Source of the DNA: Spirochaetaceae bacterium
GTDB taxonomy: Bacteria; Spirochaetota; Spirochaetia; Treponematales; Rectinemataceae
Reading direction: 5' to 3'
Assembly (NCBI GenBank): GCA_025358255.1
Contig: JANYKC010000060.1
Span: 1 to 64,000 of the forward strand
Length of the DNA: 64,000 bases
This document shows positions 1 to 64,000 of this stretch, piece after piece. The position numbers and the translations under genes were made by a program. Each line of letters begins with the position of its first letter. Position 1 is the first letter of the stretch. A model generated the notes under the pieces. It did no database searches, was not told where the DNA came from, and worked only from the letters and a program-made list of their open reading frames with translations.

Positions 1-144
1 CTCCTTGTCCATGGGGCTTTGCCTCTTGTTGTGGTTAGTGTCGTAACTACCACTCTACAAGAGGTCGAGCCCCTTATTCTTGGACAGGAACCGGCAAGTT
101 CTCGTCGGCGAATTCCGGCATTTTATCATCGGCGCTGACACGCC

Positions 145-450
145 ATGGCCCATGAAGCCCTGAACGGCGTCCTCGAGAGCGACATCGCCCACGGATGGCC
201 CTTGCCCGCGCTCCGCACCGGTCCCGGGGAAGGCCTCTACCCGGTCCAGGTCGACGCCCACATCCTCATCGCCTGGGAGCTCCGCAGGCTCCGAGGCGAC
301 CTGTCCCAGTCCGAGATCGCCGCCCGCCTGGGCCTCAGCTACCAGGCCTACCAGCGCCTCGAGAACCCCGGGAAGGCCAACCCGACGGTGAAAACCCTCG
401 AGAAAGTGGCGAAGGCCTTCGGGAAGGTGCTCGAGATAGGCTTTGTCTGA
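145..450 (+). pseudogene. HicB-like antitoxin C-terminal half with XRE HTH; N-terminus missing or frameshifted
   Basis: HEALNGVLESDIAHGWPLP... followed by SQSEIAARLGLSYQAYQRLENPGKANPTVKTLEKVAKAFGK. In-frame TGA at 136-138 just upstream; GADTP readable in another frame immediately before HEALNG. Confidence 0.5.
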
Positions 451-480
451 GCCTGCGGAGCGCATCGCGCAGGGCGGCAT

Positions 481-1631
481 TCAGGTCCCGGCGATCCCGG
501 CGCGGTCCGCTTTTTTCCTCTCCTTGTCTTCGTACATGAGGGCGTCGAGGCGCGCGATGAAGGAGGTGGCGTCGGCCGAAAGCCGCGGATCGAAGATTCC
601 TGAGCCGATGCTCAGGGCCAAGGTGTAGGGCCGGCCCGAGCCCTGATTGAAGGTATCGATCTGGCGCTTGAGCCGCTCAACCACCTCGGAAAGCCGTTGC
701 GTGTCGCCGAGCCCGACCACGATCACGAATTCATCACCTCCAAGACGAGCCACCATGTCATCGGACCGGACCACCGCTCCCAGGACCGTGGAGGCGTCCT
801 CGAGCGCCCGGTCGCCCATCTCGTGCCCGAATCTGTCGTTGATGCACTTGAACTCATCCAGGTCGACCAGGATTGCGCCGAAGCGCTGACCGCGTCGCGA
901 CGCCGCTATCCTTGCCTCAAGCTCCTCGTCCAGGCTCCGCCGATTGGCCGTGCCCGTGAGGTGGTCAGTGGAAGCCTGCGCCCGTTGGATATTGAAGGAG
1001 GCGATGAGGAGGAAGAGCGACATGGCAGGCCAGACCAGGACAAGGCCATAAAAAAGGCCTGGAAACCACCGGCGACCATGACGGGGATAGGGTAGAAAAG
1101 GAGGGAGAAGAAGGCCCTTCGGCTGACGAGGTGCCGGTTTGCCACGATGAGGATGACGGAGAGCAAGGCGAGCGCCAAGGCGACTGCCGCAAAGGCCGGG
1201 AAGCCAGGACCGCGAACGTAGCGGTTGCCGCCGTCGATCGTGAAAAGGAAGCCGGTGAAGGGCGAAACCAAGGCCGCGACGGCCATGAGCACAAAGGGAA
1301 TGGCGAGCCAAGGGCGGAGCTTCGCGCTGCGGACGGGATCACGGAAAAGCTGGAAATCGGCGTATTGAAGGAAGAGCAGCAGGGGAAGGGAATGGAAAAA
1401 ATAATAGGCGCCATTGGCGACGAAGAGGACAATTCGGGCGAGGTTCCCCGGTCTCCCGTCGAACAGCCAAGTCACCGAGTCGAAGACTATCATCGCCGCG
1501 GTGGCCAGGATGAGGCCGATGAAAACCGATACGCCGACGCTGTCCCGTTTTCTTCTCCTCTCCCCGTAGGCCACCATGGCCACGATGCAGAGGCACAGCA
1601 TGTTGATTTCCACGCGAAGGAGCTGTTCCAT
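481..1631 (-). pseudogene. Membrane-anchored GGDEF diguanylate cyclase, split by a -1 frameshift at a T6 run (plus strand A6, ~1050-1055)
   Basis: N-terminal multi-TM part in the 906..1802 frame (MEQLLRVEINMLCLC...GGFQAFF) continues in the 481..1311 frame (YGLVLVWPAMSLFLL...DHLTGTANRRSLDEEL...RSDDMVARLGGDEF). GGDEF and an RxxD I-site five residues upstream are intact. Confidence 0.8.
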
Positions 1632-1723
1632 GATGAAGCAGAGAGCATATCCCTTGCGCTCGGGGAATGAAAGGGCAAAAAACAAGCGTCTTTCGTCGGA
1701 AGGGCGGTTCATGGGCGGCTTTT

Positions 1724-1821
1724 CTGACCCGGCAGCCCAAAAGCGGCGTCTGCCCGTAATTCCGGCCGGGAGCGAGGACCGGAACCAGGGGAGGGCAGCC
1801 ATTGTCCTGTTGCCGGGTCAG
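1724..1821. repeat. ~98-bp MITE/REP-like element, copy A, TIR CTGACCCGGCA...TGCCGGGTCAG
   Basis: Ends are perfect inverted repeats; same ends and length as the elements at 12064 and 12752. Confidence 0.7.
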
Positions 1822-1828
1822 CACTGCC

Positions 1829-2428
1829 TCAGCGCAGGACCTTGAACCGTCCGTCCAGGGGCAGGAATTCCTTGGGTCCGGCGGCGGCGGTGGACTTGCC
1901 GAAGGGCATCTGTCCGGTGAGCTTCCAGCTCTCGGGAAGGCCTGCCTTCGCGCGCGCCCAGGAATCCACGAGGGGATTGTAGTGCTGGAGGCTTGCGCCC
2001 AATCCCTCGACCGCCAGGCTCGTCCAGACCATGTTCTGGAGCATGCCGGTCGCGTTGCCCGACCACACGGGGAAGTAGTCCTTGTAGGCGGCGTATTTCG
2101 CCATGAGGTCCTGGACAATGGCCTGGTCCTCGAAAAAGAGGACAGTGCCGTAGCCGCCCTTGAAAGCCGCGAGTTTTTGCTCGGTCTGGGGGAAAGCCTC
2201 GGCGGGCACCAGGGGGCGGAGGATCTCCAAGGTCGCGTCCCAGAACTGGTCATGGTTCTTCCCCAGGAGGAGCACTATGCGTCCGGCCTGGCTATTGAAA
2301 GGCGTAGGGCTGTGCTTAATGGCCTCGCCGAGGATCTCCTCGAGGCGCTTTTCGGAAATGGTCGATTCCTTGCTCAGGCTGTAGATGGTCCTGCGTGATT
2401 TGATTGCCTCGTAATAGTCATGTGCCAT
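1829..2428 (-). CDS. Nitroreductase family protein
   Basis: MAHDYYEAIKSRRTIYSLSKE...HSPTPFNSQAGRIVLLLG...GLGASLQHYNPL; typical oxidoreductase-like nitroreductase fold sequence. Confidence 0.85.
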   Translation of the reverse strand: MAHDYYEAIKSRRTIYSLSKESTISEKRLEEILGEAIKHSPTPFNSQAGRIVLLLGKNHDQFWDATLEILRPLVPAEAFPQTEQKLAAFKGGYGTVLFFEDQAIVQDLMAKYAAYKDYFPVWSGNATGMLQNMVWTSLAVEGLGASLQHYNPLVDSWARAKAGLPESWKLTGQMPFGKSTAAAGPKEFLPLDGRFKVLR

Positions 2429-2467
2429 GATGTTCTCCTTGATTTTAATATAGTAATATTCTAATAC

Positions 2468-2493
2468 AATAGTCAAATGATTATTTGACTATT
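2468..2493. promoter_or_regulatory. Candidate ArsR-family operator, 11-bp inverted repeat AATAGTCAAAT-GATT-ATTTGACTATT
   Basis: Perfect palindrome in the intergenic region between the divergent nitroreductase and ArsR genes. Confidence 0.6.
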
Positions 2494-2527
2494 TGACCAA
2501 ATACTGGATTCTCGCTATGCTAGTAGT

Positions 2528-2830
2528 ATGGACCTTCCAGAGCGAGCGAGAATTTTTGCGGCCTTGGCCGATCCCCTTCGCCTCCGCATTGTCGACCACC
2601 TTCGGGACAAGGAAGAGGCCTGTGGCAAGGAACTGGCCGCGATGCTCGGGGTAAGCGTCGCCCTCGTGAGCCACCACACCAGGCTTCTCGAGGATGCCGG
2701 ACTCATCACAAGGAGGAGGGAAGGCCAGTTCAGCCGATTTTCCCTTGTCCCAGAAAGGCTGGAAAGCCTCCTGCAAAGTCATGCGGCTCCAGTGGCCGAG
2801 GCCGGCGACACAATTATAATGGAAGGATGA
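2528..2830 (+). CDS. ArsR family transcriptional regulator
   Basis: FAALADPLRLRIVDHLRDKEEACGKELAAMLGVSVALVSHHTRLLEDAGLITRRREGQFSRFSL winged-helix signature. Confidence 0.9.
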   Translation: MDLPERARIFAALADPLRLRIVDHLRDKEEACGKELAAMLGVSVALVSHHTRLLEDAGLITRRREGQFSRFSLVPERLESLLQSHAAPVAEAGDTIIMEG

Positions 2831-5800
2831 ACCAGCGAAATCTCCGCGCCTCGTCCTTCCTCGTCGGGATACTGTCCTCGGCTGTCCTGCTGGCGGCCCA
2901 AGTACAGATCCAGGGCCCTGCCGCGAACCAAGGGCAGGCAAAGGCCCTGCCCACCCTCGTCATCATCGAGCCCTACTGGGCCGGCATTGAAGGTCAAGCC
3001 GCCGGCATCGAAGGTCAAGCCGCCGGCATTGAAGGTCAAGCCGCCGGCATCGAAGGTCAAGCCGCCGGCATCGAGGATCAAGCCGCCGGCATTGAAGGTC
3101 AAGCCGCCGGCATTGAAGGTCAAGCCGCCGGCATCGAAGGTCAAGCCGCCGGCATCGAAGGTCAAGCCGCCGGCATCGAAGGTCAAGCCGCCGGCATCGA
3201 AGGTCAAGCCGCCGTCGCCGCCCTGAAAAAAGTCTAGCGCGCCAGCCTCGACCTGGTCTCCCAGGATCTTTTGGGACGACAGCGCATTGTCCTCACCGAT
3301 GTCATGAAGGCAGGGAGCCTGGAAGGTCCGAAGCTGCGCGCATCCTTGAGCGGAAGCGCCGGGACATGGTCGGCAGTCTTCAACCTTGAGGGCGCGAACC
3401 CGGCCGTCCAGGGCGGCGCCGCGGCCATGCGCTACCTGTCCTTCCCGGCCATCGAGGACAGCCTCTTCTTCGAATTCGCCAGGGCCATGGAATCAATCGC
3501 CCGTCAACTCCTGCCGGCCGCGGCCACCTTCCCTTCGCCCAGCCTCGTGGATTCCTTCTCCCCTGGCGACCTCCTGGGAGCCGACCTGCCGATCCCGGCG
3601 TCCAGCCTCTCGCCCTTCGCCTTGGCCGGACGGGCCGAGGGCAGCCTCGTCGTGGCCTGCGGTCCCGCGGTCATCGAGCTGGACCGGCGCTGGCTCGTCT
3701 CCGCCATGCCGGGGAAACGGCTCACCGAAGAGAACAACTACAGCTATGCCTACGGTCTGGCCATCACGCCCGCTGGAACCCTCTAGGTGCGCAGCGCCGA
3801 CGGATCGAGCATCGTCTCCTTCACCGAAGGCTCGAGCGACTACCAGCGTCTACGCGTGGAGGCTCCGCCGGGCAGCGTCTTCGGCGTCATGGGCGATGGT
3901 TCGCCCTTTGTGATCTCGTCCCAGCCCAAGCTCGCCAAGGTCTACCGCGGCAGGACCGCGACGGACCTGGCCCTGCCAGCTGACGCTTTGGTCCTTGCCG
4001 CCTCCTCTGGCCCGGACGACAGCCTTTGGCTTGCGGACGCCGTACGGGGCAACATCCGCATCGTCACCGCATCGGGACTCCTGCGCGACCTCGTCTACCC
4101 CGAGCTGCCCCCAGGACAGCCCATCATGAAGCTCAAGGTCCTTCCCGACGGCTCCTTCCTCGCGGCCACGAATCAGTCGCCCGGGAAATTCGACCGCCTG
4201 GGTCGCCTCCTCTGGTCCTGGGACGGCAAGGCCGACGGCCTCGCGATCGCGTTCTCGACCTTCACCGATTTCGTGACGGCGCCAGGAGGGATCCTGTACG
4301 TCAGTGATTGGACCGGCAAGCGGATCTTCCGCCTCGCCGAGCCCGGAGCCATTCTCTCCCCCGACCTTGCCCGAGTCGCGACGTCAACCCGCGCCATCGC
4401 CGCTTCCAGCGCAGCTGCCGCCGCTAGCGCAGCTGCCGCCGGTAGCGCAGCTGCCCGCCTCGCCCTGGCCGATGCCTACGAAGCGATGGGCGCGACCGAG
4501 GCCGCGAGGGCGGCGCTCGCGCGCTACCTCGAGGAAAAGCCCGCGGACGCCCGCGCCGCCGACCGGGAGCTATCGCTGGGATCCGCCCTTCTCAAGACCA
4601 GCGCCGCGGCCGCCTCGGATGACGCGAAATCCCTCCTTTCGCGTTTCGGCCCCGAGACCGCACGGGCCGCATACAGCCGCGCGATGCGCTCCCTCGAATC
4701 GCTCCGGTCGCACCTTCCCTACGACCGCGACGTCCAGACCCGCATCAGCTCCCTCCGCAAGCTCTTCAGGGACGCCGAAGGCGCCTTCGATGCGGGCGGA
4801 GCCTCGGCAGCCCCCGCCCCCCTGGTCCTTCGCACCGAGCTTGCCGCCCTCTTCCCCTCCATGCTCCAGGCTTACAGGAGCAAGCCCGCCGGCGCGGTCT
4901 TCGTCAAGAACATCCTGCCGGAGCCCCTCAGGGACCTGCGCGTCGACCTCTTCATCCCGAAGTACATGGACTTCCCCTCGCCAGGACCGGTGCTCCAGCG
5001 CCTGGAGGCCGGCGCAGAGGCGAGGCTCGACCTCAACGCATTCCTTTCGGACAAGGTCCTGGACATCGAGGAGGACCTGCCCCTCCAGGCCCTCGTGACA
5101 CTCCGCTTCACCGACTCGCGCGGGCAGCGCACGGTGGAGTACACGAGGCCGGTCACCCTCTACCGGCGGACAGCCCTGACCTGGGTGGAGACCGGCAGGC
5201 TCGCGAGCTTCGTGACGCCCAATGAGGAGACGATCGGCCGCGCGGCCTTCTCGATGCTCCAGGGCCTCGACGCCGAGGCCCTCCTCTCTCCGGCCTTCCA
5301 GCGGGCCGCCGCGATATGCGATTCCCTCGGCAGCCTGCCCCTCCGCTACGTGCCCGATCCGCAATCGGCCTTCCAGACTGCCTCCGGCGACGCCACCGTC
5401 GTGGACACCGTGCGCTTCCCGCGCACCACCCTGGCCTACCGCGCCGGCGATTGCGACGACTCGACGGCCCTGCTGTGCTCCCTCCTTGAGGCCGCCGGCT
5501 TGCCGACGGCCATCCTCACGAGCCCCGGGCACGTCTTCCTGGCGTTTGATTCGGGGGAAAAGCTGGAATCCGCCTGGCTCTTCGCCAGCCCCGGATACGA
5601 GACCATCGCCGAAGGGGAAAAGCTCTGGATACCCATCGAATCCACCGCCCTTTCCGGCGGCTTCGCGAAATCCTGGAAGTCGGCCTCGGAGCTCGTGCAA
5701 CGCTGGCGGGGAGGAAAGGATTTCGAGTTCCTGCCCCTGCAGCGGCTGCGCGCGACCTACCCCGCCCTGCCCCTGCCGCCCTCGACCTTGCCGATAGCCT

Positions 5801-6357
5801 TGCCCGACAGGGAATCGCGCGATGCCCTCCTCGCCCTGTCGACGGCCGACCTGGGGAAAGGCCTCTACGCGCCGGCGATGGCAAGGCTCGAGACCTCACG
5901 AAAGACCGCGACGGGAAAGGACTGGAACCGGGAATCCAATCGCCTTGCCCAGCTCCACGCCCGCTTCGGGCGGAGCGACCTGGCCACGCTGACCTTGAAG
6001 GAGATCCTCAAGAAAGATCCGCAGTATGTCGCTGCCTGGCTCAACCTGGCCGCGATGAGCATCCTTGCCGAACAGCGCGACGAAGCGCTCGGCCTCCTCA
6101 GGCAGGCGGCCGCCGCCATCCCCGGCTCGACCGTCCTCGGTGACTTCGCCCTGACGGCAGGCCTGGCCGATGCCCTGGCGGCCAGCGGCGTCAAGCTTGC
6201 CAGCTCAGGCGGGGCAAGCGGCGGCGCGGCGGCAACAGCCCCTAGCCCTAGTGGCGGAAGCGGCGGCCAGGCCACGGCAGTCGCCGGCGCATCGAGCCCG
6301 GCCACTGATTCGACCCGCGCCTCGGGCGGCAAGGAGCTCATCTGGATCGAACCTTGA
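2827..6357 (+). CDS. Exported transglutaminase-like/TPR protein; one reading frame interrupted by two in-frame TAG codons (3235-3237 and 3784-3786)
   Basis: ORFs 2827..3237, 3271..3786 and 3787..6357 share one frame. N-terminal signal peptide, heptad repeat, transglutaminase-like core YRAGDCDDSTALLCSLLEAAG...SPGHVFLAFD...LWIPIEST, C-terminal TPR. Confidence 0.75.
2983..3213 (+). repeat. 21-bp tandem repeat x11 (GGCATYGAAGGTCAAGCCGCC), encodes AGIEGQA heptads
   Basis: Eleven consecutive near-identical units counted in the sequence. Confidence 0.95.
4408..4455 (+). repeat. 18-bp tandem repeat (AGCGCAGCTGCCGCCGSY), ~2.7 copies, Ala-rich
   Basis: agcgcagctgccgccgct / agcgcagctgccgccggt / agcgcagctgcc. 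Confidence 0.85.
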
Positions 6358-6405
6358 AAGTGCCTGTTCAAACGCTCACTGCCGCTCGCTGGTGAGCAGG
6401 GGAAT

Positions 6406-6846
6406 TTATTGTACATGGCGACTGGAAGTCGCCTGTTCGTCCATAAAGCGGAGGCGGCGGGAGAGGTCGCGGGCGAGGTTCATCATGAGGATGGCGAAGA
6501 TACGGGCATCCATGTGGAAAATCCCGTGGATGCCGCGGTTGGAGATCGTGACCAGCCGGGCCGGGCTGATGGCACGGATGGTGGCGGCCGAGGGCATGAC
6601 GTCGAGGATCTCCATCTCGCCGAAGGTCTCGCCTTCGCCGATCTCCAGCAGTCGGACGCCCGATTTCCAGACCTCGAAGCGCCCTTCGAGGACAAAGAAT
6701 ATGCGGTCGTTGGGCTTTCCTTCCTCGATGACGACAGCACCCGCATCGAACTCGATATGGCCCATGAAGGGCGTCACTTTCTCGATCTCCGCCGGCTGAA
6801 GGGCTCCGAAAAGCGAGTATTTCTGAAGCGAAGCCGTATCCACCAT
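6406..6846 (-). CDS. Cyclic nucleotide-binding domain protein
   Basis: YSLFGALQPAEIEKVTPFMGHIEFDAGAVVIEEGKPNDRIFFVLEGRFEV...GETFGEMEILDVMPSAATIRA cNMP-binding pattern. Confidence 0.85.
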   Translation of the reverse strand: MVDTASLQKYSLFGALQPAEIEKVTPFMGHIEFDAGAVVIEEGKPNDRIFFVLEGRFEVWKSGVRLLEIGEGETFGEMEILDVMPSAATIRAISPARLVTISNRGIHGIFHMDARIFAILMMNLARDLSRRLRFMDEQATSSRHVQ

Positions 6847-6981
6847 GCCCAATCCCTCCGGGTCGGCCGAAAAGGCCACAAAGGCCAAATTAGCACAAGG
6901 GCAGGCCGGCCTGCAAGTATTTTTCGCCCTTGAGGCGGCGCGCAAAGGTGGGAAGGATTATGATAATGGCCGGAGGTCCAT

Positions 6982-7935
6982 ATGCTCGAAGCTTTTGGCA
7001 TAGAGAACGGCTGCATCCTGCCCATGGCGCCCGACGCCGCGCCGATCCTCGTCTTTTCCTCCCCTGACGCGGTGGAGCGCCGCGCGATCATCGACGAATG
7101 GGGCATCGAAACGCATGACCTGGCTTCGGCCCTGGATCCGGATGAGCTTGGTCGCTTCGAGATGAAGGACAAGCACGCCGACATGATCCTCAAACGTCCC
7201 CGGAATTTCACGGGGGAGGACCAGCTCCTCTTCACCGTCACGTCGCTGGGCATCTTCAGGTCGAAGGACCGCCTGATCATCGTGACAAGCGACGGCCTGG
7301 GCCTTTTCGAGGACCGGGCGGTGCGCAAGGTCAAGGACAGCCACGATGTCGTCCTCAAGATCCTCTACGGCACCATCGCCCACTTCCTCGGGCACCTCAA
7401 GGTCATCAACATGCTCTCCGAGTCGCTCGAGAAGCGCATAACGGCCTCCATGGAAAACCGCTACCTCCTGGACATGTTCACCCTCGAGAAGAGCCTGGTC
7501 TATTTCGTGAACGGGATCGACTCGAACCAGGCGGTGCTTGAGAAGATGCGCGCCAGCGGCGCCAAGCTGGGCTTCTCGGAGGCGCAACTCGACATCCTCG
7601 ACGAGATCCTCATCGAGAACCGCCAATGCTCCAAGCAGGCCGAGATCTACTCGAACATCCTCACCGGCCTCATGGACGCGCGTTTCTCCGTGGTCAACAA
7701 CAACCTTTCGGTCCTGATGAAGCGCCTGACCGTCATCTCCATCATCTTCATGCCGATGAACCTCCTGGCCGGGATCGGCGGCATGTCGGAGTTCTCGACC
7801 TGGACGCGGGGTGCGCCATGGTGGCTGGCCTATCCCCTCTTCATCATGGCCCTCGTACCCTTGGGCCTCGTGACCTTCGTGATCCTCGAGAAGACGGGCA
7901 TGGACAAGGGAGGCCGCAAGCGCCGCGACCTGTGA
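6982..7935 (+). CDS. CorA-family divalent cation transporter with GMS in place of the GMN motif
   Basis: YLLDMFTLEKSLVYFVNG...YSNILTGLMDARFSVVNNNLSVLMKRLTVISIIFMPMNLLAGIGGMSEFS plus a second TM helix. Confidence 0.85.
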   Translation: MLEAFGIENGCILPMAPDAAPILVFSSPDAVERRAIIDEWGIETHDLASALDPDELGRFEMKDKHADMILKRPRNFTGEDQLLFTVTSLGIFRSKDRLIIVTSDGLGLFEDRAVRKVKDSHDVVLKILYGTIAHFLGHLKVINMLSESLEKRITASMENRYLLDMFTLEKSLVYFVNGIDSNQAVLEKMRASGAKLGFSEAQLDILDEILIENRQCSKQAEIYSNILTGLMDARFSVVNNNLSVLMKRLTVISIIFMPMNLLAGIGGMSEFSTWTRGAPWWLAYPLFIMALVPLGLVTFVILEKTGMDKGGRKRRDL

Positions 7936-8021
7936 GCCGGCCCCCGTGGGCCGGGCGCCTTCCTGGGCCAAGGCCCGCCGGCCCAGGCAAGGTTACTTCC
8001 AACAGTAACAATTAAACCCTC

Positions 8022-8051
8022 TTGACGCGGTATGCGCCTCCCCGCTAGGAT
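8022..8051 (+). promoter_or_regulatory. Sigma70-like promoter TTGACG-N18-TAGGAT
   Basis: Hexamers directly upstream of the riboswitch-like leader. Confidence 0.5.
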
Positions 8052-8054
8052 TTT

Positions 8055-8200
8055 GGCACGAGAGGGTGCCTAGGGTTCCTCGCCAAGCGAAGCGCGATCC
8101 GCGCCATCGCTTCGCGGACGGTCCGAGCGGCGCCAGCGGACAACATGACCCGTTTCGCGGGTCATGTCCGATACACCCACGGGAAAAAAGCCCGAGGAAG
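8055..8200 (+). ncRNA. ykkC-class riboswitch aptamer (guanidine-I or a subtype-2 variant)
   Basis: GCCTAGGGTTCC, then a CGAAGCG...CGCTTCG hairpin, GGTCCGAG, a CATGACCCG/CGGGTCATG hairpin and ACACCCACGGGAAAAAAGCCCG, in the order of the ykkC consensus. Confidence 0.8.
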
Positions 8201-8231
8201 GAGTCTCGACAACCCGAGGCTCCTTTTTCGT
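8199..8231 (+). terminator. Intrinsic terminator acting as riboswitch expression platform
   Basis: AGGAGTCTCG-acaac-CGAGGCTCCT stem followed by a T-rich tract, directly after the aptamer. Confidence 0.75.
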
Positions 8232-8310
8232 TTTTAAATCCGTAGGGGTTTTAAATTCGTGCGGCCGTTAAATGCGCAGGAGGGAGCCCGAGGCATAGCC
8301 GGAGGCTGCG

Positions 8311-9450
8311 ATGAACGTGATCGAAGCGGAAGGTCTCGAGAAGACCTTCACCACCCGTGTCAAACCCGAAGGACTGAAGGCGTCATTCGCCTCCCTCGTC
8401 AAGCCAAGGATGCGCGAGGTCGCGGCCGTGAAAGGCGTGTCCTTCGAGGTCGAGTCCGGCGAGGTCCTCGCCTTCCTTGGCCCCAACGGCGCCGGTAAAT
8501 CCACGACGATCAAGATGCTCACGGGCATCCTCGCGCCCAGCGCGGGAAAGGCCAGGGTGCTCGGCCTTGACCCTGCGAAGGAGCGGCTGGAGCTCTCCCG
8601 CTATATCGGCGCGGTTTTCGGCCAGCGGAGCCAGCTCTGGTTCCACCTCCCCCCAGCGGATTCCTTCCGCCTCATCGGCGCCATCTACGAGATCGACGAA
8701 AGCGACCGCATCTGGCGCCAGGCCGAGCTTGTCGAGCGATTCGGCCTCGCCCCCTACATGGACGTCCCCGTGCGCAAGCTATCCCTTGGTGAGCGCATCC
8801 GTTGCGAGATCGCGGCCAGCCTCCTCCCCTGTCCTCAGGTCCTCTTCCTGGACGAGCCCACCATCGGCCTGGACGTGATCGCCAAGCGCGAGATCCGCCT
8901 CCTCCTGGCCGAGGCCGCGGAGGTCGACGACGTCACGGTCTTCCTCACGAGCCATGACATCGGCGACATCGAGAAGCTCTGCAAGCGCGCCATCATCATC
9001 CACCACGGCGAGGTGGTCGTGGACGAGTCGATGAAGGACCTCCGCCATCGAGCGCTCGCGCGCAAGCTCGTCGGGGTCAAGTACGCCGAACCCGTGCGCT
9101 TCCAGATCGACGGCCTTTCCCCCGTCAAGGTGAAGGCCGCGGACGTCGCCGGCGCCGCCGGCATCGCCGGCGCCGCCGGCGTCGCCGGCGCCGGCGACGG
9201 CGCCTGGACAGCCGCGAGCTTCGAGGTGGACACGAGGTGCCACCAGCTTCCCGACCTCATCCGCGCCCTCGCCGAAAAAGGCGAGATTCTCGACCTCACC
9301 GTTGAGGACGAGCCCCTTGAAAACATCATCGCCGGCATCTACGGTGCCCAAAGCGGCGCCGAGGCGGCGGCGGCGGCCCGTCCCCGCACGGCCTCCGCGC
9401 CGGCTGCGCCACAGACCACGGCTCCTGCCGGGGAGAAGGCCTTCTCATGA
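8311..9450 (+). CDS. ABC-2 type exporter ATP-binding protein
   Basis: FLGPNGAGKSTTIKMLTGIL Walker A, LSLGERIRCEIAASLL signature, VLFLDEPTIGLD Walker B. Confidence 0.9.
   Translation: MNVIEAEGLEKTFTTRVKPEGLKASFASLVKPRMREVAAVKGVSFEVESGEVLAFLGPNGAGKSTTIKMLTGILAPSAGKARVLGLDPAKERLELSRYIGAVFGQRSQLWFHLPPADSFRLIGAIYEIDESDRIWRQAELVERFGLAPYMDVPVRKLSLGERIRCEIAASLLPCPQVLFLDEPTIGLDVIAKREIRLLLAEAAEVDDVTVFLTSHDIGDIEKLCKRAIIIHHGEVVVDESMKDLRHRALARKLVGVKYAEPVRFQIDGLSPVKVKAADVAGAAGIAGAAGVAGAGDGAWTAASFEVDTRCHQLPDLIRALAEKGEILDLTVEDEPLENIIAGIYGAQSGAEAAAAARPRTASAPAAPQTTAPAGEKAFS
9145..9195 (+). repeat. 18-bp tandem repeat (RTCGCCGGCGCCGCCGGC), ~2.8 copies, encodes VAGAAG
   Basis: VAGAAG-IAGAAG-VAGAG between the ATPase core and the C-terminal region. 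Confidence 0.85.
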
Positions 9451-10256
9451 CAGCCTCGGCCGCCGTCAGGCGCCTCGGGAAATACCGCGAGGTGGCCCGC
9501 ATGAGCGCGCGCAACAAGCTCCGCTACCGGGGCAACTTCGCCGGCTCCATGCTCACCTACGGCCTCTTTGTCTACGTCTTCTCAAGGATATGGGCCGCCG
9601 CCTACGCGGGAAAGGCGGGCATAGCCGGCTATGACTACTCGATGTCGGTCTGGTACTTCATCATCGCCGAAGTCTCGGTCTTCGGCTTCGGCCGGTTCTT
9701 CTGGAACCTTGCGGAGGACCTGAAGAGCGGCCAGGTCGCCTACCTCCTGGCCAAGCCCTATGGCTTCATCGGCTACCACTTCGCCCAGGCGATGGGCCAA
9801 GGCCTCCTCGACGCGGGAGTGATCTTCCTCGAAGGCCTGGCCGCCGGCCTCATCCTCGCCGGCCTTCCACCCAATTTCATGCTGTGGCGCCTCGCACTTG
9901 TCATGGTCTCCCTTCTCATCGCGGGCTGCCTGCAATTTTTCCTCCAGATGTCCATCGCGATGACAGCCTTCTGGGTCGAGGAGAATGCGGCCTTTTTCTG
10001 GATCTTCCAGAAGCTCGCCCTCGTGGTCGGGACCCTCCTTCCCCTTGAGTTCCTGCCCCTCTGGGCGCAGACGGCGGCTGTCTGGACGCCCCTGCCCTCC
10101 CTGTCCTATGCGCCTGGCCGCATCGCGGTGGCGGCCTCGCCCGGGGAAAGCCTGGTGCTCATGGGCCTCCAGCTGGCCTGGCTTGCCGCGGCGACACTCC
10201 TCTCTCGCCTTGTCTTCATGGCAGGCCACCGGAAAATCAGCATCCAAGGAGGCTGA
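9447..10256 (+). CDS. ABC-2 type transporter permease
   Basis: Multi-TM protein overlapping the ATPase stop (ATGA); SARNKLRYRGNFAGSMLTYGLFVYVFSRIW. Confidence 0.8.
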   Translation: MTASAAVRRLGKYREVARMSARNKLRYRGNFAGSMLTYGLFVYVFSRIWAAAYAGKAGIAGYDYSMSVWYFIIAEVSVFGFGRFFWNLAEDLKSGQVAYLLAKPYGFIGYHFAQAMGQGLLDAGVIFLEGLAAGLILAGLPPNFMLWRLALVMVSLLIAGCLQFFLQMSIAMTAFWVEENAAFFWIFQKLALVVGTLLPLEFLPLWAQTAAVWTPLPSLSYAPGRIAVAASPGESLVLMGLQLAWLAAATLLSRLVFMAGHRKISIQGG

Positions 10257-10258
10257 TC

Positions 10259-11062
10259 ATGAATAGGAACACGTGGATATCCGCCTATGCGCGCTTTCTC
10301 GGGACGACCTTCTCGGTGAACCTCCAGGCCGTCATGGAGTACCGCGTCAACTTCCTCATCCAGGCCTTCGGCATGATGCTGAACAACGCCGCCTTCGCGC
10401 TTTTCTGGGGCGTCCTCATCGAACGGACGGGCGGCATAGGGGGCTACGGCTTTTCGGACATCATGTTCATCTGGGCCCTCGTTTCCAGCTCCTTCGGCCT
10501 GGCCCACATCCTCTTCGGGAACATCAGGAGCCTCGGGCGCATCGTGCAGAAAGGCGAGCTCGACCTCTACCTCCTCCAGCCCAAGGACGTCTTCCTGAAC
10601 CTCCTGGCCTCGAGGACCATCGTGTCCGCCTGGGGCGACTTCATCTACGGCTTCATCGTCCTGTGCTTCCTGCCAGGTCTCAGCCTTGGGCGCCTTGCCA
10701 TCTTCTCGTCCTTTGTCTGCTCGGGAGGACTCATCTTCGCCGCGACCTTCGCCGCCGCGGAGAGCCTCACCTTCTTCATGGGCAATTCCTCGGCGATATC
10801 CTCGGCGATCGCTGAGTTCATGCTTTCCTTCTCCCTCTATCCTGAGACGGTATTCGACCGAGGGATGCGCTGGGTCTTCTACAGCATCCTCCCCTCGGGA
10901 TTCATCGCCTTCGTGCCCCTGGCAGTCTTCAAGGGACTCAACTGGGCAATGATGCCCCTTGTCTGGATCGTTGCCTTGGCCTATGTCGCGGCAAGCTATT
11001 CCCTTTTCCGCCTCGGGCTCAAGCGCTATGAGTCGGGAAACCAGATAGGGGCGCGTCTATAG
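10259..11062 (+). CDS. ABC-2 type transporter permease, second subunit
   Basis: Multi-TM protein adjacent to the first permease; ATTFSVNLQAVMEYRVNFLIQAFGMMLNNAAFALFWGVLIER. Confidence 0.8.
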   Translation: MNRNTWISAYARFLGTTFSVNLQAVMEYRVNFLIQAFGMMLNNAAFALFWGVLIERTGGIGGYGFSDIMFIWALVSSSFGLAHILFGNIRSLGRIVQKGELDLYLLQPKDVFLNLLASRTIVSAWGDFIYGFIVLCFLPGLSLGRLAIFSSFVCSGGLIFAATFAAAESLTFFMGNSSAISSAIAEFMLSFSLYPETVFDRGMRWVFYSILPSGFIAFVPLAVFKGLNWAMMPLVWIVALAYVAASYSLFRLGLKRYESGNQIGARL

Positions 11063-11179
11063 CCGCGCACGCATGCTTGAGGGGACAGGAATTCGGTCCA
11101 CGTGGACTTAAATGTGCCCGTGTAGGTGACTGTCTACATCTTTCAGGGAGAAACGCGGCTTGACCTCCATTTGCCTCGG

Positions 11180-11854
11180 ATGGATAGTCAGCACATGAAA
11201 GAAAAATCCCTTAACATGTTTCGAAAGGACCGGGTGCCTCGCAAGGGCGCCTTGTCCTATCACTTCCGCCTTGGCAGGAAAAGCCTCAGGGCCAGCGGTT
11301 TTGACCGCCTGCCGGATCCCGCCTTCCTCATCAACGCCAAGGGTGCCCTCATGGACGTCAATGCCGAAGGGGCCCACCTCATGGCCAATCTCCCTGCGGA
11401 AGGAAACCACGGTTCCGTGGGCCGGCGCGAGCTGGTCGAGCTGTTTTCCCGCGCCGCGGTCCGTGACGTCGCGCCCGCCCCCCTGTGCATCGATACCCTG
11501 GAAGGAGCGCATCATTACGAAGCCCGCTTTGCCCCGAAAGGCAAGGACGGTATGAAGGCCATCGTGTTTTCCGACGTGACGATCTGGAAGCGCGCACTCA
11601 GCGAAAAGGACGCGATCCTCCACGCCATCAGGACGGGCAACGAGCGCCCCATATCGGTCTGCGCCCGCTGTGGCGCGATCAAGAGCCCCTCCGGCGACTG
11701 GACTGCCATCGGGGATGGCGCGAGCTCCGCGGTTCCCCGTGAGCGCATGAGCCACGGCCTTTGCCCCGATTGCCTCACGCGGGAACTCGGCCAGCTCGGC
11801 ATGTCCACGGCGGAAGCCAGGTCCGCCGCCACCCAGGCCAAGCAAAGCCAATAG
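11180..11854 (+). CDS. PAS-like domain protein with C-terminal CxxC/CPDC zinc-binding-like motif
   Basis: FDRLPDPAFLINAKGALMDVNAEGAHLM...ISVCARCGAIKSPSGDW...SHGLCPDCLTREL. Start chosen at the internal ATG (MDSQHMKEK). Confidence 0.65.
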   Translation: MDSQHMKEKSLNMFRKDRVPRKGALSYHFRLGRKSLRASGFDRLPDPAFLINAKGALMDVNAEGAHLMANLPAEGNHGSVGRRELVELFSRAAVRDVAPAPLCIDTLEGAHHYEARFAPKGKDGMKAIVFSDVTIWKRALSEKDAILHAIRTGNERPISVCARCGAIKSPSGDWTAIGDGASSAVPRERMSHGLCPDCLTRELGQLGMSTAEARSAATQAKQSQ

Positions 11855-11879
11855 CATCTCCTGATTCCCAAGCGCTCAC

Positions 11880-11923
11880 CCACGCAAGCCGTCATGCTCC
11901 CCACGGCTTGCGTGGCTTTTTTT
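11880..11923 (+). terminator. Intrinsic terminator after the PAS gene
   Basis: 13-bp perfect stem CCACGCAAGCCGT/ACGGCTTGCGTGG followed by CTTTTTTT. Confidence 0.9.
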
Positions 11924-12063
11924 CCGATGTCCTCCTCGGCCATGCCGAAGGAAGCGCCTGTCCAGTTTAAAAAGAATCAGGCGCCCCCACCGGAGCGCCT
12001 GATTCCGCGAACGATTTTTACCTCCCCGGAAATTTTCGTCCTCTTTTTACCTTCCGGTCTTTG

Positions 12064-12162
12064 CTGACCCGGCAACATAACATCGGATGCTCTCTTATGA
12101 TTCTGGTCCGTCGCTACGGGTCGGAATCATGGACCCAAACCAATGTTTGGTTGCCGGGTCAG
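12064..12162. repeat. ~99-bp MITE/REP-like element, copy B, TIR CTGACCCGGCAAC...GTTGCCGGGTCAG
   Basis: 13-bp perfect TIRs with internal hairpin ATGATTCtgGTCCG...CGGGTCgGAATCAT. Confidence 0.85.
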
Positions 12163-12451
12163 TAAGCCGGCCTGTTTTTACTTTGCGCGCCCGAAGGCGC
12201 TTTTTACATGGAGCGACCTGCGCCGGATCGCGTCACGGCCTGACACAACCCGACAAAACAACCATACCCCTCAGCTTTTGGATACACAAGCGAATAGTCC
12301 AAAATGGGACGTAGACAATCATCTACAACACCTGAATTGGCTTTTCAAGACATGGGTTTGTTGGTTTTTATTAGCATATTGCCCTGATTCCAAGGCGTCC
12401 TATCATCTACCATGAAATGAGGTTCAACCTTGCGGGCTGCAAGCCTTTCCG

Positions 12452-12770
12452 ATGCGCAGTGGAAGGAACTTCCTTCTTGCCATGCTCTATTTTGCCTTCG
12501 AGGGCAGGCTCATGGTCTGCCCCAAGGAACCGAAATCCCAGCCCTCGCTGGGCGCCAAGGGACTATCCCCGGTGCGGAGCAGCGCCTATGTCCTTGCGAC
12601 CTGCGAGGGCGACAGCCCCAAGGAAATTGCTTCGGCTAGGAGTGAGCGAGTCTACCGTTCGGAAGACCATGGCGAGGGCCTACCACAAGCTCGGCGGTGC
12701 TGACCGGTCAGGCCTCCAGACCCTCGCCTCGGAGGACGAGCTGACAGCCTACTGGCCCGGCAACATGGCA
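12452..12770 (+). pseudogene. Decayed LuxR-type HTH regulator
   Basis: GLSPVRSSAYVLATCEGDSPKEIA in one frame continues as RLGVSESTVRKTMARAYHKLGGADRSGL in another. The remnant runs into repeat copy C. Confidence 0.6.
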
Positions 12771-12852
12771 TCGTGCGCTCTCCGATGATTCTGGCCCGCC
12801 GCTACGGGTCAGAATCATGGGCTTGAAGCCAATGCTTGGTTGCCGGGTCAGC
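12752..12852. repeat. ~101-bp MITE/REP-like element, copy C
   Basis: CTGGCCCGGCAACATGGCATCG...GATGATTCTGGCCCGCCGCTACGGGTCAGAATCATGG...GCTTGGTTGCCGGGTCAG, homologous to copy B end to end. Confidence 0.85.
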
Positions 12853-12914
12853 AAGCGGCTTTTCCCGAGCCACCGCCCCATGCTATACAGGCCCCACGAC
12901 GAGGGGGGGGGCAC

Positions 12915-13739
12915 ATGGCAGGGAGCGGGACGGCAGGGAGCGGGACGGCAGGGGAGATTGGCGCGCAGGGGCGGGCATTCCAGGCCCTCTATGACATCGT
13001 GGTGCGGCTCCGCGCCCCTGACGGCTGCCCTTGGGACCGCGAGCAGACGCCATCGACCATGCGCGGCGCCATCGTGGAAGAGGCCTACGAACTCGTGGAA
13101 GCCATCGATGAGGGTGATGCCGGGCACGCAGGCGAGGAAGCGGGGGACCTGGTCCTCAATACCACCATGGTCACCTACATGTTCGAACAGGAAGGCAAGG
13201 GCTCAGTGGCCAAGAGCCTGGACGAGACCTGCGAAAAACTCATCAGGCGCCATCCCCATGTCTTCGGCGACTCGAAGGCCGATACCTCGGAAAAGGTCCT
13301 TGCCCAGTGGGCCGACATCAAGGAGAACCTGGAAGGAAGGCGGAGGAAGGACTCCCTGCTGGACGGCGTCTCCAAGGCCATGCCCACCCTCGAGCGGGCC
13401 TTCAAGCTCCAGAAAAAAGCGGCCAAGGTGGGCTTTGACTGGAAGGAGATGCGCGATGTCTGGGCCAAGGCCCGCGAGGAGCTCGACGAGGCAGAGGAAG
13501 CCCTGGCCGAGGGATCGGATGCCCACTTCGAGGAGGAGCTCGGCGACCTCATCTTCTCCGTCGTCAACCTGGCCAGGAGCCACCATGTGGACCCGAGCCT
13601 GGCCCTGGCCCGCGCCAACGAGAAGTTCGTCCGGCGCTTCCACCATGTGGAGAAGCGCATGGCCGAGACAGGGCAGGCCATGACGCCTGAGAACCTCGGG
13701 ATCATGGATGGATTCTGGAACGAAGCCAAGGGCCATTGA
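12915..13739 (+). CDS. mazG: MazG nucleoside triphosphate pyrophosphohydrolase
   Basis: LRAPDGCPWDREQTPSTMRGAIVEEAYELVEAIDEGD...EELGDLIFSVVNLARSHHVDPSLALARANEKFVRRF. Confidence 0.92.
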   Translation: MAGSGTAGSGTAGEIGAQGRAFQALYDIVVRLRAPDGCPWDREQTPSTMRGAIVEEAYELVEAIDEGDAGHAGEEAGDLVLNTTMVTYMFEQEGKGSVAKSLDETCEKLIRRHPHVFGDSKADTSEKVLAQWADIKENLEGRRRKDSLLDGVSKAMPTLERAFKLQKKAAKVGFDWKEMRDVWAKAREELDEAEEALAEGSDAHFEEELGDLIFSVVNLARSHHVDPSLALARANEKFVRRFHHVEKRMAETGQAMTPENLGIMDGFWNEAKGH

Positions 13740-13764
13740 GGCCCCGCCAACAATCTTCGACGCA

Positions 13765-14556
13765 CTAGGGTTTCTTCGCGTTCTTTTCCTTGGCCAAGGC
13801 GCGGAGGAAGGTGGCGTCATCCCGAAGCCGGGTCTCGTCCTCTTCCCCGATACGCCCCAGGAGGATGAAGCGGCTCATTTTCGGCGCGGTTTCCCCGGCG
13901 CGGAAGGCGTCCATCCGGCGGCTCCAGCAAGCGGCTTCCTCCGAGAGGAGGCCGGCACGCCCCAGGCTGTCCGACTTCCTTGCGAGGAGGAGGGCCGTGC
14001 GGGCGGTGAGGGATTCCACGGCCAAGGTCGCTTCCTCCGCCTTGCGGCCGGGAATGGGTTCCCAGGCCAGGCGCACGAAGGCATGGTCGAGGTCGGCGAA
14101 AAGGGCAGCGGCCGCCTCATAGGCCTCAAGGCAGGTCCCGCGCCCGAAGGAAAGGCAGATGGTTATGCCGCGCTCGCCCGAGCGGTCGCCAAGGCGCCTT
14201 AATTCCTCGAGCAGGCTTGCGCGGCCTTCCGCGCTTTCCTTGGCGTAGGGCAGCTGGCCGGCGAAAATCCTCAGTATTGGCGCCTGAAGCATGGCCGCGG
14301 TATCAAGGATGGTATCGAAGGCAAGCCCCGACTCGTGGCCAGGGCGGACACGGTAGAGGGCTGCATAGGAAACGATCGAAAGCCTGGCCAGCAAGGTCTC
14401 CATCATGAGGGACTGGGCGACAGCCTTGTCGCCCGGACGGAGGTGCGACTCCGCTGCCCACTCGACTCCCTCAAGACCGGCATCCAATGCAAGCTTCATG
14501 ATCTCTTGAGGGCTCTTCGCGGGAAATGCGGACGAGGCCAAGCCTAGGCGGATCAT
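13765..14556 (-). CDS. Sugar phosphate isomerase/epimerase-like TIM-barrel protein
   Basis: MIRLGLASSAFPAKSPQEIMKLALDAGLEGVEWAAESHLRPGD... xylose isomerase-like pattern. Confidence 0.7.
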   Translation of the reverse strand: MIRLGLASSAFPAKSPQEIMKLALDAGLEGVEWAAESHLRPGDKAVAQSLMMETLLARLSIVSYAALYRVRPGHESGLAFDTILDTAAMLQAPILRIFAGQLPYAKESAEGRASLLEELRRLGDRSGERGITICLSFGRGTCLEAYEAAAALFADLDHAFVRLAWEPIPGRKAEEATLAVESLTARTALLLARKSDSLGRAGLLSEEAACWSRRMDAFRAGETAPKMSRFILLGRIGEEDETRLRDDATFLRALAKEKNAKKP

Positions 14557-14668
14557 GGGTACTCCAGATGCGAAGCCGCACATGCTGACGGCGGATTTGA
14601 ACTTGTATTCTGGAAATCAGTCTAATGGAGGGCAGTGACTTTTCACAAGCGCTTCCGAAATCCTTTTA

Positions 14669-14710
14669 TTGACGGTTATGTCGGGGATGGTTATACTTGA
14701 CATCCGGTCA
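14669..14710 (+). promoter_or_regulatory. Promoter TTGACG-N17-TATACT with downstream TGAC-N5-GTCA inverted repeat
   Basis: Consensus-like hexamers with 17-bp spacing directly upstream of the TetR gene; palindrome at 14698-14710. Confidence 0.65.
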
Positions 14711-14726
14711 GTTTGAGGAGACAAAA

Positions 14727-15323
14727 ATGCCAAAAATTGTCGACTATGAGCTTCGAAGGAAAGAAATTGCGGCCCAGGCCGTCTCGGTCTTCGTGAAGTA
14801 TGGGCTTGCTGAATCCAATCTCACCAAGGTCGCCGCGCTCTGCGGTTTTGGCCGCACGACCATCTACAAGTACTTCAAGAACAAGGAAGAGATTTTCCTT
14901 TTCGCCCTGGAGGAGATCTTTGCCAGGGTCGAAGGTGCGGTCGCGAAGGTCGCGGGCGACAGGGGCCTCAGCGCGGTGGACAAGCTCTCGGGTCTCCTCG
15001 AGGTTTTCGTGCGTGCCTCCCTCGAGGACAAGGAACGCATGACCCTGGTCATGGACCTCATCCTGGATCGCCACGCCGAAGGACTTGAAGTGGCCACCAG
15101 GGAACGAGTCATGCGCCTCCGCGGCGTCTTCGAGCATATCCTGCGCGAGGGCAGCGCGTCGGGAGACCTCAAGGACGTCAAGTCAGGGCCCATGGCCTTC
15201 GCCCTCTTCTCCCTCGTCGAGGCCTATGTCATCCAGAACTCCCTTTTCACGGGGTACTCCTACAGCGACGCGATGGAGGCCACGCGCATCCTCCTCGACG
15301 GCCTCCGGGCTCCGAACCGCTAG
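14727..15323 (+). CDS. TetR/AcrR family transcriptional regulator
   Basis: RRKEIAAQAVSVFVKYGLAESNLTKVAALCGFGRTTIYKYFKNKEEIFLFALEEIF. Confidence 0.92.
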   Translation: MPKIVDYELRRKEIAAQAVSVFVKYGLAESNLTKVAALCGFGRTTIYKYFKNKEEIFLFALEEIFARVEGAVAKVAGDRGLSAVDKLSGLLEVFVRASLEDKERMTLVMDLILDRHAEGLEVATRERVMRLRGVFEHILREGSASGDLKDVKSGPMAFALFSLVEAYVIQNSLFTGYSYSDAMEATRILLDGLRAPNR

Positions 15324-15400
15324 CGGCAACCGGCTTTGTCCCCAGGCTGACCGGCGGGAGCCGTCGCAGACAACGGCCTTCCTGGGGTATACTGCCGTTC

Positions 15401-17578
15401 ATGGGAACTGGACTTTCGCCCGCGAGGCTCAAGCGCGCCCGCGGTGGCTTTTACCTCTTCAACTGTTTCAACGCCGTCTCCTTCGTTCTCTTGTCGGGGA
15501 GCTTCATCACCCTCTTTGCCCTCCGCCTGGGCGCTTCCAACGGCCTCGTGGGACTTCTCAATTCCTTCGGCTATGTCACCTTCTTCTTCCTGCCCCTCGG
15601 GAAACGACTTGTGCGGCGCAGGCCCATCGTCGAGGTTTTCGGATGGGGCTGGATGTTCCGCTACTTCTCCATGGTTCCCGTCCTAGCGGCGCCGATCTTC
15701 GCCGCCAAGGGCAACATCGGCCTGGCCTTCGGCTGCATCGCGCTGGGCGTGGCCCTCTTCAACATGTTCCGAGGCATCGCCCTCATCGGCAACAACCCCG
15801 TCCTGGCCTCCCTCGCCGAGGGCAGGGACCGCGGTGCCTTCCTTGTCAATGTCCAGATCGTGAACAACCTGGCGGGCATGGGCATGAGCCTTGTCGTGGC
15901 CCTGGTCCTCGGGAAGGCGGCGGCGACCGGCCTTTACGGCGCCTTCATCGCCCTGGGCATCGCGACAGGCATAGTTGGCTCCATCCTCCTCCTCCGCACG
16001 CCGGAGCCCGAGGCCTATCGGCCCACCTCGGGGGTGGGCCTGTGGACGACGACACGCCAGGCCCTGAAGGAAAAGCCCTTCCGCTCGTTCTTCGCCGTCC
16101 TCATGTCCATATCCTTCATCGCAGGGATGGCCCGCTCCTTCCTCCCCGTCTACGCCAAGGAAGTCTACGCCCAGGGTGACGACCTCGTGATGGCCTATTC
16201 CCTCATCGCAAGCCTCGGCGCCGTGGTCATGGGCCTCCTCACCCGGCTCCTCGTGGACAGGCTCGGCGCCAAGCCCCTGTACTTCATCTTCACGGCCGTC
16301 GCGGCCCTTTCCCTCATCCCCGCCATCGTCACCCCTGCCCTCGCCTCCGCCGCCGCTGTGATCGGCTTCCTCGGTGCCTTCAACTTCCTCACCTCCTTCG
16401 GCCTGGCGGGCGAGGAGAATGCGGGGCAGACCTACTATTTCGCCCTTGTGCCAAAAGAGCGGAACATGGACCTCTCGGTGGTCTACTACCTGGTGTTCGG
16501 CATCGGCGGCGCCGCGGGATCGGGCGCCGCGGGCGTCGTCCTCGAGTTCCTCCATGGGGCCGGCTTCGGGATCGCCATGTCCTGGCGGATATTCTTCGGG
16601 GCGCTTTTTGTCGGCCTTGTCCTGGCCCTCCTCGGGATCGGACGCCTCGTGCGCCTCGGCTCCGCGAGCGTGAGGGAATCCCTCGGCGTCATCTTCTCGT
16701 TGCGCGACCTGCGGGTCTTCGACCTTCTCCAGCAGCTGGACCGCAGCGCGAGCTCTGACGAGGAGGTGCGCCTCATCCATGCGATCGGCAGCTCCGCCTC
16801 GCCGCGGAGCCAGCGCGGGCTCCTGGGCTACCTGGCTTCACCCCGTTTCGAGGTCAGGGTGGAGGCCCTCCTGGCCCTCGAGAACATCGACAGCCTGAAG
16901 CCGGAGATCCTGGCGGCCCTGGCGATGGAGGTCGAGCGCAACCCCTTCACGACCGCCTATCTTGCCGCCCGCATCCTTGGGAAGCAGGGCGCGAGCGAAT
17001 ACCTCCCGGTCCTCAGGGCAGCCCTCCCCGCGCAGGACTACATGCTCCAGGGAGCGGCCATGGTCGCGCTGGCGCGCCTCGGGGACAAGTCCGCCCTTCG
17101 CGACATCGAGGATATCCTCGTGGATACGAAGATCCCCCGCGTGCGCATCCAGGCGGCCTTCTCCCTCGAGCTCCTCGGGGACAGGGATTCGGTGCCCGCC
17201 CTCGTGTCCTGCCTGCGCCGCGAAGACCCGCCGGCCTTTGTCTCCGACGAGCTCGTCCTGGCCGTGGCCGACATCCTCGGTCTCATGGATTCCTTCTATC
17301 CCCTCTACGCGGCCTTCCTCAGGAGCGAAACCGAGGGCATAGCGATGCTGGAGGACCTTGCGCTGGCAAGGAAACTAGACGACGGGTACCGCTCTGCCCT
17401 CGAGGGCATCCTCGCGGAACCGCCCCAGGGGGCGGAGATGGGGAGACTCGTCATGGCGACGGGTGCCGATCCGGGGGTGGAAATCGTCCTGGCCGAGGCG
17501 GCTCTGGACGGAAGCCTTGGCTACCGCGGCTTCCGCTTTTTCATAGCCGCCTACGCGGCCCTGGCCGGCAAGGCCTAG
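15401..17578 (+). CDS. MFS transporter with C-terminal HEAT-like repeat domain
   Basis: About 12 hydrophobic segments, then LRAALPAQDYMLQGAAMVALARLGDKSALRDIEDILVDTKIPRVRIQAAFSLELLGDRDSVPALVSCL. Confidence 0.8.
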   Translation: MGTGLSPARLKRARGGFYLFNCFNAVSFVLLSGSFITLFALRLGASNGLVGLLNSFGYVTFFFLPLGKRLVRRRPIVEVFGWGWMFRYFSMVPVLAAPIFAAKGNIGLAFGCIALGVALFNMFRGIALIGNNPVLASLAEGRDRGAFLVNVQIVNNLAGMGMSLVVALVLGKAAATGLYGAFIALGIATGIVGSILLLRTPEPEAYRPTSGVGLWTTTRQALKEKPFRSFFAVLMSISFIAGMARSFLPVYAKEVYAQGDDLVMAYSLIASLGAVVMGLLTRLLVDRLGAKPLYFIFTAVAALSLIPAIVTPALASAAAVIGFLGAFNFLTSFGLAGEENAGQTYYFALVPKERNMDLSVVYYLVFGIGGAAGSGAAGVVLEFLHGAGFGIAMSWRIFFGALFVGLVLALLGIGRLVRLGSASVRESLGVIFSLRDLRVFDLLQQLDRSASSDEEVRLIHAIGSSASPRSQRGLLGYLASPRFEVRVEALLALENIDSLKPEILAALAMEVERNPFTTAYLAARILGKQGASEYLPVLRAALPAQDYMLQGAAMVALARLGDKSALRDIEDILVDTKIPRVRIQAAFSLELLGDRDSVPALVSCLRREDPPAFVSDELVLAVADILGLMDSFYPLYAAFLRSETEGIAMLEDLALARKLDDGYRSALEGILAEPPQGAEMGRLVMATGADPGVEIVLAEAALDGSLGYRGFRFFIAAYAALAGKA

Positions 17579-17580
17579 GA

Positions 17581-17797
17581 GTCTGTCGGACCTTGGATTT
17601 TGCCAAGGCGAAGGCGATGCGCGAGGGAGAAACCGGCGAGGATTGAGGGCCATGCTACTCGTATGGCCCGGTTGACGAACCGGTATTGCGCCACGGAGCG
17701 CCGAGCCTGGGCAAAAAGCGCGTGCCTTGATTCCACTAAAAACGCTATCTCCGCGCTTTCGTCGGCCTTTCCCGGTGCGCTCCAAGGTTCGACAGAC
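17581..17797. mobile_element. 217-bp MITE-like element, 17-bp TIR GTCTGTCGGACCTTGGA / TCCAAGGTTCGACAGAC
   Basis: TIRs match at 16 of 17 positions; left end recurs at 30177-30203. Confidence 0.7.
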
Positions 17798-17799
17798 CC

Positions 17800-18096
17800 T
17801 TAGTCTTCCAGGTCGATCCTGCGCTTTTCCGGGCTGTGGCTGCGGCGCCAGAGCACGGCCACGTTCCCTATCACGCGGACAAGGTCGGCGCCAGTGCGCT
17901 CGGCCAGCTGGCTCGCCAGTTCGTGGCGCGATTCCTTGAAGTCGACGAAGCGCAGTTTCACGAGTTCGTGGTCGGTGAGGAGCTTGTCGAGCTGGGCTTC
18001 GATCCCCTCGCTCGCCCCGCCGCGGCCGAGATGGATCTGCGGTTCAAGATCCTGGGCAAGCCCGGCGAGCTTGCTCCTTTGTCGAGATGAAAGCAT
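17800..18096 (-). CDS. yhbY: YhbY-type CRM-domain RNA-binding protein
   Basis: LSSRQRSKLAGLAQDLEPQIHLGRGGASEGIEAQLDKLLTDHELVKLRFVDFKESRHELASQLAERTGADLVRVIGNVAVLWRR. Confidence 0.9.
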   Translation of the reverse strand: MLSSRQRSKLAGLAQDLEPQIHLGRGGASEGIEAQLDKLLTDHELVKLRFVDFKESRHELASQLAERTGADLVRVIGNVAVLWRRSHSPEKRRIDLED

Positions 18097-18116
18097 TCTG
18101 GTCTCCAAAAGCCCGG

Positions 18117-18710
18117 TTAGAAGGGCAACCTGTCGAGGAGGCCCACGATAAGGCCCACAAGTGATCCGCCGGCCACCCTGACGAGGATGAGCACGACGAA
18201 GCCCGTAACGAGGCTCTGCAGGTAATGTACGATCCTATTCCTGTAAAACAGGCGGTTTATCCTGAAAAGAAGGGGATTCAGCATTGAATCCACGAGCATC
18301 CAAAGGGGATGGAGGCTGTTCCAATGGGCAGCCGCCACGATGATCCGGACAAGGATGATCACGGCGAAAAAGGAGATTACAAAGCCGATGGCCGACCAGA
18401 AGGCCGCCAGAAGCAGGCCGAGGACGAGGCCCAAGGTGATGATGCCGGTGCTGGCCAGGGTCATGAGGGCGGAGTTGAGGACGGTGAGGACGGCGAGGGC
18501 CGCTATGGGCGAGAAGTCGAAACCGCCCGACCGGAGAAAGGGAATCCTGGAAAAAAGGCGGAGGTAGGGGTCGGTCGCTTTCCTGAGGACTACACCGGCC
18601 CGCCCCAAGTCCGCGGCAGGCAACCAGGTCGAAAGGACCCTGAGGAAGCAGAGGACCATATAGACAGTCGCGACCGCGCCCAGCACGCGCGCTATGTTGG
18701 ACAGCACCAT
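18117..18710 (-). CDS. YggT family membrane protein
   Basis: Hydrophobic protein with duplicated YggT-like modules, e.g. FRINRLFYRNRIVHYLQSLVTGFVVLILVRVAGG. Confidence 0.75.
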   Translation of the reverse strand: MVLSNIARVLGAVATVYMVLCFLRVLSTWLPAADLGRAGVVLRKATDPYLRLFSRIPFLRSGGFDFSPIAALAVLTVLNSALMTLASTGIITLGLVLGLLLAAFWSAIGFVISFFAVIILVRIIVAAAHWNSLHPLWMLVDSMLNPLLFRINRLFYRNRIVHYLQSLVTGFVVLILVRVAGGSLVGLIVGLLDRLPF

Positions 18711-18728
18711 GGTGGCTCTTTCCCCTTC

Positions 18729-20000
18729 CTATTTCAGTTTCTGCAGCTCTTCGATGTTCTTGAGCAACTCTTGGGTGCCCGCAAGGGCCTTCAGGCTTTC
18801 GATCGCGGGATCGAAACGCGGATCGAGCTTGAGCGCCTGCTGCCAGTCTGCCGCCGCTGCCGCCGAGTCGCCGCGGGCAAAGGCCTCGAGTCCGCTAATA
18901 TACAGGTTATCGACCTTTCTCGCAAGGTCCGCGCGCCCGAGGTCACCCAAGGAGAAGGAGGCTTCGACGGAAATCCGGTTGAGGACGGAGATCTGGGTGG
19001 TGAGGTCGAGGGTGTAGTTCACCGAGAGCCGGATGAGGTCGACCATGAAGGACGTGCCGATGGAAAACCGCGGCTTGCCGCGTTTCAGGAGGAAGCCCGC
19101 GTCCAATTTGAAGAAGTTGGTGAGGTTGCCCTCCACGCCGATAGCCCAGGTCAGGGCCTCCGATTGCGCGATGTCCACCAGGTTGACGGGCTGGGAGAGG
19201 TCGAAGGAGAAGACGAAGGGCCGGATCGGCGAGTAGGCAAGGCCGGCCGAAATGATGGTCGGGAGGGGCTCATCGATGACCTTGGGGCCAAGGTTCTTGA
19301 TCGCGAGGCCCACGCTGAAGTTCTTGCTCCGGGAGGAGTAGAATTTGAGGAAATTGAAACGGACGAGGGAGCCTAAGTCCACCATGATCGCGCCTGCGGA
19401 GTTGCCCACGGCCAGGGGGCTGCCCACGGAGTCGACGATCCCCGAAGGCATCGAGCGGTAGGCTCCCTTGAGACTTGCGCCGAGGCAAAGACCCGCGAAG
19501 TTGTACCCCTGAAAAAAATTATACGATATGTTTACCCCGGCGATCGCTTCGGAGTAGAGGCCGGTGGAAACCTCGTTGCTCATGCTGTCGATCTGCTCGA
19601 AGGGGAGACGGAGCCATTTGCCCAGGAGGCCAAAGCCGAAGTTCCCTTTCCTGATCGTATAGACCGTGCCGTCTATCTGGGTGTCGGCTATCCAGTTGTT
19701 GTGATAGACGGCCAACTCGGTCTGGTCCAGTATGCTCGAGGCCGCCGGGTTGGACTCGAAATAGGAAGAATCGCGGGAGACGGCCGTGTAGGCCTGTCCC
19801 ATGCCCTCCGCGAGGCCTCCCATGGGGATGAGGAGGGATCGGAAAGCGGTGAGGCCGGCGTTGGGGTCTAGGTTGGGGGAGAAATACTGGGTCAGGAGGA
19901 GGTAGGAGTCGGGCAAGAGCTGCGCATGCCCCCCTGCCGAGGGAAGAAGGGCGAGGATGGCAAGGCAAAGGAGAGGAGCCCGCTTCATAAGCAGATTCAT
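18729..20000 (-). CDS. UPF0164-like outer membrane protein with C-terminal TPR
   Basis: Signal peptide; AFRSLLIPMGGLAEGMGQAYTAVSRDSSYFESNPAASS, a pattern seen in the spirochaete UPF0164/PorV-like family. Confidence 0.75.
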   Translation of the reverse strand: MNLLMKRAPLLCLAILALLPSAGGHAQLLPDSYLLLTQYFSPNLDPNAGLTAFRSLLIPMGGLAEGMGQAYTAVSRDSSYFESNPAASSILDQTELAVYHNNWIADTQIDGTVYTIRKGNFGFGLLGKWLRLPFEQIDSMSNEVSTGLYSEAIAGVNISYNFFQGYNFAGLCLGASLKGAYRSMPSGIVDSVGSPLAVGNSAGAIMVDLGSLVRFNFLKFYSSRSKNFSVGLAIKNLGPKVIDEPLPTIISAGLAYSPIRPFVFSFDLSQPVNLVDIAQSEALTWAIGVEGNLTNFFKLDAGFLLKRGKPRFSIGTSFMVDLIRLSVNYTLDLTTQISVLNRISVEASFSLGDLGRADLARKVDNLYISGLEAFARGDSAAAAADWQQALKLDPRFDPAIESLKALAGTQELLKNIEELQKLK

Positions 20001-20144
20001 TATACCCTCCTACCCCTCATAATTCTACTCGGCGCGTTCTTCCTTCAATTGAAGGAATTACCGACCGAAAATAAAACGTGGAACTCCGCCCGCTGCAGGC
20101 GCTCGGGGTATATTTAGCCCGGAAAGGTGTATTTCCCAGCCTTG

Positions 20145-23100
20145 ATGTATTCGTTCCCACCCAGGCGCGGCCCCGCGCGCCTTTTCCGGAAGGCCCTGCG
20201 TGCCTTCGCCCTCCTCGCGCTTTCTGCCACCTTCCTGGTGGCCATGCCCCCGGCATACGCGCAAAGCGGCAAGCAGGACCCCATAAAAGAGGCTGACCGG
20301 CTCATCCAGGCCAAGGATTTCAACGGCGCCGTCCTCTTCCTCTCCGACTTCATCAAGAAGTACCCCGATCGCTTCGACGAGGCCCAGAACCGGCTCAAGG
20401 TCATCGTGGCGGCGCGCGAGGCCTACAACAAGGTCGCCACCGAGCTCCTCTGGGTCCTCAAGAACGAACCGGAAAACGAGGCAAGGAAACTCGACCTCAT
20501 CCAGAAACTCGGGGACATCGGCGGAACGCCCAACGCCGAAATGAAGAACTTCATCACCACGGTCAAGACCGCTTCCCAGTTTGTCTACTACGCCAAGCAG
20601 CTGAACGACATCTTCGCGGTCGGCCGCGCCTATATCGACCAAGGCAGGTTCGCCGAAGCGGCCACGAACTACGCGACGGGCTTCACCCTCTACCGGCAGG
20701 AATTCGACGAAGGTCCCTACAGCGACATCACCAAGAAGTCCGTCGCCACCATGGTCGACCGCATCAATGCAGAAACCGCCTATTTCGCCTCCTCGCAGGC
20801 GAGCCTGACCCAGGCCGTGGCCGCCTTCCGCGCCGCGCTAGCCGCAGGAAGCCCGGAGGACACGGTGGCGGCCTGGCCGGCGGCAAAGGCAGCCCTCGAG
20901 GACAGGGCCAGGCGCAGGGACGCCGTGGTCCAGGCGGGACGCGCCATGGCCCTCCAGTTCGAGGCCATCAAGCGCCAGGACAAGACATCGACGGACTCCT
21001 CCTTCCTCCCCTTCGCCACGCGCTTCACCACGGGAAACAGCTCAGCCACCCTGCCGGAAGGCATTGTCGGCGCCATGGATACCCAGTGGGTCGGCCTCAT
21101 GGGCGGATTGGAGACGGCCTTCACAAAGCAGCTGGAAGTCCTGTATGCCCAAGCCGAGGCATCCTACGACAAGGGGAACTGGGAAGAGGCGACCCTCAAC
21201 TTCAGCGACACCCTGGCCTACGCCGAGCCCGGCATGGCCGCCCTGGCGCTGTGGAGCCTTGTCGCCGTCACCGAGATGCTCCCGGCAGTCAGCGCCTATG
21301 GCAAGTCAATCCTTCAAGCCAAGCCCCTCCTCTACGAGCGCGCCCGCCAGCTGGCCCTGAGCGCCGGCTCCGAGGCCAACCTGGCCCGCCTGGCGCTGGC
21401 CGAAGCGGGAACCCTGGCCTCTGCCAAGGGCCTCGTCGCTTCCCTTACCAGCGCGAGCGACCTTGCCACCACCCTGGCGAACCTCGCAGGATCCCGGAAA
21501 CAGGTCCAGGACATTGCCGCCTCGATCACGGCGGAAGCCAAGGCCGCGACCGCGGTCGGAGCCGAGCTGGCGCGCTGGAAGGACCAGGGCATGGAGGCCG
21601 CGGACGCCGCCCGCACCCAGCAATCCTGGCTGGCCCGCCTTGACCAGGCAGGCGCCAAGACCATGGCGGACGAAGTCGCCATCGTGAACCTCGCCCTGGG
21701 TTTCGAATACGGCAGGCTTGAGGCCGAGCAGCGCCTTCGGAGCGCCGAGCTCGACCAGGGCACGCTCCTCCTGGACGGCGTCACCGAGGCCAACGGCTCG
21801 GGCACGGTCGCCAAATACCCGAGCAAGGGCATCCCGGCCTTCACCGCGCAAGCCCAGACCCTGTCCGCGTTCAAGCTCCGATTGGGCGACTACCTTGGCC
21901 GCATCGGCAGGGAGAGCGCCTTGGTGACGGCCGATACCGGCGTCCAGTCCTGGGCTGCCAAGGTCCGCGACCTCGTCGCAAAGACCGAAGCCCTCGAGAC
22001 AGAGCGCGTCGCCCTCCTGGCCCGGGCCAGGGAGCAGAAGCGGCAGGCGGACTCGGCCAAGACGGAAGCGGACCTGCGGATGCAGCAAGCCAGGACGGCG
22101 CTCACCATAGAGGACTTCGAGACCGCGCAGAGCCGGCTCGACATGGCGAAAAGCAAGTATATCGCCTCGCTCTCCTTCGAGGCGAACGGGGACCTCGAAG
22201 CCTCTTCCGACGCAGCGACCGACAAACTTGGCAAGGACATCGTGGCCGCGCTGGACGCCAAAGTCGTCCGGGATGTGCGCGCCCTGGTCACGACGGGCAA
22301 GACGGCCTACTTCCAGGGAACCTTCACGAAGGCGGAGGATGCCCTCCTCCAGGCGAAAGCGCGCTGGAAGACGACCCGCGGCAATGATCCGAACCCGGAA
22401 GTCGAATACTTCCTCCGCCTGGCCCAGGCGGCACTCTCGGTCAACACCGGCCGAGCCATCGCCCCCACCGCTCCCCTCTACGCCGAGATGAGCCAGCTCC
22501 TTTCCCTGGCCCGCAACGACTATGAAAAGGGCCGGCTGAACCTGACCTTGGGGAAGCGGAGCGACGCCACTGCTTCCCTCGCCTCGGCCCGGGAAAGGAT
22601 CAACCAGGTCAAGGTCATATTCCCCTTGAACCAGGAGGCGGGAGTCCTCTCCCTGCGCATCGACCAGCTCCAGGACCCCGCCGCCTTCAGGCAGCAGTTC
22701 GCCTCGAAGTTCGCGGAGGCCAGGGCCGGCCTCAAGTCGGTGACGAACGAGATCTACGCCAACCTCCAGGACCTGTCCAAGATCGATCCCAATTACGCCG
22801 GCCTGAAGGACGCCATCTACCAGGCCGAGATCGGCCTCGGGATCAGGCTCCCGCCACCCGACCCGGCCAAGGCCCGGCGCGCGAACGACCTCGTGGCGGC
22901 GGCCAGGACGATCGTCGACTCCGGCGACACGGGGCGCTTCTCCATAGCCCTCGACCAGATCAACGAGGCCATCCAGCTGGACCCGAACAACGACCGCGCC
23001 GCCGCGATCAAGGACCGCATCCTCACCTTCCAGGGCGGCACCGCCCAGATCGTCCTCTCGAGCGCCTCCGAGGAGCAGTACCGCCTCGCGGTCCAGCAGT

Positions 23101-23219
23101 TCCAGAACGGCGACTACCTCCAGGCCAACGCCATCGTGGCGCGCCTCCTCCAGGACCCCAAGAACGCGAAGTCCCAGAAGGTCATCGACCTATCCAAGAA
23201 AATCAAGGCCAGGCTATGA
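20145..23219 (+). CDS. Large exported TPR-repeat protein
   Basis: Signal peptide, repeated TPR-like helices (IKEADRLIQAKDFNGAVLFLSDFIKKYPDRFDEAQNRL...). Confidence 0.7.
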   Translation: MYSFPPRRGPARLFRKALRAFALLALSATFLVAMPPAYAQSGKQDPIKEADRLIQAKDFNGAVLFLSDFIKKYPDRFDEAQNRLKVIVAAREAYNKVATELLWVLKNEPENEARKLDLIQKLGDIGGTPNAEMKNFITTVKTASQFVYYAKQLNDIFAVGRAYIDQGRFAEAATNYATGFTLYRQEFDEGPYSDITKKSVATMVDRINAETAYFASSQASLTQAVAAFRAALAAGSPEDTVAAWPAAKAALEDRARRRDAVVQAGRAMALQFEAIKRQDKTSTDSSFLPFATRFTTGNSSATLPEGIVGAMDTQWVGLMGGLETAFTKQLEVLYAQAEASYDKGNWEEATLNFSDTLAYAEPGMAALALWSLVAVTEMLPAVSAYGKSILQAKPLLYERARQLALSAGSEANLARLALAEAGTLASAKGLVASLTSASDLATTLANLAGSRKQVQDIAASITAEAKAATAVGAELARWKDQGMEAADAARTQQSWLARLDQAGAKTMADEVAIVNLALGFEYGRLEAEQRLRSAELDQGTLLLDGVTEANGSGTVAKYPSKGIPAFTAQAQTLSAFKLRLGDYLGRIGRESALVTADTGVQSWAAKVRDLVAKTEALETERVALLARAREQKRQADSAKTEADLRMQQARTALTIEDFETAQSRLDMAKSKYIASLSFEANGDLEASSDAATDKLGKDIVAALDAKVVRDVRALVTTGKTAYFQGTFTKAEDALLQAKARWKTTRGNDPNPEVEYFLRLAQAALSVNTGRAIAPTAPLYAEMSQLLSLARNDYEKGRLNLTLGKRSDATASLASARERINQVKVIFPLNQEAGVLSLRIDQLQDPAAFRQQFASKFAEARAGLKSVTNEIYANLQDLSKIDPNYAGLKDAIYQAEIGLGIRLPPPDPAKARRANDLVAAARTIVDSGDTGRFSIALDQINEAIQLDPNNDRAAAIKDRILTFQGGTAQIVLSSASEEQYRLAVQQFQNGDYLQANAIVARLLQDPKNAKSQKVIDLSKKIKARL

Positions 23220-26200
23220 TGGGGGACAACGGGGGCCATGGCGGAACGATGCGAAGGGCTGCGCGATACGCGACACTCATAATTCCCATCATCATCCTCG
23301 CCCTTGCGCCATCGCTTCGGGCGGCGGCCCAGGACCTCTACTGGGAGACCTCCCGTTCCCTGGCCGAGGGCCAGGGCCGCTTCCCTTCCCTCCTCCAGCT
23401 CAAGTCCGACATCCTGGCCATCTGGCAGGAGTCGGAGACCGTGGGCAGCTCCTCCACCGGCGACACCGGCAACGCATGGCTTTCCTTGGCGCGCTTCTCA
23501 GGCGGCCGCTGGGAGATCGGCAGGCGCTTCGCCGGACCCTACAGCTTCCGCGGCGCCGAACCCCTCCTCTTCTCGGCGACGTCCGAAGGCGACGAGGTGG
23601 CCATCGCGGCCTCGTCGGGCGACGGGCAGATAGAGGTGCTGGTCTCCAAGGACGGAGGCAGGAAATTCGAGACCGCGGCCCGGCAGGCCCCGGGCGCGGC
23701 CGCCGTTGCCCCGCGGATATTCCGCTCCGCCCAGGGCGGCTACCTCCTTTTCGTCACCCAGGGCTCGGCGGAGACCCTTAACCTTTCCTACTCGACGAGC
23801 GCGGACGGCCTCCAATGGAAGGCCTTCCTGCCCTTCATTGGCAGCGACGAGCCCCTGAGCCTCAACTTCCTCCCCACCGCCGCGCACCTGGGCGAGGCCC
23901 GCCCTGGAGGGAATGCGGTGAAGCGGGACGTGGTCGTCTTCCAGTCCCTCCTTGCCTCGTCCCGCCCAACATTCCAGCTCTACGCGAAGACCTCGGCCGA
24001 CGGCGGCCTCACCTGGACCAAGGCCCAAAGGATCACTACCTTCCAGGATCCCGTGCAGCGGGACATTGGCTCGGCGGACAATTTCGACAACCAGAGGCCC
24101 TGGCTTTCGGCAGCCGCAGGCAAGCTCTGGCTATCCTGGGAACGCCGCCCCCTGGGCAGCCAGGCCCAGATCTATGCCGCGCCGATCTCGTCCTTTGCGC
24201 CTGCGGCAGGCGCCGCTGGCGCTGCAGGCGCAACTGGCACCGCAGGCGCAACTGGCACCGCAGGCGCAACTGGCGCCGCCGGCGCAACTGGCACCGCAGG
24301 CGCAACTGGCACCGCAGGCGTGGCGATCTCCCCCCTCGATGTGGAAATGGTCTCGTCTGGCTCCGGCCTGTGCAGCGCTCCGCAGGTTTTCGAATCCGGC
24401 GGGCTTCCGGCCATCACCTGGTTCGACAACCGCCGGGGTGGAAACCGCGTCTACCTTGCCATCCGCCGTGGGCTGGACTGGGCGGAATCCGACCTCTCAG
24501 GCTCCCGCGCCGAGGCTTCCTTCGGCAGGGGCGCCATGGCGGCCGGCAGGGCCTATGCCGTCTGGCAATCGAACCAGGGCGGACGCGACCACATCGTCGT
24601 CCTCGAGCCCGATACCACTGTCTCTCCGCCCGTCCTCGCGGCCCTCGACTTCACGCCCGGAAAGCGAAGCCGACAGGACACGGCCACGGTCCGCGTGGAC
24701 ATGCCCTCCGACTCCTCGGGCATCGAGGGCTGGTCCTGGCTGTGGAGCCGCGATCCCGCCGCGCGGCCACCCAAGACCCTCATGGCCCAGCCAAGCCTGC
24801 GCAGCCTCCAGCAAAAGGCCGATGCCGACGGCGCCTGGTACCTGGCCGCTTCCACCCTCGATTTTGCGGGCAATTGGTCGGAACCTTCGCGCATCCGCTT
24901 CGAGCGCGACCGGACTCCTCCGCCGCCGCCCCTCATCGCCCAGGGAAGCCTCGACGCGGAAGGCTTCCTCCCGGCGAGCAGTTTCAGCATCGACTGGACA
25001 GTCCCGGACAACGCCGACGGCAGCCCCGTGGACGATGTGGCGGGCTACACCTGGCAGCTGACCTTCGTGGACGGCCTGCGCAAAGGCAGGCCGGCGCCGG
25101 CCATGCCCCCCGTCACGAACCCACCGCCGGCGATCCTCGGCACCGGGCCCTCGGTCTCCTTCCGCAACGTGGACGACGGATACTACGTCTTCACGGTGGC
25201 CGCGATCGACTCCACCGGCAATATAGGAAAGCCCACGGCCGTCCTCCTCGGGTCCAACAAGTACATACCCTACACGACCGTCACCTATGCTGATTCCACC
25301 CGTGACGACTTTGGCCGCACGAGCGTACGGATCGCCGGACGCGGCTTCACCGCCGAGGGCGAGGTCGAGCGCATCGTCCTGGACCGGAACGGCCGCGAGC
25401 CCTACGACCTGGACAGGACAAGGGCCGCTGGGGAATTCCGCATCCTCTCGGACCGGGAAGTGGACGGGCTCGCCTTCGAGGACTTGCCGGCGGGCGATTA
25501 CCGCATCGGCATATTCCACCCGAAGCGTGGCTGGTACTGGACTGGCCCGAACCTCGCCATCGATGTCTCGGGAACCCTCAAGTTCGGCGGCGTGGCGGAA
25601 GCCTACACGCCGTCCTGGACCCTCGCTGCGACAAAACTCCATCGTTATTCGATCTACGACGCCATAGTCCTCTTCGCCGTCCTTTTCGCGGGGCTCGGCC
25701 TCGTGCTCGCGGGCAGGCAGGCATTCGCCGCCTTCCGCGACATGGCGGCGATACGTCTCGAAGTCCTCGCCCTCGTCTCAGGAGGTCCCATGCCGGCGGA
25801 AGAAAAAGCCAAGAAGGCCCGCAGCCTAAAGCGGCGCGGAATGGGCCTGCGGGCGAAGTTCACCCTCACGATCACGAGCCTGGTCGTCTTCGTGGTCATC
25901 CTCGTCTCGGTGCCCCTGGGTGTGTTCATGACAGGGTCCGAGTCCTCCACCCTCGCGAACGGCTTGCGGCAGAGGGCCTATGTCCTCCTCGAAAGCGTGG
26001 CCCAGGGCGGACGATCCTACCTGCCCTCGCAGGACCTCCTCCAGCTCGGCTTCCTGCCCCAGCAAGCCCTGGCCATGGACGACGCGGTCTATATCACCGT
26101 CACCGGCTACGGCGCGGACTCCACCACCTACGCCGACGTGGTCTGGGCCACCAATGATCCCGACATCCTCAAGAAGATAGACAGCCCCACCCTCCAGCCC

Positions 26201-27991
26201 GGCATCTCGAGGCTCAAGGACGACCTGGCCGAAAGACTGCCGGCCGCGATGAGCGACATCAATGCCCACGCCACGGTCGATGTCGGGGATGTGGCCAAGG
26301 CCCTCGCCGCCCTGAGCCAGGAAGGCCAGACCCTCGCCACTCGGCTCGACGCCGCATCCCAGCGCCGCCTGACCGAGATAGGCTCGACGAGCAGGAGCTA
26401 CGAGAAGACGATATCCGAGAAGCTCTTCGTCCTGGCCAACGAGTCCATCGGCTCCTTCCCGGCCTTCGACCCCGCCTTGGCCGCGGCCAAGAAGGGGCAT
26501 TACCTCTTCTACAAGCCCATCCTCTACCGCCGCGGCCAGGATGGCCTTTATTACCGTGGCATGGTGCGCCTCGATGTCAGCACCGAGAAGATCGTGGCGA
26601 GCGTCCAGTCCGAGACCGCCAAGCTCGTGCGCACGGCCCTCATCATCGCTGCTGCCGCCCTCGTCCTCGGCTTCGCGGGAGCCCTCCTCCTCTCGTCGAT
26701 CATCGTCGTCCCGATACGGAAACTCGTGAAGCACATCGAGACCATACGCGACGAGACGGACAAGGAGAAGCTCGAAGACTTCGCCCTCGAGCTCAACTCG
26801 CGGGACGAGATCTATACCCTGGCCGACACGGTCAACCAGATGACCTCCGGGCTGGCCAAGGCAGCCAAGGCCAGCAAGGAGCTCCTCGTCGGCAAGGGCA
26901 TCCAGAAGATGTTCATCCCCCTCGATGCCGTCCCAGGCGCCGGCGCGAACGCCAAGCTCTCCACGGGGCACAAGGACGAGAAGGACTTCGAGTTCTTCGG
27001 CTACTACGAAGGCGCGGACGAGGTCTCCGGCGACTACTGGGACTTCCATTCCATCAATGAGCGCTACCATTACTTCATAAAGTGCGACGTCTCCGGACAC
27101 GGCGTCTCGGCGGCCCTCATCATGGTCCAGGTGGCGACCATGGTGATCAACTACTTCAACGGCTGGAAGATCGTCATGCCCAAGAAGATCGATCTCACGG
27201 ACCTCGCCTACAAGATCAACGACTTCCTCTACGACAGGCAGTTCAAGGGAAGGTTCGCGGCCTTCACCCTCGGGATATGGGACTCGGTGCAGGGCCTCGC
27301 CTATCTCACCCATGCCGGCGACAAGACCCTCCACGTCTGGATCGAGAGGGATGGAAGGCTGGTGGAGGAGACGCTGAACGAATCCCCGGCGGCCGGCCCC
27401 CTGGACAGTTTCATGATCCAGATGAAGAAAGAGGCCGCCTTCAGCCAGGTGACGCGGCAGCTCGATAAAGGCGACATCCTCTTCCTCTACACGGACGGCA
27501 TCGACGAGGCGAACCACCATTTCCACGACGCGGAGGGCAACACCATCGGCGGGGACTCGGACAGGGAGGATTTCGGCTATCCAAGGATCTGCGCCATCCT
27601 CGAGGCCCTCCATGAGAAGAAGGTTTTCCACCTTGACAGGGTGCAGATCCCCGACGAGTCCCTGACCTTCGACTTCAGCCATGCCGAGGACAGCCTCGAG
27701 GAAAAGATCCTGGCCCTCGTGGCCGTGGAGAAGGTCTTCCGCATGTACCGCGCCTCCACGGCGACAAAGAGCGACTTCATCGTGGTGGACGGGAAGGTGG
27801 ACGAGTTCCTGCGGAAGAAGAAGTACTTCGACCAGGTCAGGCTTTTCCTCGGCGCGGACGACGCGGAGGGCAACAACCCCAATGTGGAACCGGAGGACAG
27901 CGCCCAGAATCCGGGCTACGTCATCTACAAGGGAATCCGCGAGGATCCCCAGGATGACGACCTCACCTTCCTCGGCATCAGGCGGAAGTAG
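23216..27991 (+). CDS. Giant sensor: BNR-like exported region, TM/HAMP, SpoIIE (PP2C) phosphatase
   Basis: Signal peptide and BNR-like SKDGGRKFE; TM segments, HAMP-like linker, then FEFFGYYEGADEVSGDYWDFHSINERYHYFIKCDVSGHGVSAALIMVQVATMV. Confidence 0.85.
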   Translation: MMGDNGGHGGTMRRAARYATLIIPIIILALAPSLRAAAQDLYWETSRSLAEGQGRFPSLLQLKSDILAIWQESETVGSSSTGDTGNAWLSLARFSGGRWEIGRRFAGPYSFRGAEPLLFSATSEGDEVAIAASSGDGQIEVLVSKDGGRKFETAARQAPGAAAVAPRIFRSAQGGYLLFVTQGSAETLNLSYSTSADGLQWKAFLPFIGSDEPLSLNFLPTAAHLGEARPGGNAVKRDVVVFQSLLASSRPTFQLYAKTSADGGLTWTKAQRITTFQDPVQRDIGSADNFDNQRPWLSAAAGKLWLSWERRPLGSQAQIYAAPISSFAPAAGAAGAAGATGTAGATGTAGATGAAGATGTAGATGTAGVAISPLDVEMVSSGSGLCSAPQVFESGGLPAITWFDNRRGGNRVYLAIRRGLDWAESDLSGSRAEASFGRGAMAAGRAYAVWQSNQGGRDHIVVLEPDTTVSPPVLAALDFTPGKRSRQDTATVRVDMPSDSSGIEGWSWLWSRDPAARPPKTLMAQPSLRSLQQKADADGAWYLAASTLDFAGNWSEPSRIRFERDRTPPPPPLIAQGSLDAEGFLPASSFSIDWTVPDNADGSPVDDVAGYTWQLTFVDGLRKGRPAPAMPPVTNPPPAILGTGPSVSFRNVDDGYYVFTVAAIDSTGNIGKPTAVLLGSNKYIPYTTVTYADSTRDDFGRTSVRIAGRGFTAEGEVERIVLDRNGREPYDLDRTRAAGEFRILSDREVDGLAFEDLPAGDYRIGIFHPKRGWYWTGPNLAIDVSGTLKFGGVAEAYTPSWTLAATKLHRYSIYDAIVLFAVLFAGLGLVLAGRQAFAAFRDMAAIRLEVLALVSGGPMPAEEKAKKARSLKRRGMGLRAKFTLTITSLVVFVVILVSVPLGVFMTGSESSTLANGLRQRAYVLLESVAQGGRSYLPSQDLLQLGFLPQQALAMDDAVYITVTGYGADSTTYADVVWATNDPDILKKIDSPTLQPGISRLKDDLAERLPAAMSDINAHATVDVGDVAKALAALSQEGQTLATRLDAASQRRLTEIGSTSRSYEKTISEKLFVLANESIGSFPAFDPALAAAKKGHYLFYKPILYRRGQDGLYYRGMVRLDVSTEKIVASVQSETAKLVRTALIIAAAALVLGFAGALLLSSIIVVPIRKLVKHIETIRDETDKEKLEDFALELNSRDEIYTLADTVNQMTSGLAKAAKASKELLVGKGIQKMFIPLDAVPGAGANAKLSTGHKDEKDFEFFGYYEGADEVSGDYWDFHSINERYHYFIKCDVSGHGVSAALIMVQVATMVINYFNGWKIVMPKKIDLTDLAYKINDFLYDRQFKGRFAAFTLGIWDSVQGLAYLTHAGDKTLHVWIERDGRLVEETLNESPAAGPLDSFMIQMKKEAAFSQVTRQLDKGDILFLYTDGIDEANHHFHDAEGNTIGGDSDREDFGYPRICAILEALHEKKVFHLDRVQIPDESLTFDFSHAEDSLEEKILALVAVEKVFRMYRASTATKSDFIVVDGKVDEFLRKKKYFDQVRLFLGADDAEGNNPNVEPEDSAQNPGYVIYKGIREDPQDDDLTFLGIRRK
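24224..24313 (+). repeat. 18-bp tandem repeat x5 (GCAGGCGCAACTGGCACC), encodes AGATGT
   Basis: Five consecutive units in the SpoIIE protein gene. Confidence 0.9.
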
Positions 27992-27997
27992 GACCGG

Positions 27998-28381
27998 CTA
28001 GAGATGATGGGGCTCCAGCTTGCCGTCCGGCCCCAGGTCGCTCGCCTTGCACAGTGAGTAGCCCTCCTCGCACATGGACATGACGAGGACGCTCGACCAG
28101 GCTGGGCGGTTGGCCGTCAGGAGCCGCTCGACCCGGGCCATAACCGAGGGATCGGCGCGGTCGGGGACGAGGAGCTCGACGTAGCCTTCGTCGTAGCAGG
28201 TCACTGAGATCCATCTCTTCCCAAGGACGACCTCACAGACATTGGCCGCGCCATCCAGGAGGCCTGCGTGCTCGCGGATCCAATCCTCATGGAAGCCCGG
28301 AACCGCCCAGACGGTCCCGTCCTCGGTGAGCCAGCTGGCGCCATGGATGAGGCTCCACGGGCGGATATCGGTGGCGGTCAT
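27998..28381 (-). CDS. Hypothetical protein
   Basis: MTATDIRPWSLIHGASWLTEDGTVWAVPGFHEDWIREH...; ATGA overlap with the upstream pseudouridine synthase gene. Confidence 0.65.
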   Translation of the reverse strand: MTATDIRPWSLIHGASWLTEDGTVWAVPGFHEDWIREHAGLLDGAANVCEVVLGKRWISVTCYDEGYVELLVPDRADPSVMARVERLLTANRPAWSSVLVMSMCEEGYSLCKASDLGPDGKLEPHHL

Positions 28382-29100
28382 GGCGCCTCCGGGTCTGGCG
28401 CGTCGGGAAAGGCGGCGAAGAAGGCCAGGAAATGCCCGGGCGTGGGAGCGGTCACCACGGTGCCGTCGGGGAGGACAAGGCGCCTGGCATGGAGGAGGAG
28501 GCGCTTGAGGCCGAAGGCCTTTTTCACCGCTCGGTTCAGGGCGAAATCGCCGTGGCGGTCGTCCCCCAGGATGGGCATGCCTGCCCCCGCAAGGTGGAGG
28601 CGGATCTGGTGGGTCCTCCCTGTGCCGAGCTCCAGCTCGAAGTAGGAAAAACCGCCCTCCTTGCCGGCGACCTGCGCGCCGACCCCGCCGAAGCGGCACA
28701 GGAGGCGCCATCTCGTCTCCGCGGAGAAAGCCCCGCCGCGCATTTTTATCGGCTCCGTGAAACTCCCCGAGGAGCCGGTTGCCGCGTCGGCCCTTCCGGA
28801 GGCTCCGCCGTCGGCAAGGATGGAAGCAGGTCCCGCGGCGCAGACCGCACGATAGTACTTGCCGACCTCCCGCGAGCCGATGGCCGCCGTCCATTTCGCG
28901 GCGCTCCGCGAATCCCTGGCGACAATGATGAGGCCGCTCGTTTCCTTGTCGAGGCGATGGACGAGGAAGGGCCTGAAACCGAAATCCCGTTCCACGGCGT
29001 CCACAAGGGAAATGCGGACACCTTCGCCCGGTTGAGCGGCCAGGCCGGCCGGCTTGTCCAGGACAAGGATTTCCCCGTCCTCATAAAGGCTCTGGATCAT
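28378..29100 (-). CDS. RluA family pseudouridine synthase
   Basis: ILVLDKPAGLAAQPGEG...FLVHRLDKETSGLIIVARD...LGTGRTHQIRLHLAGAGMPILGDDRHG. Confidence 0.93.
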   Translation of the reverse strand: MIQSLYEDGEILVLDKPAGLAAQPGEGVRISLVDAVERDFGFRPFLVHRLDKETSGLIIVARDSRSAAKWTAAIGSREVGKYYRAVCAAGPASILADGGASGRADAATGSSGSFTEPIKMRGGAFSAETRWRLLCRFGGVGAQVAGKEGGFSYFELELGTGRTHQIRLHLAGAGMPILGDDRHGDFALNRAVKKAFGLKRLLLHARRLVLPDGTVVTAPTPGHFLAFFAAFPDAPDPEAP

Positions 29101-29255
29101 CGGGACGAACTATAGTGGAGCCGCCGACCGGCATGCAAGCGTGCAAAAGAGGTCCAGGGCCCTGAGTTAGGCCCATCTAGCTTTTTCCCGCCCTTCGTTG
29201 AGGCTTCCGGTGGCCTTGTGCTAAGGTTTCCCGCATACCGTTTCCGGAGGGACTC

Positions 29256-30185
29256 GTGGAAAACCGTTCTGCCCTGCTGCGCCAGGCCTCGATCATCGCC
29301 CTCGTGGGCAACGCCGTCCTGGCTGTGAGCAAGCTCGTCATCGGTTCCATCGCGGGAAGCCTCGCGGTCGTCTCCGACGGAGTCGATTCCTCGACGGATG
29401 TCGCCATAGCGATCATGACCCTGGTCATCGCGGCCGTCGTCGACAAGCCAGGGGACAAGGAACATCCCTACGGCCACGCGAGGGCGGAGACCATGGCCAC
29501 GACAGCCCTCGCCTTCATCGTCTTCTTCGCCGGCGCCCAGCTCCTCCTCCGGGCGGCGGGCGCCCTCATCGAAGGCGAGACACCCGCCATGCCGGGCATG
29601 CTCGCCATCTGGGTGACGGTCGCCTCCGTGATCGGAAAGCTCCTCCTAGCCTGGTCCCAGTTCGCCTTCGGCAAGCGCACGGGCTCGGCGATGCTCATAG
29701 CGAACGGAAAGAACATGCGCGGGGACGTGGTCACCTCGGTATCGGTCCTTGTGGGCCTCGCCATCACCTTCATCCTTGGCATCCCTGTCCTGGACAGGAT
29801 ACTTGCCCTCCTTGTCTCCCTCTGGATCATCAAGAACGCCTTGGGGATCTTCATGGAAGCCAACACGGAGCTCATGGACGGGACTTCCGACCGGGGGCCC
29901 TACGCCGCCGTCTTCACGGCTGTCGCCTCGATCGAGGGCGCGGGAAACCCGCATCGCACCCGGATCCGCAAGCTCGGCGCGCGTTTCATGATCGACCTGG
30001 ACATCGAGGTGGATCCGGACATGAAGGTCAGCGAAGCCCACGAGATCGCCCGAGGGGTCGAGTCCGCCATCAAGACCAACCTCCTCGAGGTCTACGACGT
30101 GATAGTCCACGTGGAACCCAGGGGCAACGACGAGGCCGAGGAGCGCTACGGCCTCAAGCCGGGGGACCACGAGGAGAAGGCCTAG
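29256..30185 (+). CDS. Cation diffusion facilitator family transporter
   Basis: SLAVVSDGVDSSTDVAIAIMTLV...DKEHPYGHARAETMATTALAF...ANGKNMRGDVVTSVSVLVGL. Confidence 0.92.
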   Translation: MENRSALLRQASIIALVGNAVLAVSKLVIGSIAGSLAVVSDGVDSSTDVAIAIMTLVIAAVVDKPGDKEHPYGHARAETMATTALAFIVFFAGAQLLLRAAGALIEGETPAMPGMLAIWVTVASVIGKLLLAWSQFAFGKRTGSAMLIANGKNMRGDVVTSVSVLVGLAITFILGIPVLDRILALLVSLWIIKNALGIFMEANTELMDGTSDRGPYAAVFTAVASIEGAGNPHRTRIRKLGARFMIDLDIEVDPDMKVSEAHEIARGVESAIKTNLLEVYDVIVHVEPRGNDEAEERYGLKPGDHEEKA

Positions 30186-30203
30186 GAGTCTGTCGGACTT
30201 TGG
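30177..30203. repeat. Partial copy of the 17.6-kb element left end, overlapping the CDF stop codon
   Basis: AAGGCCTAGGAGTCTGTCGGACTTTGGA, one mismatch to 17570-17597. Confidence 0.7.
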
Positions 30204-30351
30204 ACCGCAAAGGGAAAAAAGCTGTTGATCGGGCGAAATCGGGCATAAATGGAGCTAAATAGGCGCTTTTCGCCTGTTCTCGGCCCGCCGCGGCCATCCG
30301 CGGCCGCCGCCGCGGCCAGAGCCGCGGCCAGAGCCGCGGCGGCGGCGGCTC

Positions 30352-31638
30352 CTACCGCAGGTCCCTCCCGAAGGCCTTTTCCATCGCCTCGATCAAGGGC
30401 AGCTTCTTGCCCGCGAGGAAGCGCACCATGGCCCCGCCTCCCGTGCAGACGTAGTCATACTTGGCAAGATCCGTGAACTTGGCCGCCGCGCTGATGGTGT
30501 CTCCACCACCCACGACCGTGTATCCCGGGGCATCCGCAATGGCCCTCCAGATCTCGCGGGTGCCCAGTTCCCAACGGGGATCCTCGTACATCCCCGCGGG
30601 GCCGTTCACGAAGACCGACCCTGCCTTCCCGATGCTCGCCTTGAAGCGGGCTATCGTCTTGGTGCCCACGTCCGGAAACAGGCAATCCCCTGCGATGGCC
30701 GTCCCGGCCACGGCCGCTCCGGCCACGGCCGCTCCGGACATCCCGGGCAGGTCCAGTTCGGCGCGCCGGCCGCCATCGTCCCATGCAAGGTCGAGCGGGA
30801 GGACGAACTTCGATCCCCAGGAATCAAGCAAGGCCTTGGCCTCGGGGATGAATCCCTCGAGCCCTCTGTCCTTGAGGAATTTCCTCGTGGAGGCGCCCAA
30901 CTCCACACCGCGGGCCAGGTGCATCACGAGGCCTGTGACGCCCGCCGTCAGGATCTCGTCAGCGGCCCCGTCCTCAAGGACCTTGCGCATCATGTCAAAG
31001 GCGTCCGAGATCTTGGCGCCGCCCAGGACATAGACGCAGGGCCGCTTGGGGTTGTCCATCACGGTCTTGAGGGCTGTGTACTCTTCCATGAGCTGGAAGC
31101 CGCCGGCCGTGGGCAGTACTTCCTGGAAGGCGACCATGGACGGCGCGTTGCGGTGCGCCGCGGCGAAGGCGTCGTTCACATAGAGGTCGAAGAGGGGCGC
31201 CAGGCTCCGCACGAGCCAGGTGCCGAGCATCTCTCCGGGCTTGAGCTTGACCGCGCCCTCGAAGCAGGAAATCTCCTCGGCAAGGTAGCGGAGGTTGCCA
31301 AGAATGACCGCCTCGCCCTCCTTCAGCGCCTTGACCGCCGCCTGTGCCGCTGGGCCGCAGACATCGTCGATGTAGGCCACCTTGCGGCCACAGAGCGTGG
31401 CCAGCCTTTCGGCGTGCTCGGCCAGGGGGATGAGGTTCTGGTAGTCGAGGGTATCGCCCTGGTGGGCGATGATGGCCACCTTGGCCCCGCCATCGAGGAG
31501 CCTCAGCAGGGTCGGTATGGTCTTCTCGATCCTGTTGGTGTTGACGATCCTCTTCGTCGCCGGGTCGATCGGGGAGTTGATGTCCGGCCGGAAGAGCACG
31601 GTCCTTCCGGTCAGGGCGAACTCGGCGATCGGCCGCAT
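30352..31638 (-). CDS. pgk: Phosphoglycerate kinase, archaeal-like sequence type
   Basis: TVLFRPDINSPIDPATKRIVNTNRIEKTIPTLLRLLDGGAKVAIIAHQGD; VYVLGGAKISDAF; GGGDTISAA; C-terminal GGGAMVRFLAGKKLPLIEAM. Confidence 0.9.
   Translation of the reverse strand: MRPIAEFALTGRTVLFRPDINSPIDPATKRIVNTNRIEKTIPTLLRLLDGGAKVAIIAHQGDTLDYQNLIPLAEHAERLATLCGRKVAYIDDVCGPAAQAAVKALKEGEAVILGNLRYLAEEISCFEGAVKLKPGEMLGTWLVRSLAPLFDLYVNDAFAAAHRNAPSMVAFQEVLPTAGGFQLMEEYTALKTVMDNPKRPCVYVLGGAKISDAFDMMRKVLEDGAADEILTAGVTGLVMHLARGVELGASTRKFLKDRGLEGFIPEAKALLDSWGSKFVLPLDLAWDDGGRRAELDLPGMSGAAVAGAAVAGTAIAGDCLFPDVGTKTIARFKASIGKAGSVFVNGPAGMYEDPRWELGTREIWRAIADAPGYTVVGGGDTISAAAKFTDLAKYDYVCTGGGAMVRFLAGKKLPLIEAMEKAFGRDLR
30688..30732 (-). 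repeat. 15-bp tandem repeat x3 inside pgk, encodes AAVAG/AAVAG/TAIAG
   Basis: GCGGCCGTGGCCGGA units on the minus strand. Confidence 0.9.
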
Positions 31639-31640
31639 CC

Positions 31641-32678
31641 TTAGGACTGGGCCTTCCATTTCCCTATCCCCAGATACCCGTTGGTCGCGCCCGTGCCCTT
31701 GATGCGGTCTTCCTGCATCCTCATGGAGGCCCGGATGGCATCCATCGTCTCAGGGATCGTCACCGATTCCTGGGGGATGTTGATCGCGAACATCACGTCC
31801 TTCCCGCTCATCACGATGGAGTCCTCCCATGCCGCGATCTCGTACATGTCCCCGCGCGGGTTGCCCAGGTCGCGGGCGTAGCGGAAGAGGCTCGCGTTGC
31901 CGAGGAAGCCTTCCTCGATGGACACCATCCTGATGCGTGGGTGGTCGCCGAGGAATTCGCGCACGTTCTCGGGCGTGATGCCCTTTTTCGGCGTGGCCAG
32001 GACGGTGATGATGTGCCCATGCGTGACGGGCGTGTGCACGAGGATGCCGGTCGCCTCCACATGGGGCATGATGGTCATGAGGTCGAGTGCCTGGTGGCTG
32101 GGGGCGTGGTCGATCTGGAGGGCGTTCGTCAGTCCCCGGTGGTAATCGCCCGGGTCGGCGACGCGCCGGATGATCGTAATTGCAACTTTCTCGACCCCGA
32201 CGGCCCTGTCCAGGCAATCGACCGCCCTGATGAGGCCCGTCGTGTTGCAGCTGGTGAGCTTGAGGAACTGCGCTCCCAGGCCCTTCTCGTAGTTCGCGTA
32301 GCCATGGAAGAAGACATCGGCGACCGAGTTCTTCTCGCCGCCCTGGAAGATGCCCTTCTTGCCGTACTTGGCGTAGAGCTCCTTGTTCTTGGCTCCCACC
32401 CCGGCGTTGGTCGCGTCGAGCATGACGTCCACCTGCTGCACGAGGTCCTCGAGGCTGCCCGAGACCGGGATGCCGGCCTTGTCCAGGTCCGCGCGCTTTT
32501 CGGCGGCGGCGCAGTAGAGCTTGTAGGGCATGCCCTTCTCCTTGAGCGCCCGCACCGACAGGGTCGGCGCGACGTCGGCCACGCCCACAAGCTCCATATC
32601 CTTCTGCAACGCCACGCCGTCGGCAAGCCGCTGCCCTATCACGCCGTATCCGGCCACTCCCACCCGTACCTTTGCCAT
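31641..32678 (-). CDS. Type II (archaeal-type) glyceraldehyde-3-phosphate dehydrogenase
   Basis: VRVGVAGYGVIGQRLADGVALQKDMELVGVADVAPT...LKLTSCNTTGLIRAVDCLDR...RRVADPGDYHRG characteristic of the archaeal class. Confidence 0.9.
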   Translation of the reverse strand: MAKVRVGVAGYGVIGQRLADGVALQKDMELVGVADVAPTLSVRALKEKGMPYKLYCAAAEKRADLDKAGIPVSGSLEDLVQQVDVMLDATNAGVGAKNKELYAKYGKKGIFQGGEKNSVADVFFHGYANYEKGLGAQFLKLTSCNTTGLIRAVDCLDRAVGVEKVAITIIRRVADPGDYHRGLTNALQIDHAPSHQALDLMTIMPHVEATGILVHTPVTHGHIITVLATPKKGITPENVREFLGDHPRIRMVSIEEGFLGNASLFRYARDLGNPRGDMYEIAAWEDSIVMSGKDVMFAINIPQESVTIPETMDAIRASMRMQEDRIKGTGATNGYLGIGKWKAQS

Positions 32679-32691
32679 GATCGATTCTCCT

Positions 32692-34593
32692 TTACGCTTT
32701 TTCGGTCACAAGCCAGCCAAGGCCCAGTTCTCGGTATTTCGTGTCGGTCGGGTTTCCGCTCGCCGGATCCCAGCCCGAAAGTCGGTAATACTCCTCGCGC
32801 ATCCTCATGAAGTTCGCGCGGTCCACCTTGCGCCCCTTGCCCCTGCCCTCGTTCACGAGGGCGTCCTCGAAGAGCCTTTCGGGCAGGATGTCGTCCTTTG
32901 AATCGAAGCCCTCGCGCGCGTTGAAGGCCTTCATCATGTTGATCCTCCGTTCGCCGAGGAGCATGAACTCGTAGAGGGAGTAGTTCCAGCCGGTGGCCGC
33001 GTTCACCGCGTCCAGGAGCTCCTCGAAGCTGTAGATGGTCCAGGTGTGGAAGGTGAACTGGCAGACCGACATCGTATCGATGCCGCTCACGAAGCGCTGC
33101 GAATAGCACATGAGCTTCGTCTTCTCGTAGTCGAGGGTCTCGGGCAAGGGGACGGAATCGTAGAAGCCGAAATTCTTGAGGGCCTCCGAAGGCGCCACGA
33201 GGCAGCCGTCGTGCTCGGTGGACACGTGGTCGGGGCCGAAGGGGTTGACCGCGTAGGCAAGGGCCATGATGCCCTTGGAGGTGGGCATGTGGGCGGGGAA
33301 TTCCTTGTCCTTCACGGTGACGCAGATCCGCAGGGCGGCAGGGCCCAGGCTCCGCGCGAGGCGGGCCGTGCCTTCGGCCATCGCGTCGCCGAAGCCTGTC
33401 CGCGTGACCGTCATCTCTGCCAGCCTCACAAGGGCATCCCCCGAGCCGAAGCGCGCCTCGACGCCCCCGAGGTCCTCCGTCGTGATTATCCCCTTCTCCC
33501 AGCATTCCATCACGAATCCGATGACGCCGCCCAGGGCTATGGTGTCGACGCAATGCTTGCTCGCCAGCTCGTTGGCCTTGGCTATCGCGTTCATGTCGTC
33601 GACCATGCAGTTCGGCCCCAGCATGCCCAGGCTCTCGTACTCGGGCCCGCCGTAACGTGCTTCGATCCTCCAGGGGACCTCGATGCCCGGCTTGATGTCG
33701 CGCTTGCAGGACTGCGCGCAGGCCCAGCAGGTCCCTGGCTTATCCTCCATCATCGTCTCGTTGTAGACCTCGGCCGTCAGCTTGTCCACGCCGTCGAACT
33801 GGCCCATGGTCCAGTTGCGGGTCGGGAGGCCCCCGATCATCGAGTTCCAGGCCACGTTGAGGTTGGTGCCGTATCTCCTCCAGGCGGCGGCGCCTTCGTT
33901 CTCGAGGACCCTCTTGGCCCCCAGCTTGCCCAGCTCGGCGATGCGGCCGGGGTCGACGAAGTCAGGCTTGCCGGTGCCGCGCACCGCGATGGCCTTCAGG
34001 TTCTTCGAGCCCATCACGGCGCCCACGCCCGAGCGGCCGTTGAAGTGCTTGAGCTCGTTGACGATGCCGGCGTAGCGAACGAGCTTTTCCCCGGCAGGCC
34101 CGATGAGGGCCACGCGGATGCGGTCGTCCTTGAGCTCCGCCCGGATCGCGTCCTGGGCCTCGCCTGTCACCTTGCCCCAGATCGCCGCGGCGTCGCGCAA
34201 CTCGTACTTTCCGTCCTTGATCCAGAGGTAGACGGGCTTGGCGGCCTTCCCCGTGATCACGATGCCGTCAAAGCCCGCGAAGCGCAGCTCGGGGGCCCAG
34301 AAGCCGCCGGACTCCCCCGTGGCGAAGCCGCCGGTCTGGGGCGACTTGGTCGTCACGCAGTGGCGCGCGCTTCCGCTGACCGCGGCGCCGGTGATGGGGC
34401 CGAGGGTGAACACGAGCATGTTCCCGGGCGAGAGGGCGTCCACCCCGGGTCTCATGCCCTTGAGGAGGTACCAGGCGCCCATGCAACCGCCGCCGACATA
34501 CTTCCGGTAGAAGTCCTCGCCGGGCCTCTCCTCCTCGAACTTCCCCGACGTCAGGTCGACGTGGAGCATGACACCTGAATATCCTTTCATCAT
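32692..34593 (-). CDS. Aldehyde:ferredoxin oxidoreductase family (tungstopterin) enzyme
   Basis: YVGGGCMGAWYLL...GPITGAAVSGSARHCVTTKSPQTGGFATGESGGFW...GRSGVGAVMGSKNLKAIAVRG...CWACAQSCKRD cluster motif. Confidence 0.93.
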   Translation of the reverse strand: MMKGYSGVMLHVDLTSGKFEEERPGEDFYRKYVGGGCMGAWYLLKGMRPGVDALSPGNMLVFTLGPITGAAVSGSARHCVTTKSPQTGGFATGESGGFWAPELRFAGFDGIVITGKAAKPVYLWIKDGKYELRDAAAIWGKVTGEAQDAIRAELKDDRIRVALIGPAGEKLVRYAGIVNELKHFNGRSGVGAVMGSKNLKAIAVRGTGKPDFVDPGRIAELGKLGAKRVLENEGAAAWRRYGTNLNVAWNSMIGGLPTRNWTMGQFDGVDKLTAEVYNETMMEDKPGTCWACAQSCKRDIKPGIEVPWRIEARYGGPEYESLGMLGPNCMVDDMNAIAKANELASKHCVDTIALGGVIGFVMECWEKGIITTEDLGGVEARFGSGDALVRLAEMTVTRTGFGDAMAEGTARLARSLGPAALRICVTVKDKEFPAHMPTSKGIMALAYAVNPFGPDHVSTEHDGCLVAPSEALKNFGFYDSVPLPETLDYEKTKLMCYSQRFVSGIDTMSVCQFTFHTWTIYSFEELLDAVNAATGWNYSLYEFMLLGERRINMMKAFNAREGFDSKDDILPERLFEDALVNEGRGKGRKVDRANFMRMREEYYRLSGWDPASGNPTDTKYRELGLGWLVTEKA

Positions 34594-34633
34594 CGAACCT
34601 CCTCGAGACCCGGGAACGCCTGGCGCATCGGGC

Positions 34634-35656
34634 TCATCGTGCTTTCCTATGGGAGAGGAAATCTATGGATACGGCAAGAAGGAGGACGAGGCCGGTGACC
34701 AGGGACTGCCAATAGGGACCCACGTCAAGGAGGTTGAGCGAAGTCTGGATCAAGGCGAGGAGGGCGATGCCGAGGACGGCCCCGAAGATCGTCCCTTCCC
34801 CGCCGTTGAGGCTGGCGCCCCCGATGACTGCCGCCGATATCGCGTCCATGTTGACGGTCTCCGCCAAGGTGTTCGTAGCCGAGTTGAAGCGCGCGATCGA
34901 GAGTATCCCCGCGAAGGCAGCCAGGACGCCGACGAGCATGTAGACGCCCATGCGCACCTTGTTCACATCGATGCCGGAGAAGCGGGCCGCTTTTTCGTTT
35001 GAGCCGACATAGTAGATCTTCCGGATGATCGTCGACCTCCGCGAAAGGAAATCGAAAGCCACTGCCACCACGAGGAAGAGGACGATGACGAATGGGATGC
35101 CCGTGGACCCGATGATGCCCCGGCCGATGAACTTGAACTCCACTGGCATGCTCTGCAGGGGCAATGGCATGCCCTGGGAGACGACGTTGGCGATGCCGCG
35201 CGCCACCTGCATCATCCCGAGTGTCGTGATGAAGGGGGACAAGCCTATCTTCGTGATGAAGAGGCCGTTGATGGTGCCGATGACGAGGCCCAGGAGGAGC
35301 CCGACAAGGGATGCCAGCCAGATGTTCATGTGGAAGTTCAGGAAGAGGGTGCCGACCACGACACCCACGAGGGCCATGACGGAACCGACGCCCAGGTCTA
35401 TGCCTCCGGAGATGAGGGCAAGGGTCATCGCTATGACAACCATCCCGTTTATCGCGAAGCTCATGAACATGGTCCGGAAGTTGGCCGAAGTGAGGAAGTA
35501 GGGAGACAGGATGCCCATCATGATGCTCAGCCCGATGATGACAAGGATCGTCGTCCCTTCCCTGAAACTGCCCGGTTTCCGGAAAACCCTCTTAATCGCC
35601 GGCGATTGCGGATCGGCGATGCTTTCGACGTCCGCGGCTTTTCCCTTACGCATCAC
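34634..35656 (-). CDS. RbsC-like sugar ABC transporter permease
   Basis: ALISGGIDLGVGSVMALVGV...GLFITKIGLSPFITTLGMM...AVIGGASLNGGEGTIFGAVLG. Confidence 0.93.
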   Translation of the reverse strand: MMRKGKAADVESIADPQSPAIKRVFRKPGSFREGTTILVIIGLSIMMGILSPYFLTSANFRTMFMSFAINGMVVIAMTLALISGGIDLGVGSVMALVGVVVGTLFLNFHMNIWLASLVGLLLGLVIGTINGLFITKIGLSPFITTLGMMQVARGIANVVSQGMPLPLQSMPVEFKFIGRGIIGSTGIPFVIVLFLVVAVAFDFLSRRSTIIRKIYYVGSNEKAARFSGIDVNKVRMGVYMLVGVLAAFAGILSIARFNSATNTLAETVNMDAISAAVIGGASLNGGEGTIFGAVLGIALLALIQTSLNLLDVGPYWQSLVTGLVLLLAVSIDFLSHRKAR

Positions 35657-37182
35657 GCAACTCCTCTTCCATGGTTTTCCTGCTCTTCCGAGCTCAGGCA
35701 GGCCATCTGGACGATCGACCTCTCGTTGACCCCTCCGCCTTCCAGGACACCGCAGACGCTCCCCTCGTACATGACCGCGACCCGGTCGCAGACCCCGATG
35801 ACCTCGGGCAGTTCCGACGAGATCATGATCACGCCGATCCCCTCGGACGCGAGCCTCCGGAGGAGGTGGTAGATCTGGGCCTTTGCCCCGATGTCGATGC
35901 CCCGCGTCGGCTCATCCATGATGATTACCTTGGGCGCGACCGACAGGAGCTTGGATATGAGGACCTTCTGCTGGTTGCCGCCGGAAAGGCTGTTGACCTT
36001 CTGGCCCACGCTCGCGATCTTGATGAGCATCTCTCCCACGTAGCGTTGTGCGAGCCCGTTCTCGGCCTTCGCCTGGATGAGGGAGAGTTTTGCGACCTTG
36101 CCCAAGTCCATCACCGAGATGTTTTTCGAGATGCTCAGGTCCAGGAAAAGGCCTTCCAGGGCCCTGTTTTCCGTCAGGTACACGATGCCTTCCCGTATCG
36201 CGTCCCGGTAGTCGCGGATATGCAGTTCCTTTCCGCCCAGGCTCACCGTCCCTCCAGTCCTGCGCATGAGGCCGCAGATCGTCCTTGCGGTCTCGGTCCT
36301 TCCCGAGCCCACAAGGCCGGCGAAACCGAGGATCTCCCCCTGCTTGAGCGTGAAGGAGACATCCTTGAAGACACCCTTGCAGGCTAGCCCCTTCACCGTG
36401 AGGATGGCATCGCCGATCGTGCCCGGCGCGGCCTTGGCGGGATATATGTCCGTCAGGTCCCTGCCGACCATGCGGTTCACGAGGGCAACCTGGTCGAGGG
36501 CGGAGACCGCGTTGGTTTCTATGAGGTTGCCGTCACGGAGGATGGTGACCGTGTCGGCGATGCGGTAGATCTCGGCAAGGCGGTGGCTGATATAGAGGAT
36601 GCCGATCCCTTTCGCCTTGAGGGTTCCAATGATGCGGAACAGGACTTCGGTCTCGGACTCCGTCAGGGCCGCGGTCGGCTCGTCGAAAATGATGACCTTG
36701 CAGTTCACGGAAAGGGCCTTCACGATCTCTATGACCTGCTGCTGCGAGACGCCAAGCTCCCTTACTTTCTGCCGTGGATCGATATGGGCATGCCCCTCGA
36801 AATCGGCCAGGAGGCGCTTTGTCTCCTTGTAGATGTCCTGGAAATCCACGAAGCCGGGCCGGTTCAGGGCGGGCATGAATATGTTCTCCGCCACGCTGAT
36901 GTGCTGGCAGAGGGCGATCTCCTGGTGGACAAAGCCGATGCCCCTGCCCAAGGCGTCGCTGGGCGAGCGAAAGCTGACCTTCGTGCCCTCGAGGATGATG
37001 TCGCCCTCGTCGGGCTCGTATACGCCGCCGATCACGTTCATCAGGGTGGACTTGCCCGCCCCGTTCTCGCCGACCACCGCATGGACAGAACCGGGCGCCA
37101 AGGAGATGGTCACTCCATCGAGGGCCTGGGTCGCGAAAAACCTCTTGCGGATGCCCCGCACTTCCAGAATCGGTTGCGCCAT
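35653..37182 (-). CDS. RbsA-like sugar ABC transporter ATP-binding protein (two ABC domains)
   Basis: VVGENGAGKSTLMNVIGGVYEPDEGDI...IIFDEPTAALTESE...LSGGNQQKVLISKLLSVAPKVIIMDEPTRGIDIGAK. Confidence 0.95.
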   Translation of the reverse strand: MAQPILEVRGIRKRFFATQALDGVTISLAPGSVHAVVGENGAGKSTLMNVIGGVYEPDEGDIILEGTKVSFRSPSDALGRGIGFVHQEIALCQHISVAENIFMPALNRPGFVDFQDIYKETKRLLADFEGHAHIDPRQKVRELGVSQQQVIEIVKALSVNCKVIIFDEPTAALTESETEVLFRIIGTLKAKGIGILYISHRLAEIYRIADTVTILRDGNLIETNAVSALDQVALVNRMVGRDLTDIYPAKAAPGTIGDAILTVKGLACKGVFKDVSFTLKQGEILGFAGLVGSGRTETARTICGLMRRTGGTVSLGGKELHIRDYRDAIREGIVYLTENRALEGLFLDLSISKNISVMDLGKVAKLSLIQAKAENGLAQRYVGEMLIKIASVGQKVNSLSGGNQQKVLISKLLSVAPKVIIMDEPTRGIDIGAKAQIYHLLRRLASEGIGVIMISSELPEVIGVCDRVAVMYEGSVCGVLEGGGVNERSIVQMACLSSEEQENHGRGVA

Positions 37183-37199
37183 GATTGCCTCCCGGCGAG

Positions 37200-37232
37200 A
37201 AAAAAAGGCAGGGCCACGATCGACCCTGCCTT
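37200..37232 (-). terminator. Hairpin with T7 between the substrate-binding protein and ATPase genes
   Basis: Minus strand AAGGCAGGG-loop-CCCTGCCTTTTTTT. Confidence 0.75.
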
Positions 37233-37265
37233 CCCTTTCGCCATTCTAGTTCGGGCCTGCCCGCA

Positions 37266-38291
37266 TTACCAGCCGACGAAGGCCTTGGACGAGCGGCGCT
37301 TGAGCCAGTCGTTCGTGTTGAAGTACTTGGTGCTTCCCTTGGTGATCAGGTCGAGGCCGTTGTCCACGTAGGGAAGGGAGAGGAGATAGTCGCCCTTCGC
37401 GGCCGCGGCGTTGAGGGGATCGACCATCTGGTTCTTGGTGAGGTAGAGGATCATGAAGGAGAGGTAGCCCTGCATGTAGGCGTTCGGCTGGATGGCGCCG
37501 AGCATCTGGTCCTTCTCGATCATCTCAAGGATGGCAGCGTCGAAGTCGCAGCAGATCACCTTGATCTTCCCGCCGAGCTCGGTCGCGGCCTGGGCCGCGG
37601 CTCGGCCAGAGGGGCCTTCGGGGCTGAAGATGCCGGCGAGGTCGGGGTTCTTCTGGGCTATGGCCATGATGCCGGCATAGGTCTTGTTGGAGTCCTGCTG
37701 GGAGAGGAGCTCGGCGACCACCGTGATGTTCGGGAACTCTTCCTTGATGACCTTGATGAAGGTGTTGACACGGATCTGGTGGTTGGTCTGGGTGTTGCGG
37801 GTTACCATGACCTTGCCCTTGCCGCCGATCGCCTTGGCGAGGGAACGGGCGGCGAAGGCGCCTTCCTTCTCGTTCGAGGAGGTCACGAAGCCGACCTTGG
37901 CCGTGCTGGTGTCGCTGGCGAAGGTGACGACGGGAATCTTCTTGCCCATGGCGGCGTTGACCGGTTCGATGAAGACCGCGTCATCGATGGGGCTCAAGGC
38001 TATGCCGGCCGGGTTCTTGGCCATGATCTGCTCGAAGGCCGTGACCTGTTTGGGACCGTCGTATTCGGTCGTGCCCTGGTAGACGGCCTTCACGCCCATC
38101 TGCTTGGCGGCGTCCTTGAAGCCCTCGAATGCGGCGACCCAGTACTCGACTCCCGACACGAAAGTGCACATGTAATAGGTCTGGTCGGCAGGTCCTGAGA
38201 ACTTCTTGTTCTGGACCTGGGCTGCAAGGGTCCCCGCAGCGAGTAGGCAGAGCACGAGAAGGATCGAAATGATCTTCGTTCGCTTGAGCAC
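37266..38291 (-). CDS. RbsB-like periplasmic sugar-binding protein
   Basis: GTG-start signal peptide; TYYMCTFVSGVEYWVAAFEGFKDAAKQMGVKAVYQGTTEYDGPKQVTAFEQIMAKNPAGIALSP. Confidence 0.92.
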   Translation of the reverse strand: MLKRTKIISILLVLCLLAAGTLAAQVQNKKFSGPADQTYYMCTFVSGVEYWVAAFEGFKDAAKQMGVKAVYQGTTEYDGPKQVTAFEQIMAKNPAGIALSPIDDAVFIEPVNAAMGKKIPVVTFASDTSTAKVGFVTSSNEKEGAFAARSLAKAIGGKGKVMVTRNTQTNHQIRVNTFIKVIKEEFPNITVVAELLSQQDSNKTYAGIMAIAQKNPDLAGIFSPEGPSGRAAAQAATELGGKIKVICCDFDAAILEMIEKDQMLGAIQPNAYMQGYLSFMILYLTKNQMVDPLNAAAAKGDYLLSLPYVDNGLDLITKGSTKYFNTNDWLKRRSSKAFVGW

Positions 38292-38530
38292 AATAGGCCT
38301 CCTGAAGATTACCGGCGCACTATCGGCGTCAGTTCTTGGATGCAGTGTGCAACAGCTATCAGGATCTGTCAATGTTTATTTTACATATAGATATTGATTT
38401 TGATATAACGAATGCTAGATTGACTCTTTGACCAAACGTGGTATCATTTCCCGGGGTTATGGCGAGATCTGGCGACATTTTCGGGAAAAAAGGCGCAGAA
38501 TATGCTGCCAATGGTATATAGCTACTTTTT

Positions 38531-39802
38531 ATGGAGGCGATCATGAACGGAAAAGAACGGATCAGGCTCGCTCTGGCTCACAAGGAAGCCGACCGGGTTC
38601 CGGTGGATTTTGGCGGCTGCGCCCAGACGACGATCCAGGTCGGCGTAATTGCCGCACTTAGGGACCATTTTGGCCTGGAAAAACGAAAGGTCATCGTCGA
38701 AGAACCCTACACCATGATGGGAAGGATGGACGAAGACCTCAAACAGGCCATGGGATGCGATGTCGATGCCCTCAACCTCCTCCACACCTTCTTTGGCAAC
38801 AGCCGGAAGGACTGGAAGGAATTCCGCATGGAGGATGGCCTGGAAGTCCTCGTCCCCGGCGATTTCAATGTCACCCGGGATGAAAGAGGTGACATCCTCA
38901 CCTATCCCGTGGGCGACACCACCTGCCCGCCGAGCGCCAGGATGCCCAAGGGCGGCTATTACTTCGATGCCATACTCCGCCAGCACCCCATCGATGACGA
39001 GAAACTGAGGGCGGAAGACAACCTGGAGGAGTTCGGGGCCTTGAGTGGGCCGGAACTGGATTTCCTGGTCGAAGGCCTCAAGGAGCAGGCTAAAACCGGG
39101 CGTGCCGCCTTCGGCGTCGTCCCCGGAGCCGGCCTCGGCGACATTGCCTGTGTCCCGGCACCATGGATGAAGGACCCCAAGGGCATCCGCGACATCGAGG
39201 AATGGTACGTCTCGACCGCCATCAGGAGGCCCCTCCTCCACGAGATATTCGATCGCCAGACCGATATCGCGATCCTGAACCTGGAAAGAATCAACCAGGC
39301 TGTGGGCAAGGACATGGATATCGCGTGGATCTGCGGAACGGACTTCGGGACCCAGACCTCAACCTTCTGCTCCCTGGCCACCTACAAGGAGCTTTACGAG
39401 CCCTATTATAGGAAGGTCAACGGCTGGATCCACCAGAACACCTCCTGGAAAACCTTCAAGCATTGCTGCGGGGCCGTAGAGACTTTTATGGAAGCCTTCA
39501 TCGAGTCGGGTTTCGACATCATCAATCCCGTCCAGTGGACCGCGAGCGGCATGGACCCCTTGCTCCTGAAAAAGCGTTACGGGGACGCCTTGGTGTTCTG
39601 GGGCGGCGGCGTGGATACCCAAAAAACCCTCCCCTTCGGCAGCCCCGCGGAAGTCCGGGCGGAAGTCTTGCGGATCTGCGAAATTTTCGCCCCAGGCGGT
39701 GGCTTTGTATTCAATACGGTCCACAACATCCAGGCAAATACGCCTGTGGCCAACATCGTCGCCATGCTGGAAGCCCTGGATGAATTCAATGGCCGAACCT
39801 GA
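38531..39802 (+). CDS. Uroporphyrinogen decarboxylase-like (URO-D/MtaA-like) protein
   Basis: NGKERIRLALAHKEADRVPVDFGG N-terminus and KHCCGAVETFMEAFIESGFDIINPVQW core. Confidence 0.85.
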   Translation: MEAIMNGKERIRLALAHKEADRVPVDFGGCAQTTIQVGVIAALRDHFGLEKRKVIVEEPYTMMGRMDEDLKQAMGCDVDALNLLHTFFGNSRKDWKEFRMEDGLEVLVPGDFNVTRDERGDILTYPVGDTTCPPSARMPKGGYYFDAILRQHPIDDEKLRAEDNLEEFGALSGPELDFLVEGLKEQAKTGRAAFGVVPGAGLGDIACVPAPWMKDPKGIRDIEEWYVSTAIRRPLLHEIFDRQTDIAILNLERINQAVGKDMDIAWICGTDFGTQTSTFCSLATYKELYEPYYRKVNGWIHQNTSWKTFKHCCGAVETFMEAFIESGFDIINPVQWTASGMDPLLLKKRYGDALVFWGGGVDTQKTLPFGSPAEVRAEVLRICEIFAPGGGFVFNTVHNIQANTPVANIVAMLEALDEFNGRT

Positions 39803-40736
39803 GAACCACTCTCCTCTTGACCTCAGCGAAGACGATGGAGTAGCCTTATTTCCATACTCCATAAAGAACCAACCTGAGGAGCCCAACCTGGCAAAGAATG
39901 ACACATCCAAGAAGGAACAGCGGGAATACTCGGCTCCGGCCGTGGATAGGACCCTGGACATCTTCGAATTCATGGCCAGGAACCCCCGCCCCTACGGGGC
40001 CACCGAGCTGTCCCGGGCGCTCAATGTGCCGCTGAACTCCATCTTTCGCATCCTCAAGCGCCTCACGGAGCGGGAGTACACGGTCCAGGATCCCGCATCC
40101 GGCGGATACCAGCTCTCCACGCGGGTCTTCACCCTCGGGATGAGCCTATATACCCGCTATGAGCTGCGGCAACGCGCCCGCCCCCACCTTGAATGGCTTT
40201 GCCGAGAGACGGAGGAGACCTGCCAGATCCAAGTGGCAAGGGGCGAAAAGCTCCTTGTCCTGGACACGATCAGCCCCGAAGTGGAGTTCTATCTCCGGGT
40301 CGTGCCCGGAAGCCTTGTCTACTATCATCCGAGCGCCTTCGGCAAGGCCATCCTCGCTTTTGAGGATGAGGATCGGGTCAAGGAAATGCTGCCGCCCCGC
40401 CTCCCCGTGCTCACCCCGAAAACCATCCAGCTCAGGGCCGAGTTCATCGAGAGCCTTGCGGCGACTCGGGCTACCGGCCTTGCCTATGACGACGAGGAAT
40501 ACACGACCGGCATCCTCTGCATTGGAGCACCGGTCTTTGACGTGACCGGCAAGGTGGTCGCCGGGATCGGCATAACCGGCCTCATCGGCACCTACGGCAA
40601 TGGAAAGAAGCCTATTTTCGAGCGGCTCGTCCTGGAATGCGCAATGCGGCTTTCCAAGGACATCGGGTATCCAGGGGACTTCTTCAACGACAAGCTCAGC
40701 TCGACCATGGAAAGCCTCCCCAGAAAGCCTTCCTGA
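39789..40736 (+). CDS. IclR family transcriptional regulator
   Basis: SAPAVDRTLDIFEFMARNPRPYGATELSRALNVPLNSIFRILKRLTEREY...YHPSAFGKAILAF. Confidence 0.93.
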   Translation: MAEPENHSPLDLSEDDGVALFPYSIKNQPEEPNLAKNDTSKKEQREYSAPAVDRTLDIFEFMARNPRPYGATELSRALNVPLNSIFRILKRLTEREYTVQDPASGGYQLSTRVFTLGMSLYTRYELRQRARPHLEWLCRETEETCQIQVARGEKLLVLDTISPEVEFYLRVVPGSLVYYHPSAFGKAILAFEDEDRVKEMLPPRLPVLTPKTIQLRAEFIESLAATRATGLAYDDEEYTTGILCIGAPVFDVTGKVVAGIGITGLIGTYGNGKKPIFERLVLECAMRLSKDIGYPGDFFNDKLSSTMESLPRKPS

Positions 40737-40761
40737 ACGAGGACCACCTCGGAAATTCAAA

Positions 40762-40785
40762 CCCCTCCTCACGGAGGGTTTTTTA
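40762..40785 (+). terminator. Intrinsic terminator after the iclR-type gene
   Basis: CCCTCC-tcac-GGAGGG followed by TTTTTT. Confidence 0.75.
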
Positions 40786-40798
40786 TTTATAAAATAAG

Positions 40799-40816
40799 TG
40801 TTCCACCTATAGAACA
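40799..40816. promoter_or_regulatory. Candidate IclR-type operator TGTTC-N8-GAACA
   Basis: Inverted repeat in the gap between the iclR-type and Fe-ADH genes. Confidence 0.35.
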
Positions 40817-40977
40817 ATATGATTGACATTCTACATATCACATGTTAATACTACCTGTAAAATAGCTGCTGATACAGTTTGCATGGAGCAGTGAGCGACC
40901 TCGATGACGCGGCGTCGCCGTTTTCCTCGAGGGAGAAAGCGACCCGACATGGGTCCATGACTACAGGAGGGCGCATA

Positions 40978-42144
40978 ATGATCAGGGACTTCAGCTTCTT
41001 TATTCCCGTAAAACTCGTTTTCGGCGAAGGCAAGCTTGCGGCCGCCGGCGAAGAGGTCAGGGTCCTGGGGAAAAAGGCCCTCATCGTCACGACCGGCGAC
41101 CTTTTCAAGAAAACCGGCCTTGTGGACCGCCTCGTCGCCAACCTCACCGCGAGCGGCGTCCAATCCGCCTATTTCTCCGACCTCTCCCCCAATCCCCTCC
41201 ACACCGAGATCGACGCCGCCGCGGCCTTCGGCAAGAAGAACGGCTGCGACGTCATGATAGGCCTCGGCGGCGGCAGCGCGATCGACGCGGCCAAAGGCGC
41301 GGCCATCGCTATCGGCCATGACCGGCCCATCTGGGATTTCTGCATGGGACCTGACCAGGCTGCCATCACCGCCAAGACCCTCCCCGTCGTCGCGATAACC
41401 ACGACCGCAGGCACCGGGAGCGAAGGGACCCAATGGGCAGTGATCACCAACAAGGCGACCCTGGAAAAACCCGGCATCGGTTCGGACTATACCTTCGCCC
41501 GGGTAGCCATCGTCGATCCCGAGCTCATGGCCTCCATGCCGCAGAAGATCACGGCCTCCACGGGCTTTGACGCCCTGGCCCATTCCATTGAAGCCTACAC
41601 ATCAACCCTCGCCACGCCCATCACCGACATGTACTGCGAAAAGGCCATCCGCCTCATCGGCAAATACCTGCGCAGGGCGGTCAAGGACGGCAACGACAAG
41701 GAAGCTCGCAACGGCATGGCCCTGGCGAACACCTTGGGCGGCTTCTCCATCGCGGTGGCCATCGTCACCGTCTGCCACGGCCTGGCCCATTCGGTGGGAG
41801 GCGTAGCGAACACGACCCACGGCGAGAGCCTGGCGGCCATGACGCCCCAGACGATGCGTTTCTCCATGCGGGGAAACCCCGACAAGTTCAAGAACATCGG
41901 GATGTTCCTCCGGGACGAAGTCGTCAATGTCGGACAGGATCGCCTCGAGGATTCCGTGCGCGAAGTCGAGCGACTCATCGCGGACGTCGGGCTAGCCAAC
42001 GGCCTTGCCAAGCAGGGCGTCAAGGTGACCGACATCGAGAGGATAGCCGAGGGTGTCATACGCTACATGGGTGGATCGATCACCATAGACCCGATGAACC
42101 CGGGACGTGACGACCTCATCGGGATCCTCAAAAAATCCATGTGA
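40978..42144 (+). CDS. Iron-containing alcohol dehydrogenase
   Basis: GLGGGSAIDAAKGAAI...TTTAGTGSEGTQWAVI...GFDALAHSIEAYTS...CHGLAHSVGG. Confidence 0.93.
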   Translation: MIRDFSFFIPVKLVFGEGKLAAAGEEVRVLGKKALIVTTGDLFKKTGLVDRLVANLTASGVQSAYFSDLSPNPLHTEIDAAAAFGKKNGCDVMIGLGGGSAIDAAKGAAIAIGHDRPIWDFCMGPDQAAITAKTLPVVAITTTAGTGSEGTQWAVITNKATLEKPGIGSDYTFARVAIVDPELMASMPQKITASTGFDALAHSIEAYTSTLATPITDMYCEKAIRLIGKYLRRAVKDGNDKEARNGMALANTLGGFSIAVAIVTVCHGLAHSVGGVANTTHGESLAAMTPQTMRFSMRGNPDKFKNIGMFLRDEVVNVGQDRLEDSVREVERLIADVGLANGLAKQGVKVTDIERIAEGVIRYMGGSITIDPMNPGRDDLIGILKKSM

Positions 42145-42149
42145 CGGCC

Positions 42150-43034
42150 ATGAACGACGCCTGGGCATTCGAGCATGTGCTTTCGGCGGGGAACCAGATC
42201 GGCGAGGCGCCGATCTGGGTTCCCGAGGAAGCCCGGCTGTATTGGGTGGATACCGAGGCTTCCGCGGCCTACTCCTTCCGGCCCCGCGACCGGGAATCCA
42301 GGAGCTGGCCGTTGTCGATGCCGGCGACCGCCATGTTGCGGCGTCGAGGCGGAGGCTGGGTCCTGGTCACCAAGAAGGGCCTTGCCTTCTGGGACCAGGT
42401 TTCCGGCGCCTGCGAATTCATCGTCGATCCCGTGGCGGAGAATCCCGACCTCTGTTTCAACGATGGCGCCGTGGACCGCCGTGGCGCGATCGTCGCGGGC
42501 ACCATGAACTTCAGGGAACACAGGAGGCCCGACGGCCAGGTCTTCCGCCTGGGGACTGGGCTCGGCCTTTCCTGCCTGGCGGGCGGACTCTCGGTGGCCA
42601 ATGGCATCGGTTTCAGCCTGGACGGCAGGACCATCTACGTCTCCGAGCAATTCGCGGGCCGGATCCTCGCCTGGGACTATGACCAGGAGGATGGCAGCCT
42701 CGGGAACAAGCGAGTCTTCGCGACGGTCCCCGACGACGAAGGCCTGCCTGACGGCATCATCGTCGACGCCGAGGGCTTTGTCTGGAACGGCCGCTGGGGC
42801 GGAGGCCGCATCGTCCGCTATGCGCCTGACGGCAGCGTCGACCAGGGCTGGCGCCTTCCGGTCGATACGGGGACCTCCATGGCTTTCGGCGGCGAGGACC
42901 TGGGCGACCTCTATGTCACCACCGCGTGGTACGGCCTGGACGAGGCGGGCAGGAAGTCCAGACCCCAATCCGGCGACCTTTTCAGGTTGAGGCCGGGCGT
43001 CAAGGGAACCGTGGAACCCAGGTTCGCGGGCTAA
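42150..43034 (+). CDS. SMP-30/gluconolactonase family protein
   Basis: IGEAPIWVPEEARLYWVDTEA...PDGIIVDAEGFVWNGRWGGGRIVRYAPDG. Confidence 0.9.
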   Translation: MNDAWAFEHVLSAGNQIGEAPIWVPEEARLYWVDTEASAAYSFRPRDRESRSWPLSMPATAMLRRRGGGWVLVTKKGLAFWDQVSGACEFIVDPVAENPDLCFNDGAVDRRGAIVAGTMNFREHRRPDGQVFRLGTGLGLSCLAGGLSVANGIGFSLDGRTIYVSEQFAGRILAWDYDQEDGSLGNKRVFATVPDDEGLPDGIIVDAEGFVWNGRWGGGRIVRYAPDGSVDQGWRLPVDTGTSMAFGGEDLGDLYVTTAWYGLDEAGRKSRPQSGDLFRLRPGVKGTVEPRFAG

Positions 43035-43051
43035 AGAGGCAGGAGCAAAGC

Positions 43052-43831
43052 ATGAAGGGAAAAAGCGACCTGACTTTCGACTTCAGCGGCAGGACCGCCA
43101 TTGTCACCGGGGCCACGAAGGGCATCGGGAGGGACATAGCCCTCGCCCTTGCCGCGGCAGGCGCGACCGTAGCCGCCACGGGGAGGAACGCGGAGGAACT
43201 GGCCTCCCTCGCGCGGGAGATACAGGCCTCGGGCGGAGCGTGCATCGTGTACCCGGCTGACCTGGCGAAGGCCGGGGACGCCGTGGCGATGGCCGAGCAC
43301 TTTTGCGCCGCCCTGGGCAGGGTGGACATACTGGTCAACAACGCAGGCATCAGTTTCCCTGAACTCCTCGTCGACCTCGACATCGACCATTGGGACACGA
43401 CCCTGAACGTAAACCTCCGCGCGCCGGCCCTCGTCACCAAGGTGGTCGCCCGGGGCATGATCTCGGCAATGAAAGGCATAATTATCAATATTTCAAGCAA
43501 CGCCTGCATGGCAGGCATCGACGCCCACGCCGCCTATTGCGCGAGCAAGTTCGGCCTCGATGGCCTGACCAAGGTCATGGCCTGCGAGCTTGGGCCGCAC
43601 GGCATCCGGGTGAACGCGGTCGCGCCCACCGTCGTGCTGACGCCGATGGGCACCCAGGTCTGGGGCGACCCGGCCAAGGCCGCCCCCGTCAAGGCGCGCA
43701 TCCCCCTCGGGCGCTTCGCCTTGCCCTCCGAGATCACGGGCGCCGTGCTTTTCCTGGCTTCCGACGCCGCATCGATGATACACGGCGAAACACTGCTCAT
43801 AGATGGGGGAGTCAATGCCAAGCTCTACTGA
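43052..43831 (+). CDS. SDR family oxidoreductase
   Basis: TAIVTGATKGIGRDIALALA...ILVNNAGIS...YCASKFGLDGLTK. Confidence 0.93.
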   Translation: MKGKSDLTFDFSGRTAIVTGATKGIGRDIALALAAAGATVAATGRNAEELASLAREIQASGGACIVYPADLAKAGDAVAMAEHFCAALGRVDILVNNAGISFPELLVDLDIDHWDTTLNVNLRAPALVTKVVARGMISAMKGIIINISSNACMAGIDAHAAYCASKFGLDGLTKVMACELGPHGIRVNAVAPTVVLTPMGTQVWGDPAKAAPVKARIPLGRFALPSEITGAVLFLASDAASMIHGETLLIDGGVNAKLY

Positions 43832-44561
43832 AAAAAAGACCGCCCTGGTCACCGGCGCCGCCGGGACCCTGGGCCTGACCGTCACCAAGGCCCTCCTTGG
43901 CAAAGGCCACCGCGTGGTGATGGCCGACATCGACCAGGCAAGGCTGGACGAGCTGGCTGCGGGCCTCGGACCCGACGCCTTCCCCATCGCCTTCAACCTG
44001 GGCGACGCGGCAGACGTGGCGCGGGCCTGGAAGACCATCGAGGATAAGTTCGGCGGAGTCGACATACTCGTGAACAACGCCGGCATCCTCACGAACAACA
44101 AGGTCGAGTCGACGAGCCCGGAGGAATGGCAGCGGGTGATGAACATCAACGTCAACGGCGTGTTCTACCTGACCCAGCTGGCCGTTCCGGGGATGAAACG
44201 CAAGAGATGGGGGAGAATCGTCAACACGTCATCGCTGGCGGCCAAGTCCGGCGGCATCACGGCGGGGACCGCCTATTCCACATCCAAGGGCGCCATCATC
44301 TCCTTCACCTTCTCCCTCGCCGCGGAGCTGGCCGCCTTCGGGATCACCGCCAACGGGATAGCGCCCGCATATGTCCGGACACCCATGGTGACCGCCCAGC
44401 TCAATGACCAGCAACGCGCCGACGTGATCGCCAAGATCCCCGTGGGGCGCTTTTGCGAACCGGAGGAATTCGCCCATGTCGTGCTTTTCCTCGTGGATGA
44501 GCTTGCGGGATTCATCACCGGAGAGATAATCGACCAGAATGGCGGCCTGCATTTCGACTGA
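43815..44561 (+). CDS. SDR family oxidoreductase
   Basis: ALVTGAAGTLGLTVTKALLGKGHRV...ILVNNAGIL...YSTSKGAIISFTFSLAAEL. Confidence 0.93.
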   Translation: MPSSTEKKTALVTGAAGTLGLTVTKALLGKGHRVVMADIDQARLDELAAGLGPDAFPIAFNLGDAADVARAWKTIEDKFGGVDILVNNAGILTNNKVESTSPEEWQRVMNINVNGVFYLTQLAVPGMKRKRWGRIVNTSSLAAKSGGITAGTAYSTSKGAIISFTFSLAAELAAFGITANGIAPAYVRTPMVTAQLNDQQRADVIAKIPVGRFCEPEEFAHVVLFLVDELAGFITGEIIDQNGGLHFD

Positions 44562-44581
44562 TGACGGGGAGAATGAGACAC

Positions 44582-45478
44582 ATGAAAGCGGAAAGAATAG
44601 CCGAGCTTGAGAGGATCGCGAAGGAAATCCGGAAACTGACCATCGACGAGATCGGCTACCTCGGAGTGGGCCACATCGGGGGCGCCATGTCAGTCGTGGA
44701 AGTCCTGACCCTCCTCTACCACGAGACCATGCGCGTGGATCCAGGCTATCCCCGGGATCCAGACAGGGACTGGCTTGTCCTCTCCAAGGGACACGCGGGA
44801 CCGACCCTCTATGCCACCCTGGCACTCAAGGGCTTCTTTCCCAAGGACTGGCTCCACAGCCTCAACAAGGGCGGAACCAAGCTCCCGAGCCATTGTGACC
44901 GCAACCTGACCCCGGGCATCGACATGACCACGGGTTCCCTCGGCCAGGGCTTCTCCGCGGCCATGGGCATAGCCTTGGGCCTGTCGATGGAAGGCCGGAA
45001 ATCCACGGTCTACGCCATCATCGGGGACGGCGAATCGGATGAGGGACAGGTCTGGGAGGCGGCGATGTTCGCCGCGCACCGCAAGCTCTCCAACCTCATC
45101 GCCTTCACCGACTTCAACAAGCAGCAGCTGGACGGCACCACCAAGGACATCCTCGACCTTGAATCGCTGGACGACAAATGGCGCGCCTTTGGCTGGTTCA
45201 CCCAGCGCGTCGACGGCCACGACATGGCCGCCCTGGACAAGGCCATCCAGGCAGCCAAGGCCCAGGCGGGGCGCCCTTCGATGATCGTCATGGACACCAT
45301 CAAGGGAAAGGGCTGCAACTTCGCGGAAGCCCTCCTGTCCAACCACAACATGAGCTTCGGCATGGACGAGGCAAGGGCGGCCATCGCCGCCCTCGGCGGC
45401 GCCGCCCTCGGCGGCGATGCCCTCGGCGGCGATGCCCTCGGCGGCGATGCCCTCGGCGGCGATGCCCTCGGCGATTGA
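44582..45478 (+). CDS. Transketolase, N-terminal (ThDP-binding) subunit
   Basis: GYLGVGHIGGAMSVVEVLTLLYHETM...SKGHAGPTLYATLALKG...GSLGQGFSAAMGIAL...GDGESDEGQVWEAAMFA. Confidence 0.93.
   Translation: MKAERIAELERIAKEIRKLTIDEIGYLGVGHIGGAMSVVEVLTLLYHETMRVDPGYPRDPDRDWLVLSKGHAGPTLYATLALKGFFPKDWLHSLNKGGTKLPSHCDRNLTPGIDMTTGSLGQGFSAAMGIALGLSMEGRKSTVYAIIGDGESDEGQVWEAAMFAAHRKLSNLIAFTDFNKQQLDGTTKDILDLESLDDKWRAFGWFTQRVDGHDMAALDKAIQAAKAQAGRPSMIVMDTIKGKGCNFAEALLSNHNMSFGMDEARAAIAALGGAALGGDALGGDALGGDALGGDALGD
45389..45475 (+). repeat. 15-bp tandem repeat (GCCCTCGGCGGCGAT), ~6 units, encodes ALGGD at the extreme C-terminus
   Basis: AALGGAALGGDALGGDALGGDALGGDALGD*. Confidence 0.95.
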
Positions 45479-45491
45479 AGGAAGGGAAAAC

Positions 45492-46433
45492 ATGGAAAGC
45501 AAGGAAATGCGAGCCGCGTACGCGGATACCCTCATCGAGCTGGCCACCACCAACCGCGACATCGTCGTCCTCGAGGCCGACCTGATGCGCGCCACCGGAA
45601 CGGGATCCTTCCAGAAGCTCTTCCCGGACCGCCTCGTCAATGTCGGCGTCGCCGAGGCCAACATGGTCGGCGTTGCCTCCGGATTGTCGGCCACGGGCAA
45701 GATACCCTTCGCCTCGACCTTCGCCTGCTTCGCGTCCCGCCGCGTCTTCGACCAGTTCTTCCTATCGGCGAATTACGCGCGCCTCAACGTGAAGCTTGTG
45801 GGCACGGATCCCGGCGTCACGGCCGCCTACAACGGCGGCACCCACATGCCCTTCGAGGACCTTGGACTCATGCGCACGATCCCGGGCCTCACCATCGTGG
45901 AGCCCTCCGACCCCGCCTCATGCGCGGCCTTTGTCCGCCTCGCCGCGGCGATGTACGGCTGCGTCTACCTTCGCCTGCCCAGGAAGGCCGCGGCCTTCCT
46001 CTACCCCGCCGGCGAGAAGTTCGAGTTCGGCCGCGCCAAGCGCCTCAAGGAGGGGAAGGACCTTGTGTTCGCCGCCCTCGGCTCCCTCATGGTCGGGGAA
46101 TGCCTCAAGGCGGCGCAGGTCCTCGCCGGCGAGGGCGTGGAGGCAGGTGTGGTCGATGTCCTGTGCCTCAAGCCCCTGGACGAAGTGACGATACTCACCG
46201 CGGCCAAGGCCACCGGCAGGATCATCAGCGCCGAGAACCACCAGGTGATGGGCGGACTCGGCAGCGCCATCGCGGAACTCCTCGCGGAGCATCGCTTCGG
46301 TGGCGGCTTCAAGCGCATCGGCATACGGGACGAGTTCGGCGAGGTCGGCACCCAGGACTACCTCGTGAAGCGATTCGGCCTCGGCGCCCCGGACCTCGCC
46401 GATGCGGCAAGGAAGCTCATGAAGGAAAGCTGA
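45492..46433 (+). CDS. Transketolase, C-terminal subunit
   Basis: MRAAYADTLIELATTNRDIVVLEADLM...FPDRLVNVGVAEANMVGVASGLSATGKIPFASTFACFASRR. Confidence 0.93.
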   Translation: MESKEMRAAYADTLIELATTNRDIVVLEADLMRATGTGSFQKLFPDRLVNVGVAEANMVGVASGLSATGKIPFASTFACFASRRVFDQFFLSANYARLNVKLVGTDPGVTAAYNGGTHMPFEDLGLMRTIPGLTIVEPSDPASCAAFVRLAAAMYGCVYLRLPRKAAAFLYPAGEKFEFGRAKRLKEGKDLVFAALGSLMVGECLKAAQVLAGEGVEAGVVDVLCLKPLDEVTILTAAKATGRIISAENHQVMGGLGSAIAELLAEHRFGGGFKRIGIRDEFGEVGTQDYLVKRFGLGAPDLADAARKLMKES

Positions 46434-46440
46434 GCCCGGC

Positions 46441-47700
46441 TCAGGCGCGCAGGAAGGGCATCACGAAGAACAGCAGGTTCATCCCGAGGAGGACGGCTGC
46501 CGTCGTCCACCCTATGATGTTCTCGGATCTCCGGTTGACGTGCTCTCCCATCACTTCCTTCTTGTTCACGATGAGGAGCATCGAGATGAGGACGACGGGG
46601 AGGAGGATGCCGTTGATGACCTGGGACCAGATCGTGATCTTGATGAGGGGCGCATCCGGCAGGAGGATGATCCCGACCGACACGGCCAGGATTATCGTGA
46701 ACAAGGTGTAGAACTGCGGCGCTTCCTTCCACTTCTTGTCTATCCCCGCCTCGAAGCCGAAGGCCTCGCAGACATAGAAGGCCGTGGCTAGCGGCAGGAT
46801 GGTCGCCGAGAAGACCGAGGCCACGAAGAGGCCGGCGGCGAAGATGATCGAGGCGGCGCTGCCCGCAAGCGGCCGCAGCGCGACGGCGGCGTCCTTGGCC
46901 TCCTCTATCCTGATGCCGTTCACGTGCAGGGTCGCCGCGCAGGCAACGATGATGAAGAAGGCGACCACGACCGTGATGCAGGCGCCGATGACGACATCCC
47001 ACAGGGTATAGCGGTAATCCTTCATCTGCAGCCCTTTCTCGATGACGGCCGACTGCATGTAGAACTGCATCCATGGCGCGATCGTCGTGCCGACTATGCC
47101 TATCACCATCGTGAGGTAGGGGAAGTCGAACCTCACGTCGGGATGGACCATCGCGTGGCCTATCTGGCTCCAGTCGGGCTTCCCGAGGATGGCCGAGACG
47201 ACATAGGAGAGGAGGAAGAAGGAGAAGACGAGGAAGATCCTCTCCGAGGACTTGTAGGTGCCCTTCACGACGAGGAGCCATACCGCGACGGCCGAGATCG
47301 GCACGGCGATGTACTTGCTCACCCCGAGCGCCTGCATGGAACCGGCGACGCCGGCGAACTCCGTGGTTGTGTTGCCGATGTCCGCGAGGATGAGGCCGAT
47401 GAAGATGAAGAAGGTCACCTTGACGCCCGCGTTCTCCCGGATGAGGTCCGCGAGGCCCTTGCCCGTCACGATGCCCATGCGGGCGTTCATCTCCTGGATG
47501 ACGATGAGGACGACGAGGGCGGGGACAAGGGTCCACAGGATGTGGTAGCCGTAGGTGGCGCCCGCGACCGAGTAGGTCGTGATGCCCCCCGCGTCATTGT
47601 CGACGGAGCCCGTCACGATACCCGGACCGAGGACGGCCAGGAAGACGGCCACGTTCCTGAACCAGGCTGATTCCCTGAGCTTCTTGAGCATTGTGTACAC
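46441..47700 (-). CDS. Nramp-superfamily transporter with non-canonical metal-site motifs (candidate Mg2+ transporter, NRMT-like)
   Basis: FLAVLGPGIVTGSVDNDAGGITTYSVAGATYGYHILWTL; TM6 region VGTTIAPWMQFYMQSAV instead of the canonical MPH motif. Confidence 0.75.
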   Translation of the reverse strand: MYTMLKKLRESAWFRNVAVFLAVLGPGIVTGSVDNDAGGITTYSVAGATYGYHILWTLVPALVVLIVIQEMNARMGIVTGKGLADLIRENAGVKVTFFIFIGLILADIGNTTTEFAGVAGSMQALGVSKYIAVPISAVAVWLLVVKGTYKSSERIFLVFSFFLLSYVVSAILGKPDWSQIGHAMVHPDVRFDFPYLTMVIGIVGTTIAPWMQFYMQSAVIEKGLQMKDYRYTLWDVVIGACITVVVAFFIIVACAATLHVNGIRIEEAKDAAVALRPLAGSAASIIFAAGLFVASVFSATILPLATAFYVCEAFGFEAGIDKKWKEAPQFYTLFTIILAVSVGIILLPDAPLIKITIWSQVINGILLPVVLISMLLIVNKKEVMGEHVNRRSENIIGWTTAAVLLGMNLLFFVMPFLRA

Positions 47701-47707
47701 CTGCGCC

Positions 47708-48958
47708 TTAGCGCTTCTTCATGACATGCCCGAGCACATCCTCTATGACGATGGTCCCGACCATGCGGGCCTCGTCGTTGACGACGGGGACGGCGTGGAG
47801 CTTGTACTTGAGGAGGAGGTCGGCGATCGAGTAGATGTCCTCCCGGTCCTTGAGGGGGGCCACTCCGGAGTTCATGATCTCCCCGAGCCTCGTGCCGAGG
47901 TCTGAGACGACGATGTCCCGCAGCGACACGGTGGCGACATAGCGCCCCCTCCCGTCGAGCACGTAGACATAGTAGATCGTCTCCGCCTCGGGCTTGAGCT
48001 TCCTGAGCTCGAGGAGGGCGTCGCCCACCGTCATGGACTGGTTGAAGAAGATGTAGTCGGTGGACATGAGGGAACCGACCGCCGTGTCCGGATAGAGCAT
48101 GAGGTTGCGGACCTCGGCGGAGGAGGTGGTCTCCATCTCGGCCAGGAGGCGCTCGGCCTTTTCGCGCTTGAGCTCGTCGAGGATGTCGGCGACCTCGTCC
48201 GCGGGCATCTTCTCGAGGACGTCCGCCGCCTTCTCCTCGGAGAGGCCCTCGAGGAGGCCGACCTGGGCCTCGGGCTCGAGCTCCTCCATGACGTCGGCCT
48301 GGCGCTCCTCGTCGAGGGAGCTGAAGAGGGCGATCTGCGAATTGCGGTCCAGGTCCTCCAGGATGTCCGCGAGCTCCGAGGGGTGGAAGGTCGCGAGCCT
48401 CGAATAGGCGCGGGAGAGCTTGATCTGGGAGCGGGAGAAGTCAACGGCCTCGACCTCGTTCCAGAGGATGAGCTTGGAAGGCAGGCCTTTCCCGAAAAGC
48501 GACAGGACCGCGGCGAAGAAGCCCGCGACGTCCAGGCGGCGGAGGAGGCCCTCCGTGCCTACATCGACCGCCACGAGGAAGGCGCCTCTGGAGGCCACAT
48601 CGATCACGAGGTCATTGACCCGGACGAGCTTTCGCCCGTCCACGTCGACGATCTGGCGGTCCAGGAGATTGCGCCTGAGGGAGAGGTGGTTCTCCATCGG
48701 GATGGCGATATCGGCGGCCTCAGGGACGAAGAGCACCTCCTTCCGTCCCATGCGCGAGAGCCGGCAGGAATGGAAATCTATGGTGCGCTGCCGCTTGCCC
48801 TTGCCGACAATGGCCGCGACGATGCGGGGGTTCATCATGCCCACGTCGGCGACGAGGTCCTGGACCCTGCCGATGGACGACCCGCCCTCCTCGAACACGC
48901 GCGCTCCGAGGAGATCGCTGAAATACAATGCCTTCTTGCCGTTCATGGCTCCCTCCAC
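47708..48958 (-). CDS. PRC-barrel-like + MgtE_N + CBS-pair protein lacking the MgtE pore
   Basis: PRC-like N-terminus; LATFHPSELADILEDLDRNSQIALFSSLDEERQADVMEELEPEAQVGLLEGLSEEKAADVLEKMPADEVADILDEL; TAVGSLMSTDYIFF CBS pair; no TM segments. Confidence 0.88.
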   Translation of the reverse strand: MEGAMNGKKALYFSDLLGARVFEEGGSSIGRVQDLVADVGMMNPRIVAAIVGKGKRQRTIDFHSCRLSRMGRKEVLFVPEAADIAIPMENHLSLRRNLLDRQIVDVDGRKLVRVNDLVIDVASRGAFLVAVDVGTEGLLRRLDVAGFFAAVLSLFGKGLPSKLILWNEVEAVDFSRSQIKLSRAYSRLATFHPSELADILEDLDRNSQIALFSSLDEERQADVMEELEPEAQVGLLEGLSEEKAADVLEKMPADEVADILDELKREKAERLLAEMETTSSAEVRNLMLYPDTAVGSLMSTDYIFFNQSMTVGDALLELRKLKPEAETIYYVYVLDGRGRYVATVSLRDIVVSDLGTRLGEIMNSGVAPLKDREDIYSIADLLLKYKLHAVPVVNDEARMVGTIVIEDVLGHVMKKR

Positions 48959-48993
48959 ATGGCGAGGGAAGCGGCAGCCAGGGGCACCATGGC

Positions 48994-49986
48994 TCAGCGG
49001 CCCTTCCTGGCCGAGGGAAGGACCATGGCGCTCGCCGCGCTCCGCGCGAGCGGGAGACGGCCCGAGACCCTGCCCCGTATCAGCAAGGCGCCGATGAGGC
49101 TGGCCGTGAGGGAAATGCCGACGATGGCCCAGAAGGCGTTGCGCATGCCCGAAAGCGGGGAATCGACGTTCATGCTGAAGGCGCTCACGATGAGGTTGGA
49201 GAGCATGAGTATCACCGAGATGCTCGTCAGGCGCTTCATCTGGATGTTGAGGTTGTTCGAGATGACCGAGGCGAAGGCGTCCATCATGCCGGAGAGGATG
49301 TCCGAGTAGATGTTGGACATCTCGATGGCCTGCTTGTTGTCCGTGAGGACATCCTCGAGGAGCTCCTCCTCGTCCTCCTTGATGCGGAAGGACTTGGTGA
49401 CCTTGAATTTCTCGAGGACGATCTCGTTGGACTTGAGGCTCGTCGTGAAGAAGACGAGGGACTTCTCGAGGGAGAGCAGCTGGGTGAGCTCGTGGTTCTT
49501 GATCGACCGCTGGAGGTCATGCTCGATGGTCGCCGTCCGGCGGTTGATGTCCTTCAGGTTGCGCAGGTAGGCGATGGCGGCGCGCCCGAGAAGGTGGAGG
49601 ACGAAGGCGCTCTTGTTGGCCAGGTCGAGCTGCTTGACCCGGCCGTTGCGGAGCTCCTCGAGGACCTCGCAGTCCTTCTGGCAGATCGTGATGATGCGGT
49701 CGGAAAAGAGGAGTATGCCGCAGGGAAGGGTGTAATAGGGTATTTCGCTGGTGGGGTCGAATACAGGGAGCCGGGCGATGACGAGGGTATACTCGTCCTC
49801 TTTCTCGATGCGCGCCTGCTCGTCGATGTCCATTATGTCGGCCAGGTGCTCGGGGTTGATCCCGTAGTCCTTCTCGAGGCTGTCGAGCTCGGAGCGGGTC
49901 GGATCGACGACATCCACCCAGGAGCGGCGTTCCGCCCTGGCGATGGTGGCCATCGAATGGTCGGTCTTGATGCGAAAGGTGATCAT
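48994..49986 (-). CDS. CorA-family transporter with divergent SMN motif
   Basis: RSWVDVVDPTRSELDSLEKDYGINPEHLADIMDIDEQARIEKEDEYTLVIARLP...MSNIYSDILSGMMDAFASVISNNLNIQMKRLTSISVILMLSNLIVSAFSMNVDSPL. Confidence 0.9.
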   Translation of the reverse strand: MITFRIKTDHSMATIARAERRSWVDVVDPTRSELDSLEKDYGINPEHLADIMDIDEQARIEKEDEYTLVIARLPVFDPTSEIPYYTLPCGILLFSDRIITICQKDCEVLEELRNGRVKQLDLANKSAFVLHLLGRAAIAYLRNLKDINRRTATIEHDLQRSIKNHELTQLLSLEKSLVFFTTSLKSNEIVLEKFKVTKSFRIKEDEEELLEDVLTDNKQAIEMSNIYSDILSGMMDAFASVISNNLNIQMKRLTSISVILMLSNLIVSAFSMNVDSPLSGMRNAFWAIVGISLTASLIGALLIRGRVSGRLPLARSAASAMVLPSARKGR

Positions 49987-50329
49987 GCGCGTCCTCCTTT
50001 TCTTGCCTCGCAAGGCGGACGGACGGCGCAGACGGGCGCTAGTGGCCCGAGGCGTCGAAGGTAAGTCCGCGGCGAGGCATACGTATAAATGGGGAGAGCG
50101 GTTCCTGACTATGACTGTCGGGATCCGGCATGGATGCCTCCAACTGCTGGACCTTCCCTTCCAAAAGGGAGGGAGACGAGAGAGAGCGCGGAACGCTCGA
50201 CTCGTCCCTGATAATATACCTTTTATTGAAAATTGTTGCAAGCGAAGGAAAAGGACAGATTTCAGCGCACCGGAAGGCTGGGCTTGAGGGCCGGGGGCAA
50301 GAAGCCGATCCTGTAAGGAAGGAGTCCCA

Positions 50330-51553
50330 ATGCCCCGACGAAGTCCCTCCGCCCTCGTCGCCTTCTTTCTCAGCCTCGCGGCCTTCGCGCTGGCGCCGGC
50401 CTTGGTCCACGCCGAGGTCCTGTGGTCGGACGCGGGTTTCTACCTCGATCTTCCCGAAGGCTTCGAGTATGTCGACGGAGACAAGAAGACGCGCTTCGCC
50501 TTCCTTTCACCCGACAAGGGCATGGAAGTCAATCTCTTCTCCTACGGCAAGGAGCGCTATCCGACCGCCGACGCATGCTCCGCCGATGTCCTCAAGAAAC
50601 TGGCCTCCAAGGGAGAGGCCGAGGCCTTCCGCTACCAGGGCCGCGACTGCGTCTTCGCCGAGCTGTCCTTCAGTGTCGGCGGCGCGGCCAAAAAAGGCTA
50701 CGCCTTCTTTTCCGCCCCCGCAGCGCCGCGCGCCGCCCCTCCTTCCGGCGGCGTACCCGGCGGGACCGCCCCTGGCACGCTTCCCGGCGGCTCGGAGCGG
50801 ACCATCGCCCTCCTTGCCTACACCGATGCCCGCAACCTGGTCGCCTACGCCGACTTCATCTTCTCCACCCTCGATTCCTTTTCCGCGGACCGCGCCGCCC
50901 TCCGCGCGCCCGGGCCCGTGAGCCAATACCTCCTTGCCTGGCCCCCGATACGGGGCGAGACAAAGCGCGTGAAATTCGGCGGTTCCGAGTTCGACCTTCC
51001 CTGGAGCGCCGAGGAGGCGAGCCATGAAGAGGAGATCGCCGCCCGCGAATTCAGGGTGCTCCAGGCCTATGGCGACACCCAGGACCTCTGGAAGACGGCC
51101 TGGGCACGGAGCTATCGCATGATCTACCGGGAATCGGCGGCAAGGCTCGACCGCCTTTCCATCGAACTGGACCGCCTCCTCCCCGACGATCCCACCGAAG
51201 TCGCCCGCCGCCTCCTGGCGTGGACCCAAGGCTTCGTCTACGAGCGGAACCTGGAGGGCGCGGACTTCGTGGATCCCCTCTCGGCGGCCTGCGAAGCCAG
51301 GGGCGACTGCGATTCCCGCGCCATGGTCGCGGCCATCATCCTCGAGAGGCGGGGCATAGACGCGATCCTCATGGTCTCCGACGCCTATTCCCACGCCCTC
51401 CTTGGCGTGGACGTGCCGGGAGGAGGCCAGCGCTTCCCCTTCGACGGCAAGAATTGGCTCGTGGGGGAAACCACCGCGAACGTGGGCTTGGGGATGATAG
51501 CGGCCGACCAGAAAGACTGGAGCAAGTGGCTCGGGATCAAGCTCGCGCAGTGA
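50330..51553 (+). CDS. Exported transglutaminase-like protein
   Basis: Signal peptide; DPLSAACEARGDCDSRAMVAAIILERRGIDAILMVSDAYSHALLGVDVPGGG. Confidence 0.75.
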   Translation: MPRRSPSALVAFFLSLAAFALAPALVHAEVLWSDAGFYLDLPEGFEYVDGDKKTRFAFLSPDKGMEVNLFSYGKERYPTADACSADVLKKLASKGEAEAFRYQGRDCVFAELSFSVGGAAKKGYAFFSAPAAPRAAPPSGGVPGGTAPGTLPGGSERTIALLAYTDARNLVAYADFIFSTLDSFSADRAALRAPGPVSQYLLAWPPIRGETKRVKFGGSEFDLPWSAEEASHEEEIAAREFRVLQAYGDTQDLWKTAWARSYRMIYRESAARLDRLSIELDRLLPDDPTEVARRLLAWTQGFVYERNLEGADFVDPLSAACEARGDCDSRAMVAAIILERRGIDAILMVSDAYSHALLGVDVPGGGQRFPFDGKNWLVGETTANVGLGMIAADQKDWSKWLGIKLAQ

Positions 51554-51603
51554 TATCAAGCCGATGTTGACTCGCTGGATGCCCCGCAGATACACTCCGG
51601 CCC

Positions 51604-52512
51604 ATGCACTTCCAAGTCAGGCTTTTATTATCCATCGGATGCCTTGCCCTGGCCCTCGGCGCCAAGGCAGCGGCGGCTCCCGACCTTGGCCAGGCGGCGA
51701 TCCCCCTCGCCTCGAGCGGATCGATCCCACCCACGCCCTTGGCGCCCTCCCTCATCCTCCCCTTTCCGCATCCGCAGGGCACCGACATTCCTGGTCCCCC
51801 GCAGCCCCTTCCCCCCGCCGATGCCGCGACTGTGGTCATCCTCGACTACCATACCTTCCTTGGCAGCAAGAACTCGGGCATAGATTTTTCCCTGTCCGAG
51901 TTCGCCGCCCAGCTCGACGCGATCGCGGCCATGGGATACCGCTTTGTCAACCTGGATGAGGCCCTCTCGGGAAGGTTGACGGGCAACGCCAATATCCTCA
52001 TCACGATCGACGACGGCAACCATTCGATCTGGCAGGCCTATTTCGAGGTCATGAAACCCAGAGGCATCAAGCCCGTCTTCTTCGTCTACCCCGCGATCAT
52101 CCTCGGGGGCATCTCCTATGCGATCACGCCGGATCGCCTCGTGGAGCTCGCGAAGGAAGGCTGCCCCATCGGCGCCCACGGCTACCACCACAATCCCGTC
52201 ACCGACAAGGCTTGGTCGAAGGACCCCAAGGACTTCATGATGGAGATCAAGAAGCCTGGCAAGGCCTTGGCCAGGATCCTTGGCGTGGCGCCGACCTGGT
52301 TCGGCTATCCCTTCGGCGTCTATTCCATCCGGGCCGAGGAAGGGCTAAAGGCCGAGGGCTATGCCTGGGCCTTCGCCGCGGACGAGAAGGTCATTCCGGT
52401 CGATTTCACGGATCCGCGGCTGGACCACTACGCCGTGCCCCGGACCATCATGTACCGCTGGAACAGCAAGCTTGTCCTCGGGTCATTGGCCAATATCCTC
52501 AAGCGCCCTTAG
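51604..52512 (+). CDS. Polysaccharide deacetylase family protein
   Basis: ILDYHTFLG...ANILITIDDGNHSIWQAYFEVMKPRGIKPVFFVYPAI...IGAHGYHHNPV. Confidence 0.88.
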   Translation: MHFQVRLLLSIGCLALALGAKAAAAPDLGQAAIPLASSGSIPPTPLAPSLILPFPHPQGTDIPGPPQPLPPADAATVVILDYHTFLGSKNSGIDFSLSEFAAQLDAIAAMGYRFVNLDEALSGRLTGNANILITIDDGNHSIWQAYFEVMKPRGIKPVFFVYPAIILGGISYAITPDRLVELAKEGCPIGAHGYHHNPVTDKAWSKDPKDFMMEIKKPGKALARILGVAPTWFGYPFGVYSIRAEEGLKAEGYAWAFAADEKVIPVDFTDPRLDHYAVPRTIMYRWNSKLVLGSLANILKRP

Positions 52513-53392
52513 GGGCCCCCTTGGGGACGGGGACGCTGGTCGCGAGCCAGACTCCCGCCACTGCCGCGGCGCCTCCCAGGAGCTGGAGGGCGCCGAGCCT
52601 TTCGCCAAGGACGAGGAAGGCCGCGATCACCGAGACCACGGGGATAAGGTTGATGTAGGTGCTCGTGGCTGAGGCGCCCAAGACGTCCAGGCAGGTCGTG
52701 TAGAACCAGTAGCCGACCGCCGAGCAGAGGATGCCGAGGTAGAGGAGATTGAGGACCACCGGCATGGACATCGTTGACAGGGTCGGATGCTCGGCGACCG
52801 CGAAGGGTATGAAGCCAACAAGCCCCCAAAAGCTCTGCCAGAAGGTCACAGTGATCCGCCCGTACCGTCCGGATACCCGCCTTGTCGCGAAGGAATAGAC
52901 GACCCAGGCAAGGGCGGCTCCGCCCATGTAGACAAAGCCCAGGGGCGATGACGCCGCGCCCGGCGAACGCGCCGCGATGAGGCCCACACCGGCGAAGGAA
53001 ATGACTGCCCCTATCCAGGAACGGATGCCGAGCTTCGTGCCGAGGAAGGCGCGGTCGGCGAGCATGGTCGCCACGGGGATGACGCCGATCACGAGGGAGG
53101 ATTCCGAAGCCGAAAGGAGCTTCACGCCGTTGTTCTCGCCGAGGAAATACAGGGTCACGCCAAGGAAGCCGCCAACGGCCAGGAGGGGAAGGTCCCGCGC
53201 CTTGACCCGCAGCCTTTCGCCCATGGCCAAGGCGATGAAGGGGAGGATGGCCACCGCGATGACAAAGCGCGCAAGGCCAAGCGACATGGGCGGAAGGACT
53301 TCAAGGGTCACTTTTATCGACAGGAAGGAAAATCCCCAGAGGATGGCCACGGCGAAACCCATGGCCCTCGCGACACCGCGTTCTCGTTTCAT
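52499..53392 (-). CDS. EamA/DMT family transporter
   Basis: ILWGFSFLSIKVTLEVLPPMSLGLARFVIAVAIL...VLGASATSTYINLIPVVSVIAAFLVLGERLGALQLLGGAAAVAGVWLA. Confidence 0.93.
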   Translation of the reverse strand: MKRERGVARAMGFAVAILWGFSFLSIKVTLEVLPPMSLGLARFVIAVAILPFIALAMGERLRVKARDLPLLAVGGFLGVTLYFLGENNGVKLLSASESSLVIGVIPVATMLADRAFLGTKLGIRSWIGAVISFAGVGLIAARSPGAASSPLGFVYMGGAALAWVVYSFATRRVSGRYGRITVTFWQSFWGLVGFIPFAVAEHPTLSTMSMPVVLNLLYLGILCSAVGYWFYTTCLDVLGASATSTYINLIPVVSVIAAFLVLGERLGALQLLGGAAAVAGVWLATSVPVPKGAPKGA

Positions 53393-53442
53393 GCGGCCAC
53401 TTTAGACTTTTCGCTCTGCCGTAGTCCAGCAGGCATGCTACT

Positions 53443-54027
53443 ATGTCCTACATGCCGCGCAAAGAACTCGAGGGCATCCTCGACTACATCATGAACCGCG
53501 CCGACGAGGCCGAGTTCGAGGTCATCGTCAAGGCCTGCCAGCGCCGCGCGAAGGACAGGAACTCCTTCGGCAAGATCAACGGCAAGGGTCCGGGCGCTAC
53601 ATCCAGGATGGTGGCGGAGGGGATCCAGGAGCAGATGGGGTTTTCGATGAACGGCATCCGTTCCACCGTCAGGGGCTTGGTCGAGGACATCATCCGCAAG
53701 AACGCCCCCGAGGTGAGCGAGGAGGAGCTGGCCGACCTCATGGAAGCCTACGTCCCCGACCCGGCGGCCGCGAAAGACAAGCCGGCCCCTGCCTCCAAGC
53801 TCCCCCCCGAGGCGCTCCTGAGCATGGTCCGGCAGTTCGTCGAGTTCTCTGAGCAAAGGATGCCCCCGAGCCGCCAGCGGGAGCTCTGGGAGCAGATGCC
53901 CCGCTGGCAGGACGAGTACTGGGCGATCTTCCCTGCCGAAGTCAAGGCCTTGATCAAGGCCTATCTTGATGGAAAACTGAATGGGGACACTTTCGCGACA
54001 GGCATCCTTTCGATTCTCGGACTCTAG
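53443..54027 (+). CDS. Hypothetical protein
   Basis: MSYMPRKELEGILDYIMNRADEAEFEVIVKACQRRAKDRNSFGK...; coding-like composition, no recognised family. Confidence 0.6.
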   Translation: MSYMPRKELEGILDYIMNRADEAEFEVIVKACQRRAKDRNSFGKINGKGPGATSRMVAEGIQEQMGFSMNGIRSTVRGLVEDIIRKNAPEVSEEELADLMEAYVPDPAAAKDKPAPASKLPPEALLSMVRQFVEFSEQRMPPSRQRELWEQMPRWQDEYWAIFPAEVKALIKAYLDGKLNGDTFATGILSILGL

Positions 54028-54140
54028 CCGAACAGCAGCCAGCCACCAACAATCTCGGTAGCACTGTATTCGGACTTACTGGGGAAGGGAAACCGTGCTA
54101 GAATCGAAATGCCATTTCAACCGGCAGAAAAGGCGGATTC

Positions 54141-55715
54141 ATGGATACAGTAATTCTCGATGGCCACTCCCTCACCCTCAAAAAAGTGGTGATGGCAGCC
54201 CGTTTCAACGCCCAGGCCTTGCTCGCCCCCGAGGCCGAGCGGCGCATGGCAGCCTCCCGCGCCGTCGTCGATGCCTGCGTGGAGAACAACCTCGTCCGCT
54301 ACGGCATCACGACGGGCTTCGGCAAGTTCTGCGACGTCGTGATCTCGAAGGACGAGAACACCGTCCTCCAGCGCAACCTCATCATGAGCCATGCCTGCGG
54401 CGTCGGGGATCCCCTTCCCGCCGAGGCGGTGCGCGCCATGGCGCTCCTGCGGGCCAACGCCCTCACCGTCGGCAACTCTGGGATACGGCCGGCCACCGTG
54501 GTCTCCCTCATCACCATGCTCAACGCCGGGGTCGTCCCCGTCGTGCCGGAAAAGGGCTCCCTCGGCTCCTCGGGCGACCTGGCTCCGCTTTCGCACCTGG
54601 CCCTCGTCCTTTGCGGCATGGGGGAGGCCTTCTATCACGGCCGCAGGATGGGCGGCGCCGAGGCCCTTGCCCTCGCGGGCATCGAGCCCGTGGTCCTCAC
54701 CGCGAAGGAGGGACTCGCCCTCATCAACGGCACCCAGGCCATGACGGCGGTCGGAGCCCTCGCGGCCTACGATGCGCGCAAGCTCGCCCGCCTCGCCGAC
54801 CTTGCCGCGAGCATCACCCACCAGGCCCTCCGCGGCATCACCGACGCCTTCGATCCCCGCATCCACGCCCTCCGTGGCCAGGTCGGCCAGATCACGGTCG
54901 CCGCGAACCTGCTTCGCCTCCTCGACGGCTCCCGCTTCACCACGCGCCAGGGCGAGCTTCGCGTGCAGGATGCCTACGCCCTCCGCTGCGTGCCCCAGGT
55001 CCATGGAGCCAGCCGCGACGCCATCGACTACGTCTGCGCCGTCGTGGAACGGGAGCTCAACGCGGTCACCGACAATCCCCTCATCTTCGCGGACCCGCAG
55101 AGGCCCGGCGAGGGAGACATCCTCTCCGGCGGCAACTTCCACGGACAGCCGGTCGCCATCGCCATGGACTTCCTCGGCATCGCGGTCGCCGAGCTCGCGG
55201 ACATCTCCGAACGGCGCATCGAGCGCCTCGTGAACCCCGCCCTTTCGAACGACTTGCCTGCCTTCCTCACCCGCTCAGGCGGCCTCAACTCCGGCTTCAT
55301 GATCACCCAGTACGCGGCCGCCTCCCTGGTCTCGGAGAACAAGGTCCTCGCCCACCCGGCCAGCGTGGATTCCATCCCCTCGAGCGCCAACCAGGAAGAC
55401 CACGTCTCCATGGGCACGATCGCCGCCAGGAAGGCCAGGTCCATCGTCGAGAACGCGCGCGCCGTGGTAGCCATCGAGTTCCTCGCCGCCTGCCAGGCCG
55501 TGGACCTGCGGGCGGAGGCCATGTGCGGCAAGGCCGAGGACTTCCTTTCCAGGCCCACCTGTGCCGCCTATCGCCTCATCCGCTCGGTGGTGCCCACGCT
55601 CGGCGATGACCGCATCATGTATCCCGACATCGAGGCAATGAAGGCCCTCGTGGCCGACGCCTCGATCCTGAAGGCCGTCGATTCCGAACTCGGCGGGGGA
55701 AAGGACAAGCCATGA
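54141..55715 (+). CDS. hutH: Histidine ammonia-lyase
   Basis: NNLVRYGITTGFGKF...IMSHACGVGDPLPAEAVRAMALLRANALTVGNSGIRP...GSLGSSGDLAPLSHLAL...SGGNFHGQPVAIAMDFLG. Confidence 0.93.
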   Translation: MDTVILDGHSLTLKKVVMAARFNAQALLAPEAERRMAASRAVVDACVENNLVRYGITTGFGKFCDVVISKDENTVLQRNLIMSHACGVGDPLPAEAVRAMALLRANALTVGNSGIRPATVVSLITMLNAGVVPVVPEKGSLGSSGDLAPLSHLALVLCGMGEAFYHGRRMGGAEALALAGIEPVVLTAKEGLALINGTQAMTAVGALAAYDARKLARLADLAASITHQALRGITDAFDPRIHALRGQVGQITVAANLLRLLDGSRFTTRQGELRVQDAYALRCVPQVHGASRDAIDYVCAVVERELNAVTDNPLIFADPQRPGEGDILSGGNFHGQPVAIAMDFLGIAVAELADISERRIERLVNPALSNDLPAFLTRSGGLNSGFMITQYAAASLVSENKVLAHPASVDSIPSSANQEDHVSMGTIAARKARSIVENARAVVAIEFLAACQAVDLRAEAMCGKAEDFLSRPTCAAYRLIRSVVPTLGDDRIMYPDIEAMKALVADASILKAVDSELGGGKDKP

Positions 55716-57730
55716 CCAACAGCGCCATCGCCAAGGCAATGACCATCAGGCTCGATCTGGACGAGCTTCCGCCCGCTCCGGTCTTCGACGAGGGACACAG
55801 GCGCGCGCCCAAGCGCGACTCGGGCCTCACCCCCGGCCAGGAGGCGCTGGCCCTGCGCAACGCCTTGCGCTACATCCCCGAGCGCTGGCACGAGAAGATG
55901 GCTCCCGAGTTCCTCGAGGAGCTGCGCACGCGGGGCCGCATCTACGGCTACCGCTTCAGGCCCGCGGGGGCCTTGCGTGGCCTCCCCATCGATTCCTACA
56001 AGGGGAAATGCGTCGAGGGCCGCGCGATGCAGGTCATGATCGACAACAACCTGGATTTCGCCGTCGCCCTCTATCCCTATGAATTGGTAACGTATGGGGA
56101 GACCGGCCAGGTCTGCCAGAACTGGATGCAGTACCGCCTCATCAAGACCTACCTCGAGCTCGTCGACGAGGGCACGACCCTCGTGGTCGAGTCCGGCCAC
56201 CCCCTGGGGCTCTTCAAGAGCCATCCCTACGCGCCCCGCGCCATCGTCACGAACGGCCTCATGATCGGGATGTTCGACAACCAGAAGGACTTCAACGTGG
56301 CCGCCGCCCTGGGCGTGGCCAATTACGGCCAGATGACGGCGGGCGGCTGGATGTACATCGGTCCCCAGGGCATCGTCCACGGCACCTACAACACCATCCT
56401 CAACGCCGGGCGCCTCAAGCTGGGCGTGGCTTCGGATGGTGACCTCTCAGGGAAGCTGTTCGTCACCTCGGGCCTCGGCGGGATGTCGGGAGCCCAGGGC
56501 AAGGCCGCCAACATAGCGAACGCCGCCTCCATCATAGCCGAGGTCGACCCCTCGCGCGTGGAGACGCGCAGGAGCCAGGGCTGGGTGGACGTCGTCGCCG
56601 ATAGCCCCGGCCACGCCTTCCAGCTCGCGCGCGCGGCCGCCGACGACGGCAAGCCATTGGCGGTCGCCTTCCTCGGAAACGTGGTCGAGCTCCTCGAATG
56701 GGCCGATGTCCATGGCGCCAGGATAGACCTCCTCTCCGACCAGAGCTCCTGCCACGCCGCCTACGAAGGCGGCTACTGCCCCGCTGGCCTCTCCTTCGAG
56801 GAGCGCACCCGCCTCCTGAAGGAAGACCGCGAGGCCTTCGCCAAGCTCGTGGACAGGAGCCTCGCGCGCCACTTCGAGGTCATCAAGCGGCTCTCGGCCA
56901 AGGGCACCTACTTCTTCGACTACGGAAATTCCTTCCTCAAGGCCGTCTATGACGCGGGGGTCCGCGAGGTCTCGAAGAACGGCATCGACGAGAAGGACGG
57001 CTTTGTCTTCCCGAGCTACGTGGAGGACATCCTGGGGCCTGAGCTTTTCGACTACGGCTACGGCCCCTTCCGCTGGGTCTGCCTTTCCGGCGATCCGGGG
57101 GACCTGCGCAAGACGGACGCCGCGGCCATGGCAGCCATCGATCCCACGCGCCGCGGCCAGGATCGTGACAATTGGATCTGGATACGCGACGCCGAGAAGA
57201 ACCGCCTCGTGGTGGGGACCCAGGCGCGCATCCTCTACCAGGACGCCCTCGGGCGGCGCGACATAGCGCTCAAGTTCAACGACATGGTGCGCAGGGGCGA
57301 GGTCGGGCCCATCATGCTCGGCCGCGACCACCACGACTGCGGCGGCACGGACAGCCCCTTCCGCGAGACGAGCAACATCAAGGACGGCTCCAACGTGATG
57401 GCCGAGATGGCCACCCAGATCTTCGCCGGCAACGCCGCCCGCGGCATGAGCCTCATCGCCCTCCACAACGGCGGCGGCGTGGGCATCGGCAAGTCCATCA
57501 ACGGAGGCTTCGGCCTCGTCCTGGACGGCTCCGCCAAGACGGACGCGGTGATCCACATGGCCATGCCTTGGGACGTGATGGGCGGCGTGGCCCGCCGGGC
57601 CTGGGCCCGCAACGAGCACGCGGTGGAGACCTGCGCCGAGTACAACACCGAGCACGCTGACCTGGGGCAGATAACGCTGCCGTATACCGTGGATGAAGGG
57701 CTTTTGGCGGAATCGCTCAAGCGCGGTTGA
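55712..57730 (+). CDS. hutU: Urocanate hydratase
   Basis: LYPYELVTYGETGQVCQNWMQYRLIKTYLE...TAGGWMYIGPQGIVHGTYNT...GLGGMSGAQGKAA...GLVLDGSAKTD. Confidence 0.93.
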   Translation: MTNSAIAKAMTIRLDLDELPPAPVFDEGHRRAPKRDSGLTPGQEALALRNALRYIPERWHEKMAPEFLEELRTRGRIYGYRFRPAGALRGLPIDSYKGKCVEGRAMQVMIDNNLDFAVALYPYELVTYGETGQVCQNWMQYRLIKTYLELVDEGTTLVVESGHPLGLFKSHPYAPRAIVTNGLMIGMFDNQKDFNVAAALGVANYGQMTAGGWMYIGPQGIVHGTYNTILNAGRLKLGVASDGDLSGKLFVTSGLGGMSGAQGKAANIANAASIIAEVDPSRVETRRSQGWVDVVADSPGHAFQLARAAADDGKPLAVAFLGNVVELLEWADVHGARIDLLSDQSSCHAAYEGGYCPAGLSFEERTRLLKEDREAFAKLVDRSLARHFEVIKRLSAKGTYFFDYGNSFLKAVYDAGVREVSKNGIDEKDGFVFPSYVEDILGPELFDYGYGPFRWVCLSGDPGDLRKTDAAAMAAIDPTRRGQDRDNWIWIRDAEKNRLVVGTQARILYQDALGRRDIALKFNDMVRRGEVGPIMLGRDHHDCGGTDSPFRETSNIKDGSNVMAEMATQIFAGNAARGMSLIALHNGGGVGIGKSINGGFGLVLDGSAKTDAVIHMAMPWDVMGGVARRAWARNEHAVETCAEYNTEHADLGQITLPYTVDEGLLAESLKRG

Positions 57731-57739
57731 TTGGACATC

Positions 57740-57763
57740 CCCGAGGGGTCCGGACCCCTCGGG
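57740..57763. terminator. 24-bp perfect palindrome just after hutU, possible transcription terminator
   Basis: CCCGAGGGGTCCGGACCCCTCGGG; no strong U-tract. Confidence 0.45.
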
Positions 57764-57838
57764 CAACTTCATGCTGCGTTTTCGCCTTCATTGGCATCGG
57801 CGATCCCATCGCCATAGTGATGCGGCGAAATCCTGGGC

Positions 57839-58345
57839 TCAGTACCCGACCGCGAACCACATGAAAGCTGACGCGTTGTTCTGAGTACTCCAATTCGCCC
57901 GCAGGAATGTAACTGATGTCAGCGAAGACGCGGTGATCGACCAATCATTGACCGTGTTGTTGCCATTGCTGGCAGTCGCGGCGGCAAAAAGAAGGCCGTG
58001 CGCGAAGGCTTTGGGAAAGGTGATCACCTTAGAGCCTTGCGTAGCGACGTCGGTGGCATCCCCCCATTGGAGCACCAGGCCCCCGTGAAGGTTGAGGTAG
58101 CCCGCTGGGGAGGTCACCGAGGCGTCGATCGCCGAGGTTGATTGGAGGGCGGTGATCAAGGCCTCGTCGGCGGCCAGCTTGGTTTGAAGGGCTACGACCG
58201 CCGCGCTCAAGGCGGCGAAGTTGGCGTTGACATCGGCGGAACTGATTGCCGTCCCCGCACTGAAGGATTTCAGGCTGGGAGCCTGGGCGGCCAAGGTACC
58301 AGTCATAATAAATAGGATAAAAACAATCGTCGCTATCTTGGGCAT
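57839..58345 (-). CDS. Exported protein with phage tail-fibre (gp53-like) C-terminal domain
   Basis: Signal peptide MPKIATIVFILFIMTGTLAAQA; LNLHGGLVLQWGDATDVATQGSKVITFPKAF...NNASAFMWFAVGY. Confidence 0.7.
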   Translation of the reverse strand: MPKIATIVFILFIMTGTLAAQAPSLKSFSAGTAISSADVNANFAALSAAVVALQTKLAADEALITALQSTSAIDASVTSPAGYLNLHGGLVLQWGDATDVATQGSKVITFPKAFAHGLLFAAATASNGNNTVNDWSITASSLTSVTFLRANWSTQNNASAFMWFAVGY

Positions 58346-58505
58346 CTCCACTTCTCCTTATCGGTCGATCGTCATTCTCATAGCCCCGGCTGGCTTCTAT
58401 CTTCGCGCGCCGCGCCTGCGGCTGGACGTTCGCGTCCTTCCATTCACCGATGTGGACATCCCCGCGGGGTCGATTTTGCAGTCCATACTGCGAACCCGCG
58501 AAGAC

Positions 58506-59132
58506 TCACTTGACCTTGATATACCAGTAGACGGCCACGTTGGTGGGACGGGTCTCGGATGAAAAGTTGCCGACACCACCTACATCGCCGTAGCCATATT
58601 GAGATACCAAACTAATCGCGAACGCTGTAGCTATGCCGGCAATCGCGCTGCCTCCCGGGACGGACGTGAGAATCTGGTTGTGCTTATGTTGCTGTAGCGC
58701 ATCGTCCTCGAGCGATCCGGCCTTGTTGGAGTCGCCACCAGTTCGGGAAGCCGAGTCAGGATCCTGATAGCCATCGGCGCGGGTCATGTTGACTCCGCGG
58801 ATGAACTGCCCCCGCAAGTCCGGAAATAAACCCGCATACGAGGTGGCGTCCGCCGGCTTGCTGCCATCGGCGAGAGCCCAGATAGTGCTGCCGGTCATGT
58901 AGTTGCCGCTCGCGTCGGGAGCGGTGAAGGACGCGATGACCGTCCCCACCGGGATGCCTGCGTCGACCTGGGCCTGCAAGGCATTGATCGCGGTCACCAA
59001 GCTGCCAAGGTAGGCATTCATGCTCGAGGCGCTGATGGCTGTCCCGGCACTGAAGGTCGGTGCGGCCACCTGGGCACCCAGCCCGAAGGAAATCCCTATC
59101 ATCACAAATACGACTGCAATTGAACGCTTCAC
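58506..59132 (-). CDS. Exported protein with phage tail collar-like domain
   Basis: GTG-start signal peptide (KRSIAVVFVMIGISFGLGAQ); PVGTVIASF...LFPDLRGQFIRGVNMTRADG...SLEDDALQQHKHNQ...SSETRPTNVAVYWYIKVK. Confidence 0.75.
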   Translation of the reverse strand: MKRSIAVVFVMIGISFGLGAQVAAPTFSAGTAISASSMNAYLGSLVTAINALQAQVDAGIPVGTVIASFTAPDASGNYMTGSTIWALADGSKPADATSYAGLFPDLRGQFIRGVNMTRADGYQDPDSASRTGGDSNKAGSLEDDALQQHKHNQILTSVPGGSAIAGIATAFAISLVSQYGYGDVGGVGNFSSETRPTNVAVYWYIKVK

Positions 59133-59188
59133 GGCTCTTCTCCTATCTTGGATTCTGGAAGTTCCCAGAACAGCTGCTGTTTCACCCA

Positions 59189-61390
59189 TCAGGGCTGCCA
59201 TTTCTGAATATCCCAGTAACTTGCCTTCCCCGTTGCCCCACCAATATCGTAATACGCGGCGTCCAGGGACCAGACCGCGTATAGGGTCGTGCTCGCCGCG
59301 CCCATCGTGTAGCTCACCCCATCGGCAAACGAAACGGCACCGGTCGAGCTGGTCGCCCAACCCGTGAAGGTATAGCCGGACTTGACGTAGGCATTGCCCG
59401 TAAGGGCAGCAGCCGCTCCGACTGCGATGCCTTGAGCCGCCATCGTCCCCGTCCCAGGAGCAACAGCCGGCAGGGGATCGTTCAGGTCGAAGGTCACGGT
59501 GGGGATGATGGTGGTGGCATGGACCTGGACGGAAGCGGGAGAGAAACCGGATGCGTTGACTGACTTCACCACGTAATACCAGGTGACTCCCTGCCCCAGG
59601 CCGCTGTGCGTGAACGTGGTAGCGGTGGTGGTGCTACCCAGCTTGTTGGCCTCACTCGCGGTGAAATCGGCGCTGGTCGAGCCATAGACCTCGTAGCCGC
59701 TGATTGTCTCGTTTAAGGGAGCTGTCCAGTCTATCGTCAGTTGCTTTTCGCCCGTGGTGGCATTGGCCCAGGTCGGGGCGTCGGGATTGGCCAGGATGCT
59801 TTTCACGTTGGAGACGACCGATTCACCGCCCGAGTTCAGTGCCGTCACGAGGTAGTAATTGACAACTCCTGCGCTCGGCGAGGCATGGACATAGGTCAAA
59901 TCGGTGATATTCGTGTACTTGTTGGCGCCGCTGGTCTTGGAGATCCCGGCGTCGGTGGATGTGTAGACATTGTAGCTATCTGTCGTGCCGACCGAGGGCA
60001 GTTCCCATGCCAAGGCGACCTTGCCGATGCTCGGGGTCAGCGTAGTCAGGGTTGGCCAGCCAGGCGGACCTTGGGGCGTGACGCCAATCTGGGAAGATGC
60101 CGCCGATTCGACACCGCCGGTGACGCAGGTCACGACATAGTAATAGGTAGTACCATTATTGCCGCTAAAGGTGTAGGTCGTGGAAGTGAGGCCGGCGATC
60201 GCCATGCCGCTCGTCTTGCTGCCGGGGACCGTAGACCAGTAGATATTGTAGCTTGCCGCGCCGCTCACCTCATTCCAGGAAAGCACCACCTTGGCCGGGT
60301 TCGCCACGCCGGAGAGCCCGGTCGGGGCTCCGGGGGCCGGCGCTTCCGGGAAGGCGCTTGTCTTGCCGGAGGCCATCGACTCGCCACCGGAATTGACTGC
60401 CGTGACAATGTAATAATAGGTACTTCCGTTCGCAAGCCCCGCATGCGTGAAACTCAGGCCGCTTATCCCGGCGGCCTTGGTGGCGCTGGCGGTCGAGACC
60501 GAACTGGAAGTGGACCAATACACGGTGTAAGTCGCGGCTGTGGGCGCGGCTTCCCAGGTGACGGTCGCCGTGCCGTCTCCAGCCGAGGCGGAGACGCCGG
60601 TGGGCGCGTTGGGCGCCGCACCAAGGACCGTGGCGGAAGCCTCGGCAGAAGTCGCCGATTCGCCGTCGGCGTTGACCGCGGTCACCACATAGGCATAGGT
60701 CGAACCGATGGTCAGGTTGAGATGGGCATAGGGGTTGACCACGTTGATGATCTTGTTGTTGGCCGTCGTGATGCCCGTATACGTCGCCCAATACAGGTTG
60801 TAGCTCGTCGCGCCGGGCACCGTGGCCCAGGTCAGGGTGGTCTGGCTGATGCCGGCCACCGCGGTGAGTCCCGTCGGCGCGATAGGCGCGGAAGTGACCG
60901 TGGTCTGGCAGGTCAGGCTGAAGGTCGGGACGGCGAAGTCGTTGCTGGTGATGCTCAGCGTGGCGGTCTTCGCGCCAATGGCCAGCGCCGACGCGCTCAC
61001 GGTCATAGTGCTGGACCCGCCGGCAGCGATGCTGGCGCCAGGCTGCTGGGCGATGCTGAATATGGAGGCTTCGGTTCCGCTGCCAGCGACAATGGACACG
61101 GCGCCTGGGGCGATCGTCAGCGCGCTTTTGCCGGTGTTGGCGATGGTAAGCACCAGGCTCCTTGCGTCGCCTATTCCGAGGGTGCCGAAATCGAGGCTTC
61201 CCCCAGTCGTCTTCGCTGTGCCATCGGCGATGCTCAGCACCAGTTTCGGCGAGGCCTTCTCGGTCTGGATGATCTTGGCTTCCTCCGCAAGAGGGTTCTT
61301 GCAGGCAGAAAAGGCCGCTGCCATGGCAAGGAGGAAAGCCAGCGCCCCGAGGAGGGTCGCGGGTCGAAGGCGCTTGGTCGGTTCGGTCAT
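59189..61390 (-). CDS. Surface lipoprotein with choice-of-anchor-D-like domain, multiple FN3 domains and InlB-type repeat
   Basis: Lipobox-like AAAFSAC; LDFGTLGIGDARSLVLTIANTGKSALTI; repeated FN3 motifs (GTATVTWEAAPTAATYTVYWST...); GYTFTGWATSSTGAVSFADGVSYTMGAASTTLYAVW. Confidence 0.85.
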   Translation of the reverse strand: MTEPTKRLRPATLLGALAFLLAMAAAFSACKNPLAEEAKIIQTEKASPKLVLSIADGTAKTTGGSLDFGTLGIGDARSLVLTIANTGKSALTIAPGAVSIVAGSGTEASIFSIAQQPGASIAAGGSSTMTVSASALAIGAKTATLSITSNDFAVPTFSLTCQTTVTSAPIAPTGLTAVAGISQTTLTWATVPGATSYNLYWATYTGITTANNKIINVVNPYAHLNLTIGSTYAYVVTAVNADGESATSAEASATVLGAAPNAPTGVSASAGDGTATVTWEAAPTAATYTVYWSTSSSVSTASATKAAGISGLSFTHAGLANGSTYYYIVTAVNSGGESMASGKTSAFPEAPAPGAPTGLSGVANPAKVVLSWNEVSGAASYNIYWSTVPGSKTSGMAIAGLTSTTYTFSGNNGTTYYYVVTCVTGGVESAASSQIGVTPQGPPGWPTLTTLTPSIGKVALAWELPSVGTTDSYNVYTSTDAGISKTSGANKYTNITDLTYVHASPSAGVVNYYLVTALNSGGESVVSNVKSILANPDAPTWANATTGEKQLTIDWTAPLNETISGYEVYGSTSADFTASEANKLGSTTTATTFTHSGLGQGVTWYYVVKSVNASGFSPASVQVHATTIIPTVTFDLNDPLPAVAPGTGTMAAQGIAVGAAAALTGNAYVKSGYTFTGWATSSTGAVSFADGVSYTMGAASTTLYAVWSLDAAYYDIGGATGKASYWDIQKWQP

Positions 61391-61439
61391 TCGCATGATC
61401 TATCCTTTTCCGCGGCAAGCTGCCTGCCGCTCGTTTATG

Positions 61440-63530
61440 TCAGAACCAGATGACCGTCGCGTCGTCTACCTCTGCCGCACGGGTCGTGCCCGGGCCTGCC
61501 TGGATGAGCCCCGCGTACCTTTCGGCAGCAAGGGGATCGAGCTTCTTGAGGCTCTCGAGGGCAGCGGCTGCAACGTCGTTCTTGCCGAGGGCGGCCGCCG
61601 AGCGCGCGAGGTTCGTGTAAAGCCCCGCGTCCCCGGTCATCTTCTTCGCCGCCTGCTGGTAGTAGCCAAGGGCCGTGGCAGGGTCGGACTTGAGCATCGC
61701 CACGTTCCCCAGGTTCACGAGGGCCGGCAGCGAGCCTTCCTTCACCGCGGCCTTGAAGCTCTTTTCCGCGTCGGTGAATAGCCCGAACTTTCCGTAGAGG
61801 ACCCCGCGGTCGTTATAGCCCTTGGCGGCAGGTTCGCCCTTGGCGGCCAGGGGCGCCAGGGCGGCAAGCCTCGCGCCAAGCTCCGCATCGACCGCCTTGG
61901 CCAGCTCCCCGGCGAAGGCCTTGGCCACCTTGTCGCCCGCGGGAAGGGCGACGCTCGTGCCGTCGGCCGGGAGGCCCACGGGGGCGTAGGTCTTCCAGGC
62001 CTCGTGCAGGGGGTAGAGGGCCGCGACGTTGTGGGCCGAGGCCTCGCGCCACTGGGCCGCCGCCTTCTTCCAGACCTCGAGGAAGCCCGAGTCGCGCATC
62101 GTGGTCTCGATCGGGAGCCAGACCTTGCCGGCCACCACCACGAGGTCGGCGGGGTTGATCGCCCTCGCCTTGGCCTGCTCGAGCGTCATGCCCAGGTCGA
62201 TCGCCATGAAGATGTGGCCCGGCACCGTGATGAAGGCCGTCTCGATGCCCGCCGCCTCGAAGCAGGACGCGTAGAGGACCGAGAGGTCGGCGCAGTCGCC
62301 GGCGCGGAAGCCCAGGGTCTGCCTCGGGAACTTGAGGGTGTCGACGATCTCGGGGTCGACCACCTCCTTCGCGAAGGGCCGGTTGGGGCTCAGCACGTAG
62401 CTGATGCCGTAGGCCCGCAGGCCCTCGTGGAAGGCGACGGCCGTCTGGAGGTTCCGGTTGAGCTCGGGGTTGCGCTGGCTTTTCACCGCCGCGAGGATGT
62501 TGCCCGTCAGGTCCATCACCCAGGGGTCCTTGCTGGAGACGAAGGCCGCCGCCTTGCGGTCGTCGCTCCAGGTCAGGGCGTTCCGGTCATAGACCAGGAC
62601 CGTCGCGGAGCGGCTCGCCGCGCCGTCGACGCCGTACTCCACGAAGACCTCGGCGGAGACCTTGGTGGCCTCCGTCACGTCGAGGATCCGGTCGTTGAAC
62701 AGGCCGTACAGGGGCACCTCGATGGAGTTGCCCGGCTCGAGCCGGGCGATGGTCGCGCATTCCTTGGGGGCGTCCATGTACTGCTTGATGATGAAGCTCA
62801 CCCGCAGGTCGGTCGCCGTGGCCTTGCCCGTGTTGGCTATCTTCGCCGTGCCGACGGGGTTCTGGTCGTAGTAGGAGCGGAAGATCGGGAAGATGTTCTT
62901 GACGTCGATCGAGACCAGGTTGAGGAGGCGGAGCTTGGCGGGGAGGCCGGCAGGGGCGGCCTCGGGCAGGCGATAGCCAAGGCCGAGGGTGGCCCCGATC
63001 CCGCCGTAGAGGCCGAACTTGTAGACCGCAGAGGCGTCAAGGCGCGCGGTGAGGCTCCCCGACAGCTTCAGGTCGAGGCCAAGGCCGAGGGCCGCGGCAC
63101 CATAGGCAGCGCTGACGCCTGGCAGGCTTCCCCTCGCGGGCAGGCTTCCGTAGGCTAGCCCCGCATCGAGGAAGCCGCGGAGGGCGAGGCCCGGGGCCAG
63201 CGCTTTCGAGATGCCAAGGCCTGCGGAGAGCTCGCCCTCGTTCAGGCTGCCCTCGACCGCCACTCCACCGGAGGGCAAGAGGCCACCCATCGAATAGCCC
63301 GCGCCCAGGCGGAGCGAGAGGGGGAAGGCCAGGGGAAGGGCATATTCAGCGCTAAGGTTCCCGCCCCATGCGGCGGAGAAGGCGGTGTTGGCAGAACCGT
63401 CGCCCGCCATGAGGGGAAGGGCGAAGCTGGGGGATACCAGCAGGGACCAGGGGGAGGCCGGCCTCGTTTGGGCACTCACGGCGCCGAGGGCCATAGCTGC
63501 GGCGAAAAGTACCAATAGGATGCGCTTCAT
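61440..63530 (-). CDS. Exported transglutaminase-like + TPR protein (paralogue of 2827..6357)
   Basis: Signal peptide; VDTLKFPRQTLGFRAGDCADLSVLYASCFEAAGIETAFITVPGHIFMAID...VWLPIETT; C-terminal TPR. Confidence 0.85.
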   Translation of the reverse strand: MKRILLVLFAAAMALGAVSAQTRPASPWSLLVSPSFALPLMAGDGSANTAFSAAWGGNLSAEYALPLAFPLSLRLGAGYSMGGLLPSGGVAVEGSLNEGELSAGLGISKALAPGLALRGFLDAGLAYGSLPARGSLPGVSAAYGAAALGLGLDLKLSGSLTARLDASAVYKFGLYGGIGATLGLGYRLPEAAPAGLPAKLRLLNLVSIDVKNIFPIFRSYYDQNPVGTAKIANTGKATATDLRVSFIIKQYMDAPKECATIARLEPGNSIEVPLYGLFNDRILDVTEATKVSAEVFVEYGVDGAASRSATVLVYDRNALTWSDDRKAAAFVSSKDPWVMDLTGNILAAVKSQRNPELNRNLQTAVAFHEGLRAYGISYVLSPNRPFAKEVVDPEIVDTLKFPRQTLGFRAGDCADLSVLYASCFEAAGIETAFITVPGHIFMAIDLGMTLEQAKARAINPADLVVVAGKVWLPIETTMRDSGFLEVWKKAAAQWREASAHNVAALYPLHEAWKTYAPVGLPADGTSVALPAGDKVAKAFAGELAKAVDAELGARLAALAPLAAKGEPAAKGYNDRGVLYGKFGLFTDAEKSFKAAVKEGSLPALVNLGNVAMLKSDPATALGYYQQAAKKMTGDAGLYTNLARSAAALGKNDVAAAALESLKKLDPLAAERYAGLIQAGPGTTRAAEVDDATVIWF

Positions 63531-63827
63531 CTTTCCTCCGGTCGCCCTGCCTATCTAAGTAGGCAGGTCATCGCCTGTATTCGCGGAAGGCAGTGTAGCA
63601 TAATTTCCCCGACAATATAGGCCATATTCGCCGCGAGCCCCATGCTTCGAGGTATTTTCGCCGCCTATTAGTGGATTCTATCGGAGCGTTTATACGAAAA
63701 AGACGTCTTGAAACCCAAATTTTTCGTGAATCAAGACACTGGCCGGCTTGGAAACGCCGCCACCACTGGAACAAGGCCTCGGTCATGGATATGCTTGACA
63801 TATCGCAATATCCCAGCGGAGGTTTAC

Positions 63828-64000
63828 ATGCCCGTGAAGCGCGACTTCGGTCTTCATATCGACCGCCTCGATCCGGCTGTCCGCGGCCGCCTCATCGCCT
63901 ACATCAATATCAAACTTGCTGGCCTTGGCTTGCCCATCTATAGCCGCGAAGGGACCACCTTCGTGGAGCTCGCGAGCGACATGCTCGAGAACATGCGCGA
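63828..64000 (+). CDS. 5' part of an unidentified protein, truncated by window end
   Basis: GGAGG-spaced ATG; MPVKRDFGLHIDRLDPAVRGRLIAYINIKLAGLGLPIYSREGTTFVELASDMLENMR. Confidence 0.55.
   Translation, partial: MPVKRDFGLHIDRLDPAVRGRLIAYINIKLAGLGLPIYSREGTTFVELASDMLENMR

Follow-up and report, generated by a model that had tools for sequence, protein, structure and literature searches.

The type II GAPDH and the PGK-family kinase encoded side by side in the window (the whole stretch of 64,000 nt that was analysed) are likely to form a bacterial accessory pair through which energy is gained from an aldehyde acid instead of glyceraldehyde-3-phosphate (GAP), in a route leading to malate. The pair is located in a minus-strand operon (30352-38372) that comprises a sugar ABC importer, a tungsten-type aldehyde:ferredoxin oxidoreductase (AOR), the GAPDH, and an archaeal-like PGK. 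The importer (34634-38372), which is the upstream part of this operon, and a divergent operon with a split transketolase (38531-46433), which is conserved together with it, had both been overlooked in the original prediction. The features of the two operons are as follows.

30352-31659, minus strand: accessory PGK-family kinase, proposed malyl-phosphate:ADP phosphotransferase (PF00162, E=3e-97; 75% identity to the iolD-adjacent copy of contig C59)
31641-32678, minus strand: type II GAPDH-family dehydrogenase, proposed phosphorylating malate-semialdehyde dehydrogenase (TIGR01546, 302.9 bits; 82% identity to the C59 copy; K35->D, H196->Q)
32692-34593, minus strand: tungsten-type AOR, by domains and aligned residues (AFOR_N and AFOR_C; nearest solved structures 9mqx and 1aor; same-order orthologues 80% and 69%)
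34634-35656, minus strand: sugar ABC importer permease (PF02653)
35653-37182, minus strand: sugar ABC importer ATPase (PF00005 twice; xylose/arabinose/ribose-type models)
37266-38372, minus strand: sugar-binding protein of the importer, start codon uncertain (PF13407, E=3e-47)
38531-39802, plus strand: URO-D/MtaA-like protein (PF01208; 74-79% conserved in two other genera)
39699-40736, plus strand: IclR-family regulator, start uncertain, overlapping the preceding ORF (PF01614, PF09339)
40879-42144, plus strand: iron-containing alcohol dehydrogenase (PF00465; 82-87% identity in two other genera)
42141-43034, plus strand: SMP-30/gluconolactonase-like lactonase (PF08450, E=1e-70)
43052-43831, plus strand: short-chain dehydrogenase (SDR) 1, start inferred (GolD/DthD, glucose 1-dehydrogenase and gluconate 5-dehydrogenase models)
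43803-44561, plus strand: short-chain dehydrogenase 2 (PF13561, PF00106)
44561-45478, plus strand: transketolase N-terminal subunit (TKn; transketolase models; clusters with TKn of inositol loci)
45492-46433, plus strand: transketolase C-terminal subunit (TKc), start inferred, ORF opening at 45417 (PF02779, PF02780)

The PGK, GAPDH, and AOR genes were intact ORFs, and they are probably co-transcribed because the GAPDH and PGK genes overlap by 19 nt and the AOR gene is spaced 13 nt from that of GAPDH. All gaps and overlaps between the ATPase and PGK genes were 40 nt or less. The operon-like minus-strand order described in the original prediction was thus borne out, and strong family matches confirmed its annotation of the three proteins and the archaeal-type class of the GAPDH and PGK (type II models; nearest solved structures archaeal). 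The window contained no tRNA genes and no Rfam matches, and iol genes, larA, and a malic enzyme gene were all absent from the window locus.

The window GAPDH passed both type II models (TIGR01546, cut-off 232.9; NF003251, 405.5 bits against a cut-off of 185), and all solved structures that matched it were archaeal type II enzymes. Its fold family, catalytic Cys, His, and both Arg are common to the archaeal enzymes of M. fervidus (1cf2) and P. horikoshii (2czc); C144 (in SCNTT), H222, R171, and R172 were kept in 70/70 bacterial GAPDHs and in four archaeal structures. The bacterial proteins differ from the archaeal ones in fixed changes at the coenzyme and substrate positions and in being accessory to a type I enzyme. 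Compared with the four archaeal GAPDHs, K35->D and H196->Q (PSHH to PSHQ, with the adjoining H195 kept) were fixed in 70/70 bacterial sequences, so that neither the coenzyme lysine nor the PSHH motif was present anywhere in the bacterial clade. We take K35 to be the coenzyme position and PSHH to be the substrate-site motif of the archaeal type II GAPDH. Asp at position 35 usually accompanies NAD rather than NADP.

In a phylogenetic tree, the 70 bacterial GAPDHs formed one clade, present across about five phyla and separated by a long branch from the four archaeal sequences, and the window copy was nested among spirochaete copies. With four archaeal sequences included, the tree points to neither a donor nor a direction of transfer, and the clade may be of ancient archaeal origin. 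Acquisition by transfer from archaea, which had been considered plausible, found no support as a recent event; a recent archaeal donor was rejected, as the best 80 of 217 relatives included no archaeal records and the window copy nests within the spirochaetes.

The window PGK scored 326.5 bits with PF00162, which is over the cut-off, and contained the D-x-N, HR, and GGGD motifs. Its closest solved structure was that of Pyrococcus (2cun, 255 bits; runner-up 173), with which it has most basic-patch residues in common. The two differ in that 2cun reads H-Q-G-K-P where the accessory PGK reads H-Q-G-D-T-L-D-Y-x-N, and the accessory PGK, unlike the archaeal one, exists alongside an ordinary PGK. The counterpart of animal PGK R65, which is a phosphate contact, was D in 61 of 72 members and never R or K. 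This replacement was dropped as proof of an altered substrate and is not diagnostic because the ordinary PGK of the genome has D there too.

The genome assembly (4.14 Mb in 99 contigs, 95% complete) contained an ordinary bacterial gapA-pgk pair on contig C44. Ordinary enzymes were general among carriers of the type II pair: type I GAPDH was also found in 18 of 20 carrier genomes and an ordinary, higher-scoring PGK in 19 of 20. Glycolytic replacement by the type II pair was accordingly discarded. Contig C59 carried a second type II GAPDH-PGK pair, preceded by iolD (equivalog cut-off passed) and an IolE-like gene and followed by LarA. The best model for this LarA was that of malate racemase (NF052593), with a score of 361.8 that is below the cut-off of 500, and its nearest solved structure was the malate racemase Mar2. 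One LarA of more than 100 bits and one malic enzyme were detected in the genome, both on contigs other than that of the window; the malic enzyme was 70% identical to a pair-linked malic enzyme elsewhere.

The GTDB species collection was scanned with the window GAPDH, and of the 217 relatives obtained, the 80 best loci (74-88% identity over best segments) were analysed; with the window and C59, a total of 82 loci were compared. The best 80 belonged to Spirochaetota, Bacillota, Chloroflexota, Atribacterota, and records assigned to Myxococcota. PGK adjoined GAPDH in these 80 loci, at a distance of 200 nt or less in 66 of 68 scorable pairs. Neighbouring clusters included PGK, LarA, IolG, IolD, IolE, IolB, both transketolase halves, malic enzyme, sugar importers, and an Asp/Glu-type racemase. 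Among the 82 loci, IolD was present in at least 42, transketolase in at least 40, LarA in at least 51, and malic enzyme in at least 30; these counts are minima, given the many contigs that break off close to the locus and the use of a simple gene caller, and association counts over loci and genomes ignore relatedness. A malate racemase or malic enzyme gene was present in at least 34 of the 42 IolD loci. A nearby transketolase was not seen in 13 of the 42, many of which had contig ends or gene-calling failures. The linked LarA of most relatives passed the malate racemase LarAH6 model to which Mar2 belongs (NF052593; 8 of 10 tested). In Clostridium magnum DSM 2767 (locus L049), a single array contained the importer, malic enzyme, GAPDH-II, PGK, TKn, TKc, IolB, IolD, IolE, IolG, and LarA, with IolE and IolG over their cut-offs and LarA over that of malate racemase. 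About ten Clostridia loci had the GAPDH-II/PGK pair with no inositol or malate genes. Phosphoglycerate mutase was considered as a partner in Clostridia loci and rejected, as the neighbouring clusters resemble FAD oxidoreductases.

The association with inositol catabolism was also apparent at the genome level. IolD was over the cut-off in 16 of 17 carrier genomes and IolC in 2 of 17, and in both of the latter (G007 and G013) iolC was beside an iolD other than the GAPDH-linked one. Across 30 genomes of the window's family, GAPDH-II and IolD were both present in 12, each alone in 3, and neither in 12, an agreement of 24/30 that ignores relatedness and includes one partial GAPDH match (G041) and one partial IolD match (G045).

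The reactions of transketolase, GAPDH-II, and PGK that follow are those that we infer from gene content, conservation, family membership, presence/absence patterns, and residue switches. In the inositol loci, IolG, IolE, IolD, and IolB would produce 5-dehydro-2-deoxy-D-gluconate (DKG). DKG is D-xylulose-5-phosphate with CH2-COO- replacing CH2-OPO3, and its ketose end has the D-threo configuration required by transketolase. The split transketolase would take carbons 5-6 of DKG as a C2 unit and release (R)-3-hydroxy-4-oxobutanoate (malate semialdehyde), which would be a carboxylate mimic of D-GAP. GAPDH-II would convert malate semialdehyde, NAD, and phosphate to malyl-1-phosphate and NADH, and PGK would use malyl-1-phosphate to form ATP and D-malate. 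The stereochemistry of DKG would yield D-malate, hence the need for a racemase; malate racemase would provide L-malate, and malic enzyme would convert this to pyruvate. The steps to DKG are shared with the canonical myo-inositol pathway (iolGEDB-CJA), and matches to three equivalog models were found in carriers. The canonical pathway uses the iolC kinase, which was absent in 15/17 carriers, whereas in the proposed route transketolase, GAPDH-II, and PGK would replace the kinase, aldolase, and IolA. ATP would be gained at the stage where the canonical pathway spends it, and the product would be malate instead of malonate semialdehyde.

A related cleavage is that of 5-keto-D-gluconate to tartaric semialdehyde by transketolase, which, according to the citing passage in PMC7970118, was proposed by Salusjarvi (2004). 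The bond that is split and the kind of 5-keto acid are those of the proposed DKG cleavage. The route proposed here would differ from the one given in that passage in its 2-deoxy substrate, its dedicated split enzyme, and the phosphorylating oxidation that follows.

The pair in the window is a further copy, and its locus probably serves a related catabolic route. The imported sugar would be oxidised by the SDRs and lactonase, a gene set that suggests oxidation to a keto-aldonate, and cleaved by the locus's own split transketolase; the resulting aldehyde acid would be oxidised by GAPDH-II/PGK, and the AOR would oxidise the same or another aldehyde of the route with ferredoxin. Both divergent operons (importer-AOR-GAPDH-PGK; URO-D-like protein, IclR, Fe-ADH, lactonase, two SDRs, and split transketolase) recur in genomes G027 and G183, so that the AOR-bearing arrangement is conserved in three genera. 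The divergent operon showed 67-87% identity, and the AOR 80% and 69%. The AOR-linked GAPDHs did not form one clade in the tree. The GAPDH linked to the AOR and the one linked to iolD were 99.1% identical in Treponema sp. UBA12037, where the two pairs had ~95% DNA identity over 2.4 kb, from the GAPDH start through PGK; the comparison is between two contigs of one binned genome, in which a binning error is possible. This is best read as recent copying of the pair between operons, and therefore the AOR-linked and inositol-linked pairs probably catalyse the same reaction.

The AOR matched AFOR_N (E=4e-73) and AFOR_C (E=5e-105), and the general AORs 9mqx and 1aor were its nearest solved relatives. 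Its Fe-S cysteines (C289, C292, C296, and C511) aligned with those of 1aor, as did E318 and H456 near the cofactor. The genome had six AOR-family genes. The Pyrococcus GAP:ferredoxin oxidoreductase (GAPOR) is of the same superfamily, but the window AOR scored 30.9 bits with the GAPOR model (NF040818) against a cut-off of 1300. GAPOR-like triose oxidation by this enzyme, which the original prediction had offered as one of two parallel routes, was rejected on this basis.

The wider proposal of a role in triose oxidation was not supported. An extra lower-glycolysis module, in which GAPDH-II and PGK take GAP to 3-phosphoglycerate and the AOR is a ferredoxin-linked bypass as in Pyrococcus, would fit the family assignments and the chemistry of archaeal homologues, and transketolase could supply or use up GAP in the same pathway. 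This explanation is nevertheless quite improbable: ordinary GAPDH and PGK, such as the pair on C44, are present in nearly all carriers, the AOR is not a GAPOR, the switches around the archaeal substrate site are fixed, and iolC, which is required for inositol carbon to reach DHAP and GAP, is missing in 15/17 carriers. The linkage of the pair in relatives is instead to inositol, transketolase, malate racemase, and malic enzyme genes.

In the window locus, the aldehyde might instead be a close relative such as tartrate semialdehyde, with transketolase acting on a 5-keto-aldonate made by the lactonase and the gluconate-5-dehydrogenase-like SDRs, GAPDH-II/PGK forming tartrate-type acids, and the AOR oxidising glycolaldehyde or another by-product. 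The lactonase, two SDRs, and transketolase of the conserved divergent operon are consistent with this, as is the 5-keto-gluconate cleavage described in the citing passage of PMC7970118. We regard it as rather unlikely, given that the near-identical copies in UBA12037 point to the substrate of the inositol locus, the SDR models are unspecific, and no tartrate genes were seen nearby. A separate suggestion, limited to the AOR step and not in conflict with the malate route, is that the AOR uses the same aldehyde as GAPDH-II/PGK, so that the cell could either reduce ferredoxin or obtain NADH and ATP. The identical operon order in three genera and the retained catalytic and Fe-S residues of the AOR make this a tentative possibility, of somewhat less than even probability; an AOR was found in just 3 of the 82 GAPDH-II/PGK loci, and linkage cannot name its substrate because AORs are in general broadly specific.

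No description of the proposed pathway was found in a search of the open-access literature. A large iol survey scored iolB, iolC, iolD, and iolE as core genes and did not mention transketolase (PMC9430895). The cellular role of malate racemase Mar2 (LarAH6) was left open at its discovery (PMC7583248), and inositol is not mentioned in two malate racemase papers, that one included. We place slightly above even the chance that the malate route is a branch of inositol catabolism that is widespread among anaerobes and has gone undescribed, in which transketolase, GAPDH, and PGK act on carboxylate mimics of xylulose-5-phosphate, GAP, 1,3-bisphosphoglycerate, and 3-phosphoglycerate, yielding ATP without a sugar kinase and producing D-malate; the AOR locus of the window would be a variant that feeds a second sugar into the same step. 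The malate-route reading can be tested in cultured type strains, Clostridium magnum among them.

If correct, the proposed pathway would give LarAH6 malate racemases a cellular role, and the iol survey (PMC9430895) could have under-counted or misread the route. The glycolytic GAPDH and PGK labels assigned by family models would be wrong in many anaerobes, and metabolic models of carrier genomes would contain a false glycolytic step and miss an inositol route. The pair would also clearly exemplify a joint move of two neighbouring glycolytic enzymes to a new substrate, with carboxylate in place of phosphate.

Linkage of tungsten-type aldehyde:ferredoxin oxidoreductase (AOR) genes to transketolase recurs outside the window, a further case being locus L135 (contig G116:C78), where GAPDH-II was not found in the part of the contig that was read. 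The features concerned here and in the window's genome are as follows:

L135, 6047-11898: two AOR-family genes, which adjoin a split transketolase as well as a small ORF
Window, 38531-39802, plus strand: URO-D/MtaA-like gene, a conserved member of the divergent operon
L014 (contig C44), 7759-9021: ordinary PGK, carrying an insert
Window, 2980-3214, 4408-4455, 9136-9204, 12917-12953, 24206-24320, 30704-30737 and 45389-45473: short tandem repeats
L013, near 3-100: short tandem repeat

Of the annotated neighbours of the URO-D/MtaA-like gene, none was recognised as encoding a corrinoid protein. The ordinary PGK contains the motif SHLGDP, in which Asp replaces the usual phosphate-contact Arg. Short tandem repeats with units of 9-21 bp recur throughout the genome, several of them being intragenic and in frame, with PGK, the transketolase junction, and the N-terminus of IolD on contig C59 among the sites.

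GAPDH-II-PGK adjoins FAD oxidoreductase-like genes and ABC exporters in small-genome Clostridia (L045, L054, L064, L066, L069, L070, L071, L077, and L085), and neither inositol nor malate genes were seen within the view of these loci. A second Clostridium magnum locus (L043), from which inositol genes are absent, combines GAPDH-II, PGK, and the malate-racemase-like protein LarA with malic enzyme and a pyruvate dehydrogenase complex. An Asp/Glu-type racemase gene, either by itself or along with LarA, lies by the pair in L046, L048, L073, L074, L079, and L083, and may represent a second kind of malate racemase.
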